Assembly: GCA_015075445.1 (NCBI GenBank)
Contig: JABTUJ010000040.1
Coordinates: 1-64,000, forward strand
DNA length: 64,000 bases
Reading direction: 5' to 3'
From: Verrucomicrobiales bacterium
Lineage (GTDB): Bacteria; Verrucomicrobiota; Verrucomicrobiia; Limisphaerales; J093
In this document: positions 1 to 64,000 of the stretch, one piece after another
How positions within the stretch are numbered: position 1 is the first letter of the stretch
Layout of the letters: each line of letters opens with the position of its first letter
The notes under the pieces: model-generated
Told to the model about the DNA's origin: nothing
What the model saw: the letters and a program-made list of their open reading frames with translations, nothing else
Database searches by the model: none
Program-made: the position numbers and the translations under genes

Positions 1-21
1 CCGCCGCCCCCACCCCACGAC

Positions 22-70
22 GCCTCCTCACGTCGGCGCCTACAGGGGGTATGCACGTCGGCGCCTACGG
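22..70. repeat. dispersed GTAGGCGCCGACGT repeat, two copies
   Basis: Two copies, on the minus strand, of a short intergenic repeat with core GTAGGCGCCGACGTGAGGAG. The same core recurs at about 5109-5197 and 16195-16323. Here it lies just beyond the stop codon of the amidohydrolase gene. Its function is unknown; the placement between genes suggests a REP-like family. Confidence 0.6.
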
Positions 71-94
71 AGGCTACAGACTCCGGCCGGGCGG

Positions 95-1594
95 TTATCC
101 CCGCGCGGCGGCCGTGGCCCAGGGCGCCTGCTTGAGAGCGGCTTCCTTCTCCGGCAGCTTGAATAGGCGCCGGGCGTTCTCGTGCATGATCGGGTCCACC
201 AGCCCCAGGGCTTCGTTCAGGCTGAGCCAGCCTTCCTCGACGAGTTCGGCCAGGGCCAGCGCGATCCCGCGGCGTGCCAGGGCGGCGTGGCCGACCACGG
301 GCTCGACGGGGATGTAGTCGCCGCCGAAGGTGAGGAGCTTGTTGGCGGGGGCGGTGACGAGGAACTTCTTGAGAAAATCCTTCGAGGCGATGGGATTGAT
401 GATCCAGGCCCAGCAGAGGTCCACGCAGGCATTCGCGTGCTGTTTGGCGGCGGCGATGATGTCTTCGTAGTAGGGATAGCAGATGTGCATGAAGACGAAC
501 GTCACCTGCGGGGCGAGCCGGCAGAGGTCAGTGGCCGAGCCGGGGTTGCGGGCGAGCCGGTGCAGGGGCATCGAGTTGTGTCCCGCGTAGTAGCCGGTGT
601 GGAGTTTCACGGGCAGCCCCGCCTTGCCGGCCTCGTCCACCGCCTGCCAGAAGAGGTGGTCCTCGAGCAGCCTGCGATCCTCGGCGGAGATGCGTTCCCG
701 GGCGAGGACGCGGCGGAAGACGGGCTCGGCCTGTTCGGGTGGGACACGCGCGTAGTCGATGTCGCGGCTGTACGCGTGCTGCGACTTGGCGGCGACGGCG
801 TAGCGGCCGTAGCGGTCGAACCACCAGGTGATGACGCGGTGCCAGTCGGCGAGGGACTGGACGTTGATGCCGGCAGGCTCGGCGTAGGTCTTGAAGTTCG
901 GGCCGGCGAACATGCCGACGATGCTGAGGTCCTGCATGAGGAGGGTGGGCAGGCCGGATTCCTTGAAGGGCTCGCCGGTGAGGCAGTTGACCTGACAGGA
1001 CTCGAGGTTGGCCACGCCGCGCAGGACGCGCTCGTAGAAGCCGGGGCGGCGCAGGCGCTCGTAACCCTCCTGCGCCTGGCGCACTGTGGCAGCGGAGAGG
1101 TCCACCACGCCATAGAGCTGTTCGAGGGCAATGCGCACCGCCTGGGCATAGCCGGTGTGCTTGACGGCCGGCCACCAGGGTTCGAGCAGCCGCCATTTCT
1201 CCGCGGGCTCGATCCCGGGCGAGAGGAAGCGCTTGAGGTCGGCGGCGGGCATACCAGCGGTGGCGAGGTCCGAGTCCAGGTAATGGCTGAAGAGGAGCGC
1301 GAAGTCATCGCACGGCACCCGGGGATGGGCAGTGCCTTGGAGCCGGTCGGTCTCCTCGATCAGATGTTCGTGGGTGTCGATGAAAGTCGTGGCCTGGACC
1401 TTGTCAAAGAGGGCGCGGCGGGCGGCAGCAGCGGACCGGGCGTTGCGCGGTCGGGGCGGCGTGGGGCGCGGCGGTGCCGCGGGGGGCGCGGAGTCGGCGG
1501 CGGCCGCGGACGAAGGGCCGAGCGCGGCGAGGGCGCCGGTGGCACCCAGGCCTTTGAGAAGGTCGCGGCGGGTGACGGGGAGGGAGGGTTTCAT
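95..1594 (-). CDS. Tat-exported amidohydrolase-superfamily protein
   Basis: Predicted exported metal-dependent hydrolase with an amidohydrolase_2/uronate-isomerase-like TIM barrel, 499 aa. The N-terminus is a Tat-type leader: twin arginines at residues 9-10 in TRRDLLKGLGATG, an Ala-rich core, then a Pro-rich linker to about residue 50. The mature part opens with the metal-binding HxH motif (D73-T-H75-E-H77). Later sections include KLHTGYYAGH and TFGGDY, which fit the histidine and acidic ligands of the barrel. It is the last gene of a minus-strand run bfn-holA-amidohydrolase, 51 bp after holA. The substrate cannot be told from sequence; family relatives include uronate isomerases, decarboxylases and lactonases. 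The fold is fairly secure, the reaction is not. Confidence 0.8.
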   Translation of the reverse strand: MKPSLPVTRRDLLKGLGATGALAALGPSSAAAADSAPPAAPPRPTPPRPRNARSAAAARRALFDKVQATTFIDTHEHLIEETDRLQGTAHPRVPCDDFALLFSHYLDSDLATAGMPAADLKRFLSPGIEPAEKWRLLEPWWPAVKHTGYAQAVRIALEQLYGVVDLSAATVRQAQEGYERLRRPGFYERVLRGVANLESCQVNCLTGEPFKESGLPTLLMQDLSIVGMFAGPNFKTYAEPAGINVQSLADWHRVITWWFDRYGRYAVAAKSQHAYSRDIDYARVPPEQAEPVFRRVLARERISAEDRRLLEDHLFWQAVDEAGKAGLPVKLHTGYYAGHNSMPLHRLARNPGSATDLCRLAPQVTFVFMHICYPYYEDIIAAAKQHANACVDLCWAWIINPIASKDFLKKFLVTAPANKLLTFGGDYIPVEPVVGHAALARRGIALALAELVEEGWLSLNEALGLVDPIMHENARRLFKLPEKEAALKQAPWATAAARG

Positions 1595-1645
1595 GGGTGG
1601 GAGCGGGCGGAGGTTGAGGCAGGGGATTGCTGGCAGGCCGTGGGC

Positions 1646-2803
1646 TCAGGGCCGGGCGGCGCGGCGGCCGCGCGGGGGGCCGATGATCTGGACGAGCGCC
1701 TGCTGCAGGACCAGGTCGTCGTCCAGGCCGCTGCCGACGAGGCGCTGGTTGCAGGCGAGGAGGGTTTCCATGGCGGCGACCAGTTCGGCGGCGGTGTAGT
1801 TCGCGGTTTGCGGGAGGGCCTTGGACACCACAAAGGGATGCATGGCGGCGGGGTTGTAGCGTTTGTCGGCGGGCAGGAGGTCGGCGGGCAGTCGGGCGAG
1901 CTGGCCTTTGAGGCGGGCGTACTCGGGGCGGGCGGGGAGCTGGCCGTTGCGCACGAGTTCCTGGAGCAGCAGGAGGGTGCGCATCTTGGAGATGAGCCCG
2001 TAGAGGAGGCCGACGTGACTCTTGTTGCGGTCCACCTTGAGCCGGATCTCCCACAGGTCGTCGTCGAGGGCGCGGAGGGCCCGGACGAGGTCGCGGTCGC
2101 CGAGCGCTTCGCCGAGACCGAAGGCCTGGGCGTGCTTGTTGGGAGCGACGAGGCGCGTAACGGCGTCGAGGGTGATGTCTGGGCGGTCCCCGACGAAGAG
2201 GGTGAGCTTCTCGACCTCGTTGCTCAACTGGCGGAGCTGCGGTCCGACGGCGGCCACCAGACGGCCGAGGGCGTCGGCGGTGATGCGTTTGCCGCGGGCG
2301 GCCACTTCCTGCTGCACGAACCGCTCGGCCTGTTCCGCCCAGTCCTTGTCCTCGAACGACAAGCCGGCGTATTCCTCGACCTGCCCCAGCGCGTCGAGAG
2401 TCTTGAAGAAGGTCCGGCGCTTGTCGACTTTTCCGGCGCTGAGCAGGAGCTGGACGCCCTCCCAGCGAAAGGCCTTCAGTTCCCCGGCGAGATCGGTGAG
2501 GTGGGCGGTCACCGCGGCGGTGCTGGCGGTGCGTTCGTCGCCGAGGAAGGTGCAGCTCTGGAACCAGATGACCTTGCGCGAGCCGAAGAAGGGGAGGGTC
2601 TGGAGGGCTTCGCGGAGTTTGGCCAGGGCGCGCAGGGCCTGGTCGCTGTTGGCGGCCGCGGCGTCGATGATCTCGTGGTCCATGCCGCCCGCCTGCTCGC
2701 ACCATTGACGGTAGAGCTGGCGGGCCCGCTGCTGCACCGCGAAGTCATCGTCGCCGCAGACGAGCACCAGCGGGGCGGCAGGATTCCGGGCGGCAGGAGG
2801 CAC
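1646..2803 (-). CDS. holA: DNA polymerase III subunit delta
   Basis: Delta subunit of the clamp-loader complex, which opens the sliding clamp during replication. The 385 aa length is close to the usual 330-390 aa. The N-terminal AAA+-like domain starts PLVLVCGDDDF, the characteristic HolA opening, where a degenerate nucleotide site replaces the P-loop. The middle contains ELKAFRWEGVQLLLSAGK and the helical lid with AEQAERFVQQEV. The C-terminal collar domain includes LRALDDDLWEIRLKVDRNKSHVG. It lies 26 bp downstream of the bifunctional-nuclease gene on the same strand. The delta-prime partner is at 11468 on the other strand, so the two clamp-loader genes are unlinked transcriptionally. Confidence 0.9.
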   Translation of the reverse strand: MPPAARNPAAPLVLVCGDDDFAVQQRARQLYRQWCEQAGGMDHEIIDAAAANSDQALRALAKLREALQTLPFFGSRKVIWFQSCTFLGDERTASTAAVTAHLTDLAGELKAFRWEGVQLLLSAGKVDKRRTFFKTLDALGQVEEYAGLSFEDKDWAEQAERFVQQEVAARGKRITADALGRLVAAVGPQLRQLSNEVEKLTLFVGDRPDITLDAVTRLVAPNKHAQAFGLGEALGDRDLVRALRALDDDLWEIRLKVDRNKSHVGLLYGLISKMRTLLLLQELVRNGQLPARPEYARLKGQLARLPADLLPADKRYNPAAMHPFVVSKALPQTANYTAAELVAAMETLLACNQRLVGSGLDDDLVLQQALVQIIGPPRGRRAARP

Positions 2804-2829
2804 GGGGGAAGCGGGCCGGACGACGCCGT

Positions 2830-3288
2830 TCAGGTGGATTCGGTGTCGTCGTTGTTCTCGTTCATTTTGGCCAGCATCTCGGACATGTCCTCGACCTGGT
2901 CAAAGAGACGGCGGGCGACGTAGATGGGGCGCTTGCGGGCGGTGGCCAGGGCGAGGCAGTCGCTCGGACGGGCGTCGACCTCGACGATCTTCTTCCCGAG
3001 CTCGTTTTCCTGCTTGAGGATCAGGCGGGCGAAGTAGGTCGAGTTGCGGAGCTCGGTGATGACGACGCGTTCGATCGTGATCCCGAAACCCTCGAAGATG
3101 AGCGCGATGAGGTCGTGGGTGAGCGGCCGTTCCTTCGGGGCGTCGCGCAGGAACATGCTGATCACCATGCCCATGTTGTTCTCGACCTGGATCACGAACA
3201 CTTTCTCGTCGTTGCCCACGAAAATCGCGCAGCCGGTGGGGGCCGGCAGGATGCCGCGAATGTCCACTGGCACGACGTCATTCTTCAT
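2830..3288 (-). CDS. bifunctional nuclease (BFN/DUF151) domain protein
   Basis: Small single-domain protein of 152 aa in the BFN (DUF151) family. Plant and bacterial members have been reported to act as nucleases, but the role in this organism is unknown. The domain runs from about residue 5 to 135. It contains IFVGNDEKVFVIQVE, the RPLTHDLI segment and the typical VDARPSDCLALA motif near residues 104-115. A short acidic tail (NENNDDTEST) follows. It is the first gene of the minus-strand run with holA. A single copy of the GGGGTCAAACATTG repeat sits about 50 bp upstream of its start. Confidence 0.85.
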   Translation of the reverse strand: MKNDVVPVDIRGILPAPTGCAIFVGNDEKVFVIQVENNMGMVISMFLRDAPKERPLTHDLIALIFEGFGITIERVVITELRNSTYFARLILKQENELGKKIVEVDARPSDCLALATARKRPIYVARRLFDQVEDMSEMLAKMNENNDDTEST

Positions 3289-3340
3289 GGGGGGAAACTA
3301 GGAGCGCGGACGGGAAAAGACAAGCCTCGGTCCCGAAGCC

Positions 3341-3370
3341 AATGGGGTCAAACATTGACATTTGACAATT
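3341..3370 (+). repeat. 30-bp dispersed repeat, single copy
   Basis: Single copy of a repeat with core GGGGTCAAACATTGACATTT, followed by GACAATT. The same 30-bp unit occurs at 30908, 31031, 34706, 34930 and, with one or two changes, 41615. This copy is unpaired and lies upstream of the BFN gene. The GGGGTCA core is shared with the repeats flanking the RAYT transposase gene near 26.1-27.4 kb. Confidence 0.85.
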
Positions 3371-3429
3371 AGCGCTCGGGGAAGCGGCCTGCTCCTTTCG
3401 GACCTGCTGAGGGGTCCTGAACCGGGGAG

Positions 3430-3574
3430 GTGCAGGCTGGAAGCCCGCACCACAAGTTCAGAGGAGGGTGCAGGCTGGAAGCCCGCACCACAGGTTCAGA
3501 GGAGGGTGCAGGCTGGAAGCCCGCACCACAGGTTCAGAGGAGGGTGCAGGCTGGAAGCCCGCACCACAGGTTCA
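3430..3574 (+). repeat. 38-bp tandem repeat, about 3.8 copies
   Basis: Four consecutive 38-bp units starting at 3430, 3468, 3506 and 3544, nearly identical; the first has AAG where the others have AGG. Each unit holds a near-palindrome, GGTGCAGGC-TGGAA-GCCCGCACC, that can form a stem-loop. The units are directly adjacent with no unique spacers, so this is not a CRISPR. A single dispersed copy of the hairpin is at 36764. The array lies just downstream of the mntR stop codon. Confidence 0.95.
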
Positions 3575-3603
3575 CCGGACAGGGGGGCGGGCGGGCGGGG
3601 GCA

Positions 3604-4056
3604 TCAGCCCTTGCGCAGCGCTTTCTCGAATGCGGCGAGGGTCTCCGGGCTGACGTGGTGCTCGATGCCTTCCGCATCCCTCTGCGCCACCGGTTCGGGG
3701 ATGCCGAGGGAACGGAGGAACTCGACGACGGTCTGGTGACGATTCTTGCACTGGGTCGCCAGTTCGAGGCCGGTGGGGGTGAGGAAGATGGCGCGGTACG
3801 GTTGCGACGTCACGTAGCCGGCTTCCTGCAGCCGGCGGATGGTGCGATTGACGGTGACATGCGTCACGCCCAACCGCCTGGCCAGATCCACGACGCGCGC
3901 TTCGCCGGTCTCCGCCATCAGATCGGCGATCGCCTCCACGTAATCCTCGGCGGTCTCGTGCGCGTGTTCCTGGCGCGTTTGGGTCAGATGGTCTGCCTGG
4001 GAGGTTCCGCCGCCGCCGCGCGTGTGTCGTGCTGTCGGTTTCATGGTTGCCGCCAT
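3604..4056 (-). CDS. mntR: MntR/DtxR-family metal-responsive regulator
   Basis: Manganese-type transcriptional repressor of the DtxR/MntR family, 150 aa. The N-terminal winged helix (about residues 35-95) includes ETAEDYVEAIADL and the recognition-helix region LARRLGVTHVTVNRTIRRLQ, then the wing EAGYVTSQPYRAIFLTPTG. The dimerisation and metal-binding part has CKNRHQTVVEFLRSLGI and GIEHHVSPETL, whose Cys, His and Glu residues sit where MntR ligands are found. The protein lacks an SH3-like third domain, as expected for MntR rather than DtxR. It is transcribed divergently from an outer-membrane-protein gene with a 106-bp gap that holds an inverted repeat. The start could also be the ATG four codons downstream. 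Confidence 0.85.
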   Translation of the reverse strand: MAATMKPTARHTRGGGGTSQADHLTQTRQEHAHETAEDYVEAIADLMAETGEARVVDLARRLGVTHVTVNRTIRRLQEAGYVTSQPYRAIFLTPTGLELATQCKNRHQTVVEFLRSLGIPEPVAQRDAEGIEHHVSPETLAAFEKALRKG

Positions 4057-4114
4057 CGGATTTCGGGCCGAGGCAAGCTGATCAAAGAGCCGGTTGACCG
4101 TCGAGAAGACAGAT

Positions 4115-4130
4115 TGTAGTCTGAGCTACA
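4115..4130. promoter_or_regulatory. inverted repeat, possible MntR operator
   Basis: Perfect inverted repeat TGTAG-TCTGAG-CTACA in the gap between mntR and the divergent outer-membrane-protein gene, about 33 bp before that gene's likely start. DtxR/MntR proteins bind inverted repeats of about this size near their own and target promoters. Assigning this one to MntR is inference from position and symmetry only. Confidence 0.4.
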
Positions 4131-4162
4131 TGTTATTCTCAACATCACAATCAATCATCTCT

Positions 4163-5071
4163 ATGACCCCCGGCCGCCGCGCGTCCTCCGTCCGGCGGCG
4201 CGTCCTGGCCGTCACGGCGGCCGGCGCCTTCGCCTCCCACGCGCCCAGCGCCGCCCAGGACACGACCCGCTCAGACGACGCCCGGCCGGAGGCGTCGCGT
4301 CACCACCTCTTCCATCCCACGCCGCGCCCGTGGCTGCGCGCGCTCAGCGCCGACCGGCCCGATCAGACCGAGTCGCCCTACACGGTGGATCCCGGGCGTT
4401 TCCAGGTGGAGATGGATCTCGTCAAGGCGGTGTGGGACTCCGACAGGTCCGGCGGCGACGAGGTGCGCACGACGGGTTGGGGGACGTCGTTGAACCTGAA
4501 GGCGGGACTGTTGGATCGCGTGGACCTCCAGTTCGTGCTTGACCCCTATGTGAGCGAGCGTGTCGAGAGGCGCTCGACCGGCGCGGTGACCGAGGCTTCG
4601 GGCCTGGGGGACTTGCAGACGCGGCTCAAGATCAATCTGTGGGGGAATGACGGTGGGAGGACGGCGTTTGCGGTCATGCCGTTCGTCAAATGGCCGCTCT
4701 CTGCGTCGGGCCTGCGCAATGGCGAGACCGAGGGCGGCCTGATTCTGCCGTTCAGTGTGGAACTGCCGGCAGGCTGGGGGATGGGCATGATGACGGAGGT
4801 CGGCTTTGTCAGCTATGGGACCGACGGCCACCACCCGGAGTATTTCAACACCCTGACCTTCGGCCACGATCTGGTCGGGGAGCTAGCGGGCTACGTGGAA
4901 TTCGCGGCGTTGGTCGCCCCGAAGAGCGGGGCGGAGTGGCAGGGGCAGTTGGGCGTGGGCTTCACGTACGGTCTGGGCGCGAACACCCAACTGGATCTCG
5001 GCTGCAACTTCGGGGTCACCGAGTCCGCGCCGGACTTCAACCCGTTCCTCGGTGTGACTTTCCGGTTCTAG
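4163..5071 (+). CDS. outer-membrane beta-barrel protein, MetA-pathway-like transporter
   Basis: Predicted outer-membrane barrel similar in style to the Phenol_MetA_deg transporter family. I chose ATG 4163 (302 aa) because the longer reading from 4094 runs through the probable regulatory inverted repeat. An Arg-rich start and hydrophobic AVTAAGAFASHAPSAA form a signal peptide ending near residue 30. The mature protein starts with a DRPDQTESPYTVDPGRFQVE segment and has alternating amphipathic strands with Gly-rich turns. It ends in a C-terminal aromatic strand GVTFRF, the usual signal for barrel assembly. It is divergent from mntR, so a role in metal handling is possible but unproven. Confidence 0.65.
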   Translation: MTPGRRASSVRRRVLAVTAAGAFASHAPSAAQDTTRSDDARPEASRHHLFHPTPRPWLRALSADRPDQTESPYTVDPGRFQVEMDLVKAVWDSDRSGGDEVRTTGWGTSLNLKAGLLDRVDLQFVLDPYVSERVERRSTGAVTEASGLGDLQTRLKINLWGNDGGRTAFAVMPFVKWPLSASGLRNGETEGGLILPFSVELPAGWGMGMMTEVGFVSYGTDGHHPEYFNTLTFGHDLVGELAGYVEFAALVAPKSGAEWQGQLGVGFTYGLGANTQLDLGCNFGVTESAPDFNPFLGVTFRF

Positions 5072-5242
5072 CGTGAGTCTCGTGACCTCGACTCCTACCG
5101 CTCCCTCCGTAGGCGCCGACGTGAGGAGGCTCAGACTGGCGTGAGTCTCGTCACCTCGACTCCTACCGTCCCACGGTAGGCGCCGACGTGAGGAGGCTCA
5201 GCCTGGCGTGAGTCTCGTGACCTCGACTCCTACGGTCGGGCG
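5072..5242 (+). repeat. 67-68-bp tandem repeat with GTAGGCGCCGACGT core
   Basis: Two full units and one partial of a repeat starting at 5072, 5140 and 5207, each beginning CGTGAGTCTCGTGACCTCGA. The unit includes the GTAGGCGCCGACGTGAGGAG core also seen at the window start and near 16.2 kb. It begins one base after the stop codon of the outer-membrane-protein gene. The rest of the gap up to the MFS gene at 5378 shows nothing I can name. Confidence 0.9.
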
Positions 5243-5377
5243 CGGCTTCGTGCCGAGTCGGAAAGATCCGGGTCAAGAAGGGGATTGCTGGAGACCTTGA
5301 CACGGCGTTTGCGGGTCGCGGACACTGCGCGCCATTACACCGTGATCAGCGAACCAGCATTCTGACCCGAGCCGCGC

Positions 5378-6715
5378 ATGGGACCTGTCTCCTCTTCCTC
5401 ACCGTCGGCGATGTCCGACAAGGGCATTCTGGCCGGCGTGACCGCCTACCACTGGCTGGTCGTGATCATCGCGTCCGCCGGCTGGCTGTTCGACTGCATG
5501 GATCAGCGGCTGTTCATCCTGTGCCGCGAGGCGGCGCTGACCGAGCTCATGGGGAGCGAGACGGCACGGGCGACGGTCAAGAAGTTCGGCGGGTACGCGA
5601 CGACGGTCATGATGCTGGGCTGGGCCACGGGCGGCATCATTTTCGGGATCATGAGCGACCGGGCGGGGCGGGTGAAGACGATGATCGCCACCCTGCTGGT
5701 GTATTCGGGCTTCACGGGCTTGTCCGGCTGTGCGCAGGGCTGGGGTGATTTCATCGCGTACCGCTTTCTGGTGGGGCTCGGAGTGGGGGGGATGTTTGGA
5801 GCGGCCACCACGCTGGTGGCGGAGAGTGTGCCGGGGAGCTTCCGGGCGGTGGCGCTGGGGTCGCTGCAGGCGTTGTCGGCCACGGGCAACATCACGGGAT
5901 CGCTGATCAGCTATCTGATTCCGCCGGGCCAGGCGGAGTTCCTCTTCGGCTTCTCCGGCTGGCGCGTGTTGTTTTTCGTGGGGATTCTGCCGTCGCTCCT
6001 GGTGATCCCGATGATTGTCGTCCTGAAGGAACCGGAGCCGTGGAAGCGGGCGCGGGAGGCAGCGCGGTCCGGCGTGCCTGGGAAGCAGGCGGGTTCGCTG
6101 GTCGAGTTGTTGAGTCACCCGGTGTGGCGGCGTCACGCGATTGTGGGCCTGCTGATTGGGCTGTCCGGCATGGCGGGGTTGTGGGGCATCGCGTTCTTCT
6201 CGCCGGAGCTGATCTCGACGGCGCTGGCCAACGAGGCGGCGGCGGAAGTAGACCGCGTGAAGAGTGTGGGGACGGCGCTGCAGGATGTGGGGGCGTTTCT
6301 GGGCATGGTCGCGTTCACGTTTGTGGCGTCCCGGCTATCGCGTCGGCTGGCCTTTCTGGGCTCGCTGCTGTTCTGCTGGGTGGTGGTGTCGTACGTGTTC
6401 TTCTCGCTGCATTCGAAGACGGACGCCTACTGGATGTTGCCGCTGATGGGGTTTGCGACGCTGTCGGTGTTCGCGGGGTACTCGATCTACTTTCCCGAAC
6501 TGTTCCCGACACGGCTGCGGGGGACGGGGGTGGGCTTCTGCTACAACACAGTGCGCTATGTTGCGGCGCCGGTGCCGGCGCTGCTGGGCCATCTGGCGGA
6601 TTGGATGGGCTCGTTCCGGTATGCGGCCATTGCCATGGCGAGCGTGTATTTGATCGGGGTGGTGGCGTTGATCTGGGCGCCGGAGACCAAAGACAAGCCG
6701 CTGCCGGAGGATTGA
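5378..6715 (+). CDS. MFS transporter
   Basis: Major facilitator superfamily permease, 445 aa, with about 12 predicted membrane helices. It is of the sugar/aromatic-acid transporter type. Helix 1 contains GWLFDCMDQRLF. The conserved loop 2-3 signature appears as GIMSDRAGRVKT, and helix 4 as RFLVGLGVGGMFGAATTLVAE. The second half has FPELFPTRLRGTGVGFCYN and ends with APETKDKPLPED. Substrate unknown. It faces a convergent paralogue (6782-8169) of the same architecture, 66 bp away, suggesting an old inverted duplication. An alternative start is ATG 5411. Confidence 0.85.
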   Translation: MGPVSSSSPSAMSDKGILAGVTAYHWLVVIIASAGWLFDCMDQRLFILCREAALTELMGSETARATVKKFGGYATTVMMLGWATGGIIFGIMSDRAGRVKTMIATLLVYSGFTGLSGCAQGWGDFIAYRFLVGLGVGGMFGAATTLVAESVPGSFRAVALGSLQALSATGNITGSLISYLIPPGQAEFLFGFSGWRVLFFVGILPSLLVIPMIVVLKEPEPWKRAREAARSGVPGKQAGSLVELLSHPVWRRHAIVGLLIGLSGMAGLWGIAFFSPELISTALANEAAAEVDRVKSVGTALQDVGAFLGMVAFTFVASRLSRRLAFLGSLLFCWVVVSYVFFSLHSKTDAYWMLPLMGFATLSVFAGYSIYFPELFPTRLRGTGVGFCYNTVRYVAAPVPALLGHLADWMGSFRYAAIAMASVYLIGVVALIWAPETKDKPLPED

Positions 6716-6781
6716 AGCGCGAAACACGCGGAACGCGCGAAAAAGGCGACCGGAATCGGGTTCCCGAGGCTCGGCGTGGTC

Positions 6782-8169
6782 TCAGTCTTCCGGCAGGCCC
6801 TTGCCCTTGGTTTCCGGGGCGAAGGGCAGGGCGGCCAGGCCGATGAGAAACACGGCGCACAGGGAGATGCCGGCGTAGCGCAAGGGGAGGAGTCCGGGCA
6901 GGTGCCCGAACACCTTGCTGGTCAGCAAGCCCAGCGTGAGCGGTCCCGCGGCGGCCACAAAGCGGCCCACGTTGTAGCAGAATGAAACGCCGGTGCTCCG
7001 CAAGCGTGTGGGGAACAGTTCGGGGAAGTAGATGGCGTAGCCGGCGAACAGCCCGAACTGGCCGAACGCCATGAGGGGGACCAGCCAGAACAAGTCGCTC
7101 TGTTGCCGGATCAACGCGAAACCCAAGGCGGTGCAGATCAGGGCCAGGACGAACGCGAGGCCGAAGGACGGGCGCCGGCCGATCCGCTCGTTGAGGATGC
7201 TGAACGTCCACATCCCGGCAAAGGCGCCGACGTTGATCATGATGCTGGCGATGCCGGCCCAGAGGTTCAGCTTGCCCGCCACGACCGCTGGCGCCAGCCC
7301 CTGCGCTTCAAACGTCTGCCGCAGCACCGCCCGAATCAGGTCGATGCTGAAGAACAGGATGCCCCACAGCCCCACCACGCCGGCAAACGCCAGTAGAAAG
7401 CCGATCAACGCGTGCCGGCGCCAGCGTGGATGGCCGAACAGCTCCGCGTAGGACCCAGCGCGGTGCGGCTTCGCAGCCGGCGTCGCCATGGCCTGTTGCC
7501 AGCGTTCAGGTTCCTTGAGTCGTCGCCGGATGAACACCACCAGGAAGGGCCGGAGGGCGCCGATCAGAACATCACGCGCCAGGCATCCCACGTCCCCAGG
7601 TGACCGGCCTGCTCGAGCCAGCCCATGCTCATGCTGATCAACGCCGCGGTGACGTTCCCCACCGTCGAGAGCGTCTGCAGCAGTCCCAGCGCGTAAGGCC
7701 GCGCCGGTCGGGCATCGTCTCCGCCACTAACGCCACCCCACCGCCCATTCGCCCCCACCCCCAGCCCGGTCAGGAAGCGGTAGAAGGCAAAATCCCAGAA
7801 CCCCACCGAGGCCGCGCTGAGCCCCGTGCAAATCGAGTAGATCAGGATCGTGATCAGCATCGTCTTGGCCCGCCCGATCCGGTCACCGAGGATGCCGAAA
7901 CCCAGCCCGCCGGCGGCCCAACCCACGAGGAAGATGGCCGTCGCGTAGCCGCCGTACTCCGTCACGACGCGCATGTCGGCAGTCCCCAGCAAGTCCTTCA
8001 TCGCCGGGACGCGGGCGATGTTGAAGAGCTGTTGGTCCAGGCAGTCGAAGAGCCACCCCAGGGCGGCGACGACCAGGACGAACCAATGATAGCGGTTGAG
8101 GGAACGCCACCACGCGGGGTGACGCGAGGTATCCGGCGACGCCGGGCGGTTCGCAGGCGACATGTTCAA
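6782..8169 (-). pseudogene. MFS transporter, frame-broken (probable base-calling deletions)
   Basis: Second MFS permease, paralogous to the one at 5378. The N-terminal part reads from 8169 and contains YHWFVLVVAALGWLFDCLDQ. It stops at a TGA near 7570, and the C-terminal part resumes in another frame to 6782, ending APETKGKGLPED. Adding one C in the TTCTGATCGG stretch near 7570 joins the two parts as WRVMFLIGAL. Three further apparent one-base G losses at about 7710-7770 scramble GLGVGANGRWGGVSGGDDARP; restoring them gives GGEWAVGVALVAETMPDRARP, the normal helix-4 sequence. Four losses in G/C runs with no other damage suggest sequencing error or a very recent pseudogene. Confidence 0.8.
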
Positions 8170-8234
8170 GCCCGCCAGCGTAGCCGGGACCGGGCCTGAG
8201 TCAAAAAAGCGGCGCCGGCCGCGCCGGCGTCGGC

Positions 8235-9407
8235 TCAGATCTTGCCGAGGGCGCTTTCCACGACCCGTTTGAAGAGGTTCTCGCCCACGTTGACGATGCG
8301 CATCTCGCGGCGGGCGTTCTCGACCGAGTCACTGGCGTGCGCCGCGTTCACCATGATGTTCGAGCCGAACTCCCGCCGGATCGAGCCCGGCGGCGCCTTG
8401 GTCGGATCGGTCGGGCCGAGGACGTCGCGGATTTTGGCCACGGCATTGACGCCTTCGTAGATGAGGGCGATGCACTTCTCGGTGCCGGCCGAGGTCATGA
8501 GCGAGGGATCGCACTCGCTCGGGCTGCGGCCGGCCATGAAGCGGACGATGTTCTCGAACTGGTTCTCGCCGAACACCGGCCCGAGCACCTCGCCCAGCTT
8601 CTTCTGCTCGGAAAGCGGGATGCGGAAGCCCAGTTCTTTTTCCAGGATGTCCCGGGCCCGGTTGGCGACGACGTCCTGGAGCTTGGTGCGGAGGATCTCG
8701 CGGACGGGGCCATAAAACTCCATGGCCTGGGCCACGCTCATCTGGTGCAGCTTGATGCCGACGATGAACAGCCCTGTGCGCGAGAAGAAATCGATCATGT
8801 TGCCCGGACGCCCCGAGGCGAACCGGAAGTTGTCGGGCTTCAGCAGCACCAACGTCCGCTCGGGTTTTTCCTCGGGCTCGTAGTGGACGACCTCCTCAAG
8901 CACGCCGCCGTCGGCGTCAGCATACTTGGCCCAGATGCGGAGCTTGGCGACGGCTTCGTCCGGCGTGGGGGCGGCGAGGACGGCGGGTTCGAAGTACCGG
9001 ACGTTGTCCTGTTCGTCCAAGATGAGGTCGCCGTAGGTCTCGCGGATGGTCTGACCTCCGCGGCGGTGCAGGCTGAAGCTGCCCACGACGCTGCGGACCT
9101 GCCGGACGGCATCCTCACCCTTGAACAGGAGCAGCATGACGCGCCGCCGGCGGCCGGACTTTGGATCCGGGCTGAACTGCGCGAGGACGTAATCGCGGAT
9201 GAGCTCTTGAATCCGGCGGTCCTGGGGGTCGTGGGTCGAGACGACCTGCTCGGCGTACTCGCGCACGAGCTCCGGGCTGGGGGCAAACATCCGGGCGGCC
9301 ACCAGGTCGACATTCGTCCGGGCAATCAGCCGGGCAATGATCCCGCCCGTCCGGGATTTGTGGAGGGAGTGGGGCGTGATGAGGGCGTAGGCGAGCTGTT
9401 CGGGCAT
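8235..9407 (-). CDS. double-domain nucleoside diphosphate kinase-like protein
   Basis: Nucleoside diphosphate kinase-like protein of 390 aa, about 2.7 times the usual 140-150 aa, because two NDK-like domains are fused. The C-terminal domain (about 180-390) starts RTLVLLKPDNFR and ends with SIRREFG then NAAHASDSVENARREM, which carries the phosphorylated histidine (H357) of the NxxH(G/A)SDS active-site motif. The N-terminal domain has a parallel layout with TIRETYGDLIL, but aligning the two places N135 where the histidine should be, so it is probably non-catalytic. The catalytic domain also has an insertion around DILEKELGFRIPLSEQ. It lies 14 bp after the DUF5679 gene on the same strand. Confidence 0.8.
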   Translation of the reverse strand: MPEQLAYALITPHSLHKSRTGGIIARLIARTNVDLVAARMFAPSPELVREYAEQVVSTHDPQDRRIQELIRDYVLAQFSPDPKSGRRRRVMLLLFKGEDAVRQVRSVVGSFSLHRRGGQTIRETYGDLILDEQDNVRYFEPAVLAAPTPDEAVAKLRIWAKYADADGGVLEEVVHYEPEEKPERTLVLLKPDNFRFASGRPGNMIDFFSRTGLFIVGIKLHQMSVAQAMEFYGPVREILRTKLQDVVANRARDILEKELGFRIPLSEQKKLGEVLGPVFGENQFENIVRFMAGRSPSECDPSLMTSAGTEKCIALIYEGVNAVAKIRDVLGPTDPTKAPPGSIRREFGSNIMVNAAHASDSVENARREMRIVNVGENLFKRVVESALGKI

Positions 9408-9421
9408 AGGCAGAGGGAAGG

Positions 9422-9712
9422 TTAAGGGTTCGTCGGGGGGGCCGGAGGCGGTGTTTCGCTGGCAGGTGAGGAGGGTTCAGAGGGGGGCGGAGCAGGTGGA
9501 GGTGGGGGCTCGGAGGCGGGGGCGGCAGCCGCCGAGTCCGGGGCGGCGGGCGTGGGCGGCAGAGACGCTTTGCCACCCAGGATCTTGAACATCACCACCC
9601 CGCAGGTGGGACATCGACCCTTGATCGCCTTGCGGCCGTTCTTCATAACCTCCTCGACAGCATCGGCGATCTCCTTCTTGGCTTTGCATTTTACGCAGTA
9701 ACCTTCAGGCAT
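9422..9712 (-). CDS. DUF5679 zinc-ribbon-like small protein
   Basis: Small protein of 96 aa. Residues 1-50 match the DUF5679 pattern: YCVKCKAKKEI, a KNGRKAIKGRCPTCGVVM stretch and two CxxC pairs that probably hold one zinc ion. The remainder is a low-complexity Pro/Ala/Ser/Glu tail and likely disordered. Molecular function unknown. It heads a two-gene minus-strand unit with the NDK-like gene. No clear ribosome-binding site precedes its ATG; a strong hairpin ends only 13 nt upstream. Confidence 0.75.
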   Translation of the reverse strand: MPEGYCVKCKAKKEIADAVEEVMKNGRKAIKGRCPTCGVVMFKILGGKASLPPTPAAPDSAAAAPASEPPPPPAPPPSEPSSPASETPPPAPPTNP

Positions 9713-9725
9713 AAGAAAGCGCCAA

Positions 9726-9770
9726 AGAGGCCGCTTCTGGCGGCCTCTCTGTAACCGGTTCGGAGGTTAC
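9726..9770 (-). promoter_or_regulatory. two hairpins in the leader of the DUF5679-NDK unit
   Basis: A perfect 9-bp stem (AGAGGCCGC / GCGGCCTCT, 5-nt loop) at 9726-9748 and a second 6-bp stem (GTAACC / GGTTAC) at 9751-9770. Read on the minus strand the first hairpin is followed by TTTGGCGCTTTCTT, a weak terminator-like run, and then directly by the DUF5679 start codon. No minus-strand gene ends here, so an attenuator or leader structure is more likely than an ordinary terminator. Function is inferred. Confidence 0.5.
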
Positions 9771-9965
9771 GGGGGGGGTCCGCGGAGCGTCAACAGCGAA
9801 AGCGACCGCCCCTCCCAGGGATGTGTCAATATGGCGCAGCGAGGCTCGGCGCCTCCGGCTGCCCATCCTGCGCCGAACCGGGTGCCGACCGCGAAGGCCG
9901 TGCCTGGCTCCTCTTCAGCGTTGCATCCCGGCGTGAAGGCGGTTCAATCATGGCACCGCGCGACC

Positions 9966-11435
9966 ATGAAAACCCATTACCTTGCCTGCGACCTCGGTGC
10001 CGAGAGCGGCCGTCTCATGCTCGGGACCCTTGAGGACGGCCGGCTGACGCTGACCGAACTCCACCGGTTTCCGAACACCCCCATCGACGAAGGTGACCGG
10101 TTGCTCTGGAACCTGCCGGCCTTGCTCGACGAGGTGACCGAGGGCCTCAAGAAAGCTGCGGCTCTGCGGGTGCCGATCGCGAGCATCAGCACGGACTCGT
10201 GGGGGGTGGACTACGTGCTCTACGACGAGGCCGGGGCGCGGCTGGACCCGGTGTATCACTATCGTGACGCCCGAACCGCCCAAGGGGTGGAGGGTGTCCT
10301 GGCCAGGCTGAGCTGGCCCCGGATCTTCGCCGAGACCGGCCTTCAGTTCCTGCCGTTCAACACGCTCTTTCAGCTTGCGGCCGAATCCCCGGACCGACTG
10401 GCCAGTGCCGACCGGATCCTGGGGGTGGGCGATGCCTTCAACCACTGGCTGGGGGGGCGGCCCTGTTACGAGGAGTCGCTGGCCAGCACCACGCAGCTCT
10501 ATGACCCGCGGATCCGGGCCTGGTCCCGGACGTTGCTCGACGCCTTGGGCCTGCGGGCCGACTTATTCCCGGCCATTGTTCCCTCGGGAACGCGGTTGGG
10601 TCCGTTGCGCGCCGATCTGGCGGCCGAGACGGGCTTGCAGGGCGTCGAGGTGGTGGCCAGTTGTTCGCATGACACGGGGGCGGCGGTTGCCGCTGTGCCG
10701 GCCCAGGGCGACGACTGGGCCTACCTGAGCTCGGGCACGTGGTCCCTCATGGGGGTTGAACTGTCCCGACCGGTGCTGGACGACCGGGTGCGCGAGCTGA
10801 ACTTCACGAACGAAATCGGGTTCGGCGGCTCCGTCCGGTTCCTCAAGAACATCATCGGCCTCTGGATGGTCCAGGAATGTCGCCGGGAATGGGCCCGGCA
10901 GGGTCAGGACTACGACTACGCCGCCCTGGCGCAGCGCGCGGCCGAGGCCCCCGCCTTCGCGGCCCTGGTGAACCCCGCGGACCCGCGGTTTGTGAGTCCG
11001 GGCGACATGCCGGGCAAGATCGCGGCGTTCTGCCGGGAACACGGCCAGCCGGAGCCCGCCACCCCGGGAGCCTTCATCCGCTGCATTCTCGAAAGCCTGG
11101 CGCTGCTCTACCGAAAGACGCTCCGCGAGCTCGCGGACGTGACCGGGCGGAAGCTGGGGCGACTCCACATCGTCGGGGGAGGCAGCCGCAATGCCCTGCT
11201 GAACCAGTTCGCCGCGAATGCGTGCCAGGTCCCGGTCGTCACGGGCCCGGTGGAGGCGACCGCCGCCGGGAATGTGTTGGTGCAGGCCATCGGGCTGGGA
11301 CATCTGTCCTCCCTGGCCGCGGCGCGGGAGGTGGTGCGGAGCTCCTTCGACACCGGTATCGTCGAGCCGGCGGATGCGGCGGTTTGGGACGCGGCCAATG
11401 CGCGTTTCGAGCCGTTGCTCGCAGCCCGCGACTGA
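9966..11435 (+). CDS. rhaB: rhamnulokinase
   Basis: FGGY-family carbohydrate kinase that phosphorylates L-rhamnulose in rhamnose breakdown. ATG 9966 gives 489 aa, the normal length; the upstream in-frame extension to 9831 looks non-coding. The first ASKHA phosphate motif appears as YLACDLGAESGRLMLG, and STDSWGVDYVL is the typical RhaB substrate-lobe segment. HYRDARTAQGVE follows. The second ATP-binding motif is SSGTWSLMG, then NEIGFGGSVRFLKNIIGLW, which distinguishes rhamnulokinases from other FGGY kinases. LHIVGGGSRNALLNQFAANA is the adenosine motif. No other rhamnose gene is near. holB follows after 32 bp on the same strand. Confidence 0.9.
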   Translation: MKTHYLACDLGAESGRLMLGTLEDGRLTLTELHRFPNTPIDEGDRLLWNLPALLDEVTEGLKKAAALRVPIASISTDSWGVDYVLYDEAGARLDPVYHYRDARTAQGVEGVLARLSWPRIFAETGLQFLPFNTLFQLAAESPDRLASADRILGVGDAFNHWLGGRPCYEESLASTTQLYDPRIRAWSRTLLDALGLRADLFPAIVPSGTRLGPLRADLAAETGLQGVEVVASCSHDTGAAVAAVPAQGDDWAYLSSGTWSLMGVELSRPVLDDRVRELNFTNEIGFGGSVRFLKNIIGLWMVQECRREWARQGQDYDYAALAQRAAEAPAFAALVNPADPRFVSPGDMPGKIAAFCREHGQPEPATPGAFIRCILESLALLYRKTLRELADVTGRKLGRLHIVGGGSRNALLNQFAANACQVPVVTGPVEATAAGNVLVQAIGLGHLSSLAAAREVVRSSFDTGIVEPADAAVWDAANARFEPLLAARD

Positions 11436-11467
11436 CCTGCGTGCCGCCCGCCGCCCCTTGACTCCCC

Positions 11468-12502
11468 ATGGGCTTTGCCGACCTCCACCCGCTTCCGCCC
11501 GGGATTGCCCTGTTCCAGCGCAGCCTCGAGCGCGGCCGGCTGGGACATGCCTATCTGCTGACGGGCGACGCCATGGCCGAGCTCGAACCCGCGGCGTTGA
11601 TGCTGGCCAAGACGCTCAACTGCCAGTCGCCCCCCCGCCGGGCCTCCCACGGCGTGGGGCTGGATTACTGTGACGCCTGCCCGGCCTGCCGGAAGATCGG
11701 CCAGGAGGTACACGCGGACGTGCGCTGGCTCCGACCCGAGTCGAAGCTGCGGGTGATCCTGGTCGATCAGATCCGGGCGTTGCTCGAGGCGGTCTATCTC
11801 AAGCCGACCGAGGGACGCTACAAGGTGGCGATCCTCGTGGGTGCCGACCGGCTGAACACGCAGGCGGCCAACGCGTTCCTCAAGACGCTTGAGGAACCAC
11901 CGGACCGCTGTGTCATGCTGCTGTTGACCACCGACTCCCAGCGGGTCATCGAGACCGTCCGCTCCCGCTGTCTGCGTCTGCCCCTGGGCGGCGGCGAACG
12001 GGCGGTCGCCTCCGGCCCCGTGCTGGCCTGGGTGCAGGCTTTCGCCGAACAAGCCGCGGCGGCTCCGGGCAGTCTGCTCGCCCGCTACCGGCTGTTGGGT
12101 CGTTTGCTGGCCGAGCTGGAGCAACGGCGCGCGGCGACCACCCAGGCCTTGACCGCCCGTTCGCCCCTCGAACGGCAGGAGGACGCCGAGCCCGGCCTAC
12201 GCGAGCGATGGGAGACCGAACTGGCGGCGGCCATCGAGGCCGAGAACCGGCGTCAGCGCGCCGAATTGCTCAGCGCCCTGCAATGGTGGCTGCGAGACGT
12301 CTGGCTGCGCGCGCAGGGTCTGGGGGCCGAACGACTCAGTCTGCCCGAGCTGGCGGTCAGTACCGAGACCGTGGCGCGAAGGGTCTCCCCGGCGGCGGCG
12401 GCGGCGAACCTGCAGGGCATCGAACGAACCCAGCGTCTCCTGGCCACCAACGTGCAGGAAGCCCTGGCCCTCGAGGTTGCCCTCCTGACCTTGCGCCTCT
12501 GA
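11468..12502 (+). CDS. holB: DNA polymerase III subunit delta'
   Basis: Delta-prime clamp-loader subunit, 344 aa. The N-terminal AAA+ domain begins with LERGRLGHAYLLTGD, where the usual P-loop lysine is absent, as in many delta-prime proteins. A zinc-binding module CDACPACRKI follows YCD near residues 65-77. The sensor region reads KVAILVGADRLNTQAANAFLKTLEEPP, and RSRCLRLPL matches the arginine-finger SRC motif. The C-terminal collar is helical and Arg/Gln-rich. The gene overlaps nothing and converges with the adaptor gene 7 bp away. Confidence 0.88.
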   Translation: MGFADLHPLPPGIALFQRSLERGRLGHAYLLTGDAMAELEPAALMLAKTLNCQSPPRRASHGVGLDYCDACPACRKIGQEVHADVRWLRPESKLRVILVDQIRALLEAVYLKPTEGRYKVAILVGADRLNTQAANAFLKTLEEPPDRCVMLLLTTDSQRVIETVRSRCLRLPLGGGERAVASGPVLAWVQAFAEQAAAAPGSLLARYRLLGRLLAELEQRRAATTQALTARSPLERQEDAEPGLRERWETELAAAIEAENRRQRAELLSALQWWLRDVWLRAQGLGAERLSLPELAVSTETVARRVSPAAAAANLQGIERTQRLLATNVQEALALEVALLTLRL

Positions 12503-12508
12503 ACCGCC

Positions 12509-13753
12509 TCAGATCGTGATCACCCGGACCCGGCGACCGTCGTGCACCCCGTCGCCCGGGTAGAGGATCACGTCCATGCCCGCCTCGAGCCCGTTGCGGA
12601 TCTGCGTTTCTGTGCCGCTCGAACGGCCCGGCTCCACCGGCCGCAGCCGGGCGCGCCCCTCCGACACCACAAAGACCTGCCACTGGTCCCCCCGCCGGAA
12701 CAACGCCCCGGCGGGAACCTTCAGCACTTCCGGGGCCTCCCACAGGATGATCCGCGCCTCGACCCGGAATTGATCCCCCAGGCCGCGTCGCGCCTCCGGC
12801 GGATCGACGAAATCCGCGATCACCCGGACCCGTTGCTCCTCGACGCCGAGGGCCGAGACTTTGGTGAAGGCGGCCGGCTCCACCCGGCGCACCTGCGCGC
12901 GCAACGGCCGGTTGTCCCCCCATTGCACCAGTTCGACCGGTGTTCCCGGCGACAGCGTCGCGCCGTCCCTGGACAGCACCTCGATCACCACTTCGAGGTC
13001 GGTAGGGTCGCCGATCTCGAGCAGCGGGTGGCCCGCGCTGACGACCCGGGCATTCTCTTCGAACACCCGAAGCACGGCGCCACTGGCCGGAGCCTTCACC
13101 TCGACCGGTTGCGGCGGGGCGGTGGAAGCCGGATGGCCGCCCACCACCTCGGAAAGCTCGGCCTCGGCCTGGCGCAAGGCGCTTTCCGCGGCCACAGCTT
13201 CACCCTCCGCGGATTCCTGCCGCCAACGGGCCGCCTCGACTTCCTGGATCGAGACCACCTGCTCCGCGAAGAGCTTCTCGAACCGTTCGCGCTCGCTCGT
13301 CGCCCACACCAGGGCCCGACGTGCCGTGTCCAGCCGCGCCACCGCCGCGTCCCGGCGCGCATCGGCCGCGGTCCGGCTCCGGACATCCAGCAGCAGGGGA
13401 AGCACCGGCTCGATCACCGCCACGACCGTCTCGCCTGCCGTCACGGCGTCGCCCGGATCCAGCGTGATGCGGCGCAACTGGCCGGTGACCGGCGCCGACA
13501 CGGTGAAGCGCTGGCGAATCCGCGTCTTGCCCTCTTCGTTCACCGTCGCCCGCAGCGGGCCCTTGGCCACCGGCGCCGTTTCGACCGGCACCGGCTTGGG
13601 CCAAAGCCCGGCGGCAAGCAGGCCCGCCAGCAATAGTGCGCCCAGCCATGGAATCAGCCGGCTCCACCGGCGTGACACCGGGCGCGGGCGCGCGACGTTC
13701 CCCGGCGTGCCGCGAACGGTTGCCTTCGGGGCGGAGTTTTCAGTGCGGATCAT
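12509..13753 (-). CDS. HlyD/MacA-type membrane-fusion adaptor
   Basis: Periplasmic adaptor for an efflux or ABC export system, 414 aa. One N-terminal membrane helix (about residues 34-48, LIPWLGALLLAGLLAAG) is followed by the split lipoyl/barrel-sandwich domain. Its halves read RFTVSAPVTGQLRRITLDPGDAVTAGETV and VKAPASGAVLRVFEENARVVSAGHPLLEIG. Between them lies a long alpha-helical hairpin rich in Ala, Arg and Glu. A beta-barrel and membrane-proximal domain complete the C-terminus. Its ATG overlaps the stop of the permease gene by 4 bp (13750-13753), so the two are translationally coupled. Substrate unknown. Confidence 0.85.
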   Translation of the reverse strand: MIRTENSAPKATVRGTPGNVARPRPVSRRWSRLIPWLGALLLAGLLAAGLWPKPVPVETAPVAKGPLRATVNEEGKTRIRQRFTVSAPVTGQLRRITLDPGDAVTAGETVVAVIEPVLPLLLDVRSRTAADARRDAAVARLDTARRALVWATSERERFEKLFAEQVVSIQEVEAARWRQESAEGEAVAAESALRQAEAELSEVVGGHPASTAPPQPVEVKAPASGAVLRVFEENARVVSAGHPLLEIGDPTDLEVVIEVLSRDGATLSPGTPVELVQWGDNRPLRAQVRRVEPAAFTKVSALGVEEQRVRVIADFVDPPEARRGLGDQFRVEARIILWEAPEVLKVPAGALFRRGDQWQVFVVSEGRARLRPVEPGRSSGTETQIRNGLEAGMDVILYPGDGVHDGRRVRVITI

Positions 13754-16116
13754 TCAGGAGCCTTGAGCACGCCGACGAGGTTCAGCCGGTTCAGCCGGCG
13801 GAGCACGACCAGCGCGGAACCGACCGACGCCACGGCCACTGTGGCCACGGCAAACGCATAGTTCGAAGAGGTCAGAATCACCGGCAGCCGGACGGTCTCG
13901 GTGTTGACCGCGTTCACGATGGCGGTGGCAAAACCCGTGCCCAGCAACAGCCCGACCGGGACGGAAATCAGCGCCAGAATCACCAGCTCGGTGATCAGCA
14001 CCGTCCCCACCTCGTGCCGCGAGAAGCCGATGACCCGCAGCGTCGCCAGCTCCCGGGCACGTTCGGCCAGCGAGATGCGGGCGTTATTGTAGACCACGCC
14101 GAACGCCACGATCATCGCGAACGCCATGTAGATCTTCTGAAACAGGTTGATGCTCGCCGCCGTCGTCTGCCGGAAGTTGTCACGCAACGTGGCTTTAACC
14201 GCCACCCAGCTCACCCGGGGCAGATCCTTCAGCGCCCGTAAGAAATCCGCCCGATGCCGTCCGTCCAGCCGGAAACTGGCGCCGGTGAGCATGTCGCCTT
14301 CGCCCAACATCCGGTTCAGCGCCCGCAAGTCCATGTACGCGGCCACCCCCGCCAGGTCCTCGGCCAACCCCACCAGCGGCACCACCCGCGTCATCCGCCG
14401 GCCTTCGAGCACCTCGACCACCAGCGGATCGCCCACCCGCGCCTCGAGGACTTCCGCGAGCTTGGCCGAGAGCACCAGCCGGACCGCCGGCAACGGGATC
14501 CGCCGGTACCGAGCATCGATCACCCGGTTGTGCCGCGCGTCCGGAACCTGCCCCTGCAACGCCAACTGCCGGCTCCGATGCCCGTGCCGGATCCGCGCGA
14601 ACGCCGTCCGAAACGGCTCCACCGCCACCACCCCCGGCAGCCGTTCGAACAGGTGCTCGACCGACTCGTGCGCCGGCTCGACCAACCCCACGCTCATGTC
14701 CTGGCGCTGCACCACGTCCCACTGGAAATCCAGCACCTGGCTCACCGAATCCCGAAACGCATTGGGCACCACCAGAATCCCCGTCGCCAGCGCCAGCCCC
14801 GCCACCGTGAACACCGCCTGCCACGGCTTCCGTTCCAGGTTGCGAATCGCGATCCGGAACGTGTGCGAGAACCAGCGGCTGATTCCCGTACGCTCCACGA
14901 ACGCCGGGCGGTAGTTGGCCGGCGGCTCGGGACGCATCGCCTCCGCCGGCGGCAGCCGGGCCGCGCGCCGCACCGCGCTGAACACCCCCAACGCCGCCGC
15001 ACCCGTGCTGATCACCAGCGCCAGCCCCACCGCCGATTGGTCGAGCCGGAACTCGAGCGAGGGGAAGCGGAAGAACACCGTGTAAAGCACGACAATCCGG
15101 TGCCCCAGCACCACCCCTCCCACGCCGCCAAGCAGCGTCCCGCCGGCGACCATCACGAACGCGAACTTCAGATAGTGCAGCACGATCTGGTGGTTCGTGA
15201 ACCCAAACGCCTTCAGAATCGCGATCTGTTCCCGCTGCAACGCCAGCAACCGCGACAACACCGCGTTCGTCATGAACGCCGCCACGCTCAGAAACACCAC
15301 CGGAAAACCAACCGCCAGTGTGCTCAACACCCGGATCTCGTCCGACACCCGGATGTGGGACGGGTGATCCGCCCGCCCATAGGCACCGCGCCCGCCATAG
15401 GGCACCAGCATCCGGTCCAGCGCCGCAATCACCGGCCTTTCGCCCGCCCCCGGATCGAGCCGCAGACTCAGGTGGTTGAACGCCCCATCGAGGTCGAACG
15501 CCGCCGCCAGTTCCCGGTACGACATCCAGAAAATCCCGTACGTCCGGTTGTCCGGCAGCGCCGTCCCCGGCCGCGACTCGAAGATGTACTCGGGCGACAG
15601 CACGATCCCGGCGAGGTCCAGGGTCTGGCGCCGCCCGTTCAACAGCATCGTGACCGTGTCCCCCGGCCGCAGCCCGTTCGCCTCGGCAAACGCCTCACCC
15701 ACGAGCACCTCGCCCCGCCGCCCCGGCGTCAGCCAGCGTCCCGCGCGGAGATGCAGGCCGTTGAGGCGCGGTTCTCCGAAGTCAGGCAGCGACAACACCT
15801 GTCCGCTGGCGGGTTCGTCCAGGTCGGGAAGGTCCAGCGTGATCTGCGACGCGATGCTGGGCTGCACCACGGCCACGCCGGGCAGTGCCGCCACCTGGTC
15901 CGCCACAAACAACGGCGCGCGTTTCAGGTGCACAAACACGTCGGCGAAACGCTTGGCTTGGTAATACTCCTGGCGCGTGCTCTCGAGCGAGTGGATCAGA
16001 CTCCGCGCCATGATCATCATCGCCAGCCCGCACGCCATCACCAACGCCACCGCCACCGCCTGGCCCTTCATGCGGCTCAGGTCACGCACCAGCTTGCGAT
16101 CCAGATGGGCGAGCAT
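13750..16116 (-). CDS. ABC transporter permease, double FtsX domain
   Basis: Large permease of 788 aa from the chosen start (MLAHLDRKLVRDL at 16116; the reading frame extends to 16158 without support). It has two FtsX-type domains, each preceded by a periplasmic MacB-core-like region. Helices include GQAVAVALVMACGLAMMIMA near the N-terminus, groups of three around residues 270-385, one at about 440, and the C-terminal set with AFAMIVAFGVVYNNARISLAERARELATLRVIGFSRHEV, the FtsX coupling segment. Families of this shape pair with a LolD/MacB-type ATPase, yet none is encoded next to it; the upstream gene at 16423 is an oxidoreductase on the other strand. Confidence 0.85.
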   Translation of the reverse strand: MLAHLDRKLVRDLSRMKGQAVAVALVMACGLAMMIMARSLIHSLESTRQEYYQAKRFADVFVHLKRAPLFVADQVAALPGVAVVQPSIASQITLDLPDLDEPASGQVLSLPDFGEPRLNGLHLRAGRWLTPGRRGEVLVGEAFAEANGLRPGDTVTMLLNGRRQTLDLAGIVLSPEYIFESRPGTALPDNRTYGIFWMSYRELAAAFDLDGAFNHLSLRLDPGAGERPVIAALDRMLVPYGGRGAYGRADHPSHIRVSDEIRVLSTLAVGFPVVFLSVAAFMTNAVLSRLLALQREQIAILKAFGFTNHQIVLHYLKFAFVMVAGGTLLGGVGGVVLGHRIVVLYTVFFRFPSLEFRLDQSAVGLALVISTGAAALGVFSAVRRAARLPPAEAMRPEPPANYRPAFVERTGISRWFSHTFRIAIRNLERKPWQAVFTVAGLALATGILVVPNAFRDSVSQVLDFQWDVVQRQDMSVGLVEPAHESVEHLFERLPGVVAVEPFRTAFARIRHGHRSRQLALQGQVPDARHNRVIDARYRRIPLPAVRLVLSAKLAEVLEARVGDPLVVEVLEGRRMTRVVPLVGLAEDLAGVAAYMDLRALNRMLGEGDMLTGASFRLDGRHRADFLRALKDLPRVSWVAVKATLRDNFRQTTAASINLFQKIYMAFAMIVAFGVVYNNARISLAERARELATLRVIGFSRHEVGTVLITELVILALISVPVGLLLGTGFATAIVNAVNTETVRLPVILTSSNYAFAVATVAVASVGSALVVLRRLNRLNLVGVLKAPE

Positions 16117-16194
16117 CACATCACATCGGGACCCGACACCTAGCCAGTTTCCTCCCACCGAGGCAAGCGCGCTCTCAGGGCCAGTCTTTCGTTG

Positions 16195-16323
16195 CTGTAG
16201 GAGCCGACGTCAGGAGGCCTCGTAGTCGCCGACGTCCGGAGGCATGGTAGGGGCCGACGTCCGGAGGCATCGTGGTTCAGCGGCATCGCGGCCTTCGCCT
16301 CCTCACGTCGGCGCCTACCCACG
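16195..16323. repeat. cluster of GTAGGNGCCGACGT repeats in both orientations
   Basis: Three forward copies (about 16195, 16221, 16246) with the form GTAGG-GCCGACGTCCGGAGG, then an inverted copy CCTCCTCACGTCGGCGCCTA near 16300, then two decayed CGCACCTACCCAC-like fragments. The cluster fills the gap between the divergently transcribed permease and oxidoreductase genes, so promoters for both must lie in or beside it. Confidence 0.75.
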
Positions 16324-16422
16324 GTCGCACCTACCCACTATCGCGCCTACCCACTTGCACCCGGTCGCCCCAGTGGCTAGCCTCCGACGTCTCCCAAGAA
16401 ACCGTGGCAGCATCTCCAGAAT

Positions 16423-17751
16423 ATGAAACGACGCGACTTCCTCCGCTCGGCCGCCGTCACCGGCGCCGGTGTCCTGATCCTTCCCCGCACCCGGCTCTTC
16501 GGTGCGGATGCACCCAGCAACAAGCTCAACATCGCCCTGCTGGGCACCTGGGGCCGCGGCGAGGCCCACTTCAACGCCATCGCCAGTGAAAACGTCGTCG
16601 CCCTCTGCGACGTCAACGAGGAACACCTCGCGTTCGGCGCCAAGCGGTTCCCCGCCGCCAAGACCTACGTGGACTGGCGCAAATGCCTCGACCAAAAAGA
16701 CGTCAACGCCGTCGTCTGCTGCACCGCCGACCACACCCACGCCTTCATCGCCAACTGGGCGATGAATCGCGACCAGCACGTGTACATGGAGAAGCCCCTC
16801 GCCAACAGCGTCGAGGAAGCCCGCGTCGTCCGCGCCAAGTACCTCCAGAAACGAGCCAAGCTCGCCACCCAGGTCGGCATGCAGCGCCACGCCCACGAGA
16901 ACTTCAACCGCCTGCGCGAACTCGTGCACGACGGCGCCATCGGCGACCTCGAATCCGCCTGCGCCTGGGGCAACCGTCGGCTGCCCCGACCCGGCTATCT
17001 GCCCGCCCAGGGCGAACCCCCGCCGCACCTCCATTATGACCTCTGGATCGGCCCCTCGCCCTTCCACCCCTACAACCCCGGCTATTTCGCCGGCGGCCCC
17101 GGCATGAACTGTCTTTCCTGGAACATGTACTGGGACTTCGGCAGCGGGCAGGTGGGGGACATGGGCAGCCACACCATGGACCTCGTGTGGAATGTCATCG
17201 ATCCCGACCTCCCCGTGTCGGCGGAGGCCAAGGGCGATCCCTACAACGCCGACGTGACGCCCGTGAAGCTCGAAGCCCACTTCGGGCTGCCGGCCAACAA
17301 CTGGCGCCGCGCTCTCCCCGTGGCCTGGTACCAGGGCGGGGCCATGCCCGAGACCCCGATCAAGTTCATCGACCTCAATCAGATCGACCACGGCGCCCTC
17401 TTCGAAGGCAGCCGCGGCTCGATTGTCGCGGACTTCACCAACCGCGTCCTGTTCCCGAGCGGCCGCGACGCCGACCTCACCTACTACCGGCCCCGGGCGA
17501 AGGACAAGCTGATCCCGCCGCTGGGCGACTTCCAGAAGCAGTGGATCAACGCCTGCAAGGGCAGCCTCAAGACCTCCTGCGACTTCGATTACGGCGGCAC
17601 GATGATCGAGACCCTTCTCCTGGGTCTGGTCGCTTACCGGGCTGGCCGCAAGATTACCTACGACGGCGCCGCCGGCCGGGTCACCGACCCTGCGGAAGCC
17701 AACGCATTTCTGCGCCGCACCTATCGGCCGGGTTGGACCTTGAACGGCTGA
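16423..17751 (+). CDS. Gfo/Idh/MocA-family oxidoreductase with Tat leader
   Basis: NAD(P)-dependent sugar or inositol oxidoreductase of the Gfo/Idh/MocA family, 442 aa. The leader MKRRDFLRSAAVTGAGVLI has the Tat signature (RRDFLR). The Rossmann domain begins LNIALLGTWGRGEAHF, followed by ALCDVNEE. YMEKPLA near residues 121-127 is the family's EKP motif with the catalytic lysine. The C-terminal half has LHYDLWIGPSP and GQVGDMGSHTMDLVWNVIDP, typical of the large verrucomicrobial and planctomycete exported subfamily. Substrate unknown. It precedes the intron-bearing repeat region and has no obvious operon partner. Confidence 0.9.
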   Translation: MKRRDFLRSAAVTGAGVLILPRTRLFGADAPSNKLNIALLGTWGRGEAHFNAIASENVVALCDVNEEHLAFGAKRFPAAKTYVDWRKCLDQKDVNAVVCCTADHTHAFIANWAMNRDQHVYMEKPLANSVEEARVVRAKYLQKRAKLATQVGMQRHAHENFNRLRELVHDGAIGDLESACAWGNRRLPRPGYLPAQGEPPPHLHYDLWIGPSPFHPYNPGYFAGGPGMNCLSWNMYWDFGSGQVGDMGSHTMDLVWNVIDPDLPVSAEAKGDPYNADVTPVKLEAHFGLPANNWRRALPVAWYQGGAMPETPIKFIDLNQIDHGALFEGSRGSIVADFTNRVLFPSGRDADLTYYRPRAKDKLIPPLGDFQKQWINACKGSLKTSCDFDYGGTMIETLLLGLVAYRAGRKITYDGAAGRVTDPAEANAFLRRTYRPGWTLNG

Positions 17752-17782
17752 GCCGCTGGGAGCGGGGGCGTGGGAACGAAAA

Positions 17783-17853
17783 GCGGCGCTGGAAGACGCC
17801 GCACTCCAAACGCGTTGCGCCTGTCGGGCCGTGAGGAGGTCGCGAAGCGTTTG
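17783..17853. repeat. palindromic repeat pair; left arm is an empty intron target
   Basis: The left arm (17783-17813) reads hairpin GCGGCG/CGCCGC, then ACTC, then CAAACGC. After a spacer of about 33 bp an inverted arm begins with GCGTTTG (17847-17853); its remainder, GAGTGCGGCG...CGCCGC, is found at 18580-18604. The 726 bp in between are the group II intron. The two arms were thus one inverted pair before insertion, and the left arm preserves the uninterrupted target. Confidence 0.85.
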
Positions 17854-18579
17854 ATGAGGGTAGGAGGAGCGGATTGAACACTCCCCCTCCCTCCCAAACC
17901 GGACAGGCGGATCTCCCGCATCCGGCTTTCCAGTCCGTGGCTGCCGATGGAGGTGGCCAGGCGTGGAGGTCAAGGCGTCAGAATGACTCCAGCCAGCCGC
18001 GCAGGCTTGCGCCCCGCTCATCCCGCTCGCGCAGGACGGTCCACTGTCGGGTGGGGATCCGATGCCAAGCCCGGTGTTCCGGCGCATCCGAGCGAACAGC
18101 CTTGCGGCACTACCCGGACCCTTGTGGGATGGCACTCGTCTCGCTCCCAACACCACGTTCCTACCCCCCTTCGCTCCACGATCATTACTCGCTTCCGCGC
18201 TACTACGGGGGCTCTGACCCCGACCGGTTCCGTTCTCGCCACCGGCCGTGGTTCCCTGATTCACGTCACCAGAACTTCCCACCATTCTGTCTCCAACCAT
18301 CGACGGCCCTCGATCAGACGCGCTCCACTCCCTCAACGCTGACCGCTCTATTTCGTTCGGGCTTCGCCCCGCACTCGCCGGCTCGCCAGAACCGCCGACC
18401 GAATCGAGTTCACACTGCCCGCCCTTACGGACAGACGTTGTTACGGACTGGTGGTTCACTTCCAGTTGCTCTCCACCCGGGGTTCTCGCCCCGATGCAGT
18501 TACTTTCAGTTACTGGCCCTACAGTGTCGGCCAGGTCAGGGACTTGCACCCTGCTGTTCCAGTGCGCTCTCAGGCGCAC
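17854..18579 (-). mobile_element. group IIC-like intron without an ORF
   Basis: Minus-strand group II intron of 726 nt. It starts GTGCGCC at 18579 and ends CCCTCAT at 17854. The domain I start has the characteristic GGGTGCAAGTCCC and AGTCCGTAACAAC stretches. Near the 3' end the domain V region reads AGCCGGATGCGGGAG then ATCCGCCTGTCCGGTTTGG. The 5' exon is a hairpin followed by ACTC, which fits group IIC introns that insert after terminator-like stem-loops. The 1,957-nt intron at 39542 has the same ends and the same target. No reverse transcriptase is encoded here, so mobility would need one in trans. The long ORF crossing it is spurious. Confidence 0.85.
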
Positions 18580-18606
18580 GAGTGCGGCGTCTTCCAGCGC
18601 CGCTTT
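18580..18606 (-). repeat. 5' exon of the intron: interrupted arm of the palindromic repeat
   Basis: On the minus strand this reads AAAGCGGCGCTGGAAGACGC then CGCACTC, ending exactly at the intron 5' boundary. It matches the left arm at 17780-17806 base for base. It supplies the stem-loop recognised by the intron. Confidence 0.85.
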
Positions 18607-18667
18607 GCTGTGCGGTGCTGCCGTTCGCGGCATTGACCCCGCGGCGGCCAGGCCCTAAGGAAGGCGG

Positions 18668-19369
18668 ATGAAGATCGCGCTGTTCGGTGTTCCACGCCTC
18701 CCGCTGGGCCGTCACAACCTCCGGGACCCTCGCCTCGACCAGGCCGACCAACTGGTCGAGGCCAAAAAGAAAACCTACGCCCAGGTCGACGTCGTCGGGG
18801 AGGAGGAGACGCTCACCGCCGACGCCATTCTCACCTCGCGCTCGGCCCTGGGCGATCTCCTCACCAAGGACCTGGATTTCGTTGAGGCGCGGCTCGGGCG
18901 CGATCCGGGCCCGGCGGAGAAGGCGGTGCTGGAGAAGCTGGCGGAGGCGCTGGTGAGCGAGCTGACGGTGCTGCAGCAGGGGTTGGCGCCCGACGAACTG
19001 CAGGCGATTGCGGCCCACAACTTCCACACGAACAAGCCGGTGGTGGTGGCCGAGGAGGCTGAGTTGGACGAACCCGCGACCCTGCTGCTGCGCGCCTACC
19101 AGGCCAGCGGTTGGATCAGCTTCTTCACGGTGGGCGGCAAGGAAAACCGCGCCTGGCCGATCCGCGCCGGCACGACGGCCTGGGAGGCGGCCGGCACGAT
19201 CCACACCGACATCCAGAAAGGCTTCATCCGTGCGGAAGTGATCAGCTTTGCGGACCTGGTCGAGGCCGGCGGCGAGACCGAGGCGAAGCGCGCGGGCAAG
19301 CAGCGGCTCGAGCTCAAGACCTACGTGGTCCAGGACTGCGACGTGTTGAACTTCCGGTTCAACAAGTAG
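18668..19369 (+). CDS. YchF-like TGS/DUF933 protein lacking the G domain
   Basis: 233-aa protein whose C-terminal half (about 112-233) is the DUF933/TGS module of YchF/OBG-like ATPases. It includes ASGWISFFTVGGKENRAWPI, AAGTIHTDIQKGFIRAEVI and YVVQDCDVLNFRFN. The middle (about 60-110) resembles the YchF coiled-coil arm (DLDFVEARLG...EKAVLEKLAEAL). The N-terminus begins IALFGVPRLPLGRHN, a remnant-like start where YchF has its P-loop, and the GTP/ATP-binding lysine-serine pair is missing. It therefore cannot hydrolyse nucleotide like YchF. TGS modules bind ribosomes or RNA in known relatives. It heads a plus-strand series with a 41-bp gap to the ATPase gene. Confidence 0.75.
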   Translation: MKIALFGVPRLPLGRHNLRDPRLDQADQLVEAKKKTYAQVDVVGEEETLTADAILTSRSALGDLLTKDLDFVEARLGRDPGPAEKAVLEKLAEALVSELTVLQQGLAPDELQAIAAHNFHTNKPVVVAEEAELDEPATLLLRAYQASGWISFFTVGGKENRAWPIRAGTTAWEAAGTIHTDIQKGFIRAEVISFADLVEAGGETEAKRAGKQRLELKTYVVQDCDVLNFRFNK

Positions 19370-19410
19370 CCCGAAGCCGGGTTGAAATCTCGACGACAGC
19401 GCGAGGCATC

Positions 19411-20676
19411 ATGATCAAAGAACTCCGGCTGGAACGGTGGAAGAGTTTCCTCACCGCGACTCTTCACTTGGACCCCCTGACGATCCTCATCGGCGCGAAC
19501 GCGAGCGGCAAGTCCAACGTCTTGGATGCCCTGGACTTCCTCAGCCACGTCGCCCAGGGGAAGGAGTTTTCCACGATCCTGCAAAGCGACTCGAAGCCTG
19601 CGGGCTTCCGGGGAGGAGCCGAATGGGCATCCCTCAAGCCGGAGGTGTCCTTCACCGTGTCGGCGCTGGTGGAGACCGACCAGCGAAACGTGGATTACCT
19701 CTACAGCATCACGGTCCAAACGGTGCCGAAACCAACCCTGCTCGCCGAATCCCTGCTCCGACTGAAATACCGGCCGCGGTCAAACTCGAAACCCTACACC
19801 CTGAAGCTGTTTTGGACGGAGCCTTGCGAGGATGGCGCTCCAGCGATTACGGCCAAACTGTACAACACGACGCGCGGCACACCGCGCCAGGCCCAGCGTT
19901 CCGCCTCGGTGCTGGGTCAATTGAAACTCTCGGCGTCCACGTTACGCCGCGAGATCACGGAAGGAGTGCAATGCGTCCTGGAAGCCTTGGGCAAGATCTT
20001 CGTGCTCAACCCGATTCCGTCCCACATGCGTTACTTCAGCCCGCTTGCCGAGCGTTTGGCGCATGACGCCTCCAACATCGCGGGCGTGCTAGCGGCGTTG
20101 CCGGAGGATCGCAAGCAGGCGGTCGAGGCCACCCTGCAGCACTATGTCAAGGATCTGCCGGAGAAGGACATTCAGAGGGTTTGGACCGAAAAAGTGGGCC
20201 CGTTCCAGACGGACGCCGTGTTGCTCTGTGAAGAGGCTTGGCGCCAGGGTGCACTCCCGACGAAGGTGGACGCACGGGCGATGTCGGATGGTACGCTACG
20301 CTTCCTAGCGATCTTGACGGCTTTGCTGACGCTGCCCGAAAAGTCGCAGTTGATCATCGAGGAGGTGGATAACGGCCTCCATCCCGCCCGGTCGGACGTG
20401 CTGCTGCGGATGTTGCGGACGGTCGGGGGCGACCGACGGGTGGACGTGCTGGTCTCGACCCACAACCCGGCGCTCCTCAACCGACTGGGCCCGGACATGG
20501 TCCCGTTCGTTATGGTGACGCATCGGGATCCCCAAAGCGGGCTGAGCCAGTTAACCGTCTTGGAGGACCTGTCCGGCCTGCCGAAGCTCATGGCGCTGGG
20601 GCCGCTCGGCGAGGTCGCGGCGAGCGGTGCACTCGAACGTTGCCTTGAGGCCAATGGAGGTCGGCATGCCCAGTAA
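19411..20676 (+). CDS. AAA_21-type ATPase (ABC/SMC-like, no TOPRIM)
   Basis: 421-aa ATPase of the AAA_15/AAA_21 group found in anti-phage and retron-type modules. I start it at ATG 19411, giving IKELRLERWKSFLTATLHL, the usual opening of this family. Walker A is GANASGKSN (28-36), the ABC-like signature MSDGTLRFLAIL (291-302), Walker B LIIEEVDNGLHP (314-325) and the H-loop STHN (349-352). The middle region (about 80-280) is the variable insert. Unlike OLD nucleases there is no TOPRIM domain. Its stop overlaps the start of the PIN gene by 11 bp, pointing to coupled translation and a joint function. Confidence 0.85.
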   Translation: MIKELRLERWKSFLTATLHLDPLTILIGANASGKSNVLDALDFLSHVAQGKEFSTILQSDSKPAGFRGGAEWASLKPEVSFTVSALVETDQRNVDYLYSITVQTVPKPTLLAESLLRLKYRPRSNSKPYTLKLFWTEPCEDGAPAITAKLYNTTRGTPRQAQRSASVLGQLKLSASTLRREITEGVQCVLEALGKIFVLNPIPSHMRYFSPLAERLAHDASNIAGVLAALPEDRKQAVEATLQHYVKDLPEKDIQRVWTEKVGPFQTDAVLLCEEAWRQGALPTKVDARAMSDGTLRFLAILTALLTLPEKSQLIIEEVDNGLHPARSDVLLRMLRTVGGDRRVDVLVSTHNPALLNRLGPDMVPFVMVTHRDPQSGLSQLTVLEDLSGLPKLMALGPLGEVAASGALERCLEANGGRHAQ

Positions 20677-21178
20677 GCATGTGATGATTCTCGACACGTC
20701 GGTCCTCTGCGTTTGGCTCAAGGTGCCTGGCAAGGAGACCTGCGGCTCCGGCCCATCGAGTCTGGACTTCGACAGGGTCGACAAGGAGATACAGACGGCC
20801 ATCCAGATGGAGTACACGCTGGTGCTGCCGCTTGCATCCATCATCGAAACGGGCAACCACATCGCCCAAGCGCCCCAGTGGCGCTACGAACGAGCGTCGG
20901 CCCTGGCCGAGTTGATGGCGCAGGCGGCCGACCAAACCACGCCATGGGCGGCCTTCAGTGACCAGCAGCTCCAATGGTCTCCGGGAGGTCTGAAAGCCCT
21001 GGCCGCCGGCTGGCCAAACCTCGCCGCACAGAAGCTCTCCTTGGGTGACGCCACCATCGCCTTAGTGGCCGACTACTACGCTCAAATGGGCTGCGAAGTC
21101 GAGCTGTACACGGGTGACAAGGGTCTCCAGCGGCATCAGGCTGTCACGGCTCCCGTGCGACCCAGACGGCGAAGGTGA
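20666..21178 (+). CDS. PIN-domain nuclease
   Basis: 170-aa protein with a PIN-type layout. The expected four acidic residues are present: D10 in MILDTSVL, E61 in SIIETGN, D128 in LSLGDATIAL and D151 in LYTGDKGL. PIN domains are Mg-dependent RNases, often toxins. ATG 20666 is chosen because GGAGG lies 6 bp upstream, while the longer frame from 20627 is inside the ATPase gene. The basic tail PRRRR could bind nucleic acid. Position between an ATPase and an RNA ligase suggests controlled RNA cleavage, but the target is unknown. Confidence 0.75.
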   Translation: MPSKHVMILDTSVLCVWLKVPGKETCGSGPSSLDFDRVDKEIQTAIQMEYTLVLPLASIIETGNHIAQAPQWRYERASALAELMAQAADQTTPWAAFSDQQLQWSPGGLKALAAGWPNLAAQKLSLGDATIALVADYYAQMGCEVELYTGDKGLQRHQAVTAPVRPRRRR

Positions 21179-21224
21179 CTTTGGGCTGAAGAAGCCCGCT
21201 GCGCCGTTGGCGAAGCCCCTCATC

Positions 21225-21914
21225 ATGGACGAGCTGTTCCACAAATTCCCCCACACCCCGCACCTACTCTGGTTGGGCCCCGGGCAGCCGCGCGAGGACA
21301 AGGTGCTGTCCCCGTCCGAAGTGGACGAGTTCCTCGCCGGCGAGCTGGTCATCGAGGAGAAGGTCGACGGGGCCAACCTGGGGCTGTCGCTCGGCCCGGA
21401 TGGACGTCTGCGCGCCCAGAGCCGGGGCAACTACCTCGCGCCCGGCCGGAGCCATGCTCAATGGAATCCGCTCTGGGCTTGGTTGGCAGAGCGACGCGGC
21501 GTCCTCGAGCCCGCCCTGCGCGACGGCCTGATGCTCTACGGCGAATGGTGTTACGCCCGACACACGGTGCCCTACGATGGCTTGCCGGACTGGTTTCTTG
21601 GCTTCGACGTTCTCGAGTTGGCGACCGGGCGGTTCTGGTCGGTCGACCGTCGCAACGCCTGGCTGGCCGAGGTGAACGTGGTGCCCGTGCCGGAGGTCGC
21701 GCGTGGCCGGTTCCAGTTGAAGCAGCTTGGCTCGCTTCTCGGGTGGTCCGCGGTGGGAGCGGTCCCAAGAGAGGGGCTCTACCTCCGCCGTGAAGCAGGC
21801 GGGTTCCTGATCGGCCGCGCGAAGGTTGTGAGCGCCGTGTTCAAGCAAGCGATTGAAACCCATTGGACCCGGCGGCCGGTCGTCCCCAACTCACTGGCCC
21901 TGGCCCGGGTTTGA
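21225..21914 (+). CDS. RNA ligase family protein (nucleotidyltransferase)
   Basis: 229-aa single-domain ATP-dependent RNA ligase-like protein (RNA_ligase family, as in T4 Rnl2). The nucleotidyltransferase motifs are visible: motif I EEKVDGAN with K46 as the adenylated lysine, motif III LYGEWC (104-109), IIIa FDVLE, motif IV EGLYLRR (183-189) and motif V GRAKVV (197-202). It lacks a large C-terminal domain, so specificity is uncertain. It starts 46 bp after the PIN gene on the same strand. An RNA sealing enzyme next to a PIN nuclease suggests repair of the breaks that nuclease makes, or of breaks caused by invaders. Confidence 0.8.
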   Translation: MDELFHKFPHTPHLLWLGPGQPREDKVLSPSEVDEFLAGELVIEEKVDGANLGLSLGPDGRLRAQSRGNYLAPGRSHAQWNPLWAWLAERRGVLEPALRDGLMLYGEWCYARHTVPYDGLPDWFLGFDVLELATGRFWSVDRRNAWLAEVNVVPVPEVARGRFQLKQLGSLLGWSAVGAVPREGLYLRREAGGFLIGRAKVVSAVFKQAIETHWTRRPVVPNSLALARV

Positions 21915-22010
21915 AGCCGCGTAGCAGGGCTTGACACGCCCCGGCAGGGGCGAACACTGAGCCGCACCCAGCCCCCGGGCGGTTTCCGTGAGCCAATGGA
22001 GTTCTGACTT

Positions 22011-25000
22011 ATGAGGCGTTCCTCCTGTGCCCCTCTCGCAACCCTCGGTTTGGTACTGGCCCTGACCGGTACGGCACAGGACGCGGGCGAGTTGGATCCG
22101 AGTTTCATTCCCGCTCTCGACCCCACGCAGACGTCTGGCGTTTGGCGGCTGGCGGTCACACCGGGTGGGAAGATCCTCGTCCACGGGTCCTCTCGCGACA
22201 ACGAGGGGTGGCCCCGCGAATGGCTCACACGGCTCAATGACGATGGATCGGTTGACACCGCGTTTGGCGGTCCCGTCGGGTTCGACGTCGGCCTGGCAGC
22301 CGTCGTCGCGCTCCCGGAGGAGCGTGTGCTCGTGGCCGGTCCTTTCACCCGGGTCAACGGCAGCCCGGCCACTCCGGTGGTCCGTTTGAACCCGGATGGA
22401 AGTCTGGATAAGAGCTATACCGGGGGTGACGGAGCGTTGCGGGCGGTGTTCGCCGGGGCGCTGCAACCCGACGACCGGCTGTTGTGCGCCGGTAACCTCA
22501 ACAGCCCGCAAGGCATCCTGTGGAATCGCTTGGTGCGACTCCTGCCCGACGGCCGCCTCGATCCCGACTTCAAGCCGCCCGCGGCGCCGTCGGGATCCGT
22601 CCGCGCGCTGGCCGTTCAATCGGATGAAAAGATCCTGGTGGGCGGAGACTTCCCGGCGCTTGGCAGCGGCTTGCTGAAGTACCTGGCCCGCCTGAACCCG
22701 AACGGGTCCGTGGACCCGGGCTTCAGCACGGCGCTTGGCCTCAACGGTACCGTCACGGACATCCAGGTGCAGGCGGATGGCCAGTTCTTCATCGCCGGCA
22801 CGTTCTCCCGGGTGGAAGGCAAGTGGGTTCGACCCTTGGTCCGTCTGACGCCGGACGGCACCCTGGACACGCCGTTTGCGACCGACGTCGCTTTCACTTA
22901 CCCGGAGACGATCCCGCTGTTGCAGGACGACGGCAAGGTGCTATGTGCCGGCACATTCCGCGTCACCAACAGTCTCGGCCAAGTTGTGGCCAAGCGCCTG
23001 ATTCGCCTGGCGAGTGACGGACGCTATGACCGTGATTTCACGGACCGCGTCGAGGTGAACGACACCATCTACTCCCTGGTGCGGCAACCGGATGGCAAGC
23101 TTCTGATCGCCGGAAGGTTCACTCAGGTGAACGGCCAACCTCGACCCGGCCTCGCTCGACTTTGGCTGGGGCCGCGGGACGCGGTTGCAGATCTCGCCCT
23201 GGCCTGGGAGACACCCGCGGGGGCGTGGACGCTCGGAGAACCCGGCGAGATCCGACTCCGCCTATCCGCGCCGGGAACCACGCCGGCCGCCGACGTTCGG
23301 ATCGAGGTCTCCCCTCCCATCGGGGCCGAGATCCTGGCCGCCGACTGCCCCGGGGGCATGTTCCAATGCGTGCTTGAGGGCGGGGGCGTCCGGTGTCAGG
23401 CCCTGGAGGAGGTCGCCGCTGCGGAGATCGTGCTTACCCTGCGGGCGGACACCTGGGACCGGTTCCGACTCGAGGCGACCGTGGCGGCGTCGACGCCGGA
23501 TCCGTTCGACGCCAACAACGCGGCCAGGATCGAGGTTCCGACGCGGCTAGAAGACGACTTCTGGGTGTACGAACATGACTTCGAGGTCGCGCCCGTTGGA
23601 CCGGAGTGGTCCACCAACCGCCTCTACAGCACGCCCGTCGGGGGGCGACGGTTTCTGGGCCTGTTCGGCCCGCAGGAAGTGGTCCTGACGCTCCCGGGAC
23701 TCGGCTCCCACACCGCGGTCAGCGTCGCCTTCGACCTCTACCTCGCGAGGTCTTGGGATGGGAACAGCACCAGCGAGGGGCCGGACGTGTGGAGTCTGCG
23801 GGTCGCCGACGGACCGTTGCTGTTCCAGACCACGTTCAACACCCAGCCGCACTCGATGGCAGACGCCTGGGCGGCGGGTCAGGCTTTTCCCGACTTCTTT
23901 CCGGGCGGCTATCACTTGCCGTTCAGCGGCGCCGCAGAGACGAACCGTCTCGGGTTCACCCTGAACGCCTACGACAGTGCTTCGGCTCCGGCCGATGCCG
24001 TTTATCACCTCGAGGCGAGCTTCGCCCACGCCGCGGAGACGCTGCCGTTGGTCTTCGACGCGCGCCTTGCGGCCGCCCATCCTGGTGCATCATGGATCTA
24101 CGACGAGGCTTGGGGGCTGGATAACGTCCGCGTCCGTGCCGTGGACTGTCCGGCGGGTCTGCTCGCGTTCGCGGCCCGCCGTGTGCAGGTCAACCGGAGC
24201 GAAAGTGAGGCGGTCCTGGAAGTCCGGCGGATCGGTGGGACTACGGGTGAAGTGCAGGTCGAGTATGTCACGGCCGACGGCACGGCGTTCGCCGGAACTG
24301 ATTACGTGGCCCAGGGCGGGGTGTTGTCATTCGGGGAGGGTGTGGCGTGGCAGACGGTGCGCGTCCCGCTCCTGGCGGACCCAGGCGCCACCACTGCGCG
24401 CGAGTTCACCGTTCGACTCCACACCCCCACCGGAGGCGCGGCGCTGGGCTCGACACAGGTCGCGTTCGTCCGGCTGCATCCGGTGGTCGGTTCCCTCGCC
24501 TTCGCGAAGGAGAACTACGCCGTTCCCGAGCTGGATGGCGCGGTGCCTCTGACCTTCACGCGAAGCGGCGATCCCAGCGTGCCCGCCAGTCTCGAATTCG
24601 TGACGCGAGAGCATTCGGCCATTCCCGGGAAGGACTACCAGCCGCAAACGAACATGGTGGCGTTTCCGCCAGGCGTGATTCACCAGGTCGCGACGCTTCG
24701 CGGGTTCGCGGATAATGCGTCGGCGGAACCCGACAAGGAAATCGGCCTCCAGATCGTACGGGTCAGCGGCGACGGCATGATCGCGGGGCAGCCTGCCCTC
24801 GCCGTCATCACGCTCCTGGATGATGACAGCCCTTGGGGTCCGGGTATCGGCACGGACGGCACCGTCAGATTGCTTGCCGCGGGGCCGGACGGAACCCTGC
24901 TCGCGGCCGGTGCATTCACCACTGCCAACGGAACGCCGTACAGCCGGCTCGTGCGCTACCGCTCCGATGGCAAGGTGGACCCGGGATTCGTGTTGGCGGC

Positions 25001-26111
25001 TGCCATCCCGGAGCCCGTGACCTGTCTGGCGGTCCAGCCCGATGGCGGCGTTCTGGTGGGCGGCGCGACGGTGGCCGGAGCGCAGGGCGAGACGCGGCTC
25101 GTGCGGGTGTTGTCCAACGGCCGTTCCGACCCAGCCTTCGCAACCGTCGAATTGACGGGTGGACATCCGTTGGGGGTGGCAGTCGACAGCGCGGGCCGCA
25201 TTGTCGTGGTCGGGGACTTCCTGGCCGTGAACGGCATTCCCCGACGCAGGCTGATTCGGCTACTGGCCGACGGTACCCCTGATCCCGACTTCAACGTGGG
25301 AACGGGTGCGGATGCAAGTGTGGCGCGGGTGGCCATGGCGTCGGGAGACCGGATCTACGTCGTCGGCGATTTCTGGAGCCTGAACGAGTTTCCCGGTAGC
25401 AGCAGGGTCGCACGGCTGCTGCCGGACGGGGCTCTCGATCCCGGTTTTTTCAGCCGGCCTCCCATCACCTCGAGCCGGGGCGTGACGAGCGTGTTACTGG
25501 TGGACGAAGAGCGACTCCTGATCACTACCCAGTCCTGGGAGGGCCAGACCGAGCTGACTCAGCTCCTTGACAACGGCATGCTCGATCCAGACTTCCTCCG
25601 CGGCACCGTCTCGAATGGCACCATCTCGGCGATGGTCACGCTCCCGACGGGCCAGGTTCTGATCGCGGGCGATTTCCGCGGCTATGGTGACCGGCCGTAC
25701 AATCGAATCGCCCGGCTGAATCCGGAGGGCACTTTCGACGCGACGTTCCCCGGCACCGGTGGTCCCGATGGTCCGATCCACGCGCTGGTGGTGTTGAGCG
25801 ATGGGCGGGTTGTTGCCGGCGGCGACTTTACCCGCTACGACGGCTTCACGCGCCACCGGCTGGCCTGGCTCGACCGGACGGGTCGCCTGGAAACCACGTC
25901 GCCAGGGTTTGTCCGCGCCTCACTCGACCCGCAAGGGTTTCCGTCGCTCACCTTCCAGTGCGAGCCCAACCGTCCCACGACCGTCCTGCGTTCGACGGAT
26001 CTGCGGGTCTGGTCGGAGATTCGCCTCGGCGCCGTCGCCCGCCGCTTCGTGACGTGGAGCGACATCGAGGAGCACTCGGCGCGGTTCTATCGCGTCCGCC
26101 AGGAATGGTGA
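22011..26111 (+). CDS. secreted delta-60-repeat and Calx-beta protein
   Basis: 1,366-aa extracellular protein. A signal peptide (about 1-22, PLATLGLVLALTGTAQ) is followed by delta-60 repeats to about residue 390, for example VRLNPDGSLD and the recurring QPDGKLLIAGRFTQVNGQPR. A middle section (about 395-720) has CARDB-like and lamin/jelly-roll-like stretches. Two Calx-beta domains lie near 725-940 (VEYVTADGTAFAGTDYVAQGG). A second delta-60 block runs to about 1300, and the C-terminus is a short module ending HSARFYRVRQEW. That tail resembles the ends of the proteins at 41648, 56981 and 59159. Probably surface or secreted, with a binding or adhesive role; no enzyme motif is seen. Confidence 0.85.
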   Translation: MRRSSCAPLATLGLVLALTGTAQDAGELDPSFIPALDPTQTSGVWRLAVTPGGKILVHGSSRDNEGWPREWLTRLNDDGSVDTAFGGPVGFDVGLAAVVALPEERVLVAGPFTRVNGSPATPVVRLNPDGSLDKSYTGGDGALRAVFAGALQPDDRLLCAGNLNSPQGILWNRLVRLLPDGRLDPDFKPPAAPSGSVRALAVQSDEKILVGGDFPALGSGLLKYLARLNPNGSVDPGFSTALGLNGTVTDIQVQADGQFFIAGTFSRVEGKWVRPLVRLTPDGTLDTPFATDVAFTYPETIPLLQDDGKVLCAGTFRVTNSLGQVVAKRLIRLASDGRYDRDFTDRVEVNDTIYSLVRQPDGKLLIAGRFTQVNGQPRPGLARLWLGPRDAVADLALAWETPAGAWTLGEPGEIRLRLSAPGTTPAADVRIEVSPPIGAEILAADCPGGMFQCVLEGGGVRCQALEEVAAAEIVLTLRADTWDRFRLEATVAASTPDPFDANNAARIEVPTRLEDDFWVYEHDFEVAPVGPEWSTNRLYSTPVGGRRFLGLFGPQEVVLTLPGLGSHTAVSVAFDLYLARSWDGNSTSEGPDVWSLRVADGPLLFQTTFNTQPHSMADAWAAGQAFPDFFPGGYHLPFSGAAETNRLGFTLNAYDSASAPADAVYHLEASFAHAAETLPLVFDARLAAAHPGASWIYDEAWGLDNVRVRAVDCPAGLLAFAARRVQVNRSESEAVLEVRRIGGTTGEVQVEYVTADGTAFAGTDYVAQGGVLSFGEGVAWQTVRVPLLADPGATTAREFTVRLHTPTGGAALGSTQVAFVRLHPVVGSLAFAKENYAVPELDGAVPLTFTRSGDPSVPASLEFVTREHSAIPGKDYQPQTNMVAFPPGVIHQVATLRGFADNASAEPDKEIGLQIVRVSGDGMIAGQPALAVITLLDDDSPWGPGIGTDGTVRLLAAGPDGTLLAAGAFTTANGTPYSRLVRYRSDGKVDPGFVLAAAIPEPVTCLAVQPDGGVLVGGATVAGAQGETRLVRVLSNGRSDPAFATVELTGGHPLGVAVDSAGRIVVVGDFLAVNGIPRRRLIRLLADGTPDPDFNVGTGADASVARVAMASGDRIYVVGDFWSLNEFPGSSRVARLLPDGALDPGFFSRPPITSSRGVTSVLLVDEERLLITTQSWEGQTELTQLLDNGMLDPDFLRGTVSNGTISAMVTLPTGQVLIAGDFRGYGDRPYNRIARLNPEGTFDATFPGTGGPDGPIHALVVLSDGRVVAGGDFTRYDGFTRHRLAWLDRTGRLETTSPGFVRASLDPQGFPSLTFQCEPNRPTTVLRSTDLRVWSEIRLGAVARRFVTWSDIEEHSARFYRVRQEW

Positions 26112-26114
26112 GGA

Positions 26115-27368
26115 CAATGGGGTCAGATCCGTACTATTTACGAACACTGCTCGCCCGTCGCCCCCTGACGCCACGGTGGGCAGCGCGTGCGATCCGTACT
26201 CTTGACGGATGAGCGAACGCGCCTCCACAGCCAACATCACGGTTTCTCCCGGCGCTCCCCGAGCCTCCGCCTCATCTCTTCCACAAACCGGATCCTCGCC
26301 GCGTCCAGGGGCATTCCAGCCGTAAACCGCCGCACCGCCTGCGCTGCGGCGCCATACGTCAGCCCGCCCACCGCCCTCACCACCTCCGCCAACCGATGCC
26401 TGCCGTGCCGCACCGCCACGTAGATTGTCCCGTCGCGTCCCCAATCGCCCCAATCCTCCGCCATCTCGGGCCAACGCCGCCCACGCAACCGTTCCGCTAT
26501 CGCCACAATCTCCGCCCACGCGATCCGATCCGCTCGCGCGATCTGGCGCGCGGCCGTCTGTGCCTCTGGATCCACGCTTCCCGACGCCAATCCCTTCAGC
26601 AACGCCTGCGCGTACTCCTTGCCGCCAAGAACCAAGCCGCCGACCAGCCCTGACCACGGGCTGTCCAGCCGCCCCTCGCGCACGGGGGCCTCGGTGTACT
26701 CGCGCAGGGCCTGGCGCTGCTGTTCCCGGCTGCGCCCGCCACAGCCCGCCCCGATCACTCCGGTTTCCAGCCACCCAGGCGCCGGCTCTGCCCCACCGTA
26801 CACTCGCCACGAACTCCAGGGGTACTCGTTCAGTTCGTGCAATCGCTGCTGGACCAACGCCGCTCCCGGGTCAACGCCTCCGCCCGCTCGGGACTGACGT
26901 TGCTGCGTCTTGCCCAGCCCCAAGCGGCCCACCCGCACTGGATTCAGATGGACGTAGCGCGCGACCGCCGCCACCCCGCCTGGATCTTCGATGAGGACCG
27001 CCTTGTACCGCCCCTGAAAGAGGTGCCCGCACTGCCGATGCGCCCAATTGAAACGACTGGTGTAACTGACGTGCAACCAGTGCATCGCCTCGCCCAAGTT
27101 GGGCTCCGGCGTCCGGACCACCAGATGATAATGGTTGTCCATCAGCACGAACGCGTGCACCTCCAGGCCAGACCGTTCCGGCAACTCGGCCACCAGCCCC
27201 AGAAATCGCCGCCGATCCGTGTCCGTCCGGTAGATCGCTTCGCGCCGGTTGCCCCGGCTGGTCACATGATACCACCCGCCTGCCACCTGGATTCTCAACG
27301 GTCTGGCCATGGCGCGAGCCTGTGCGCCAACACCGCATTCGTCAACAATACGGATCTGACCCCATTGA
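26115..27368. mobile_element. RAYT transposase module between inverted repeats
   Basis: The transposase gene lies between AATGGGGTCAGATCCGTA at about 26116 and its inverse complement TACGGATCTGACCCC near 27350-27367. A partial extra copy, GATCCGTACTCTTGAC, is at about 26190. This layout, a Y1 transposase flanked by inverted palindromic-type repeats, is typical of REP-associated tyrosine transposases. The first ten bases are shared with the 30-bp repeat family found elsewhere in the window. Confidence 0.75.
26237..27310 (-). CDS. REP-associated tyrosine transposase (RAYT)
   Basis: Single-strand transposase of the Y1/IS200-related RAYT family, about 357 aa from the start MARPLRIQVAGGWYHV (the frame extends upstream through the repeat). 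The N-terminal catalytic domain contains YHVTSRGNRREAIYRTD, the HUH-type motif DNHYHLVVRTP and RYVHLNPVRVG, which follows the usual FQGRYKAVLIE. The C-terminal half (YPWSSWRVYGG onward) is the longer helical extension seen in many environmental RAYTs; it ends with a helix-turn-helix-like stretch LAEVVRAVGGLTYGAAAQAVRRF. RAYTs are thought to move or maintain short REP elements rather than themselves. Confidence 0.85.
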   Translation of the reverse strand: MARPLRIQVAGGWYHVTSRGNRREAIYRTDTDRRRFLGLVAELPERSGLEVHAFVLMDNHYHLVVRTPEPNLGEAMHWLHVSYTSRFNWAHRQCGHLFQGRYKAVLIEDPGGVAAVARYVHLNPVRVGRLGLGKTQQRQSRAGGGVDPGAALVQQRLHELNEYPWSSWRVYGGAEPAPGWLETGVIGAGCGGRSREQQRQALREYTEAPVREGRLDSPWSGLVGGLVLGGKEYAQALLKGLASGSVDPEAQTAARQIARADRIAWAEIVAIAERLRGRRWPEMAEDWGDWGRDGTIYVAVRHGRHRLAEVVRAVGGLTYGAAAQAVRRFTAGMPLDAARIRFVEEMRRRLGERREKP

Positions 27369-27591
27369 CCCCATTCGCCAGCGCTTTCGAGCATGAACAG
27401 ATGGATGAAGCCCGCAGGCTGCTGGAGTAGGACTTGTGTCGGCGGCGCGATTGGGAGCCCCAGGCCGTTTCTCGCGATTCAAGACCGCCGTCGTGGCGCG
27501 GCGTGCTCGGAGCAATCGCCCGCCCGAGCCCCGGCCTGCCGGAGAACGCTTTGGTGGCTCAGGCGGAACGAGCGCACGGAGTCCTGCGTTA

Positions 27592-28245
27592 TCAGGCCAG
27601 TGGTGTGGCGTTGTGCCGCTCAGCGGAAGCCTGACCTGCCGCATCGGTCCGGCTGCGGGCCAACGCGTACTCCGCGGGCGTGTCGATGTCCTCAAGGACG
27701 GCCGGATCGTCGGTGCCCCATTCTGTGGTCTCGGCGGCATGGGCGTGCAGCAGCCCGCGCAGGCCCACCCCGTCGTGGGTGCGGAGCAGTTCCTCGCGAT
27801 AGCGGGCCGCCAGGATTACCGGGTGCCCGCGGCGACCCCGGTGCACTGGAACGAGGATCCCAGCCTGGCCGGCGCGGAAGTCCGTGAGCATCCGGCACAC
27901 TAGAGCCGGCTCCAACGAAGGCAGGTCCCCCGGCGTGACAATGAGGCTCTCCACCGTCGCGGGCAGCGCCCGCAAACCGCAGCGCAAGGAGGCGAGCATG
28001 TCGGCGGTCGGGTCCGGGTTCTCCACCCAGGTCACCGGTCGGTTGCCCAACGCCTCACGCAGCGGTGCGAGCGGCGGCCGCCCGACCACGAGGACCGGGT
28101 CTGCCGGAGCGCCCCGGCAAGCATCCACCACCCGAGCCAGCACCGACGACCCCGCGAACGGCAGAAGCAGCTTGTTCGTCCCCATCCGCTGGGAACGGCC
28201 GGCAGCCAGCACGATCGCGGCTGTCATCGGCGTGCCGTGTGTCAT
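27592..28245 (-). CDS. mocA: molybdenum cofactor cytidylyltransferase-like protein
   Basis: Nucleotidyltransferase of 217 aa in the MobA-like NTP transferase family, closest in style to MocA. MocA makes the CMP-linked molybdopterin used by xanthine-dehydrogenase-family enzymes. The N-terminal motif is AAIVLAAGRSQRMGTNKLLLPFAG, with the phosphate-binding GRSxRMG and catalytic lysine. VTPGDLPSLEP gives the metal-binding acid, and RGRRGHPVIL is the usual mid-protein motif. ATG 28245 has GGAG about 10 bp upstream. It follows the hydroxylase large-subunit gene by 12 bp, so it should supply the cofactor for that enzyme. Confidence 0.85.
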   Translation of the reverse strand: MTHGTPMTAAIVLAAGRSQRMGTNKLLLPFAGSSVLARVVDACRGAPADPVLVVGRPPLAPLREALGNRPVTWVENPDPTADMLASLRCGLRALPATVESLIVTPGDLPSLEPALVCRMLTDFRAGQAGILVPVHRGRRGHPVILAARYREELLRTHDGVGLRGLLHAHAAETTEWGTDDPAVLEDIDTPAEYALARSRTDAAGQASAERHNATPLA

Positions 28246-28257
28246 GACCGCTCCACG

Positions 28258-30365
28258 CTAAGCCTCCTGCGTGTCCCGTAACCGGATGGGCATGGCACGC
28301 ACGCGCCGGCCGGTGGCGTGGAAGACGGCGTTGGCGATGGCGGGCGCGATGGCGATGATGGGAGTCCCCGCGCCGCTTACGCTCTCGCGAGGTCGGGGCG
28401 GTCTAACAGGTGGACGTCGAGTTCGGGGACATCGGCGAAGCGCGGCACGAGGTAACGGCCTGAAGGCGGCGTTGCGCATCTGGCCGCCCGCGAATCGCAT
28501 CTCCTCGCGGAGGGCCGGGCCCAGCCCATCAGGATGCAGCCCCGCACCTGCTGATCAGGGTTGTCGGGCTGACCACTGCGCCGCACCTTCGAAGACCTGA
28601 CAGACACGCCGCACCGTGAGCCGGTCCGCGGCATCCACGGCCACCTCGACGCACGCCGCCACGTAGGAGCCTTTCTCGGTGCCGCAGGCCAGTCCGATGC
28701 CGACCCCGGCCTCCTTCTGCCGGACCCGCTCCCGCCAGCCGAAGCGCCGCGCCGCCTCCTCGAGCACCGTTCTGGTGGCGCGCGTTGTCGAGGTGGGCCA
28801 GGCGGAACCTCGAGCGGATCGGCGCCGCCGCCGCGGCCAGCTCATCCATGAACGCCTCGCGCGCGAAGTTGTTATAGCCGCCAGGGTGCGATAGGACCCC
28901 TGGCGGAGCGGCGCGAAGTCGACGCGAGGTAACGGCTCCGCGTCCGCTGGCCCGGTAGGGCGTGTCCACGGCTGAACCGCCGGAGTTGATGTTATACCGC
29001 CACGAGGTCAGCCGGTTGCCGGCGACTGGCGGCTTCCACGTCATCGAGCGCGGCCGGACGGTGCAGTCTAGGTGAACCTCCCTGCGTCCAGTGCACCCAA
29101 CCGGGCAGCTGGCCGCCTGGCGGAGTCGCGCCGCTTCGATGGCCGCCTCCGCCGTGCGTTGCCGCCAAAGCCGCCGCCAAATCCGGCACCGCGACCGTCC
29201 CTGTCCGCCAGGCGGAAGGTTCGCGCGAGTTCGCGATGGTACCCGAAGGGCGCCTGCGTCCCGGTCCAGACGCAGAGCTTGCTGGTCCGCCATTCCGCAA
29301 GGGCCGTGCGGGTTTCCATCGGGGCGTGTTGGACGTACGTTTCCAGACGTCGCCCGGCAGGGTCTCTGCATGCCCGCGCGAGCCCTCGTCAAAGGGATTC
29401 GCCGGCACGCCCCCCTGGACGCCGCGGCGGAGGTGGTCAGACCTCGCGGCTCGAGGGGTGCGCTGAGGGTTCCCACTCGGCGGTTTCGGCCACGGCTTTC
29501 AAGGCCTGCTCAGCCCGCCACGTGGTCGGCGCCGCGACCCCCACGAATCCGTCGGCTTGCACCGCCACGACGCCCGACATCGCCCGTGCCGGCGCCAGGT
29601 CCACCGCGATCAGTCGCGCCCCGTACGAGGGCGGGCGCAGGACCTTGCCGTAGAGCATCCCGGGTCGCCGGTAGTCGGAAGGGTACGGGTGCGCCCCGGT
29701 GACCAGCGCGCGCTGGTTGACCCGCGGAGCCGAGTTGCCCATGACGCGCCACTGCGCCACGGCGGTCACGCGGATGTCGTCCGGGATGTCCTGCCAGCGG
29801 CCCGGCAACGTCGCTCCGCCAGTCGCGTACGTCAGGGTGCGCGAGCTCGCGGCCTCGCGGATCCGGCCGTCGGCCACGGTCAGTTCCGCCGGCGCCACGC
29901 CCCAGCGTCGGGCGGCCAACTCGATCAGAAGCTGGCGCCGCGGCGGGCGCCTCCTGACGGACGGCGGCACGGTTTGGGTGGTCCGCTGCCGGCGGTGATG
30001 CCGTCGTCGTAAGCACCTGGTTCCGTATCGCCCATCATCACCAGGCGGACCTGGTCGAGCGACGCACCCTCGGCCGCGGCCCGGGTGAGCTGCGTGCGGG
30101 CACCCTGCCCCATCTCGATCTTGCCCGTGAGCACCGTGATCGTGCCGTCCTGACCGATGTGAAGGCGGGTCGATACGGGGCGGGTCCCGCCCCGTCCGCC
30201 GCGGCTCTGACCGAACGCGGTTGCCAGGCTGACGGCGATGACCCATCCCGCGCCCAGCACCTGGACGAAGGAACGCCGGTTCATTGGGGTGCCGATCTCG
30301 CCGGGGTCAGTCGTGTGCGCGGCGTGGACTTTGAGGGTTTCGTCGGTGGTGGGATGGGGGCGCAT
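28258..30365 (-). pseudogene. isoquinoline/aldehyde oxidoreductase large subunit, multiply frame-broken
   Basis: Molybdopterin-binding large subunit of an IorB/xanthine-dehydrogenase-type hydroxylase. ATG 30365 follows a strong GGAGGTG and overlaps closely with the small-subunit gene. A Tat leader (NRRSFVQVLGAG) and GKIEMGQGARTQLTRAAAEG are in frame; the frame breaks near 29985. Recognisable pieces then alternate between frames, in the expected order: QLLIELAARRWGVAPAEL, LYGKVLRPPSYGARL, WTGTQAPFGYHRELARTF, NINSGGSAVDTPYR, NNFAREAFMDELA, GVGIGLACGTEKGSYVA, YLVPRFADVPELDVHLLDRP, and IIAIAPAIANAVFHATGRRV at the end. About ten one-base changes are needed, yet the motifs are intact. Either sequencing indels or a very young pseudogene. 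Confidence 0.8.
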
Positions 30366-30369
30366 GGCT

Positions 30370-30840
30370 TCACCTCCGGGCTTCGGCGACGGCACGGCGG
30401 ACGGCTTTGAGGATGCGGGGATAGCCGCAGCACCGGCAGATCTGGGCGTTCATCCACGTCAGGACCTCGTCGTCGCTGGGGCGCGGCTGGTGGTTCAGCA
30501 ACGCGACGGTGGCCAGGATCATGCCGGGGGTGCAATAGCCGCATTGCATCGCGCCTTCCTCGAGAAAGGCCCGCTGGACGGGGTGCAACGGGTCGCCCGT
30601 GCTCAAGCCCTCGATGGTGGTGACGGACTTGCCGGCAGCGTCCCGGACCGGGAGAAGGCACGCGTGTTCGCGCCGGCCCTCGAGCAGGACGGTGCAGGCG
30701 CCGCACTGGCCTTCGCCGCACCCGTATTTGGTTCCGGTGAGTCCGAGGTCCTCGCGCAACACGTGGAGCAACGGCCGTTGCGGGTCGGTGGTCACCGTGT
30801 GGCGTTGGCCGTTGATGGTGAGCGTGAGGGTGCTGTCCAT
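30370..30840 (-). CDS. (2Fe-2S) small subunit of molybdenum hydroxylase
   Basis: 156-aa iron-sulfur subunit of the isoquinoline 1-oxidoreductase/xanthine dehydrogenase family (IorA-like). The plant-ferredoxin-type cluster is held by C41, C46, C49 and C61 in GCGEGQCGACTV and HAC. The second cluster domain uses C100, C103, C135 and C137 (QCGYCTPGM, CRCCGY). It transfers electrons from the molybdenum centre of the large subunit to an external acceptor. Order on the minus strand is small subunit, large subunit, mocA, a standard hydroxylase operon. There is no FAD subunit gene, again as in IorAB. Confidence 0.9.
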   Translation of the reverse strand: MDSTLTLTINGQRHTVTTDPQRPLLHVLREDLGLTGTKYGCGEGQCGACTVLLEGRREHACLLPVRDAAGKSVTTIEGLSTGDPLHPVQRAFLEEGAMQCGYCTPGMILATVALLNHQPRPSDDEVLTWMNAQICRCCGYPRILKAVRRAVAEARR

Positions 30841-30907
30841 AATCCGGCGGCTTTCTATGGAGGTCTAAACCCGATCCAGGCTCGACGCAAGCCGCCGCTC
30901 GACCGGC

Positions 30908-31060
30908 AATGGGGTCAAACATTGACATTTGACATTTTGCCAGGCCGGCGACGGCCGGACCTGAACCCGACCGCGACGACGCCGCAAGCCAGCCCGGGGG
31001 TCGCCGCCGGTCGGTTGCCGCGGGAGGCCGATTGTCAAATGTCAATGTTTGACCCCATTG
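30908..31060. mobile_element. 153-bp element with 30-bp inverted ends (MITE-like)
   Basis: Two copies of the GGGGTCAAACATTGACATTT repeat face each other at 30908-30936 and 31031-31060. The interior of about 95 bp is GC-rich and partly self-complementary (CCGGC-GACG-GCCGG). It has no ORF. The right end lies two bases beyond the stop codon of the HEAT-protein gene. Inferred to be a non-autonomous element of the RAYT-related repeat family. Confidence 0.7.
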
Positions 31061-31062
31061 CC

Positions 31063-34000
31063 CTACGGGGCCGGCCCCTGTTGCTTGCCGGCGCTCAGCT
31101 TCTGGAAGCGTTCGTCGCCTTCCCAACTCACGGAACTCTCGAACAGCTCTCCGCCATACGAGATGTTGAGAACCCGATCGTGATGGGTGCAGCGGATCAG
31201 CGGAACCGCGTCGCCATAGAGCTTTCGCTGACGGTTCTTCCAGTCCTTCATGGTCGCCCGCGATCCGCCCCAGACCGTATTCGGAACCTCCCGGGCGCAG
31301 AAGTCATAGGTGTACGAAGTCCTGATCCGCGGGTCCTCCAGCCCCGGGTAGCTGGCGATCGTGTCGGTTTGAGTCGGACAGACGAAGACGTTGGTTGCCG
31401 GGATGTGTTGCGGCACCAGGTCCGAAAGCCAGTTGGGGATGTCCCCGTGCGCCTTCCTATACGCCTGGATGCCCGCATACAGCTCGCGCAGATTCTGCTG
31501 ACATTGCGTCTTGCGCGGGTCGGACGGCGGGCCTGCGTCCTGAACCAAAGTCTCCGCGGTCGGAACGGGCACCGGGTCTTCCGGCCCGTCCAGAACGGTC
31601 GGAAGAAATACCACGACAGTTGCGTCCTGCTGCCGACTCCCAGGGGGAGCCTGGGACCTTGCCCTCTGCCGGTGCCACGCTGCCTCAGCGGCGGCTCGCA
31701 CCCGTTCATCCGGGTCCTCCAAAGCTGCGGCGAGGGCAGTGACCGCGCGCGGTTCACCGAGCCGGCCCAGCGCGTTCGCGGCAAACACGCGCATTCGCGG
31801 TTGCGGGTCTGCGAGTGTGTCGACCAGCGGATCGAGGGCGGGCGGGCCAAGACTCACCAACGCTTCCATCCCCCTTGCCATGTCCCATTCGAGATTCTCG
31901 ATGTTCCCCGTGCGCTCGGTTGGCGCCGACGCATCGGGGACATCTTCTCCCGGGACGGCGGGCTTGGCGGCATCCCCCGGCGGGGCGCCGCCGCCCGGCT
32001 TTGCCTGCCCGGCTGGCATTGGGGCAGCCAACGTCTCTTGAAGGCTTGGCCGGCCCAGTTCGTCCGCCGCGTGCGTGACGGATTCCAAGAGCGGGCCGGT
32101 GCCGCGCGAGTCTTTCAAACGGACCAGTGCCTGCGCCACGACGAGCTGATCCGAACCCGGCCTGGCCAGAAGTGCGAAAACCCGGTCGGCGGCCTGCGTC
32201 ACCCCCAGTCGCCCGGAGAGCCAGACCGCAATCTCCTGCCGGCCGGGCTGGGACTCGTCGTCCAGACACCGCAGCAAGGTCGCCGCCTTGATCGCGTCGG
32301 TCGCGCTCGTCGGGTCCGCGGCGCCTCCCCGTTGAACCTGCGGACTCATCCGATCTTGGAGCAGCGCGGCCAACGGCGCCGCGGCGCGGGGATCATCAAG
32401 AAGGACGAGGCCCCTGGCGGCGCACTGGACCACCTCGGACTCGGTGTCCTGAAGGGCGCCCATCAGCGGCACGACCAGGCGGGGATCGGGAATCCTGCTC
32501 AACAAGCCAGCCGCGAGGCAGCGGCGCTTCGGATCGTCGTGCGTGAGCAGCGGGAGGAGCGGTTCAACCGCCGCCGAGCCCATCTGCATGAGCGCTCCCA
32601 CGACACCCATGCCCGTCCATTCACTGTCCGGGTTCTCGAGGGCCGCGATCAGCGGCGCGACGGCACTCGCGTCCTTGAGTTCAGCGAGGGCGCAAGCGAC
32701 GGCGAAGTTGCCGCTGTCATCGTGGTTCTTCAGCGCCGCCCGCAGGGGTTCAACCGCCCGTGGGTCCCCCAACTGAGCCAGGGCGGAGGCGACGGCGCCA
32801 CGCGTTTCCTTGTCTTCAACGCGCAACGCCGCGAGGAGCGGTCCGACCGCCGCGGTGTCGCGCTGCCGGCCCAAACCGATGGCCGCCGAGGATCGGACTT
32901 GTTCGTCCGGGTCCTGCAGCCGGCCAATCAGCGCCGGCACGGCGCGCGAGTCGTGCAGCGAACCCAAGGTGGCGACCGCCGTGCGGCGCACGTGCACACC
33001 CGGATCGTCATGGAGCTCGAGGGAAGCCTCGATCGCGCGCGCATCCCTCATCCTCGCCAGCACCTCGGCCACAACCGCCCTGGTGAGGGTATCGCTGTCC
33101 CCCAACCGGTTGGCCATCGGCTCGACCGATCCTTGCGCCTTCAATCGTTGCAGCGCATAGCCGGCCGACCACCGAACGTCCGGGTCTTGATCTTTCAGGG
33201 TCTCGATGAGGGGAGCGATGGCGCGCGGATCGCCTTGGTTCCCGAGCGCGTCCGCGGCCTGGCGCCGCGTCCCGGCGTCCCGGTCCTTGAGGGCCGCGGT
33301 CAGGGGGTCAAGGCCACGTGGATCCCGCAAGGCACCCAACGCCCCAACCGCGGCCGCCCGGGTCGTGGCGTCCGGATCATTGAGCGCTTGGACCAACGCT
33401 GTGACGACCCGCCCATCGTCCTGGAACGTGCCGAGCATCCGGACGGCCGATTGCCGGATTCCTCGGTTCGGTGACTGGAGCGCGGCGCCCAAGGGCGAGA
33501 TTGCGGCATTGCCCATGGACTTTAGAGCCTCCACAGCCGACTGGTACCCGGCTTGCTTTGCGGAAGCAGACGGTCGGCCGGTACTCAGATCCAACGAGAA
33601 GGCCGGACTGGACATCTCGAGCAACAGAGGTTCCACGGCGACCTCGGCCCCGAGCGCCGCCACCTCCGGACCACGTCCGAGCGCCGCCAGGTAGTACGCG
33701 CGCTGGGAGTCGTCCTCAGGCTGCCACCCCATCTTCGTAAGCGCCCCGGCCGCTTCCCGCCGGTCAAGGCCGGAGGTGGATTTGAGAGCGGCCAGAAGGG
33801 GGCCCCCCGCCGCCGGGCCGAGTTTTGCGGCCTGGTCGTACCGAGAGAACGCCACCAGGATCAGGGCGCGCAGCCGATCCGTGGTCGGCTTCCAGCCGAG
33901 CTTCTGGAGCGCGGAGGCTGCCTCACGCCGGAACATTGGGTCGGCATCCTCCATGGCGGCGAGGAGTGGCTCAACGGCGCGGAGGTCGCCAAGCGGACCG

Positions 34001-34548
34001 AGCGCCGTGGCGGCTGAACGCCGGACGGCGTCGTCATGGTGCTTGAGCAACCCGACCAGCAAATCGAAAGCCTGCGGGTCACGCATCTGGCCCACAGCCA
34101 TCGCCGCCAACGACCGGACTAGGCGCTCAGGATCGTCCAGCAGCACGATCAACGCCTGGCGTGCTTGCGCCCCGGGCAATCCAGCAAGCGCGTGGGCAAC
34201 CGCTCCCCGGACGGAGGAACTCGGATCGTTGGTGAGCGCGAGGAAATGACCCAGAGCCCGCGGGTCGTGGAGCTTCCCCAGGTAATAGGCCGCGTCGGCA
34301 CGCACGGACTCGTCGTTCAACGCGGCGACGAGCGCGTCGTACGCGGCGGGGCCCAGTTGTTCGAGGGACTGCTGATCACGCTGCTGGAGCGCCCGTGCCA
34401 CCGCTTCGGCTGTAACCTGGGGTGCGGTCTCACGGGAGAGGTCTGGCGGGTCGTTCAGTCCGGCAGGTCCGAGTATGAAGGCTGAATGGGCGCCGCCGCT
34501 CTGGCTTGACGCCCAGATTGCCAAAACCAGCGGGATCACTCTCTTCAT
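31063..34548 (-). CDS. secreted HEAT-repeat protein with pseudopilin-passenger-like C-terminus
   Basis: 1,161 aa from ATG 34548, which has AAAGGTG upstream; the frame extends to 34716 without support. A signal peptide (VIPLVLAIWASSQSGGAHS) precedes about 25 HEAT/PBS-lyase-type repeats to about residue 930, of the form DPRAVEPLLAALxDxDxxVRxxAAxALG. A Pro/Gly/Ala-rich linker interrupts them near 845-870. The last 130 residues read CQQNLRELYAGIQAYRKAHG then LSDLVPQHIPATNVFVCPTQ and a HHDRVLNISYGG end. This resembles the soluble part of verrucomicrobial and planctomycete DUF1559/pseudopilin proteins, without the pilin helix. Probably a periplasmic or secreted scaffold; partner unknown. Confidence 0.8.
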   Translation of the reverse strand: MKRVIPLVLAIWASSQSGGAHSAFILGPAGLNDPPDLSRETAPQVTAEAVARALQQRDQQSLEQLGPAAYDALVAALNDESVRADAAYYLGKLHDPRALGHFLALTNDPSSSVRGAVAHALAGLPGAQARQALIVLLDDPERLVRSLAAMAVGQMRDPQAFDLLVGLLKHHDDAVRRSAATALGPLGDLRAVEPLLAAMEDADPMFRREAASALQKLGWKPTTDRLRALILVAFSRYDQAAKLGPAAGGPLLAALKSTSGLDRREAAGALTKMGWQPEDDSQRAYYLAALGRGPEVAALGAEVAVEPLLLEMSSPAFSLDLSTGRPSASAKQAGYQSAVEALKSMGNAAISPLGAALQSPNRGIRQSAVRMLGTFQDDGRVVTALVQALNDPDATTRAAAVGALGALRDPRGLDPLTAALKDRDAGTRRQAADALGNQGDPRAIAPLIETLKDQDPDVRWSAGYALQRLKAQGSVEPMANRLGDSDTLTRAVVAEVLARMRDARAIEASLELHDDPGVHVRRTAVATLGSLHDSRAVPALIGRLQDPDEQVRSSAAIGLGRQRDTAAVGPLLAALRVEDKETRGAVASALAQLGDPRAVEPLRAALKNHDDSGNFAVACALAELKDASAVAPLIAALENPDSEWTGMGVVGALMQMGSAAVEPLLPLLTHDDPKRRCLAAGLLSRIPDPRLVVPLMGALQDTESEVVQCAARGLVLLDDPRAAAPLAALLQDRMSPQVQRGGAADPTSATDAIKAATLLRCLDDESQPGRQEIAVWLSGRLGVTQAADRVFALLARPGSDQLVVAQALVRLKDSRGTGPLLESVTHAADELGRPSLQETLAAPMPAGQAKPGGGAPPGDAAKPAVPGEDVPDASAPTERTGNIENLEWDMARGMEALVSLGPPALDPLVDTLADPQPRMRVFAANALGRLGEPRAVTALAAALEDPDERVRAAAEAAWHRQRARSQAPPGSRQQDATVVVFLPTVLDGPEDPVPVPTAETLVQDAGPPSDPRKTQCQQNLRELYAGIQAYRKAHGDIPNWLSDLVPQHIPATNVFVCPTQTDTIASYPGLEDPRIRTSYTYDFCAREVPNTVWGGSRATMKDWKNRQRKLYGDAVPLIRCTHHDRVLNISYGGELFESSVSWEGDERFQKLSAGKQQGPAP

Positions 34549-34705
34549 AGCACACCTTTCTGCAATGCAGCGGAATCCGCCGGGGATTCCCGAACGCGGT
34601 CTGGGTCTGTGAAACGGAATGAGCTTACACCCCTCAGCGCCAGAGGCCAAGGTCTTTGCCTCACGGCGCCAGTCTGTCTGTCCGATTCGCCCACCTGAGC
34701 GAGGC

Positions 34706-34960
34706 AATGGGGTCAAACATTGACATTTGACATTTCGACCTCATGACGACGCGCGAACCTGGCTCCTCTGCTGCGGCCTCCGGGACCCAACCCGGCGACG
34801 GCCGCCAGTTGGTATCGGTGTGGTGAAGGGGCCGGGCACCGTTGTCCCGGCGCGTCCCCCGTCGCCAACCGTCCGCCTTGGGGATCCGACCGCGGCTGGC
34901 CAGGGGCCTGGGGGTGGCGTGCCCTCGCCAATTGTCAAATGTCAATGTTTGACCCCATTG
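34706..34960. mobile_element. 255-bp element with 30-bp inverted ends (MITE-like)
   Basis: The repeat units at 34706-34735 and 34930-34960 face each other as inverted ends; the ~195-bp interior is GC-rich and has no credible gene. It lies between the HEAT-protein gene and nuoH, so together with the 153-bp element it brackets the HEAT gene. The rest of the gap (34961-35127) shows no feature I can name. Confidence 0.7.
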
Positions 34961-35127
34961 CTTTGGGGTGGCGGTTTTCGGCGGGCGCGCTACCCTGCCC
35001 CGACCGATGGCGCTGCGCACGGGGAGGGGGTTCCACCCAGATCAACGCCACGGGAACGAACGATGCAACGGCAACGACACGTCATTCCGGAAGGCCGGCT
35101 GCGGGCGAACGCGGGCTCCATCACCCG

Positions 35128-36156
35128 ATGAGCGCCACGGCGGAGTTCCTGGTTTTCGCGGCGCTGAAAGCGCTCCTGGCGGTGGTGGTGCTGCTCACCA
35201 TCGTGGCGTACACCGTCCTGGCCGAGCGGAAAATCTGCGCGGCCATCCAGGGCCGCATTGGGCCGAACCGGGCGGGGCCGTTCGGGGTGTGGCAGCCGCT
35301 GGCCGATGCGGTGAAGGCCTTTCTGAAGGAGGACTTCGTGCCGGCCCACGTGCGGAAGGTCTATTTCTGGCTGGCCCCGGCGCTGACGATGGCCCCGGCA
35401 CTGCTGACGGTGGCGGTCATTCCGTTCGGCTCACAACTGGGCGCCCAGCGGATGGTGTTGGCCGACCTCGACGTGGGGATCCTGTACACGTTCGGGATCG
35501 TCTCGCTGGGCGTCTATGGCCTGGTCCTGGCCGGCTACGCGGCGCGCTCGAAATACCCGTTCGTCGGCGGGATCCGGTCCAGCGCCCAGATGATCTCGTA
35601 CGAGATCGCGATGGGCCTGTCGGTCATCCCGCTGTTCCTGTTGGTGGGCCACCTCAACCTGGGCCGGGTGATCGAGTACCAGGCGCACAGCCTGTTCGAC
35701 TGGCTCGTGTTCAAGCAGCCGCTCGCGTTTGCCATCTTCCTGGCGGCCGCCTTTGCCGAGACGAACCGGCTGCCCTTCGACCTGCCGGAAGCCGAGCAGG
35801 AGCTGGCGGGCGGCTACAACGTCGAGTACAGCTCGATTAAGTTCGCGATGTTCTTCCTGGGTGAGTACGCGAACATGGTGGCGGCCTCGGCGATGATGGT
35901 GACGCTGTTCCTGGGTGGCTGGACGCTGCCCTTCCTTGGGTTGGACCAGCCGGCCACCACCGTGCTGGGCGGGCTGCTGCACATCGGCATCTTCCTGGGC
36001 AAGGTGCTGGCCCTGGTGCTGCTCTTCATCTGGGTGCGCTGGATGTGGCCGCGGTTCCGCTACGACCAGCTCATGGATCTGGGCTGGAAACGGTTCGTCC
36101 CGCTCGCCCTGGCGAACATCCTGGTGACCGCAACGCTGCTCTGGCTCTGGGCGTAA
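35128..36156 (+). CDS. nuoH: NADH-quinone oxidoreductase subunit H
   Basis: Membrane subunit of complex I that helps form the quinone site and couples electron transfer to proton pumping. From ATG 35128 it is 342 aa with about eight helices, the normal size; the frame further upstream overlaps the inverted-repeat element. Hallmarks are AERKICAAIQGRIGPNRAGPFGVWQPLADAVK, SKYPFVGGIRSSAQMISYEIAMGLS, AAFAETNRLPFDLPEAEQELAGGYNVEYSS and LFIWVRWMWPRFRYDQLMDLGWK. It is followed after 5 bp by nuoI. No other nuo gene is present, so this is an orphan HI pair. Confidence 0.95.
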   Translation: MSATAEFLVFAALKALLAVVVLLTIVAYTVLAERKICAAIQGRIGPNRAGPFGVWQPLADAVKAFLKEDFVPAHVRKVYFWLAPALTMAPALLTVAVIPFGSQLGAQRMVLADLDVGILYTFGIVSLGVYGLVLAGYAARSKYPFVGGIRSSAQMISYEIAMGLSVIPLFLLVGHLNLGRVIEYQAHSLFDWLVFKQPLAFAIFLAAAFAETNRLPFDLPEAEQELAGGYNVEYSSIKFAMFFLGEYANMVAASAMMVTLFLGGWTLPFLGLDQPATTVLGGLLHIGIFLGKVLALVLLFIWVRWMWPRFRYDQLMDLGWKRFVPLALANILVTATLLWLWA

Positions 36157-36161
36157 CCCCC

Positions 36162-36704
36162 ATGATCGTCTCCCGCAAACCCCTGTCGTTTTGGGAACGC
36201 CTCTATCTGCCCGCGATCTGGGGCGGGTTCAAGGTGACCCTGCGCCATTTCTTCCGGAAGAAGGTCACGATGCAGTACCCGGAGGAACGCTGGGTGGTTC
36301 CGCCGGGATACCGCGGCGCCCCGTACCTCGTGCGGGATCAGGCCGGCCGGACCAAGTGCGTGTCCTGCCAGCTCTGCGAGTTCATCTGCCCGCCCAAGGC
36401 GATCAAGATCGTCCCGCCCGGCCCCGCCCCGGACCCCAGCACCGGCAACGTCGAGAAGCGCCCGCGCGAGTTCGAGATCAACATGCTCCGTTGCATCTTC
36501 TGCGGCTTCTGCCAGGAGGTCTGTCCGGAGGAGGCGATCTTCCTCATGCAGGACTACTCGCTCGTGGGCAGGAACCGCACGGAGATGGTGTACGACCTCG
36601 ACCGATTGCTTGCGCTAGGTGGCGTCCACCAGGACTCCATCCGCAAGTGGCAGCAGAAGGGCCGGGAAGCCGCGGCACAGGAGGCTTTCCCGACCCAGCC
36701 TTGA
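36162..36704 (+). CDS. nuoI: NADH-quinone oxidoreductase subunit I
   Basis: Peripheral complex I subunit carrying two 4Fe-4S clusters, 180 aa from ATG 36162. The two ferredoxin motifs are CVSCQLCEFICPPKA and CIFCGFCQEVCPEEA, each C-x2-C-x2-C-x3-CP. The N-terminal segment WGGFKVTLRHFFRKKVTMQYPEE is typical of NuoI and docks on the membrane arm. It sits 5 bp after nuoH, the usual order. The C-terminal tail past the second cluster is Gln/Ala-rich. Confidence 0.95.
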   Translation: MIVSRKPLSFWERLYLPAIWGGFKVTLRHFFRKKVTMQYPEERWVVPPGYRGAPYLVRDQAGRTKCVSCQLCEFICPPKAIKIVPPGPAPDPSTGNVEKRPREFEINMLRCIFCGFCQEVCPEEAIFLMQDYSLVGRNRTEMVYDLDRLLALGGVHQDSIRKWQQKGREAAAQEAFPTQP

Positions 36705-36763
36705 TTTCTGAGCCACCCGCGGCTTGTTCCCTTCGGTTCTGCGCAGTCGCCATGCACCGCGGA

Positions 36764-36793
36764 AGGTGCAGGCTGGAAGCCCGCACCACCGGT
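36764..36793 (+). repeat. single copy of the 38-bp-array hairpin
   Basis: GGTGCAGGCTGGAAGCCCGC followed by ACCAC, identical to the stem-loop in each unit of the array at 3430-3574. It lies between the nuoI and orthocaspase stop codons, where a convergent terminator would be expected. Confidence 0.85.
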
Positions 36794-36811
36794 TGAGGGC
36801 GGGTCGGCGGG

Positions 36812-37663
36812 TCAGATCGTGAACGGGTGCTGGGCTTCGAATGTCGGGTTGGGCTTGCCCACGACATAGTAGTTGGGCGTCTGCGCGGCCGGCATCAACG
36901 CGGCGACCTGGTCGCGAAGCGACCGATAGGTGCCCTTGAATCGCCCCCCGCGCCACACCTGCTTGAGCGTGCCGGTGAAGAGCCCGTTCCGGTCCCCGTC
37001 CATCGAAAACTGGTTGTCCTGACAGCCGGAGAGGAGCAGGACCGACGCCTTGACCTTGGACTGTTCGGCCGTGGGGTTGGCCGTCTGGAGATCGGTGTAC
37101 AGGTCGCAGTGCGCCGCGAACGTGCGGTCGGCGACGCGGACGGGCATGCGGCGGATGCGGGTTCCGGGGGGCACGCCCATGAGGGCTGGGGGGACGGCGC
37201 GGACGACCGTCCCGCTGTGGCAACTGTCGGACACCACCACGATGCGCACCCCCGCCTTGAACTTCGCCCACAGCGTGTAGAGCTCGTCATCAATGAACTG
37301 GCGATCGTACAGGACCCAGGTCTCGTCCATGCGATCGCGTTGGCCGGTCGGCAACACGTCCTCGTCGTGGTTGGTGTCCGGCACCTGGCCGCCGTGACCC
37401 GCGTAAGTGAGGAGAAAGAGATCGCCCGCCTCGAGCCGCTGCGCGGCCTCCAGGATCGCCTGGATGACAGCGTCCGCCGTCGCCTGCGCGGTGAGCAACC
37501 GGTGGCGCACCTTGAATCTGCGCTTCTTGGCCAGCGCCTCCATGTCGCGCGCGTCGGTCTCGCAAGCGTTTAGCGCCCCATCCCAGGGCTGGCCGTCACC
37601 ATCCACGTAATGGCGGGGATCCACCCGGTTGAGGCCGATGTGAAGGGAGAGTCCTTGAGGCAT
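36812..37663 (-). CDS. caspase-family peptidase (orthocaspase)
   Basis: Single-domain C14 peptidase of 283 aa. ATG 37663 is preferred over the frame start at 37705 because the caspase fold begins at once (LSLHIGLNRVDPRHY). The catalytic pair is H90 in LTYAGHGGQ and C148 in VVVSDSCHSGT. An acidic loop, DTNHDEDVLPTGQRDRMDE, follows the histidine and may bind calcium as in metacaspases. The later QDNQFSMDGDRNGLFTGTL is typical of bacterial members. No signal peptide or fused domain is present. Such enzymes process proteins after Arg/Lys or Asp and can act in regulated cell death; the substrate here is unknown. Confidence 0.85.
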   Translation of the reverse strand: MPQGLSLHIGLNRVDPRHYVDGDGQPWDGALNACETDARDMEALAKKRRFKVRHRLLTAQATADAVIQAILEAAQRLEAGDLFLLTYAGHGGQVPDTNHDEDVLPTGQRDRMDETWVLYDRQFIDDELYTLWAKFKAGVRIVVVSDSCHSGTVVRAVPPALMGVPPGTRIRRMPVRVADRTFAAHCDLYTDLQTANPTAEQSKVKASVLLLSGCQDNQFSMDGDRNGLFTGTLKQVWRGGRFKGTYRSLRDQVAALMPAAQTPNYYVVGKPNPTFEAQHPFTI

Positions 37664-37862
37664 AGTCAGTGAGGGGATACGGGGAGAAACCGCGCTCCCG
37701 GGCACCGCTCCAGCGGTCGGAGGAGGGCACCGGTCAGCACGGGTTTCACAGCCATGGCGGGGACCCTACGGGCTCCCGGGACCCGGGTACAAGCAGAAAC
37801 TTGCTTGATGGCTCAGAGAAGTGAATCGGCTAACAGGAGGCGCCGGCGACAGGTCGCCAGGC

Positions 37863-39176
37863 TCAGGGGAGCTCCCGCAACTGGCGGCGGAGCCAGTCCA
37901 GCACGGGCGTGACGAGCGCAGCGCGGTCGCTCGCGTCGGTCCCCCGCAGCGTCAGGCGGTGCGTGAGCCAGCGGTCGCCGGCGTGGAGCGTCAGGCGGAC
38001 GGGTCCCCGGCCGCCCTCGGCTTCGCCCTCGCCGATCACCAGCGACCAGGTGGCCTGGGCCGCCTTGCCGGCGGCCTCCGCCCACGCGCGGTCTTGCGCT
38101 TCGGGCGAGAGGGCCGCAGGCGGCTCCGTCCGGGCGTGGGGCCACAGGGAGGTGAGGTGGGCGGTGCCAGGCACGGCCAATGCCCCGGCCAGCACTTCCC
38201 GGGCCTCGGTGCATCCGTGCAGGCTGGCGGCCAGGGCCCCGCCGGTCGCGATCTCGGTCAACACCAGCCGGACGCCCCGGGCGCGAAGCGCGCGCAGGAC
38301 CACTGCTTCGAGGCTGCTGCCGTCGTCAGCATAGAAGTACGGTTCGAGCCGGCGCCGCAACTCGGCCTCGAGGCGCACGAGGCGGGCGCGGTCTTCCGGT
38401 GAGTCATGGCGAGCGGTGAAGGTGAAGTCCACGCGGCTGCCCTCGAAGAGCGAAGTCACCACGACGTCTTCCGGCACCCCCATTTCGTCCTGGAGCGTCT
38501 GGGCGATCTGGGACTGGCCCACGCCGACAAAGCGAAGGGTCAGCGAGGCGCCGAGCGGGCGGATGCCGAAGCGGGTTTGCAGATGCGGGACAAACTCCTC
38601 GCGCACCATGGCCTGCAGCTCGCGCGGGGGACCGGGGAGTGCGACCAGCGTCTGCGCGCCGTGTTCGAAGATCAGGCCGACGGCGGTGCCGGCGGGATTG
38701 CGGAGGAAGCCGCCGCGTTCAGGGACGAGGCACTGGCGGCGCAGGTTGGCGCGCAGTTGGTCGCGTGACTGGCCGAAGCGACGTTCGAGTTCCGCGAGGG
38801 CGGCTTCGTCCTCGCGCAGCGGGATGCCGGTGAATTCGCTGAGGGTTTCCCGAGTGATGTCGTTCGGCGTGGGGCCCAGTCCGCCCGTGACCAGCACCAG
38901 GGGGGCGCGGTTGGTCGCGAAGTGGAGGGCGGCGAGCAGGTCGGCGCGCACGTCATCGACCACCAGGGACCCGACGCATCGCACGCCCAGCGGTCGCAGC
39001 GTGCGGGTCAGGAAGTGGGTGTGTCCGTCGGGGTAGGCCCCTTCGAGGAGTTCGCCGCCGGTGACGACGACAAAGCACTCCAGGACGCCGGGGGCCGGTG
39101 GGGTTTCGGCACCCCAAGTCCGTGGTTCGCCGCAACCGGCCCAGAGGGCTGCCAGGCAACAGACTGCCTTCAACAT
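37863..39176 (-). CDS. exported CinA-like protein with altered PncC motif
   Basis: 437 aa with the CinA layout: an N-terminal molybdopterin-binding-like domain, a linker, and a C-terminal PncC-like (NMN deamidase) domain. Conserved parts are FVVVTGGELLEGAYPDGHTHFL, VLVTGGLGPTPNDITRETL and LVALPGPPRELQAM. Two things are odd. ATG 39176 gives a hydrophobic leader (MLKAVCCLAALWAGCGE) that looks like a signal or lipoprotein peptide, while CinA is cytosolic. In the C-terminal domain the usual AESCTGG active site reads TEIATGG, with the serine replaced. Exported and probably without deamidase activity. No recA or other competence gene is near. Confidence 0.8.
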   Translation of the reverse strand: MLKAVCCLAALWAGCGEPRTWGAETPPAPGVLECFVVVTGGELLEGAYPDGHTHFLTRTLRPLGVRCVGSLVVDDVRADLLAALHFATNRAPLVLVTGGLGPTPNDITRETLSEFTGIPLREDEAALAELERRFGQSRDQLRANLRRQCLVPERGGFLRNPAGTAVGLIFEHGAQTLVALPGPPRELQAMVREEFVPHLQTRFGIRPLGASLTLRFVGVGQSQIAQTLQDEMGVPEDVVVTSLFEGSRVDFTFTARHDSPEDRARLVRLEAELRRRLEPYFYADDGSSLEAVVLRALRARGVRLVLTEIATGGALAASLHGCTEAREVLAGALAVPGTAHLTSLWPHARTEPPAALSPEAQDRAWAEAAGKAAQATWSLVIGEGEAEGGRGPVRLTLHAGDRWLTHRLTLRGTDASDRAALVTPVLDWLRRQLRELP

Positions 39177-39541
39177 GCCGTTGTGATACCGATTACGCCC
39201 GGCGTTCTCAAGTCCGCGCCTCGGCCTCGCCTCGGGGTCGGACCACGGGAACCTCTTGGTTCGCGGCAGGATGAGTCCATTCCCAGGGCCATCCAAGCGG
39301 GTTGGGAGGCGTTTTTCGCCGTGAATTACAGCCCTAACGAAGCGCAGGCCGGTCTGGCCACACGACCGAACTCTTGGAAGTGAATTCCGACCGGGAAAGT
39401 TGGTCCTAAGGCCCGCTGGCGGCCTCCTGGTTTACGTAAATAACTGTGCCCGAGGAATGTCGCGTGGTCCGACCCCTCTTCTCAAGGGGGGACCAAGCGC
39501 CGGGGACCATGCCCCGGGCGGGCAAGCGCGCCCCGCGTTTG
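39177..39541. other. intergenic region with GGGTCGGACCACG motifs
   Basis: No credible gene. GGGTCGGACCACG occurs at 39235 and inverted at 39463-39475; a third copy is at 45631 in another long gap. The end of this stretch (39535-39541, GCGTTTG) is the 3' exon of the group II intron. Confidence 0.5.
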
Positions 39542-41498
39542 ATAGGGGTAGGGATGGCGGGGTTAGCGCCACCCCTCCCTCCGAACCGTACGGGCGGATT
39601 TCCCGCATACGGCTCTCCGGTCAGTGGGGTCTCTGCGAGACTAACCGTAAGCGCATGAGCCATGTTCCAGACTAAACAGGCCCTGCGCCGCAAACCATCG
39701 GTTCGGCCAGCGTCGGCTGTCGGCTTCACTCAGCCCGTATCCGGGCCGCTTTTCCCGCTTGCGCAGCAGGGCCCGCAAGCGGCGGCGCAGCCAGCCGTCC
39801 GGTCCGCGCAGGCCCGTCCAGTGACTGTTCCCGAAGTAACCGTGCCAACCCCGCAGGATCGGGTTCACCTGCGCGATGATCTCGCCCAGACTTTGCCCGT
39901 GGGTCCGCCGCGTCAGCGGTCGCAACCGTTCCTGCAGCTTCTGGAGGCTCTTCTTCCGCGGCCACTTCTTCCCGCCGCGAAAGTGCCAGCCCAGGAAGTC
40001 GAAGCCGACCTCGGTCGCGTTCACGATCCGCGTCTTGGTCGGGTGCAGGGTCAGCCCCGCCCCCGTGGTCCAGGCCCGCAGAAAGCTCAGCACCGCCTCG
40101 GCTTCCTCCCCGCTCTGGCACAGCACGACCAGGTCGTCCGCATAGCGCACCATCGCCCAGCCCCGCCGTCCCATCTCGTGGTCCAACGGGTTGAGGTAGA
40201 GGTTCGCCAGCATCGGACTAATCACCGCCCCCTGCGGGGTCCCGCGTTCGGTCGGCTGCCAGCCCTTGAGCTCCTCCAACACGCCGGCTTTGAGACATTG
40301 TTCCACCAGCGTCAGGACGCTGCCGTCCACGATACGCGCTTGGACCAACGCCATCAGCCCCTCGTGCGGAATCGTATCGAAGTAGCTCTTGAGGTCCGCG
40401 TCCACGCACCAGACGTAGCCTCGGCGCAAGAGCTCCTCCACCTGTCCCACCGCTTCCCGACAGCCGCGCCCCGGTCGAAACCCATAGCTGCACTCGGCAA
40501 AGTCCTGTTCGAAGATCGGTTCCAGAACGTTGCGCAAGGCCGCTTCCACGGTCCGATCCCGCACCGCCGGGATCCCCAGCGGCCGTTGCTCGGTCGTGCC
40601 CATCTTTTCGATCCAGACGCGTCGTGCCGGTTGACGGCGGTAACGCTGGGTGCGCAGTTCTTCCTCCAGTCGGGCCAGTTCAGACGCCGCCTCTCGGTCA
40701 AACTCCTGCACCGTTTGCTCATCCACTCCGGGTGCTCCCCGATTCCGCCATACCGCTTGGAAGGCGGCCTGCAGATTTCGAGGCACACGCACTTTGTCCC
40801 AGAGTCCGAACCATACCGTTGTCGGCCCGCTTTGGGCGAGCCGCGTTAGCATCCGGTCCGTCCACACCGAACGTTCGATCCACCCTCGGAGGTCGCGGAC
40901 CTCTCCGGCTTGTTTAGGCTGAGTCGCCCCAGTCACTATCGCCGGTCGTTCTTTCCGTTCGTCGTTCGTCATGGTCGTTCCGTCTCCACTTTCCTGCGTC
41001 CCTTCGCTCCCCGGGCATTACCCCGCTTCGACGCTACTACGGACGCTCTGACTCCCCTCGGGCGGCTCTTCGGGCCTCCGCGGCCATGAACACCGTTCTG
41101 TACCCCGACGGGTCTCCCTGCTTACTTCGCCCATGCTTCCCTCCGTTCCGTCCCCAACCACCCCGCCGCCCCAGCCCCGGCATTTGCGTCCATCCACCTT
41201 TTCGTCTGCCGGTAACCGCCAGCCAGCGGACCCGATCTCCGGGGGGAGACCGAGGGAGCGTTTCCCACGCGGGTCATGGCTTGGGCTTCGCACAGCACTC
41301 GCAGGCTCGCCGGTCGGCGTGGCCGAATCGGGTTCACGTTGCGGGTTCAATACTTCGCATTGTTACGGACCGGTGGTTCACCTCCGGCAGCTTCCCACCC
41401 CGTGTTGCCACGACGCAGTAGCCTTCGGTCACAGGCGGGTGAATGTGCCGCCTGACGGGGACTTCCACCCCGCAGTATGGGCGCCCTCACAGGCGCAC
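39542..41498 (-). mobile_element. group IIC-like intron with reverse transcriptase
   Basis: Complete minus-strand group II intron of 1,957 nt, from GTGCGCC at 41498 to CCCCTAT at 39542. The 5' exon is a stem-loop GCGCCG/CGGCGC followed by ACTC and the 3' exon starts CAAACGC, the same target architecture as the ORF-less intron at 17854. Domain I has AGTCGGCG-type and GTCCGTAACAATG stretches. The domain V region near 39590 reads AGCCGTATGCGGGAAATCCG then CCCGTACGGTTCGG. The ORF at 39641-40972 lies in the domain IV region. Insertion after a terminator-like hairpin and the lack of an endonuclease domain agree with class C. Confidence 0.88.
39641..40972 (-). CDS. ltrA: group II intron reverse transcriptase/maturase
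   Basis: 443-aa intron-encoded protein. RT motifs in order are APGVDEQTV, PLGIPAVRDRTVEAALRNVLEPIFE, SYGFRPGRGCREAV, DADLKSYFDTIPHEGLM, GTPQGAVISPMLANLYL and the active site YADD (277-280). The maturase/thumb region contains GFDFLGWHFR, RPLTRRTHGQSL and ILRGWHGYFGNS. There is no HNH endonuclease at the C-terminus, as in IIC enzymes. It should splice its own intron and move it by target-primed reverse transcription, and might also serve the 726-nt ORF-less copy. Confidence 0.92.
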   Translation of the reverse strand: MTNDERKERPAIVTGATQPKQAGEVRDLRGWIERSVWTDRMLTRLAQSGPTTVWFGLWDKVRVPRNLQAAFQAVWRNRGAPGVDEQTVQEFDREAASELARLEEELRTQRYRRQPARRVWIEKMGTTEQRPLGIPAVRDRTVEAALRNVLEPIFEQDFAECSYGFRPGRGCREAVGQVEELLRRGYVWCVDADLKSYFDTIPHEGLMALVQARIVDGSVLTLVEQCLKAGVLEELKGWQPTERGTPQGAVISPMLANLYLNPLDHEMGRRGWAMVRYADDLVVLCQSGEEAEAVLSFLRAWTTGAGLTLHPTKTRIVNATEVGFDFLGWHFRGGKKWPRKKSLQKLQERLRPLTRRTHGQSLGEIIAQVNPILRGWHGYFGNSHWTGLRGPDGWLRRRLRALLRKREKRPGYGLSEADSRRWPNRWFAAQGLFSLEHGSCAYG

Positions 41499-41614
41499 GA
41501 GTGCGCCGACTTGCAGCGGCGCTTTTCGTTAGGAGGATCCGGGATCCGGTGTGACCGGCAGCAGGCTGCAGTGCACCCGGAACGGGCGAGGAGGTGCGCG
41601 TCGCGAGCGTGATG

Positions 41615-41645
41615 AAATGTCAAAAGTCAATGTTTGACCCCATTG
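41615..41645 (-). repeat. 30-bp dispersed repeat at the end of the RCC1 gene
   Basis: Slightly altered copy of the GGGGTCAAACATTGAC repeat (CTTTTGAC instead of ATTTGAC). It begins two bases after the stop codon of the RCC1/Ig gene, the same position relative to a stop codon as the copy at 31031-31060. Unpaired. Confidence 0.8.
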
Positions 41646-41647
41646 CC

Positions 41648-44600
41648 TCAGCGCGTTCGGCGGACGCGGTAGAACCGCTGGGACCATGGCTCGTTGGTCA
41701 GCCCGGCGATCGTCAGTTCTCTGACCGAGCCGTCGCCGAGCACCAGCGGCCAGCAGGGCGTCCACAGCGGCGCGCGCAACGAGTGGGTCGCTTCGAGCAG
41801 ATACACCGCCCCAGGATCCGTCGGGATCCGCGCGATGAGTTGGCCGGCGCGCAGCAACGTGCCCACGATCCGGATGGGAGATCCGCCCGGCGGCGGCGGG
41901 GGGCTCCGCCCGACGATCGCTAGGAACTGGTAGCCTCCTGTGGCGATCGCCTCGACGTTGGTCAGCCCCACCGGGAGCGACGGCAGCGGGTTCAGGAGCC
42001 CCGCCCCGCCCCACCGGACCACCGTGCCGTCTGGCTTGAGCGCGAGGCAAACATCCTGCGCGACCGCGATCTGGACGGCGTTCGTAAGTTCCGAAGGAAC
42101 GTCCAATTGCCCGCCATCGTTCCTTCCGCGAGCCCTCACCTGACCGGCGGAATCCAGGGCGAGCAGGTGCGCCCTGCCGAGGGCGAAGGCCACCACGTTG
42201 GTGAGGTCGGCAATCTGCTCCCCGACCGACAGCGCCGCACGTCCCCACAAGGCGAGCCGTCCCTCGCCCGTCAACGCCGCCCCCCCTTTTTCACTGGCGG
42301 CGATGGCGATCGCGCCCCCCAGGTCGACCGGGACATTGGTGTAGGCGGGCCACCCCCAACTCACCACCCGGCCGTCGGCGAGCAGGGCGACATCAAGCTC
42401 GTCCTTGACCGCGATGGCGACCACGTTGGAGAGCGCGGGCGGCTGGTGCATTTGATTCCAGCCCAGGTCTCCCCAGGCAGCCAGCGTGCCATCGGCTTTC
42501 AGCGCGAGGCTGTGGTACCCCCCCGCGGCGACCGCCACGACGTTCGACAGGCCGGCGGGAACCAGCGTCGCGCCGCTCGCACCACAGCCTTCCTCGTAGC
42601 CCGAGGCCACCACGGTGCCGTCCGCCCGCAGGGCGAGCGTGTGATAATAGCCGCCTGCCGCGGCCACAACCTCCGTCAAGCCGGGCGGAGGATGCGCCGC
42701 CTGACCGCCGCAGTGCGGATACGGATCCTGCCATGCTCCCCACACCACGAGGGGATCGAGCCGCAACTCCGCCTCCGCGCTCTGCGTCGTCCCAAACGCA
42801 TTCGCTGCCAGAACCTGGTAGCGTCCGGCGTCCGCGAAGTCGAGGGGCCCGACGCGCAGCTCGGCGTTGGTGGCGCCGGGAATCCCGACCCCGTTGAAGA
42901 GCCATTGAAACACCAGCGGCTGCGAGCCTTCGGCGCGCGCTTCGAAAACGACATTCCCGCCCGGATACCCGCTGGCGCTCCCGGGCTGCTGCACCAGCAC
43001 GGGGGCGCCGTCCGCGACCCGGAGCGTGGTGTTCGTGAAGGTGACGGTCCCGAGTGGATTGGCGACCACGACCGTGTAAGTGCCGGAGTCCGCGAGCCCA
43101 GCCGCGCCAAGCTCGAGGAACGCATGGGTCTCGCCGGGAAGTTCGATCCCGTCTCGAAACCACGCGTATCGAAGCGGCGGTGTGCCAACCACCCGCGCAT
43201 TGAGCAGGACCCGGTTTCCAGACAGAGCCGTGCGACTCAGCTCCGGCCCCGCCGGCGTCGGGCGGCCATCCCCCAGCAGCACGAGCGCGTGATAGCGGCC
43301 TCCGGCAATGCCGACGACCTGGCTCAGCGCCGCAGACGGCAGCCGATAGTCCTCGGAGAGCAGGGTGCCGTCCGCACGCAAACCGAGGTACCGATTCTCC
43401 CCCGTGGCAACCGCCACGACATTCGTCCAGCCGGGCAATGCCGTCGGCGGTCCGTATTCCCAACGCACCACGCTGCCATCTCCCAGCAACGCCACGCTGC
43501 CGATGCCCGCGGCGATGGCGACGACGTTCGAGAGGGTGTCCGGCGCCCTCGTAGAACCCCACGCCGCGACCGAACCGTCCTGCCGAAGCGCCAGGCCATG
43601 TCCCGCGCCGGCGGCGATGGCGACGACGTTCGACCATCCGGCAGGAACGGCGTTCTGCTCCAGACCGCCCGCACCCAACCAGACCACGCGTCCATCCGAC
43701 TTCAGCGCGAGCCCATGCACGCCTCCGGCGGCAATGGCCACCACATCCACGAGGTCATCCGGCACGTCGGTCTGTCCATAGTCCACGGGGACATAGCGCG
43801 GGTCGTCCACGGCCCCCCAAGCCACCACGGTGCCGTCACGTCTCAGCGCGAGGCTGTGCACTCCCCCCGCGGCGATCGCCACCACGTCTGAAAGGCCCGC
43901 CGGCAGGCTGCTCTGCCCAAAAGTGTCCGATCCCCAGGCCACAACCGTGCCGTCCGCGCGCAACGCCAGGCTGTGCCAGTCGCCGGCGGCCAGCCCGACG
44001 ATGTTGGTCAGACCGGGCGGGACGTTCGTCTGGTCATATTCCCGGTACCCGAGCGACACCACGAGACCAACCGAAACTGCGGCCTTCATGCTTGCGACTG
44101 AGCCGAACTCGTTCTCGACTCGCACCGAATAGGCCCCCGAGTCGGTGAGCGGGACCTGGGACAGCGCCAACACCGGATTCGTGGCGCCGGGGATGGGTGC
44201 CTCCTCGCGATGCCATTGATAGCGGAAGGGCGGCGAGCCGTCGGCCTCCACGCTCAGCGAGATCGTCGCTCCGGGGTAAGTCGTCTGGCCGGCGGGCTGC
44301 TTGGTCAGGATGGGCGGCTGGTCCCAGACGTGGAGGACGGTATGGGTCACCGCGATCGCACCCAACGGGTTCGTGACGGCGACCTCGTAGACCCCCGAGT
44401 CCGCCGGCCGCGCGTCGGCGAGGACGAAGAACGCGTTCGTCGCGTCAGGCAGGTCCGTTCCGTTGAGGCGCCACTGATAGGTAGCCGGCGGTGCGGCTAC
44501 GATCCCGGCGTTCAACCCGACTTCCTGGCCAGTGAACGCGAGCCGCCTGACCGGAGCCCGGAGTGCGGTGGGGGCTCCGTCTCCGAGAAGCGCCAGGCCG

Positions 44601-45523
44601 TGTTCCCCTCCGCTGTCCCAGCCACCGGCCGACACGGCGATCACGTTGCGAAGCGCCTCGGTCGCGGCTTCAGCGGGCCACGCGGCGACCGTGCCGTCCG
44701 TTCGCAAGGCGTACACGCGCTCGGACCCCACCGAGATGCTGGCGGCGTTGGTTAGCGGTTCCGGCCAGACGTCCTCGCCGCCGATCAGCCGCACACGTCC
44801 GTCATATTCCAGGACGGCACCCCAGGAGGGTCCGCTCGCGATCGCAACGGCCTTCGAAAGGGCCACCGCTGGCGAGCCCAGGGCTTCGGGCGGCCATCCC
44901 GTGACTTTGCCGTTGCCCTGCAGCGCCAGGCTGTACCAGCGCCCGGCCGCCACCCCCACCACGTTCGACAACTGCTCCGGCACGGCGCTTTGGGACCAAC
45001 CGTTGTTGCCCCACGCAACGACCGAGCCATCCCCGAGCCGCGCGAGCGAGTGGAAACCGCCCGCCGCCAATTCAACGACGTTCGTCAGCCCGTTCGGGAC
45101 CGCGGTCTGGCCGGACTCGGTCGAACCCCATGCGGCCACCGTGCCGTCAGATCTCAACGCGAGCGAATGGAACCCCCCCGCGGCGATCGCGATGGCGTTC
45201 GTCAGGCGCGGAGGAGGCTGGTTCTGTCCCCATCCCCTATCCCCCCATACCACGACCCTCCCGTCAGCCTTCAACGCCAGGGAATGCAGACCGCCCGCGG
45301 CGATCGCCGTCACGTTGGTCAACCTCCCAGGAACATCGGTCTGGCCATACGAGTTGCGTCCCCAGGCCACCACCGAAGTCGCGGCACGAGCAGACAGACA
45401 CATGCCAAGAGCCGCGAGAACCGCAGCACCCCGGAGCCGCGCCGCACCCCTTCGGCAGCAGCAGGTCCCCACCGCCACGCGGCCCCCAGCTCCAGACTGA
45501 CACCGGCAAACGCGCATCACCAT
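41648..45523 (-). CDS. secreted RCC1-repeat and Ig-like domain protein
   Basis: 1,291-aa extracellular protein. After a signal region (GAAVLAALGMCLSARA) come three blocks of RCC1-like repeats with the recurring form NVVAIAAGGxHSLALRxDGTVVAWG. Two pairs of immunoglobulin-like domains separate them (about 335-495 and 800-960), for example PPILTKQPAGQTTYPGATISLSVEA. The C-terminus is a short module ending with SQRFYRVRRTR. Many substitutions break the canonical RCC1 blade, so a real propeller is likely but ligands are unknown. The frame may start a few codons downstream of 45523. Likely a surface protein. Confidence 0.82.
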   Translation of the reverse strand: MVMRVCRCQSGAGGRVAVGTCCCRRGAARLRGAAVLAALGMCLSARAATSVVAWGRNSYGQTDVPGRLTNVTAIAAGGLHSLALKADGRVVVWGDRGWGQNQPPPRLTNAIAIAAGGFHSLALRSDGTVAAWGSTESGQTAVPNGLTNVVELAAGGFHSLARLGDGSVVAWGNNGWSQSAVPEQLSNVVGVAAGRWYSLALQGNGKVTGWPPEALGSPAVALSKAVAIASGPSWGAVLEYDGRVRLIGGEDVWPEPLTNAASISVGSERVYALRTDGTVAAWPAEAATEALRNVIAVSAGGWDSGGEHGLALLGDGAPTALRAPVRRLAFTGQEVGLNAGIVAAPPATYQWRLNGTDLPDATNAFFVLADARPADSGVYEVAVTNPLGAIAVTHTVLHVWDQPPILTKQPAGQTTYPGATISLSVEADGSPPFRYQWHREEAPIPGATNPVLALSQVPLTDSGAYSVRVENEFGSVASMKAAVSVGLVVSLGYREYDQTNVPPGLTNIVGLAAGDWHSLALRADGTVVAWGSDTFGQSSLPAGLSDVVAIAAGGVHSLALRRDGTVVAWGAVDDPRYVPVDYGQTDVPDDLVDVVAIAAGGVHGLALKSDGRVVWLGAGGLEQNAVPAGWSNVVAIAAGAGHGLALRQDGSVAAWGSTRAPDTLSNVVAIAAGIGSVALLGDGSVVRWEYGPPTALPGWTNVVAVATGENRYLGLRADGTLLSEDYRLPSAALSQVVGIAGGRYHALVLLGDGRPTPAGPELSRTALSGNRVLLNARVVGTPPLRYAWFRDGIELPGETHAFLELGAAGLADSGTYTVVVANPLGTVTFTNTTLRVADGAPVLVQQPGSASGYPGGNVVFEARAEGSQPLVFQWLFNGVGIPGATNAELRVGPLDFADAGRYQVLAANAFGTTQSAEAELRLDPLVVWGAWQDPYPHCGGQAAHPPPGLTEVVAAAGGYYHTLALRADGTVVASGYEEGCGASGATLVPAGLSNVVAVAAGGYHSLALKADGTLAAWGDLGWNQMHQPPALSNVVAIAVKDELDVALLADGRVVSWGWPAYTNVPVDLGGAIAIAASEKGGAALTGEGRLALWGRAALSVGEQIADLTNVVAFALGRAHLLALDSAGQVRARGRNDGGQLDVPSELTNAVQIAVAQDVCLALKPDGTVVRWGGAGLLNPLPSLPVGLTNVEAIATGGYQFLAIVGRSPPPPPGGSPIRIVGTLLRAGQLIARIPTDPGAVYLLEATHSLRAPLWTPCWPLVLGDGSVRELTIAGLTNEPWSQRFYRVRRTR

Positions 45524-46149
45524 GGCCCGGACAACGCTCTGTCCTGCGCCGTCCAGATTGGGTCACCCTACGCGGGGCGAGGCTTGGGTCAAGTAGGTGT
45601 GCAGCGCGACGCAGGTCGCCCGTGTGGGCGGGGTCGGACCACGAGAACCTGTTCGTATGGGGCTGATCGGCCGGATCTTGAAGCCGCAGGACTCGCTTGC
45701 AGCCGCGTTTTCGTGCCGGTCCTTGACGCCAACGGGACCGCCAGCCATCCAAACCCCGGTGGAGCGGGCGCAGCATGCGAATCCGGCGCCAAGAGCCCCC
45801 TCCGAGGCGCTCGTGCCGAGGTCGGCTCGTTTCCACTCCTCGACTGATCAAGCCTTTCGCGTGGTCCGGTCCTTCTCCGCCCAACCCACCGCCGGACCGC
45901 GGCATCGGCAGAGGCGTCAAACCCAACTCCTGGAATCTCGGACGCCACAAGGTCCCTTCCCCCACCAGGCAGGGCGTGCGTCGGCGACCGGCGAGACCCG
46001 AAATGGGCACCGCCGTCATGTCCGGGGAAAGTGGATGGACTTTTTCGTTCTTTTTTTCGCACTTCCCGCTCCCGACTCCGTAATCCCCTTCCAGAGCTAC
46101 GGACCCGTTCCGTGGACCTGGCCGAAAACCGAAACGCTGAAAGAAGAGT
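45524..46149. other. 626-bp intergenic region
   Basis: Gap between the divergent RCC1 and coiled-coil genes. It carries the motif GGGTCGGACCACG at 45631 and a related inverted GTGGTCCGG near 45861. Small overlapping frames on both strands have no domain-like content. Promoters for the coiled-coil/DGR-kinase genes should lie near its right end; a T-rich stretch at 46037-46060 is the only AT-rich part. Confidence 0.5.
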
Positions 46150-46971
46150 ATGAAGAAGACCTTGCTCACCGTGGCGGCGCTGATCGCCGTCCTCACTGCG
46201 ATCCTGGGCATCAAGGCGGTGCGCAGCCACGCGACCACCGTCCGGGACGGCATCCGCACCACTGTCCGGGGCGCCACCCCGGCCGACTACGAAACCAAGC
46301 GCATCAAGGCGCTCCTCTCTGACATGTCCCGTGACGTGCTGGCCTTCTCCGACAAGATCGCCGAGATCGAACAGACCGCGGCCGCCCAACGGGAGGATGC
46401 CCAACGCTTGGAGGTCCGCATCGCCGCCGACCGCACTGACCTGCTCACCGAACGCAACCTGCTCGCGGGCGAGGGCCAGGTGTTTACCATCCGCGGAGCG
46501 ACCTACTCCCGCGCCCAGGTGGAGGCCAGCGCCTCCGCTCGACTGGCCCAAATCCAGCGCGATCAGGCGACACTCGAGACCAAGCGGCAGGTGATCGAGC
46601 GGCTCAAGACCGCCGCCCAGGACGGCCAGGCCCGCTTGCGGGAAGCCGTCGCCGTCCGCGACGCCAAAGTCCAGGAGCTCGAGATCCTGGCCGCCGACCT
46701 GGCCAACGCCGAACTCCAGCGCGACCTCCAGGCCCTGGCTGCGCCGCTGCAGGATGGCGTCCTGTCCCGTTCCCAGAACGAGTTGGCCGAGTCCCTGAAG
46801 GCGTTCTCCAACCGGGTGCGGGATGCGAAGCGCGAAGTCGAAGCGAACACTCTTGGTTCCTCGACGCCGGCGATCATCCCTCACCAGCCCAGCGCCGCGC
46901 AGTCCGGCCTGCTCGAGCAGATTGACCAAGTGTTCCTGCCGCCGGCGACCACGCCGAACCAAGGGAAGTAA
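46150..46971 (+). CDS. membrane-anchored coiled-coil protein
   Basis: 273-aa protein not assigned to a named family. It starts after AAAGAAGAG with a hydrophobic anchor or signal (LLTVAALIAVLTAILGI). Almost all of residues 45-240 is predicted coiled coil with many Ala, Gln, Arg and Glu residues, reminiscent of PspA/Vipp1-type or septation coiled coils but without a clear match. A short GEGQVFTIRGATYSRAQVE insert interrupts the helix near 110-125. The end is Pro-rich (LPPATTPNQGK). It precedes the DGR target kinase on the same strand by 164 bp, so it may belong to that module. Confidence 0.65.
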   Translation: MKKTLLTVAALIAVLTAILGIKAVRSHATTVRDGIRTTVRGATPADYETKRIKALLSDMSRDVLAFSDKIAEIEQTAAAQREDAQRLEVRIAADRTDLLTERNLLAGEGQVFTIRGATYSRAQVEASASARLAQIQRDQATLETKRQVIERLKTAAQDGQARLREAVAVRDAKVQELEILAADLANAELQRDLQALAAPLQDGVLSRSQNELAESLKAFSNRVRDAKREVEANTLGSSTPAIIPHQPSAAQSGLLEQIDQVFLPPATTPNQGK

Positions 46972-47135
46972 CCGGACTGGCCTCGGGTCCGGGCGGCGTG
47001 TCAAAGCCGGCGCCCGGTCCCTGCCGTCGGGGCCGATGGCTCCGCATGCGAATCAGCAACCCTGAACCTGCTCGCCGAAGCCCGAAATCCGCTTGTCACC
47101 GAAGCCGGCCTTCCTCAACCCTCTCCCCCATCAGC

Positions 47136-50100
47136 ATGGCCACCCAGCAGACCATCGTGAAGCCCGACTTCCCCGAGGCGCTGCTCCGGATGGAGGACGG
47201 CGGGGCGCTGCAACCGCCGATTCTCTTCGGCCGGTTCGAGCTCCGCCAACTGGTGCGCCGCTCGCACATGAGCCTGCTGTGCCGGGGCACGCGGGGGGAC
47301 ACCGGTGAAGCGATGGCCGTGAAGATCTGCCTGAAAACCGCCGACCGGGCACGTTTCGAGCGCGAGATTAAACACACCCATAGCATCCGCTTCGCCGCGG
47401 TCATCAAGATTCAGCCGGGAGACGTGGGGGTGACCAAGGACGGCTGTCCCTTCTACGCCATGCCCTGGATTGAGGGACCAACCCTCGGTGCATTTCTTGA
47501 AGACAAACGGCGGTCGGCCGACGAGAAGCTGCGTGCCGTGGAGGAACTGGCGCGGATCGTCGCTGTGCTGCACGAGAAGGGTGTGTGCCATCGCGATCTG
47601 AAGCCCTCGAACGTCATGGTCGAAGGGGGCCGCTGCGAAAGCATCAAGTTGCTGGACTTGGGGTTGGCGCGTTCGGAGGCGGACGATCTGACCCTAACCG
47701 GGGTTCACGTTGGCGGCACACCAGGGTACTATCCGCCGTGGAGCGTGGAGCGACCCGGGCTGATCAAGACCTTCGAGAGGCAGTGGGACGTGTATTCTCT
47801 TGCGGTGATCTTGGTTGGAGCACTCACCGGAGTGCGCCCCGCTGGGGAAAGTGACCCCAACTTCACTCCGGAGGGCGTCAAGGAACTGTTGAGGAAGCAC
47901 TTGCCCGGCGACCGCCGCTTTGACGCCTTGCTGGCTCGTTGCCTGGCCGCCGATCCCAATCAGTGTCCGCCCTCCGCCGACGATTTCTACACCGCCTTCC
48001 GCGCCTGCCGCGGACTGCGCCACCGCCCCGCGAGAACCCTGCCGTACGCCATGGCGGGCGTGCTGGGATTGGCGCTGCTCGCCGGGGCCCACGAGGGTCT
48101 TCGCCGCCTTGCGCCAGAGCGCTACGAAATCGCCCGGGCCTGGCTTCTCGGTGCGGGAACCCTCCCGCCTCCCAATGAACCGATCGTCGCCCCGCCCGAC
48201 CCGCGTATCCTTTCCTACTCCAACGCCACTGTCCGGCTTTCGGTGTCGCCGCCGGGGTCGGGCGTGCACGTTATCAACCACCGCGCCAACGGCGTGGTGC
48301 TGACGAATCTCACCGTGACCGCCTCCGGAGAGGTGGATCTCCTGCTCCCGGAAGACCCGGCGGCCGACTACGGTCTGCTCGTCTTCAAGGCCGGTTATCA
48401 TGAATACCGGCAGTCACTCAAGCCCGGGAGCGGCCCGATCGAAGTCCGGCTGGAACGGTTGCGCAGCGAACTGGAGTTCCGGTCCACTCCGGGTGCCCTG
48501 ATCGAACTGCGCCACGCCGATGGCGAGACCCGCATGGCCGGACCCGTTCCCGCCGGCGGTCAACTCCTGGTCCAATCCCTGGACGAAGGCGACTGGACCT
48601 GGCGGATCACGCGTGCGGACTACGAGACAACCACGGGCAAGGTCACCGGCTTGGCCTGGGGCAAGAAGCAGGTCGTTGACCGTCCGCTCCAACCCCTGCC
48701 CGGCCGGTTATCCGTGGTTGGCCACCCCACGATGGAGGTATGGAGGGGCAACACCCGTCTGCAGCCCACCGACGGGTGGATTCCTCTCGCGGCAGGGGCG
48801 CAGGATTTGGAGTTGCGACGCCGAGGTTTCCGGAGCCAAGCCCTGCGGGTGGAGATCCTGCCGAACCGCGACCTCTCGCGAGTGGCGGAGCCGTTTGTTC
48901 CCGAGGCCGGTACCTTGCGAGTGAGTCTGGACCTGCCGGCGGCGGCGGCGGAGTGGTTCGCCCAGGCGACCAAGCGGCTCAGCCTGGATGGCGTTCCGTT
49001 GAATCCTGGGTCCTTTCCGCACACCGAGGAAGATGTGGGTGCCGGGTCGCACACAGTCCGCCTCGAGGTGGACGGGTTCACGTCCGAGGAACGCCTCGTG
49101 GAAATCCGCGACGGCGAGGTCAGCGAGGTGCGGTTCGCGCTGCAGCTCCTACCGGCCCGGTTGACGGTCGTGTCGGAACCGGCCGACGCGGAGGTCTTTC
49201 GCGGCGAGAGCCGGCTGGGACGGACCGGTGCGGAGTTGTCCATTCCCCCTCTCGAACGGCTCGAACTGGAAGTCCGTGCAGCCGGTTGGCGGACGGCGCG
49301 TCTCCTGGTCCCCGCGGTGTCGCCCGGCGGCGCGCACCGTCAAGAGGTGAAGCTGGAAGATCGCGACGACTTGTACCGTCGTGCCCTCAACGACCTGCGC
49401 ACGCGGTCCCTGCTGCAGGCCACCCGCGAAAGCCCGTGGACGAACAGCCTCGGCCTGAAGTTCGTCCCCGTCGCTGGGACGGGAGTCCTATTCTGCATTT
49501 GGGAGACGCGCGTGCAGGACTTTGAGGCCTTCGTCCAGGCCACCGGCCATGACGCCACCCAGGGCATGTCCTCGCTACGGAAGGACGGTTGGAAGCATCA
49601 CGGCGACACCTGGAAGTCGCCGGGGTTCCGGCAAGGGCCGACGCATCCGGTCGTAGGGGTGAGCTATGACGATGCCGCGGCGTTCTGCGCCTGGCTCACG
49701 GCGAAGGAACAGCGCGAAGGGCGATTGCCCGCAGGCTGGACGTATCGCCTGCCCACCGACAGCGAATGGAGTGCAGCCGCGGGCAACACCTCGTACCCAT
49801 GGGGTGACGCCTGGCCTCCCCCCAAGGATGCCGGCAACTATGCCGGTGAGGAGGCGAAAGACGAGAACTGGCCGGACAACTGCATCGTGCCCCCGAACTG
49901 GCGGGACCGCTTCCCGCGCACCGCCCCGGTCGGGAACTTCGCGCCTAATCCGTTCGGCCTCTATGACCTCGGCGGCAACGTGATGGAATGGTGTTCGGAC
50001 TGGTATGGCAAGGCGATGAACACGGACGAAGTGAGGAGGTTGATGCCTGAGCTCGACCAGGATCATCTGAACACCGCTCGCGTGTTGCGTGGGGCTTCGT

Positions 50101-50216
50101 GGCTCAACGGCTCCCACGCCGCCTTTCTGGCTTCCGGGAGTCGCGGCATCGGCGGTCCCGAGGATCGCATTGACATCCTTGGCTTTCGGGTGGTGGTAGG
50201 TGGTGGGTCGCGCTGA
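47136..50216 (+). CDS. transmembrane Ser/Thr kinase with variable FGE/C-lectin domain (DGR target)
   Basis: 1,026 aa from ATG 47136. The N-terminal kinase (about 31-290) has K63 in MAVKIC, CHRDLKPSN (151-159) and DLG at 174-176, but its Gly-rich loop is degenerate (RRSHMSLLCRG). One membrane helix (about 303-317) follows. Residues about 360-760 are repeated PEGA-like beta modules. The C-terminal domain (about 770-1026) is a formylglycine-generating-enzyme/C-type-lectin fold: FVPVAGTGVLFCIWETRVQDFEAF, HPVVGVSYDDAAAFCAWL, YRLPTDSEWSAAAG, GLYDLGGNVMEWCSDWY. The last 47 residues are the variable repeat, ending DILGFRVVVGGGSR. Topology puts the kinase inside and the variable domain outside, so it reads as a receptor kinase with a diversified sensor. 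Retroelement parts follow directly. Confidence 0.88.
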   Translation: MATQQTIVKPDFPEALLRMEDGGALQPPILFGRFELRQLVRRSHMSLLCRGTRGDTGEAMAVKICLKTADRARFEREIKHTHSIRFAAVIKIQPGDVGVTKDGCPFYAMPWIEGPTLGAFLEDKRRSADEKLRAVEELARIVAVLHEKGVCHRDLKPSNVMVEGGRCESIKLLDLGLARSEADDLTLTGVHVGGTPGYYPPWSVERPGLIKTFERQWDVYSLAVILVGALTGVRPAGESDPNFTPEGVKELLRKHLPGDRRFDALLARCLAADPNQCPPSADDFYTAFRACRGLRHRPARTLPYAMAGVLGLALLAGAHEGLRRLAPERYEIARAWLLGAGTLPPPNEPIVAPPDPRILSYSNATVRLSVSPPGSGVHVINHRANGVVLTNLTVTASGEVDLLLPEDPAADYGLLVFKAGYHEYRQSLKPGSGPIEVRLERLRSELEFRSTPGALIELRHADGETRMAGPVPAGGQLLVQSLDEGDWTWRITRADYETTTGKVTGLAWGKKQVVDRPLQPLPGRLSVVGHPTMEVWRGNTRLQPTDGWIPLAAGAQDLELRRRGFRSQALRVEILPNRDLSRVAEPFVPEAGTLRVSLDLPAAAAEWFAQATKRLSLDGVPLNPGSFPHTEEDVGAGSHTVRLEVDGFTSEERLVEIRDGEVSEVRFALQLLPARLTVVSEPADAEVFRGESRLGRTGAELSIPPLERLELEVRAAGWRTARLLVPAVSPGGAHRQEVKLEDRDDLYRRALNDLRTRSLLQATRESPWTNSLGLKFVPVAGTGVLFCIWETRVQDFEAFVQATGHDATQGMSSLRKDGWKHHGDTWKSPGFRQGPTHPVVGVSYDDAAAFCAWLTAKEQREGRLPAGWTYRLPTDSEWSAAAGNTSYPWGDAWPPPKDAGNYAGEEAKDENWPDNCIVPPNWRDRFPRTAPVGNFAPNPFGLYDLGGNVMEWCSDWYGKAMNTDEVRRLMPELDQDHLNTARVLRGASWLNGSHAAFLASGSRGIGGPEDRIDILGFRVVVGGGSR
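50073..50210 (+). repeat. DGR variable repeat (VR)
   Basis: 138-nt stretch at the 3' end of the kinase gene that matches the template repeat 271 bp downstream. Both begin ACCGCTCGCGTGTTGCGTGG and share GGCTTTCGGGTGGTGGT near the end. By hand alignment of the 25 differing-region codons, 18 of 26 template adenines are changed against 10 of 49 other bases, and the VR has two extra codons. This adenine bias is the signature of DGR mutagenic homing. Confidence 0.9.
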
Positions 50217-50266
50217 GGCCGTTCCTCCTTCTTTCCCTTTATGTGAACCTCTTACCCTTTTCCCCT

Positions 50267-50321
50267 GCGCGCGAAGCGCGCCGGAAATTTCTTGATGATT
50301 TCGGCCCGGCGAAGACCGGGC
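50267..50321 (+). other. two hairpins between VR and TR
   Basis: GCGCGC-GAA-GCGCGC at 50267-50281 and GCCCGG-CGAAGA-CCGGGC at 50304-50321, both perfect. DGRs commonly have a hairpin or cruciform just after the VR that boosts homing. Here the first lies about 57 bp after the VR, further than in the Bordetella phage system. Either may alternatively terminate the kinase mRNA. Confidence 0.55.
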
Positions 50322-50343
50322 TGGAAGTGGAAGACCGGACCAA

Positions 50344-50475
50344 ACCGCTCGCGTGTTGCGTGGGGCTTCGTGGAACAACAACCACGCGGCCAACCTGGCT
50401 TCCGGGTATCGCAATCACAACACGCCCGAGAATCGTAACGACAACAACGGCTTTCGGGTGGTGGTGGGCGGGTCG
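50344..50475 (+). repeat. DGR template repeat (TR)
   Basis: 132-nt template. Read in the VR frame it contains eight AAC and two AAT codons, for example TGG-AAC-AAC-AAC-CAC and GAC-AAC-AAC-GGC, placed at the positions that differ in the VR. AAC is the preferred DGR codon because mutating its adenines yields 15 amino acids and no stop. The frame stays open through the TR, so a spurious ORF covers it. It is the source of the mutagenic RNA. Confidence 0.9.
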
Positions 50476-50631
50476 TTGCGGAAGGCATTCGGCAGAAGCT
50501 GGCGAGGTGCGCCGCGGGCTTCCGGCCTGCGTCGCGAGAGCCGAGAGGAATCGCCTAACCCGGTCCTCCACGCCCCTGCGGGGGAAAAGACGCGGCGACG
50601 GGCCGTGGCCGGTAGGCCACCCGGCCGAAAG

Positions 50632-51012
50632 TCACGGCCCGCCATCTCCTGCCTCAGGGGACCGTTGGCGTCGGGTCTCCAGCGACTTCAACCAGCCACC
50701 GATCATGCGCCCGACTTCATCCAATTGGCCGGCCACGAACCGGAGCTGCTGCTGGCTGATCCAGCCGCGTTCGGCGATCAGACGCCAAAAGACCCGCAGC
50801 TTCTCGAGCGTGACGTTGATCTTCCGCAGCGGCGTCGCTTTGACCGATGCCGGGGCATATATCGCCTCTATGGTGAACTCCAGGCAGTCAAGTGTCAGCC
50901 GGTCGGCCCGCTCCCCGAAGGTGAAGCGGTGGCTGCGGGGCAGCCCGGCAGTGCGGTCGAGTGACCAGCCGGTGAGATCCACCAGCAGGGTGTAAACAGG
51001 AGGGCGGTTCAT
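50632..51012 (-). CDS. avd: DGR accessory variability determinant
   Basis: 126-aa four-helix-bundle protein of the Avd family, needed with the RT for template-primed cDNA synthesis. It reads MNRPPVYTLLVDLTGWSLDR, then PRSHRFTFGERADRLTLDCLEFTIEAIYA, the typical Avd helix 1-2 pattern, and IAERGWISQQQLRFVAGQLDEVGRMIGGWLKS near the end. Basic residues on the helices fit RNA binding. It is encoded opposite to the RT and TR, starting 35 bp from the RT start, so the two are divergent, and the TR-RT transcript would be antisense to it. The frame extends upstream to 51108; ATG 51024 is an alternative start. Confidence 0.85.
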   Translation of the reverse strand: MNRPPVYTLLVDLTGWSLDRTAGLPRSHRFTFGERADRLTLDCLEFTIEAIYAPASVKATPLRKINVTLEKLRVFWRLIAERGWISQQQLRFVAGQLDEVGRMIGGWLKSLETRRQRSPEAGDGGP

Positions 51013-51046
51013 GGGGTTGTTCATCAGACGATTGACAAACTGGAGC

Positions 51047-52147
51047 ATGGCCGATGTGGCGGCCTGGGCCAACCTGCGCGCCGCCAGCCGCCAAGCGGCC
51101 CGCGGCAAGCGCCGCCGCCCGGACGTCGAGACCTGGCTGCTGCGGGAGGAGACCGAACTGCGACAGCTACGCGAAGAACTGCGACAAGGCTCCTACAAGC
51201 CCGGCCGCTACCAGTTCTTCGTGATCCACGAACCGAAACGGCGGGAAATCGCCGCCGCTCCGTTCCGCGACCGGGTGGTGCATCATGCGCTGTGCCGCTG
51301 GATGGCGCCCGTGCTGCAGAGTCGCTTCATTGCCCGGAGCTTCTCCTGCCAGGTGGGCAAAGGCACCACCGCGGCACGGGAGTGCTGCCGACGCCTGACC
51401 AATCAGTTCCCGTACGTGCTCAAGTGTGATGTGCGGAAGTTCTACCCCAGCATGGATCACGCCCTCCTGCTGGGGCAACTCGAGGGCGTGAGCCGCTGTC
51501 CCCAGGTGAGTGCACTCACGCGGAGCATCGTAGACAGCTACCACAGCGGCCCGGACGCACCGGTGGAGCTGTTTCCCGGAGACGACTGGGTGACAGCGTT
51601 CGCCCGCCCCCGCGGCTTGCCCATCGGCAACCTCACCAGCCAGCTCTGGGGGAACTTCTATCTGGACGCTCTGGATCACTGGATCACCGAGGCGCAGCGG
51701 CACGGCGCCTATCTGCGGTACACGGACGATTTCCTGCTCTTCGGCGAGGACAAGGAACGGTTGTGGGACTTGCGGTCGGGGATCGTCACGGGCTTGACCG
51801 CACTCCGGCTGAAACTCGCCGAGCCCAAGAGCCGGCTCCTGGCCACACGGGAGGGTGTCCCCTTCTGCGGTTTCCGGTTCCTACCCGGCGCACGCCCCCG
51901 GATCATGGGCGCCACCAAGCGTCGCTTCGAGCGTCGCCGCCGTGAATTGGCCCGCTCGAGAAAACTGTCACGGCTGACCCAGAGCGTGTTTGCGTGGTAC
52001 CAGTTCAGCCGCGAAGCCAACAGCGAGGGCTTACGCCGGGCTTACGCCCGCCGGGCGGTTGGGGTGAGGCGGGTTGGGCAAGCACAGCCCTCGGGCAGGC
52101 GCACTGGCAGGGCCGAACAGGAACCTATGTTGGCGCATCCCTTATGA
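51047..52147 (+). CDS. DGR reverse transcriptase
   Basis: 366-aa reverse transcriptase from ATG 51047, which has TGGAG a few bases upstream. Palm motifs are HEPKRREIAAAPFRDRVVHHAL, DVRKFYPSMDH and the active site YTDD (225-228; most DGR enzymes have Y-V/M/A-DD). The DGR-specific block GLPIGNLTSQLWGNFYLDALD (from residue 190) replaces the QGxxxSP of other RTs and is linked to low fidelity at adenine. The thumb is short and there is no maturase or endonuclease domain. Its stop TGA overlaps the start of the sigma factor gene (ATGA at 52144), so both are translated from one mRNA. Confidence 0.93.
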   Translation: MADVAAWANLRAASRQAARGKRRRPDVETWLLREETELRQLREELRQGSYKPGRYQFFVIHEPKRREIAAAPFRDRVVHHALCRWMAPVLQSRFIARSFSCQVGKGTTAARECCRRLTNQFPYVLKCDVRKFYPSMDHALLLGQLEGVSRCPQVSALTRSIVDSYHSGPDAPVELFPGDDWVTAFARPRGLPIGNLTSQLWGNFYLDALDHWITEAQRHGAYLRYTDDFLLFGEDKERLWDLRSGIVTGLTALRLKLAEPKSRLLATREGVPFCGFRFLPGARPRIMGATKRRFERRRRELARSRKLSRLTQSVFAWYQFSREANSEGLRRAYARRAVGVRRVGQAQPSGRRTGRAEQEPMLAHPL

Positions 52148-52755
52148 GTTCCTCATCGACACTCACGCTCCTCTCACGGATGCGGCATGGCGATAATGAC
52201 GCCTATAGCGCGTTCTGCCGGAAGTACACCCCTCGGGTTCTGGGCTTCTTGCGCCACAAGTTGCGTCTGGCCGAGCAAGACGCGGAGGATGTATGGCAGG
52301 AAGGCCTGTTGAAACTGAGTCAGAGCAGCCTGCAGCACTACGAAGCGGACAAGAGAGACTTCTTCTCTTGGCTGATGCTTCTTCTGAAGTGCATGGTGTG
52401 TGACCGATGGCGAAGGGAAGGTACCCAGAAACGCGGCGGGCATTGTATCACCGTGTCGGGCGATCAGCCATTGTGGGCAGACGCCCCAGAGGGTGCGACC
52501 ATCTTCGAGGCGCTGGAGGACGAAACCCAAGTGGATTTCGCGCGGACGAGGGAAGCGGTGGCCGAATCACTGGAGGCAATGCTGCGCGATTACCCTGGTG
52601 AAGAGGCCAAGCTTTACCTCCACTGGTTCTGGGCTCAGGACGTCTTGGACCAAAAGGAATTCGCCGCCTCGGTCGGTAAGACGCCTAATCAATGGAGGTA
52701 CATCAAGGAATGCGTGGAGGCCCACCTCCGCAAGCGTTGGGACAAGGACCTATGA
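52144..52755 (+). CDS. ECF-like RNA polymerase sigma factor
   Basis: 203-aa sigma-70 family protein of the extracytoplasmic-function type. Region 2 (about 18-85) contains YSAFCRKYTPRVLGFLRHKL, DAEDVWQEGLLKL and WLMLLLKCMVCDRWRRE. Region 4 (about 145-203) ends with FAASVGKTPNQWRYIKECVEAHLRKRW, a helix-turn-helix. The linker is acidic. The ATG overlaps the RT stop by 4 bp, and the FHA gene follows after 19 bp. ECF factors next to Ser/Thr kinases in this bacterial group can be controlled by phosphorylation; no anti-sigma gene is present. Start 52144 is chosen over the longer frame from 51994 inside the RT. Confidence 0.85.
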   Translation: MSSSSTLTLLSRMRHGDNDAYSAFCRKYTPRVLGFLRHKLRLAEQDAEDVWQEGLLKLSQSSLQHYEADKRDFFSWLMLLLKCMVCDRWRREGTQKRGGHCITVSGDQPLWADAPEGATIFEALEDETQVDFARTREAVAESLEAMLRDYPGEEAKLYLHWFWAQDVLDQKEFAASVGKTPNQWRYIKECVEAHLRKRWDKDL

Positions 52756-52774
52756 CCGTGATCGCCCGCCTTTC

Positions 52775-53221
52775 ATGAACACGCCCACAGATCAGACGAC
52801 GTCCCGCCCGACGTCCGCCGAAATCGAACTCCTCCAGACGCGATTGCTGGACAGCAAACCGCTGCTCGATGCCTTCCCCGGCCCGTTGCCGGCTCCGTGC
52901 TTGTTGCGACGGGTGCTGGATACGGGTGGCGGGGATGTGGAAGCCCTTCCGCTGCTGGGTGTGGTGGTCATCGGCCGCCAGAGTGATCCACCGTTTGGAT
53001 TTCCTGACGACGGTTCCCTGAGTGGCCGCCACTTCCGCATCCTGGTGGGCCCCCGCGGTCGGTGCTATGCGGAGGATCTGAATTCCACGAACGGGCTTTG
53101 GGTCAACGGCCGCCGGGTCAAGCAGCGGTTGCTCGTGCACGGCGATGCCATCCACGCTGGGAACCAGGACTGGGTGTTCCACGATGGCGGCCCCTTGGAC
53201 CCGGAAGACATCGCGGAATAG
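52775..53221 (+). CDS. FHA-domain protein
   Basis: 148-aa protein with a forkhead-associated domain, which binds phosphothreonine. Conserved positions are VVIGRQSD (Gly-Arg of strand 3), SLSGRHFRILV (Ser...Arg-His) and AEDLNSTNGLWVNGRRV (Ser-Thr-Asn-Gly). The first 45 residues are a helical lead. FHA proteins read kinase marks, so this one may bind the phosphorylated kinase at 47136 or the sigma factor. It is the last gene of the plus-strand series. Confidence 0.85.
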   Translation: MNTPTDQTTSRPTSAEIELLQTRLLDSKPLLDAFPGPLPAPCLLRRVLDTGGGDVEALPLLGVVVIGRQSDPPFGFPDDGSLSGRHFRILVGPRGRCYAEDLNSTNGLWVNGRRVKQRLLVHGDAIHAGNQDWVFHDGGPLDPEDIAE

Positions 53222-53274
53222 GATCGCGCGCGCGAAGAATCCCACGAAGGCTTGTGATAGAGGCTCTCGATACG

Positions 53275-53478
53275 TCATTCGTCGAGGTCAACGAGGCTCG
53301 GAGGGTCCAACACGACATGGGGCCTCCAACGGCGCAGGGCACCGGCCCGGAAATTCACCGTGTCCTCGAAGATCACCTTCCGGCGATGTTCGACTGCGAT
53401 TACCCCCGACCCCATGTACTCGGCCTCTTCCTGAGACCTTCTTCGAGCTGGCCTGCCGCTCTCCGCTGTCGTCGTCAT
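53275..53478 (-). CDS. possible small protein, unknown
   Basis: 67-codon frame (MTTTAESGRPARRRSQEEAE... ending PPSLVDLDE) with GAGGA upstream of the ATG. It has an Arg/Glu-rich start and a beta-looking IAVEHRRKVIFEDTVNF stretch. No family recognised. The rest of 53222-53660 is otherwise empty. Confidence 0.3.
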   Translation of the reverse strand: MTTTAESGRPARRRSQEEAEYMGSGVIAVEHRRKVIFEDTVNFRAGALRRWRPHVVLDPPSLVDLDE

Positions 53479-53660
53479 CGAATCCTCACGTTGGAAACAG
53501 TCCGATCCCCGTTGTGTAGCCCGGATACTTCGCCCCAGGCCCATGCCTCCGACAGTTGTGGAGAAACCGATGCCGTTGCACCAGGATAACCGCGGCGCCC
53601 CGGCAAACGTCGGGACACGACACTTGCCCTTCACACGAACGCATCCGACACTCCGCTCCC

Positions 53661-55721
53661 ATGCAAGCCTGGCGTTCCGCTTTCGCAGCTTCCTTGCTGC
53701 TTGCCCTGACGGCGTACCCCGCCGCCGAGCCCACCGCCGCCGACCGCGCACTTGCCGCGTACTTCGCCGCCGAAGTCCGGCAGATCGCCGACCCCTGCCT
53801 GGCCGACGTCTCGACGCTCGCCGATTGGCAGGCGCAACGGGAAGAGCGGCGCCGCCAGCTCTTCGACATGCTCGGCCTGTGGCCCTTGCCTTCCCGCACC
53901 CCGCTCCAGCCCGTCGTCACCGGCACCGTCGAGCACGAATCGTTCACGGTCGAGAAGCTCCATTTCCAGTCGCTTCCCCGCCTTTACGTCACCGCCAACT
54001 TCTACCTGCCCAGGGAACGCTCCGGCCCGGTGCCCGCCATCCTCTACGTGTGCGGCCACGCGATGGTGAAGACGAACAACGTCAGTTGCGGCAACAAGAC
54101 CGCCTACCAGCATCACGGCGCCTGGTTCGCCCGTCACGGGTACGCCTGTCTCATGCTCGATACCCTTCAGCTCGGCGAAATCGAGGGCGACCACCACGGC
54201 ACCCATCGGCTCGGTCAATGGTGGTGGAACAGCCGCGGCTACACGCCCGCCGGCGTCGAGGCCTGGAACTGCGTCCGCGCCCTCGATTACCTGGAGACCC
54301 GCCCTGAGGTGGACGCCGCCCGGTTCGGCATGACCGGGCGCAGCGGCGGTGGCAGCTACACCTGGACCACCGCGGCCCTCGATGAACGCATCAAGGCCGC
54401 CGCGCCCGTGGCCGGCATCACCGACCTCCACAACCACGTCGTGGATGGCGCGGTCGAGGGACACTGCGACTGCATGTTCTTCCTCAATGCCTATCGTTGG
54501 GATTTCGCCCTCAACGCTGCCCTCATCGCGCCCCGTCCCCTCCTGCTAGCGAACACCGACACCGATTCCATCTTCCCGCTCGACGGCGTGCTGCGCGTCC
54601 ATGCTCAGACGCGTCGGATCTACCGGCTGTACGACGCGGACGCGAAGCTCGGCCTGGTGATCGGCCCCGGTGGGCATCGGGATACCCAGGACCTGCAAGT
54701 GCCCGTGTTCCGCTGGTTCAACCAGCATCTCAAAGGCGAAGACCCGCTCATCACCCAGGCGGCCGGCAAGTGGTCCGATCCCCTCCCGCTGCGGGTTTTC
54801 AACTCGTTGCCGTCTGACCAGCGCAACACCCGGATCCAGCAGGAGTTCGTGCCCGTGGCATCGCCGCCGCCGCTGGCCAGCGAAGCCGAACGCGATGCCG
54901 TCCGCCAGCAGCTCCGGGAGCGCGTCTTTGGTGGCTGGCCGCAGGAACCGGCGACACCCACCTCGGCGCCAGCGACACCGCCCGCCGTCCAGGCCGCCGC
55001 GACGCACGACGGTCTCGAGCTCCAGGTCATCACCTTCGAGAGCCAGCCGCATGTGCCGCTAACCCTCTACGCCCTGTCCGCCGCCCCGCATCGGGAGGGG
55101 CCGACGGAGCTGCGCGTCGTGGACACGGCCGGTTGGTTGAACGCCGCGCTCGTGTTCGCGGCCGGTTTTGGCGAAGCCGTGCCCGCTGGTGTCCCCGTCG
55201 CCGAACCGGATGCCGAGGCGCGCGAGGAGTTCGCGGCCTTGAAGACCCGCTTGCTCGAGCAGGGTGGAAGCGTGGTCTGGTTCGCGCCGCGCGGACTGGG
55301 CCCGGGGGTGTGGTCGGGCGACGAACGGAAACAGACACACATCCGTCGCCGGTTCATGCTGCTGGGTCAGACGCTCGACGGCATGCGGGTGTGGGACATC
55401 CATCAAGCGCTGGCGGCCTGGCGCCGCGTTGCCCCGAGCTCCGCGGGGGCGCCGCTGCTTTCGGGCCAGGGCGGCATGGCTGTCAACACGCTGTATGCCG
55501 CGCTGTTCGAGCCGCGCGATTCCGTGCGGCAATCTGCGCGACCTGCGGCTCACCTGAGCCGGTGGGGCGAGCCTCGAGAACGCCGTATCTGCGGCCGGGT
55601 CCGGGCAGCAGCGCCCTCCACGCGGTGCAGGTGCCCGGACTATCTCAATGTGCTCCGCGTGCTCGACGTCCCTCAGGCCCTCGCCTGGGCGCGCACGCAT
55701 TGCTCCGTCACCGTGCGGTAG
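53661..55721 (+). CDS. exported alpha/beta-hydrolase (acetyl-xylan-esterase-like), C-terminus disturbed
   Basis: Secreted hydrolase of about 686 aa. Signal peptide [23 protein letters not shown]-like (about 1-20). The catalytic half has the nucleophile elbow [13 protein letters not shown] (S at the GRSGG), GHAMVKTNN and GGHRD carrying the histidine near residue 335. A second, weaker copy of the fold follows. Near 55520-55640 the sequence turns Arg-rich ([17 protein letters not shown]-like) and then resumes [19 protein letters not shown] in the original frame; an alternative frame there contains NLRDLRLT. Two compensating single-base errors are likely. Planctomycete/verrucomicrobial relatives act on acylated polysaccharide. 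Confidence 0.75.
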
Positions 55722-55779
55722 GATTGGCCGAGCCACCGCGTTCGAAAGGGAGCGCGGCCGCCCCGGCCGCTCCGACCCG

Positions 55780-56165
55780 CGCCCCCGCGGGTCGGTGTCG
55801 GATCGTCGTGGGGCCTCCACCCGAGTGGACCCACGCTCCGACCCGCCCCGCGGGTCGGCGTTGGAAGATCGTCGTGGGCCTCCGCCCGGTGGACCCGCAA
55901 AGGGGTTCACGAGGGCGCCAGACCCAGCGCCAGACGGGCGCGGTCCGATCGGATCTACGCTGCGCGGGGCGGCGGCAGCCAGGTACCCCGAGAAGGGGCG
56001 CGGCCGCCCGGCCGCATCCAGGCCGCGCCCGCGGTCGGCGTTGGAGGATCGTCGTGGGGCCTCCACCCGGTGGACCCACGCAAAAGGGTTCGGCGAGGGC
56101 AGCGAACCCAGCGCCCGAGGCGGGCGCGGTCCCGATCGGGAGTCTGCGCTGCGCGGGGCAGTCGT
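55780..56165. repeat. GC-rich palindromic repeats (CCACCCGGTGGACCCAC type)
   Basis: Three copies of GATCGTCGTGGGGCCTCCAC followed by CCGGTGGACCCAC at about 55800, 55867 and 56047. Each can fold on GTGGG..TCCACC/GGTGGA..CCCAC. The last two copies sit in a longer duplicated unit of about 180 bp that ends GCTGCGCGGGGC. Differences between copies include several one-base indels in G or C runs. The repeats fill the gap between the esterase and pseudopilin genes. Confidence 0.8.
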
Positions 56166-56189
56166 GGACGGGAGCGCCGATGAAATTGC

Positions 56190-56916
56190 CTACCGCAGCC
56201 GCGTGTAGGGTTCCTCTTCCCAGTTGTTGGCGGGCCAGAGGAAGCTGTTCACCGCGCCGTCCTGGCGCAGGCAAAGGTCTTTGATGTTGGTCTTCTTCGC
56301 GAAGCTCTTGGCCAGGTCGCACGTGTTGCCAGTCCAGCCGCTGAAAAGGTGGCGATGCCACGGGCGAAGCAGCCACGATGAAGCGCGTGCTCCAACGCGC
56401 CAGTTGGTCCCTCGAGCCGCTCTTGCCTTCCGCCGTCGTCTGCGCAGGGGCCGAGGGATGGCTAGCCCTGGTGGTGAACTCGCCGAAATACTCCCAGCCC
56501 AGGTCAATCGTGATGCGTCCCCGCGTCCGGTCTGACAGGCAGACGAACGAGTTGGTGTTCTCCACGTAACCCTTCTCGAGGTAGGGCTGGTTGCCGCCGG
56601 GATATCCGTAGGTTTTGTTCGTCGGATTCACCAGGTACAGCGGCGGGCGATCGCGATGGTCGTCCCGATACATCATGATGCCCAGCCCGATCTGGCGGAG
56701 GTTGTTGGTGCAGTGCATCCGCCGGGCGTTCTCCTTTGAGCGACCCAACAGCGGCAGGAGCATCCCGGCCAGGATCGCGATGATGGCAATCACGACCAGG
56801 AGCTCGATGAGCGTGAAGGCCCAGGGGCCGCCGCCGCGGACCCGTCGGCCGGTGCGTTGCCACGCCGGGTGCCCCACGGACTGCCCGTCGGCGTTCGGAC
56901 TGCTATCGTTCTTCAT
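56190..56916 (-). pseudogene. type II pseudopilin-like protein (H-X9-DG family), frame-shifted
   Basis: Pseudopilin-type secreted protein with a prepilin leader ending G before [19 protein letters not shown], then [35 protein letters not shown], the standard verrucomicrobial form. ATG 56916 is the start. At about 56350 the frame changes: the first part reads to [12 protein letters not shown], and [20 protein letters not shown] to PYTRLR lies in another frame that ends at 56190. One base gained or lost near the CCACCTTTTCAGC stretch restores it. Without the correction the ORF runs into the palindromic repeats. Probably sequencing error. Confidence 0.75.
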
Positions 56917-56980
56917 GCCGTTCTTCGGGCGGCGTGTCAGGCCTCGACAGCCCGACACGCTGCGATAACCGGCCGCCCGT

Positions 56981-59035
56981 TTACTGGACGAGCCGGAAGT
57001 ACTGGGTGCCTGCGCCGATGGGCAGGGTGACCACGTTCTGACCTTCGATGACCTCGACCGTGGCATTGATGACCGCCCACTGCGGGTTGCTGAGGTCGGC
57101 GGTGCCCTGCACCTGGAAGTTGCCCGCGGCCGGCCAGCTCAACTGGACATTGTTCCCGCTGCGGGCAATGGCCAGGGAGACGTCGGTGAGAGGCTTGCAC
57201 TCCGCCAGCAGGTTCTCCCCGGCGTTCGGTCCGCAGGGACGGATGACGGCATAGCGGACGCGGGTCACGGCGATCTTCCCCTGGATGTCACCCGCGTCGC
57301 CCGTGATGAAACGCGCCGCCGCCTGCGGACCCTGGTTCACGCCGCTGAACTTGATGGCCGGGATCTCCCAATACGCGGTCCGCCATTGGTCGGTGCCCTC
57401 GAGGGCCACCGCCCACGCGCCTGGAGCGAAGCCGAACTGCTCCACCCCGTTGACTTCCACCCGGTAAGCCTCCGGCCGGATGGTGGTGCCGATCAGGGCC
57501 GGGTCGTCGTAGTAGGTGATGCAGATCGCCAGATGCGCATTGGGCTGGGAGTTGGGGCCCAGGGCTTCGTCGGTGATGGCAAAGTTGAGGAACTGATGGC
57601 CGAAGCCGGGGGTGCCGTCGTCGTGCGCGGCCCGCACGGCCTGGCGTCGGTCGCCGGCCGGGCCGGCTTCCTCGACGATCATCTCCTGGTCGCCACCGCT
57701 GCTCCCCGTGTTGAGGCCGTTCCGGATGTCCTGGCCCAGATCCAACTCCGCGTACCGGCCGTAGGCGTCGGTGCAAACGTTCGGGTCTTCGTAGCAGTTG
57801 GCGAGGGGATCCTGACCGGCCAGGGGATGCTCGCCGGTGCGCAGGACAGCCAGCTCAAAGCGCGATACCGCCACCTGTCCGTTCTCGGAGATGAACCGTG
57901 GGCCTGCGGTGAGCGTACCGGCGTTCACACCCTTGAGGTTCACGGCGGCAACGGTCCAGGAGCGTCGCACCCAGGTGCCCGTGCCCTGCATCACGTGCCG
58001 TCGGGCGGGAGCCACAAAGTCGACGCCGCTGAGAGCATCCGTAGCGAACGCTTCCGGGCCAAAGCGCACGTCCAGGCCGGCAAAGGCCGGGTCATCATAG
58101 AAATCCACGCACACCTTGACGGCGCGGGGGTCGTTGCACGGTTTGCCGAGGTGGTTGTCGGTGATGCCGAAGTTGAGGTAAAGCGCGCTGGGGATGACCA
58201 CACGACGCTGGTCGCCCGCGGGGCCCACATTGTCCGCGAAGGTGACCGTCTGGTCCCCATTGTTGATAACCTCCATGTGATTGGCGCTGCCCGCGGCGAT
58301 GTCGATACCTGCCAGGTTGGTCTCGGGCTCCGGATCGCAGGCTTCCGGAGGGAGGAACTGGTTGATGTCCTCGGGCGTGCCAAACGCTCCTTCCTCGCCG
58401 AAGGCCACCAGGCGCACAATCAAGTTGGGAACCCCTTCAAACCGGATCGTGCCGCCGTTCACACCACCATTCTGGGACGCGCCCTGGGCGTTGGGCGGGA
58501 TCGAGCCGATGTACCGCAGGCCGTCGCTGGGCCGGATGGCGTTAGGGATGCGGAACAGGACCCAGTTCCAGCGACCGTTCTTTGCCTCGACCGGGATCTG
58601 CCCGCCCACCGGGAAATTCAGATCGGGCAGCACGCCCGTGAGGAAGTTGAAGTTGCGGGGTTGCCCCTGGGCGTTCAACAAGGCGGCATCCCCGTAAACC
58701 TGGACCAGGATGTCGATGGTCTCCGTCTCGGCCCATTCCGTGTACATGGGATCGGCCACGTTCAGGTAGTTGCCAATCACCTTCTTGCCCGTGTGCCCGC
58801 CGATGTTGAAGTCGGCGGTGTCGTGATCCCCGCCGGCCAGGATCGTCATCGGCGGCTCGTACCAGAATCCGCCGGGCGAGGTGAACTCCCCGTCCGTGGA
58901 GACGAAATGAACCACCTTGTTAAGGTCGATGGTGGGTGGCCACGCTTCCGGATTGTAGGGGCCCGTCTGGGCAAAGGTCAGAAAGGCGGCGCTGCCGAAG
59001 AGCACCGCACAACAGGGAATGAATGAGGCTTTCAT
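56981..59035 (-). CDS. large secreted protein of unknown function
   Basis: 684 aa from ATG 59035; the frame further upstream to 59872 lies antisense to the next gene and is spurious. A signal peptide ([21 protein letters not shown]) precedes an N-terminal module with [21 protein letters not shown]. Two similar modules follow, each with [12 protein letters not shown] / [21 protein letters not shown] / [10 protein letters not shown] and a [19 protein letters not shown]-type strand, so the middle is an internal duplication of about 190 residues. The C-terminal module ends [11 protein letters not shown], like other secreted proteins here. No enzyme motif is recognised; beta-rich, perhaps carbohydrate-binding. 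Confidence 0.7.
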
Positions 59036-59158
59036 AGGGCTTGATGTACGCGGTCTAAGTACCCACCAGTCCAACGTCTTGTAAAGCAAAATGACCGCCC
59101 GCGGAATGACGGTGGAAAGGGGCTGTCCCCCGCCGCGCTCCGTGGCATCCTCCCGACC

Positions 59159-61696
59159 ATGAAACGTCGCCCGCTCCGCGCCTGCCGTTCTCTCCTCCGC
59201 CCGCACCCCCGCCGTTGGCTCCCGCTCCTGGCTGCTTCCGCGCTCGGACTCGCCCCCCTGGCTACCGCGGCCCCCATCAACCCGCCCCTCGGTCCCTACG
59301 TGAATCCCGGGCCCGACGACTTCGCGGCCGCCACCTCCTTCACCGCCCGGGACCGTGTGGTGCTCACCTCCTACTTCTACTGGTACGACGTGTACAGCGG
59401 CGCCCACCTCACCAACGCCGACGGCAGCGATGCCCTGACGGACCACCCACCCACCCTCACCGGGTTCTCCTACAAGTCCACGGCCTGGCATCGCCAGCAG
59501 CTCCTCGACATGATGGCAGCCGGCATTGACGTGCTCCTGCCGGTCTATTGGGGGGAACCCTCGCAACGCCTTCCCGGCGTCCCCGTCGCCGGCCAGCCCT
59601 GGAGCTTCGCCGGCCTTCCCCCGCTCGTCGCCGCCCGCGCCGAGTTGCTGGCTCAAGGCAAGCAACCCCCGCGCATCGGGCTCTTCTATGACACCTCGAC
59701 GCTCGAATACAACGCCGCGGGCCGCCGTATCGATCTCACCACCGACCACGGCCGGCGCTGGTTCTACGAGAGCATCCGCGACTTCTTCTCGCTCATCCCG
59801 CCGCGCGACTGGGCTATGATCCAGGACCGCCCCATCGTGTTCCTCTACGCCGCCGGCTTTGCCGCCGCCCACGACCAGACTTGCATCGACTACGTCCGGC
59901 AGGAGTTTGCCCGCGACTTCGGCGGTCGGGACCCCTATATCGTCCGGGAGATCTCCTGGAATGTCCGCGCCGACAACACCTACGCCTGGGGCGGTGCCAT
60001 CTCACTCAAGAACCCCGGCGTGGGCGCGCTGGGCCCGGGCTACGACCACTCGGCTGTGCCGGGCCGCGAGCCGCTGATCGTCCCGCGCGAAAACGGCGCG
60101 TTCTTCGAGCGCAACTGGATTCGCTTCCTCCGCCGCCCCTCGAACCTCATCCACATCGAGACCTGGAACGAGTACCACGAAGGCACGGACATCGCCGCCT
60201 CGCGCGAGTACGGCCGCCAATACATCGAGCTGAACCGGAAGTTCGTCGACCTCTTCAAGGCTGGCATCAAACCGCCGCGCCCCACCGGCCCGTTCTCCGA
60301 GGCCCGCTCGGTCAGTGTCCAGCTCGGCCCCACCAACGAAGGGGGCGGCCTCACCCAGTTCGAGTTCGCCGATGGCGCGACCCGACCGGCCGAGGCCGCC
60401 GGTTCCCCGTGCCGCGAGACGGCCCCCACGGTGCACGCCGGCCGCTACGTCTATTTCCAGATCGACGATTCCTTCAAGTGGGCCGACGACATGCTCGTGG
60501 ACGTCGAGGTCGAGTACTTCGACGCCGGCAGCGGCACCTTCCGCCTCGAGTACGACGGGCCGGACCCGAACGCCCCCTTCAACGGCGCCTACACCGCGAG
60601 TCGCACCCAGGTGACCCTGGGCCAGTCGGGAGAGTGGAAGACGGCGAAGTTCCGTCTGCTCGAAGCGCGGTTCCTCAACAGCCAGAACGGCGGCGCGGAT
60701 TTCAGGATCGCCGTGCAGGCCCCCAGTCTGAAGGTGCGGCGCGTGACCGTGTCGCGGATGGGCGTGCCCGCCGAAGCCGGCCAGCAACGTCAGGGTTGGC
60801 AACAGGACTTCGACGTAGCCCTCGACCCGACGTGGGCGCGCGCGGGAGCGAACGGCGACTTCTTCCGTGTGGCGGACGGCCTGCTGCGCGTCGAGCCGTC
60901 GCCCGCCGGCACCGCATGGCTGACGGCCGCCGTTCCTGCTGGTGGCCTGCTCGAAGCCGAAGTCCTCGCCCGTCTGCGCGTCGTCGCCCCGCCCGAGACG
61001 GCGGGCTCCTTGGGCGGCGTGGCCCTGGGCATCGACAGCACCGCGGGCACGGGGTTCATCTGCCGTTTCCGCAGCGGCGACGCGGGGCAGCACGGCATCG
61101 AGTTGGTGGGGCTTGACGGGACCCCCGGGCCCGGGGCGACGTTCGCCTGGCAGGCCAACAGGTGGTACTGGCTGCGGGTCCGGCACGAACCGCGCCCGCT
61201 GGCGGGCGGCGCGGATCTGCTCGCCCGGCTTTGGCCGGCCGACGGCGAGACACCGGAACCCGCCGCGTGGCTGGTCTGGTGGGACTATTACCCGGCGGCC
61301 CCCGCGCGCCATGGCTTCGCCGGCCTTGCGACCGGACCAGCCTTGCCCGCGGTGGAGTGCGACTACTGGCTGTTGCAGGCCGATGGTCTCCCGGAGATCA
61401 CGGTGCGGCTGCCTGCCGCGAAACCGGCCCGGCCGCAACTCGAGACTGTCGGATGGTCATGGGCGACGGGCTTGACCCTGCGGTTGCACGGCACCGCGGA
61501 CACCAGCTACGCCATCGACCGTTCCGTCGATCTGACGCACTGGGACGAACAAGTGGTGGTCACCGATGCCGCCGGTCACGCCACGTTCGTGGACTTGACC
61601 ACGCCGCACACCCCGCATCGCTTCTACCGCGGCCGGGTCCTGGCCGCCTTCCCGCGCTCCCCGTCCCCCAAGGGCCAGACCGAGCGGTCAGCCTGA
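59159..61696 (+). CDS. secreted DUF5010-like glycoside hydrolase
   Basis: 845-aa exported protein with an Arg-rich signal peptide (about 1-37). The catalytic part resembles DUF5010/GH99-GH71-type barrels: LTSYFYWYDVYSGAHL, MAAGIDVLLPVYWGEP, PPRIGLFYDTSTLEY, and IHIETWNEYHEGTDIA near residues 330-347, whose glutamates fit a catalytic position. A beta-sandwich domain follows (about 385-550), as in carbohydrate-binding modules, then a LamG-like region, and a C-terminal module with SYAIDRSVDLTHW and RFYRG. Likely acts on polysaccharide outside the cell. Substrate unknown. Confidence 0.75.
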   Translation: MKRRPLRACRSLLRPHPRRWLPLLAASALGLAPLATAAPINPPLGPYVNPGPDDFAAATSFTARDRVVLTSYFYWYDVYSGAHLTNADGSDALTDHPPTLTGFSYKSTAWHRQQLLDMMAAGIDVLLPVYWGEPSQRLPGVPVAGQPWSFAGLPPLVAARAELLAQGKQPPRIGLFYDTSTLEYNAAGRRIDLTTDHGRRWFYESIRDFFSLIPPRDWAMIQDRPIVFLYAAGFAAAHDQTCIDYVRQEFARDFGGRDPYIVREISWNVRADNTYAWGGAISLKNPGVGALGPGYDHSAVPGREPLIVPRENGAFFERNWIRFLRRPSNLIHIETWNEYHEGTDIAASREYGRQYIELNRKFVDLFKAGIKPPRPTGPFSEARSVSVQLGPTNEGGGLTQFEFADGATRPAEAAGSPCRETAPTVHAGRYVYFQIDDSFKWADDMLVDVEVEYFDAGSGTFRLEYDGPDPNAPFNGAYTASRTQVTLGQSGEWKTAKFRLLEARFLNSQNGGADFRIAVQAPSLKVRRVTVSRMGVPAEAGQQRQGWQQDFDVALDPTWARAGANGDFFRVADGLLRVEPSPAGTAWLTAAVPAGGLLEAEVLARLRVVAPPETAGSLGGVALGIDSTAGTGFICRFRSGDAGQHGIELVGLDGTPGPGATFAWQANRWYWLRVRHEPRPLAGGADLLARLWPADGETPEPAAWLVWWDYYPAAPARHGFAGLATGPALPAVECDYWLLQADGLPEITVRLPAAKPARPQLETVGWSWATGLTLRLHGTADTSYAIDRSVDLTHWDEQVVVTDAAGHATFVDLTTPHTPHRFYRGRVLAAFPRSPSPKGQTERSA

Positions 61697-62869
61697 CGAC
61701 AGGCTCAGGAGGTCGGCTGCGAAAGGGTTGTCCGGGCCGATCGACTCGACCTCGACCCCGTATGCATCGCGAAACGCCCGACCCGCGACGCGGCGGCTCG
61801 ACCACTTGATCTCGAACGCGCGCAGGCGCGGCCCTTGCTTCACGACCAGGTCCACCTCCGACTGCGCCCGCGTGCGCCAGAAACGAAGTTCCGCCGGCGA
61901 ACCCAGCAGCGCGTTGTGCTTGGCCACCTCCGCGATGACCCAGTTTTCCCAGAGCGCGCCGATGTCGGGTCGGAATTCGTCCGTCGAAAGAGCGTTGAGC
62001 AGGGCGTTGCGAATGCCGGTATCCCAGAAAAAGACCTTCTGGCTCTTCGCGATTTCCTTGCGCGGATTGGTGCTGAAGGCCGGCAGCCGGAAGATGACGA
62101 ACGTCTGCTCCAGGAGGTCGAGATAACGTTCGACGGTGGGCCGCGCCATCGCGAGTTGGGTCGCCAGTTCGTTGACCGAGACCTCGCCGCCCGCCTGATG
62201 CGCGAGCAACAACAGCAGCCGCTTGATGAGGTCCGGCGTCTTCACCAGGCCGGTCTGGAGCACGTCCTTCCAGAGGTAGTCGGAACTGAGCTCGCGCAGG
62301 AGTCCTTCGGGCTCGCCGCTGGTGACCACCTCGGGGTAACTGCCCAGGCCCAGCCGCTGCAGGAGGAATGCCCGGAGCTGGGGCGCGAAGTGCCGGCACA
62401 CGTGCTCGGGGGCGGGGTCCGGTCCGGCCCAAGTCTGCGTCCGCAGCGCCTCGGCCAGCACCAGCGGCGGTAACACGAGCTTGCGACTGCGACCCGTCAG
62501 GCTTTCCGCCGCCTGGTCGAGCAGGTTCAGCGAGGAGGAACCCAGCAGCAGGAACTTCACTGGCAGCCGCACGTCGTGCCAGCCTTTGACGATACGAGCG
62601 GCTTGCGGCAACCGCTGGGCCTCATCGATCACGAGCACCGGCGGGTTCCCCAGGGATCGCAACCCGTCCGCCGGGGCCAACACGCTGGCGGCGAGGAATC
62701 GCGCCTTGTCCACTTCGACATCGAAGTTCAGGAAGAGCGCTGGCTGACCGGTGAGCACCTGCTCAACCAGCGTGGTCTTGCCGACCTGGCGAGCCCCGAG
62801 GACCACCCCGACCTTGTTGCCGAGGAGCAGTTGTTTCAGCACTTGTTCTGCGACCCTTTTGATATACAC
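61688..62869 (-). CDS. AAA_14/DUF4143 ATPase
   Basis: 393-aa ATPase of the AAA_14 plus DUF4143 family, common in prokaryotes but mostly uncharacterised. Walker A is VVLGARQVGKTTLVEQ (22-37), Walker B PVLVIDEAQRLP, and GSSSLNLL is sensor 1. A winged-helix segment (SVNELATQLAMARPTVERYLDLLEQTFVIFRLPAF) separates the ATPase from the C-terminal DUF4143 part, which has a PD-(D/E)XK-like layout: ELRFWRTRAQSEVDLVVKQG and AFEIKWS. The start codon appears to be GTG at 62869. The 3' end overlaps the neighbouring gene's end by 9 bp. Confidence 0.85.
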   Translation of the reverse strand: MYIKRVAEQVLKQLLLGNKVGVVLGARQVGKTTLVEQVLTGQPALFLNFDVEVDKARFLAASVLAPADGLRSLGNPPVLVIDEAQRLPQAARIVKGWHDVRLPVKFLLLGSSSLNLLDQAAESLTGRSRKLVLPPLVLAEALRTQTWAGPDPAPEHVCRHFAPQLRAFLLQRLGLGSYPEVVTSGEPEGLLRELSSDYLWKDVLQTGLVKTPDLIKRLLLLLAHQAGGEVSVNELATQLAMARPTVERYLDLLEQTFVIFRLPAFSTNPRKEIAKSQKVFFWDTGIRNALLNALSTDEFRPDIGALWENWVIAEVAKHNALLGSPAELRFWRTRAQSEVDLVVKQGPRLRAFEIKWSSRRVAGRAFRDAYGVEVESIGPDNPFAADLLSLSSG

Positions 62870-62886
62870 AGATAGCAGGATAATAT
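62859..62886 (+). promoter_or_regulatory. possible sigma-70 promoter for sucA
   Basis: TTGATA, 16-bp gap, TAATAT, in an unusually AT-rich patch between the divergent ATPase and sucA genes. It is about 160 bp from the sucA start. It overlaps the first codons of the ATPase gene. Only sequence resemblance supports it. Confidence 0.3.
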
Positions 62887-63046
62887 GCGATTCTGTATAC
62901 TCAAGTTGTCAGATTCGTCTGTCCCCATTCGCCTGTCCGTGCTCCGGCTCCTCCGTCTGTCATGCCGAACCACCCCATCCGTACCCCTTCCCGTTGGCCC
63001 CTTCCCGCTTGCCCAGCGGGGCCGGTCCGGCCAACACTCTCCCTGC

Positions 63047-64000
63047 GTGAAGTTGCCCGAGGCGGCCAATCTGGCGTACGTCGAGCAGGTGTACGCCGAC
63101 TATCAGCGCCAGCCGGACTCCGTCCCGGAGGACTGGCGACGTTACTTCGACAGCCTCAAGAACGGTGAGACTGCCTCCTCCGGCTTCCGTCCCGGCCCCT
63201 CCTTCCGGCCCCGCAGCCTCTTCCATCCCGCCGGCGGTCCCCGGGGAACGGCAACCGCGTCCGCGCCCGGCGAGGATCTCGAGTCCATGATGCTGCTCCA
63301 GCATCGCGTGGATCGCATGGTCCGGGCCTACCGCGTGCGCGGCCACATGATCGCGCAGTTCGACCCGCTCAGCACCTTCACCCCCGCCATCCCGCAACTC
63401 GATCCCCAGTACTACGGATTCACCAGCGGCGACATGAACCGCCTGTTCTACGTCGAGACGCTTCGCCCCGACGGTCGCCTGCCCCTCCGCGAAATCCTCG
63501 AGCGGCTGCGCCAGATCTACTGCGGCGCCATCGGCGCCCAGTACATGCACATCGACAACCTGCGGATCCGCCACTGGCTGCAGGCCCGCTTCGAGAGCAT
63601 GCCGTTCCGCGCCGACCTCAGCCGCGACCTCCAACTGCGCATCTTCACCCGCCTCACCGACGCCATCGTCTTCGAGCAGTTTGTCCGCAAGAAATTCGTC
63701 GGCGCCAAGAGCTTCTCCCTCGAAGGCGGCGAAAGCCTCATCCCGCTCCTCGACCTCGCCATCGGCAAGGCCAGCGAACTGGGCGTGGACGAGATCGTCG
63801 TCGGCATGGCCCACCGCGGCCGCCTGAACGTGCTCGCCAACATCATCGGCAAGAGCCCGCGCGAGATCTTCCGCGAGTTCGAGGACAAGGACCCCGACCT
63901 CTTTCTCGGCGGCGGCGACGTCAAGTACCACATGGGTTACAGCAGCGACTACCTCACCGCCGCGGGCCGTCGCGTCCACCTCTCGCTCTGCTTCAACCCC
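63047..64000 (+). CDS. sucA: 2-oxoglutarate dehydrogenase E1 component, 5' part
   Basis: N-terminal 318 codons of the thiamine-diphosphate-dependent E1 subunit of the 2-oxoglutarate dehydrogenase complex in the TCA cycle; the gene runs off the window. The start is taken as GTG 63047, giving KLPEAANLAYVEQVYADYQ, the usual E1 opening; no Shine-Dalgarno is obvious. Conserved parts are MMLLQHRVDRMVRAYRVRGH, LDPLSTF-like FDPLSTFTP, IGAQYMHIDN, RIRHWLQARFE, AKSFSLEGGESLIPLLD and VVGMAHRGRLNVLANI, then KYHMGYS. The E2 gene would be expected downstream. Confidence 0.9.
   Translation, partial: MKLPEAANLAYVEQVYADYQRQPDSVPEDWRRYFDSLKNGETASSGFRPGPSFRPRSLFHPAGGPRGTATASAPGEDLESMMLLQHRVDRMVRAYRVRGHMIAQFDPLSTFTPAIPQLDPQYYGFTSGDMNRLFYVETLRPDGRLPLREILERLRQIYCGAIGAQYMHIDNLRIRHWLQARFESMPFRADLSRDLQLRIFTRLTDAIVFEQFVRKKFVGAKSFSLEGGESLIPLLDLAIGKASELGVDEIVVGMAHRGRLNVLANIIGKSPREIFREFEDKDPDLFLGGGDVKYHMGYSSDYLTAAGRRVHLSLCFNP

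Follow-up and report, generated by a model that had tools for sequence, protein, structure and literature searches.

A drifted DGR module probably grafted onto a receptor-kinase operon of a Verrucomicrobiales bacterium

Positions 46150-53221 of the window (the whole stretch of 64,000 nt that was analysed, from contig JABTUJ010000040.1 of assembly GCA_015075445.1) contain, in plus-strand order, an upstream gene, a kinase-FGE gene, a TR, a DGR-type reverse transcriptase (RT), an ECF sigma factor and an FHA-domain protein, with avd on the minus strand (Table 1). The anatomy given in an earlier note on this DNA is real, but the sigma factor and the FHA protein, both inside the span, had been left unnamed. 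The likely start of the kinase-FGE gene is the ATG at 47136, from which the homologues align. A Pfam/NCBIfam search gave no match for the upstream gene and placed it in no known family. By consensus scan, no promoters or terminators were found near avd and the RT, where few are expected. We also considered a phage-borne element and set it aside: viral contigs yielded only relatives at 26-35% identity, in a comparison that did not survey phage genes systematically. Elsewhere in the window, positions 39983-40612 encode another RT (RVT_1, 140 bits), possibly of a group II intron, with three more equal-scoring copies in the genome.

Table 1 Features of the kinase-FGE DGR locus (positions in the window)
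Feature	Position	Strand	Remarks
Upstream gene	46150..46971	+	273 aa; conserved first gene of the operon
DGR target, kinase-TM-PEGA-like-FGE	47136..50216	+	1026 aa; ORF open from 46998 (46998-50216)
Hanks-type kinase domain	47283..47855	+	Pfam match; HRDLKPSN, DLG, VK lysine
Candidate transmembrane (TM) helix, aa 302-318	48039..48089	+	hydropathy strong in two homologues but marginal in the target
Beta-rich modules, PEGA-like	48228..49355	+	Pfam PEGA match at 49005-49145
FGE-subtype C-type-lectin-fold domain	49419..50213	+	AF2 model, fold match, DGR-target clade
VR, drifted	50073..50204	+	repeat of TR
TR, AAC-rich	50344..50476	+	repeat of VR
avd	50632..51012	-	antisense to RT; PF22296, phrog_3206
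DGR reverse transcriptase	51011..52147	+	YTDD, GLPIGNLTSQ
ECF-type sigma factor	52144..52755	+	start overlaps RT stop; homologue adjoins kinase in L069, L072
FHA-domain protein	52775..53221	+	Pfam FHA, 50.6 bits

The RT is of the DGR type, matching phrog_1423 at 293 bits, and is 60-72% identical to the RTs of loci with clean TR/VR pairs; searches of the order returned one fragment and ten RTs that are 60-69% identical along most of the length, and scanning named genomes yielded 73 loci. The avd product matches bAvd at 52.6 bits (cut-off 40) and scores 75.5 against NF033474, under the cut-off of 80. Both genes follow the TR, as had been claimed, but avd runs antisense to the RT, and the starts of the two ORFs overlap at CATG on opposite strands. 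This arrangement is not unique to the locus. It occurs in 13 of the 18 scored rows of the RT clade and in 16/62 overall, and is found in 15 other loci (L074, L075, L077-L079, L083-L085, L087-L089, L096, L099, L114 and L121), in which the starts often overlap or lie a few bases apart, and transcription of avd would proceed antisense, in the direction of the TR. On a quick tree, avd orientation switches at least nine times. A weak second bAvd match (L162; C27:24894-25190 of the same genome; 34 bits, below the cut-off) lies on a contig with no RVT_1 match. Unusual TR placements were seen in other loci: in L054, the RT ORF ends in a second, in-frame TR-like stretch (about 4640-4780), in addition to the TR at 2852-2994; in L060 the TR is likewise at the RT end; and in L089 the TR (9160-9304) lies on the strand opposite the RT, and VRs occur on both strands, in two genes (T-type mismatches).

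The C-terminal VR and the AAC-rich TR form a real pair. Over 129 compared positions, the two differ at 18 of 27 template adenines and at 13 of 102 other bases (Fisher p = 7e-8), a bias that rules out a chance repeat. With an RT, an A-biased TR/VR pair, Avd and a C-type-lectin-fold target with a C-terminal VR all present, the locus is a DGR by descent. The pair is not, however, a clean A-only one: 13 of its 31 mismatches fall outside template A, compared with 12 of 374 in the relatives, pooled from pairs that had passed an A-fraction filter of 0.78. When the filter was lifted for the closest loci, no comparably degraded pair came up, and L082, L085 and L145 gave no pair. Third codon positions account for ten of the 13 non-A mismatches (p = 0.012). 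The VR also carries a 3-nt insertion (one extra codon), which is absent from the templates of 16/16 aligned relatives. Changes are found on the VR side at sites invariant in relatives (50171 and the codon insertion) and on the TR side as well (e.g., 50139, 50147 and 50148); at 50139 and 50148, the TR is non-A where most relatives have A. The stretch after GGNTTYCG, likely the 3' homing (IMH-like) end, has 6 VR-TR mismatches in 30 nt, whereas relatives have none in 19 of 20 pairs and one in the remaining pair. A DGR that is homing at present would show differences confined to template adenines and a matching 3' end; neither is seen here.

With drift in the VR, in the TR and at the 3' homing end, the earlier suggestion that the system could generate new specificities is not supported for this copy at present; the DGR probably wrote the VR of the target at one time and is now dormant in this genome. 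An explanation of the drift by decay of the RT or Avd is not supported, with one departure in the RT and none in Avd from columns invariant in relatives. These intact proteins would suit a DGR that is still active, in which rare homing goes on and the differences represent recent TR changes or a second TR or VR outside the assembly. The identity of VR and TR over their first 30 nt and the TR-side changes fit such activity, as does a genome that is only ~87% complete, since a second VR or TR could lie in the missing ~13%. We nevertheless regard continued activity as rather unlikely, given that the VR has changed at sites where relatives do not vary, that the 3' end has diverged, and that the assembly contains no further TR or VR copies beyond short weak matches.

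The target had been described as one chain with a kinase, a membrane helix, PEGA-like modules and an FGE domain. Pfam supports Pkinase (74 bits), PEGA (29.9 bits; cut-off 20.8) and FGE-sulfatase (135.8 bits), but the PEGA match is a single one and the TM segment is weak (best 19-mer KD 1.37), two other stretches of the target scoring higher. In the kinase domain, K63, H152-N159, D174 and G176 are invariant in seven sequences, and the catalytic Lys, HRD and DxG motifs are present. The glycine-rich loop is degenerate (LVRRSHMSLL), as it is in both non-DGR homologues (L069 and L072). The weak TM and the degenerate loop count against a receptor kinase. A full-length structure model, which at pLDDT 63 is usable for domain order only, contains a helix at 303-316 and predicts, at low confidence, several beta modules at aa ~365-740. 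The same-place TM segments of L069 and L072 are strong (KD 1.94 and 1.99), and a topology with the kinase inside and the FGE domain across the membrane is therefore likely. In a diderm, this predicted topology would place the variable face in the periplasm, not outside the cell as first suggested.

A comparison with other DGR targets revealed that the kinase-TM-(PEGA)-FGE architecture recurs in relatives. Six other loci of verrucomicrobial, Planctomycetota-labelled and Chloroflexi origin share kinase-TM-FGE targets with the locus described here but have mostly A-specific TR/VR pairs, with A-specific mismatches of 13/13 (L056), 15/15 (L080), 16/18 (L083), 18/20 (L086), 15/15 (L090) and 19/19 (L096). 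In L090, PEGA is present as in the target. Judging from these pairs, the kinase-FGE fusions of the relatives are apparently in working order. In L086, the VR (6559-6705) is one base shorter than the TR, putting the C-terminus of its target out of frame. The hydrophobic helix between kinase and FGE is clear in all six loci, and, together with the clear TM at the equivalent position in L069 and L072, it argues against a kinase that is cytosolic, or an FGE domain on the kinase side, with a variable face that selects substrates or partners, a role put forward for the cyanobacterial kinase targets, and does not sense a periplasmic ligand. We consider such an arrangement unlikely, even though the TM segment here is weak, most cyanobacterial DGR kinase targets are predicted to be cytosolic (PMC7517822), and the Chloroflexi kinase-FGE target of L094 has no TM by the same hydropathy test.

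Structure prediction confirmed the FGE/C-type-lectin assignment of the terminal domain. An AlphaFold2 model (pLDDT 84, pTM 0.88) aligned by VIA-align to FGE (Z 22) and to the DGR variable proteins TvpA (Z 20.3), TaqVP (Z 11.5) and Mtd (Z 11.3), characterizing the target as a C-type-lectin-fold domain with a C-terminal VR. TvpA (Treponema denticola, 2y3c), TaqVP (5vf4) and Mtd (1yu2/1yu3) share this fold but, unlike the target, have no kinase domain. In human FGE, the corresponding C-terminal stretch contains the catalytic cysteines (triad residues in PMC6328139). On reading the sequence, we found no cysteine in the C-terminal VR stretch of the target, so FGE catalysis is unlikely. Enzymatic activity of the domain, formylglycine-generating or related, with the repeat being incidental, is highly improbable, since, despite the strong FGE profile and fold match, these cysteines are missing, the repeat is A-biased and the domain sits in a clade of DGR targets.

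The origin of the locus is informed by two copies of a four-gene operon (upstream gene, kinase, sigma factor and FHA protein) that have no TR, avd or RT, one in the same genome (L069) and one in another family of the order (L072). The kinase is 62-64% identical to these copies, the upstream gene, at the equivalent position, 61% (L069) and 56% (L072), and the FHA protein 68% (L069) and 57% (L072). In a sliding comparison with L069, identity of the target is 45-72% over aa 1-660, except for the TM linker at 27%, and falls to ~30% at aa 661-780 and 20-40% over the FGE domain (aa 781-1020), whereas L069 and L072 share 60-75% identity within this domain. The beta modules, like the kinase, match the non-DGR copies. 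A tree built from 59 FGE domains puts that of the target among 14 DGR targets, a starred set in which L090 is its nearest neighbour, while those of L069 and L072 pair elsewhere; a clade of the target FGE with both non-DGR copies, a grouping prompted by the identity profile ahead of tree building, is rejected (p-AU 0.0055). The kinase domain, on the other hand, groups with the non-DGR copies at 100/100. Because the kinase clusters with the non-DGR copies while the FGE domain falls among DGR targets, the most economical interpretation is that FGE, TR, avd and RT apparently arrived as a block, replacing the old FGE domain of a resident receptor-kinase operon.

The kinases of the six related loci, where placed on the tree, belong to other families and fall outside the clade of the target kinase. 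For both L083 and L090, the target kinase pairs with an adjoining kinase that carries no VR, which suggests local grafting there again. The L090 neighbourhood contains more PEGA kinases and an FHA-sigma54-activator gene: an array of PEGA/Sel1 receptor kinases, related to one another but different at their C-termini (1-4717 and 14196-16975), surrounds the DGR-linked kinase and adjoins the activator. Near other DGR loci, no homologue of the sigma factor or FHA protein of the target operon was found.

Kinase-fused DGR targets are already published for cyanobacteria, and the locus is a variation on that theme. Cyanobacterial kinase-CLec targets, the grafting of CLec onto kinases and a ligand-gated kinase were described by Vallota-Eastman 2020 (PMC7517822), in which the protein kinase is reported as the commonest functional domain among cyanobacterial targets; kinase-fused targets are thus not everywhere the minority that the earlier note took them to be. 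The cyanobacterial proteins resemble the target in their N-terminal Ser/Thr kinase and C-terminal CLec VR. They are mostly predicted to be cytosolic, whereas the target is of a TM-PEGA ectodomain type in a Verrucomicrobiota-type locus, which differs further in its sigma/FHA operon, antisense avd and drifted VR. Most cellular DGR targets are reported to carry a TM or signal peptide (Roux 2021). DGR-diversified sensors are also known from conflict systems (Kaur 2020, PMC7159879; Dore 2024, PMC10907252), which likewise join a diversified FGE/CLec sensor to signalling domains; unlike in those systems, we saw no MoxR/vWA/STAND or effector gene adjoining the target, although the RT clade does include NACHT-FGE targets, along with TM-PEGA-FGE and others. 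In the part of the literature covered, we found no report in which a DGR targets a TM-PEGA receptor kinase or has been captured by a kinase-sigma-FHA operon; earlier reports may exist, as they may for antisense avd.

At the sequence level, the locus is a mosaic with an A-biased VR and an intact RT and Avd, and the data support a DGR having formerly written the end of a kinase-fused FGE/C-type-lectin-fold domain. As a plausible course of events, a DGR module (the FGE/C-type-lectin domain with its VR, TR, antisense avd and RT) would have joined the resident receptor-kinase operon, displacing the old FGE domain. In such a receptor, the kinase would be cytoplasmic and the FGE domain periplasmic, and a ligand bound at the VR face would alter kinase activity. 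Phosphorylation could extend to the sigma factor and the FHA protein and hence affect transcription, a step suggested only by gene order. The DGR would have rewritten the VR earlier, and, as the VR, TR and 3' homing end have since diverged, the VR may now be dormant or locked and the present receptor kept by ordinary selection. We consider this overall account, with a module grafted onto the resident operon, a VR once rewritten and now dormant or locked, and signalling by the receptor, to be reasonably probable. More speculatively, FGE-VR/TR/avd/RT may constitute a portable module that has been repeatedly grafted onto resident receptor-kinase operons and that, when a specificity proves useful, can subsequently become locked as the homing end is lost, a generalization that we put forward as possible but doubtful.

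The non-DGR copies provide a natural before-and-after comparison of the same kinase-sigma-FHA operon, once lacking and once bearing a DGR ectodomain, making both the recruitment of a mutator cassette to a signalling receptor and the freezing of a diversified receptor testable. If the module is indeed portable, resident receptor-kinase operons would have been turned into diversifiable receptors, and, if kinase-TM-FGE targets signal, bacteria would possess evolvable receptor kinases that keep a constant output as their binding face is rewritten.

Follow-up and report, generated by a model that had tools for sequence, protein, structure and literature searches.

In the diversity-generating retroelement (DGR) of Bordetella phage BPP-1, the spacer has a role alongside the template repeat (TR) RNA. 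With DGRs acting on FGE-sulfatase/C-type-lectin-like genes, the locus described here shares a DGR-type reverse transcriptase (RT), a bAvd, an AAC-rich TR, an A-biased variable repeat (VR) at the 3' end of an FGE gene and a downstream hairpin. The components of the BPP-1 system treated in sections of PMC3240598 and PMC12875486, namely RT and Avd, a TR RNA with its spacer, and a VR that has a 3' recognition zone and is followed by a hairpin, are likewise encountered. According to the relevant part of PMC3240598, silent mutations at both ends of the VR served to inactivate a BPP-1 target, while a section of PMC10907252 describes diversification of a VR in trans by the TR of another locus. Regarding mismatches between the two repeats, the part of the large survey of Roux et al. 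2021 (PMC8144416) that deals with them reports that overwhelmingly at least 75% face adenine, with seven genuine-looking clusters below that value. As related in the Discussion of PMC12875486, Wu et al. 2018 put forward slippage inside AAC repeats, with length changes in multiples of three.

Here, a stretch of 64,000 nucleotides from a Verrucomicrobiales bacterium, hereafter the window, was analysed; the features of its DGR are collected in Table 1.

Table 1. Features of the DGR locus, in window coordinates.
Feature	Position	Strand	Evidence or remark
Target gene, protein kinase - PEGA - FGE-sulfatase (C-type-lectin-like), 1072 aa, putative start	46998..50216	+	ORF list, Pfam
Variable repeat (VR), 3' end of target gene	50073..50213	+	75% match to TR, mismatches cluster at template A
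First extra codon: CTC AAC GGC TCC (4 VR codons) against AAC AAC AAC	50103..50114	+	
Second extra codon and two silent changes: VR 3' zone GTA GGT GGT GGG against TR GTG GGC GGG	50196..50207	+	
Hairpin GCGCGC-GAA-GCGCGC, then AAATTT, downstream of VR	50267..50281	+	18/18 aligned VR flanks
Template repeat (TR)	50344..50480	+	Sole TR-like sequence in assembly
TR (AAC)3 run, site of first extra codon	50374..50382	+	
Structured spacer RNA 3' of TR, four conserved helices	50502..50639	+	Covariation, 14 sequences
avd, 126 aa, ATG inside shared CATG	50632..51012	-	Pfam bAvd PF22296 1.1e-13
DGR-type RT, 378 aa	51011..52147	+	RVT_1 5.5e-13, YTDD

The target gene is matched by the Pfam families Pkinase (1.7e-20), PEGA (5.3e-7) and FGE-sulfatase (2.7e-39). 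The avd gene and the RT gene lie head to head, both starting at one CATG, and an avd oriented opposite to the RT is common among relatives and in the clade of this locus. In a tree of 19 RTs the closest relatives are L036 and L031, from genomes labelled Verrucomicrobiota; a few RT relatives carry Planctomycetota or Bacteroidetes labels. Most of the relatives adjoin A-biased TR/VR pairs. An Rfam scan of the window returned two group II intron pieces and nothing else. The locus is a genuine DGR, belonging to a clade mainly in Verrucomicrobiota: an RT with intact active site, TR/VR mismatches concentrated at A, Avd, a structured spacer RNA and a hairpin 3' of the VR were all found. By analogy with BPP-1, this hairpin is taken as a putative target-recognition hairpin. 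The identity or near-identity of VR and TR at non-A sites and in the 3' zone, as in recently homed pairs, was not found, which speaks against recent homing here and not against DGR identity.

The distribution of mismatches can be observed most clearly in the 111-nt core (RVLRGASW...GFRV), where the VR differs at 18 of 26 template A and at 10 of 85 other bases (Fisher p = 3.5e-8). For the inner 75 nt the values are 18/26 and 10/49 (p = 5e-5), the latter being the count given in the preliminary description, which had also placed the VR and TR correctly. In a longer local alignment, 19 of 29 template A and 12 of 101 non-A sites are changed, so that 19 of 31 mismatches (61%) face A, below the usual 75%. 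The 29 template A became G in nine cases, T in seven and C in three; in cognate pairs of the clade the corresponding fates are G 25%, T 26% and C 6.5%, a resemblance that marks the changes at A as DGR-type. Among the ten non-A changes of the core, seven occupy third codon positions, as had been remarked before; once the sites open to change are considered (7/37 versus 3/48), the excess is not significant (p = 0.09). The first eight core codons contain no non-A change at 24 sites (hypergeometric p = 0.03), a feature unforeseen by plain drift. The VR 3' zone holds an extra codon as well as two silent changes. Both extra codons of the preliminary description are present; there is indeed one near 50109, although its designation of GGC as the added codon is arbitrary.

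The rarity of this pattern was assessed by a survey of relatives gathered by RT. It covered 23 genome-contig loci; 13 regions of 12 genomes came from phylum and order searches, and two from the family. To these were added 55, 80 and 7 IMG/VR loci, one of the seven being already in the set. The script that found the pairs demanded that at least half of the mismatches face A, because of which still dirtier pairs would escape. By hand, 16 of 102 pairs were removed as repeat families not tied to an RT (one in L049, one in L050, three in L085, nine in L086 and two in L145), followed by 2 of 75 new pairs; after removal of 5 duplicates from the resulting 159, the set stood at 154 pairs. The other 153 pairs show a median of 1.1% non-A changes with a 95th percentile of 4.4%; the window, at 12/101, is third highest among the 154. 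Non-A changes of at least 10% were met in three of the 153, and these supply three kinds of precedent. L088, with the most of all pairs (18/92), represents a broken machine, its avd being interrupted by a stop and a frameshift. In L032 a VR differs at 14/91 non-A sites from the downstream TR and at 0/109 from the upstream TR, a case of the wrong template. In the phage locus L119 (10/95) the frames of RT and avd are both open, which makes it an instance of divergence in the target with the machine still open.

Moreover, the window VR was compared with 23 templates, among which its own TR is the best fit (10/85 non-A), and the window TR fits the local VR best of 23 VRs. The 22 cognate pairs of the clade amount to 15/2413 non-A changes in total, while 506 non-cognate pairs between genomes range from 18 to 34% (5th to 95th percentile), with a minimum of 9.6% for close relatives. 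The two repeats are thus kin, yet as diverged as the templates of sister species.

The extra codons were examined across the same survey. Of the 33 pairs with (AAC)3 or longer in the TR, 7 have internal in-frame indels, against 1 of the 121 others (p = 8e-5); with the window pair and the non-cognate pair of L032 omitted, the figures become 5/31 and 1/121 (p = 0.0014). All seven indels of the (AAC)3+ pairs are located inside the AAC run, where length changes are multiples of three and inserted codons are NNC, as expected of mutated AAC. In L092, four codons were added within (AAC)4 with 0/89 non-A changes. L032, L033 and L086 each possess a second VR that matches the TR in length, which speaks for a change in the copy, at whatever time it arose. 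The L031 gap lies outside an AAC run; its TR lacks (AAC)3 and has a core one codon below the usual, and this difference may come from a TR that lost a codon and not from a VR that gained one. Two pairs with out-of-frame internal gaps (L043, L104) were left out of the count. The preliminary description had regarded insertions as foreign to pure homing. That view is contradicted by the codon indels at AAC runs of otherwise A-only pairs, because of which a codon gap at such a run is no argument against homing. The extra codon at the (AAC)3 run most likely belongs to this known kind, AAC slippage. The second, a GGT beside GGT and GGG with no AAC run, is better explained as probable ordinary repeat slippage in the VR.

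Regarding which copy changed, 16 of the 22 other listed templates were counted by hand from the codon table, the copies of G003 and G013, the 36-codon upstream TR of L031, L034 and the VR-like copy of L039 being excluded. These relatives' templates, which are about 20% or more different from that of the window, favour the VR state at six of the ten core non-A sites and the TR state at four. At codons 22 and 23 the present TR reads AAT CAC, where relatives have AAC AAC (15/16 and 13/16), which indicates change in the TR; at codon 30 a third-position C is found in 16/16 relatives and T in the VR, which indicates change in the VR. Judged from these alignments, both copies seem to have changed. 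Among 14 genomes of the family, another RT match occurred only in G001 and G013 (38-39% identity) and TR-like matches in G003 and G013, too distant for single-site polarity. Between genomes, templates differ at 41% of third positions and at 12-15% of first and second positions. Third-position bias was therefore rejected as proof of VR drift: templates diverge like coding DNA, and the bias cannot tell which copy drifted. Such codon-wise divergence would follow if a template has to remain readable for its target to survive.

The machinery itself looks intact. In the RT, YTDD, GNLTSQ and all positions invariant in the 19 aligned RTs are present, and it has one private change among the 103 positions at which the 18 others do not vary (range for the others, 0-5). 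The avd frame is open from the CATG. The spacer RNA comprises 25 pairs in four helices, with 96% of cells pairing over the 14 sequences; 16 pairs changed on both sides, the covariation score was reached by 0 of 500 shuffles, and in the window sequence 24 of the 25 are standard pairs. Situated next to the TR, this structured RNA would serve the DGR. The target hairpin behind the VR is also intact, and, as far as sequence can indicate, the element could still work.

The reading we prefer, with somewhat better than an even chance, is that of a genuine DGR whose local VR is stale, last written by an ancestral form of the present TR. RT and Avd would copy the AAC-rich TR RNA, erring at adenines, and the cDNA would overwrite the 3' end of the kinase-PEGA-FGE gene. 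The last overwrite of the local VR would have been made by the ancestral TR form, after which VR and TR would have diverged independently at non-A sites, the VR under protein selection. During that old copying, the RT most likely slipped on (AAC)3 and mutated the extra AAC as it did the rest, and the additional GGT in the GGT-GGT-GGG stretch probably arose by repeat slippage within the VR. That the VR predates the present TR or has drifted, as suggested previously, is thus the best-supported option, although the insertions and third positions offered as arguments for it do not sustain it. Decay might be looked for in an element that has stood idle through about 12% divergence, and the intact look of RT and Avd agrees better with a second target, as yet unseen, than with simple idleness. 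An active machine would in that case be kept for a VR missing from the assembly, the local VR being retired and perhaps locked; this is compatible with a stale VR, and we regard it as possible, though well short of an even chance. It is favoured by the constraint apparent in RT, Avd and spacer RNA and by two VR-like copies in the loci of six relatives (L032, L033, L037, L042, L046, L086). The assembly is of metagenome type (8.2 Mb, 100 contigs, 86.7% complete), and the approximately 13% of the genome that is missing leaves room for a second target. In the pertinent part of PMC3240598, it was by silent mutations at the VR ends that a BPP-1 target was inactivated; speculatively, the silent differences in the window VR 3' zone may have locked the target in like manner. 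Nevertheless, no second VR was found in the 8.2 Mb. A DNA search of the whole assembly with the TR gave strong matches to the TR itself and the local VR alone, and an FGE protein search, in which paralogues were listed by protein match, gave nothing beyond the known pair. The remote VR with A-only changes, proposed earlier as a check, was looked for in the whole assembly (87% complete) and not found. Furthermore, the hairpin that marks a target is intact behind the local VR. A more tentative picture, which we would not expect to hold in full, joins these elements: in FGE-type DGRs, template AAC runs would be built-in slippage sites through which binding-loop length varies along with sequence (by up to four added codons, as in L092), the local target would be frozen, perhaps by the 3'-zone silent changes, and the machine would be kept for another target.

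Alternatively, the VR may have been written by another template, whether a lost second TR, an unassembled TR, or the TR of another strain with subsequent recombination of the VR gene. This is rather unlikely in our estimation, and the lost second TR is still a serious rival because in relatives (L031, L032, L037, L038, L043, L053) a TR lies within the open frame of the RT, on its downstream side, and two of them, L031 and L032, have an upstream TR as well. The two templates of L032 differ at 16.7% of shared non-A sites, and its VR, clean against one, shows against the other nearly the profile of the window; the trans diversification described in part of PMC10907252 provides a published route. 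Against this, no TR follows the end of the RT in the window, a DNA search of the assembly with the VR gave strong matches to the VR itself and the TR alone, and a pattern for the AAC-GFRV end matched the TR alone. Another template as a better fit for the VR was rejected among the 23 tested. That the whole element is inactive and starting to decay is improbable: L088, with most non-A changes, does have its broken avd, but in the window the frames of RT and avd are open and conserved, the helices of the spacer are preserved, and L119 demonstrates that comparable divergence occurs with both frames open. An error in sequencing or assembly, or a mosaic drawn from several strains, is very hard to credit even in a fragmented metagenome-type assembly, as the frame is preserved through both extra codons and the concentration of core non-A changes at third positions is unlike random error.

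These results offer a yardstick for imperfect TR/VR pairs, in which a non-A difference of about 1% is normal and one of at least 10% suggests that the template is the wrong one, that the machine is broken or that the target has long gone unused. Although templates appear to be non-coding, their divergence follows the pattern of coding DNA. Should slippage prove to be a general source of length change, DGRs would vary their loops in length as well. In comparison with the FGE DGRs, the window stands apart by its 12% of non-A changes against the median of 1.1% in the other 153 pairs, and by its inverted avd, frequent in its own clade. It differs from BPP-1 in residing on no recognised phage, in the orientation of avd and in being known here from sequence alone, and its hairpin has a GAA loop in place of the 4-nt GRNA loops of phage hairpins. 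The 3-nt-multiple indels in AAC repeats are the same as those of Wu et al. 2018, as conveyed in the Discussion of PMC12875486, and are here counted across 154 pairs with one case of four added codons (L092). With 61% of its mismatches facing A, the window falls into the same rare class as the DGRs below 75% in the portion of Roux et al. 2021 (PMC8144416) that concerns them.

Codon insertion was observed in L092, one of the loci collected as relatives of the diversity-generating retroelement (DGR) of the window, in which the VR (10502-10637) carries four additional codons in an (AAC)4 run in comparison with the TR (8695-8818), with no non-adenine changes between them.

The downstream TR copies of related loci are located relative to the RT frame as listed in the table. 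A second, upstream TR is also present in L031 and L032. In L039, a copy situated at the downstream-TR position (7051-7164) contains few AAC codons and is VR-like in appearance. It can also be observed that two VR-like copies adjoin the RT in L042 (5034-5144 and 7146-7256), and no A-biased template pair was found in 13 kb. In the same-genus genome G003, the end of an FGE-sulfatase gene (L054, 5132-5242) resembles a template, with 8 AAY codons, and a related RT was not found in that genome. In the window itself, a single CATG palindrome (51010-51013) constitutes the shared head-to-head start of avd and the RT.

Downstream TRs in related loci, and a further RT in the window
Feature	Location	Description
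Downstream TR	L031:7087-7197	directly 3' of RT, within RT open frame
Downstream TR	L032:4656-4766	directly 3' of RT, within RT open frame
Downstream TR	L037:1812-1922	directly 3' of RT, within RT open frame
Downstream TR	L038:3027-3137	directly 3' of RT, within RT open frame
Downstream TR	L043:7055-7165	directly 3' of RT; other reading frame of RT-frame stretch
Downstream TR	L053:376-486	directly 3' of RT, within RT open frame
Another RT	window 39905-40780	one of four copies

Regarding other retroelements, two group II intron pieces were identified with Rfam in the window (39542-39617 and 17854-17930), and the copies of another RT in the organism's own genome (sequences C4, C13, C24, and C36) displayed equal score and identity to the query.
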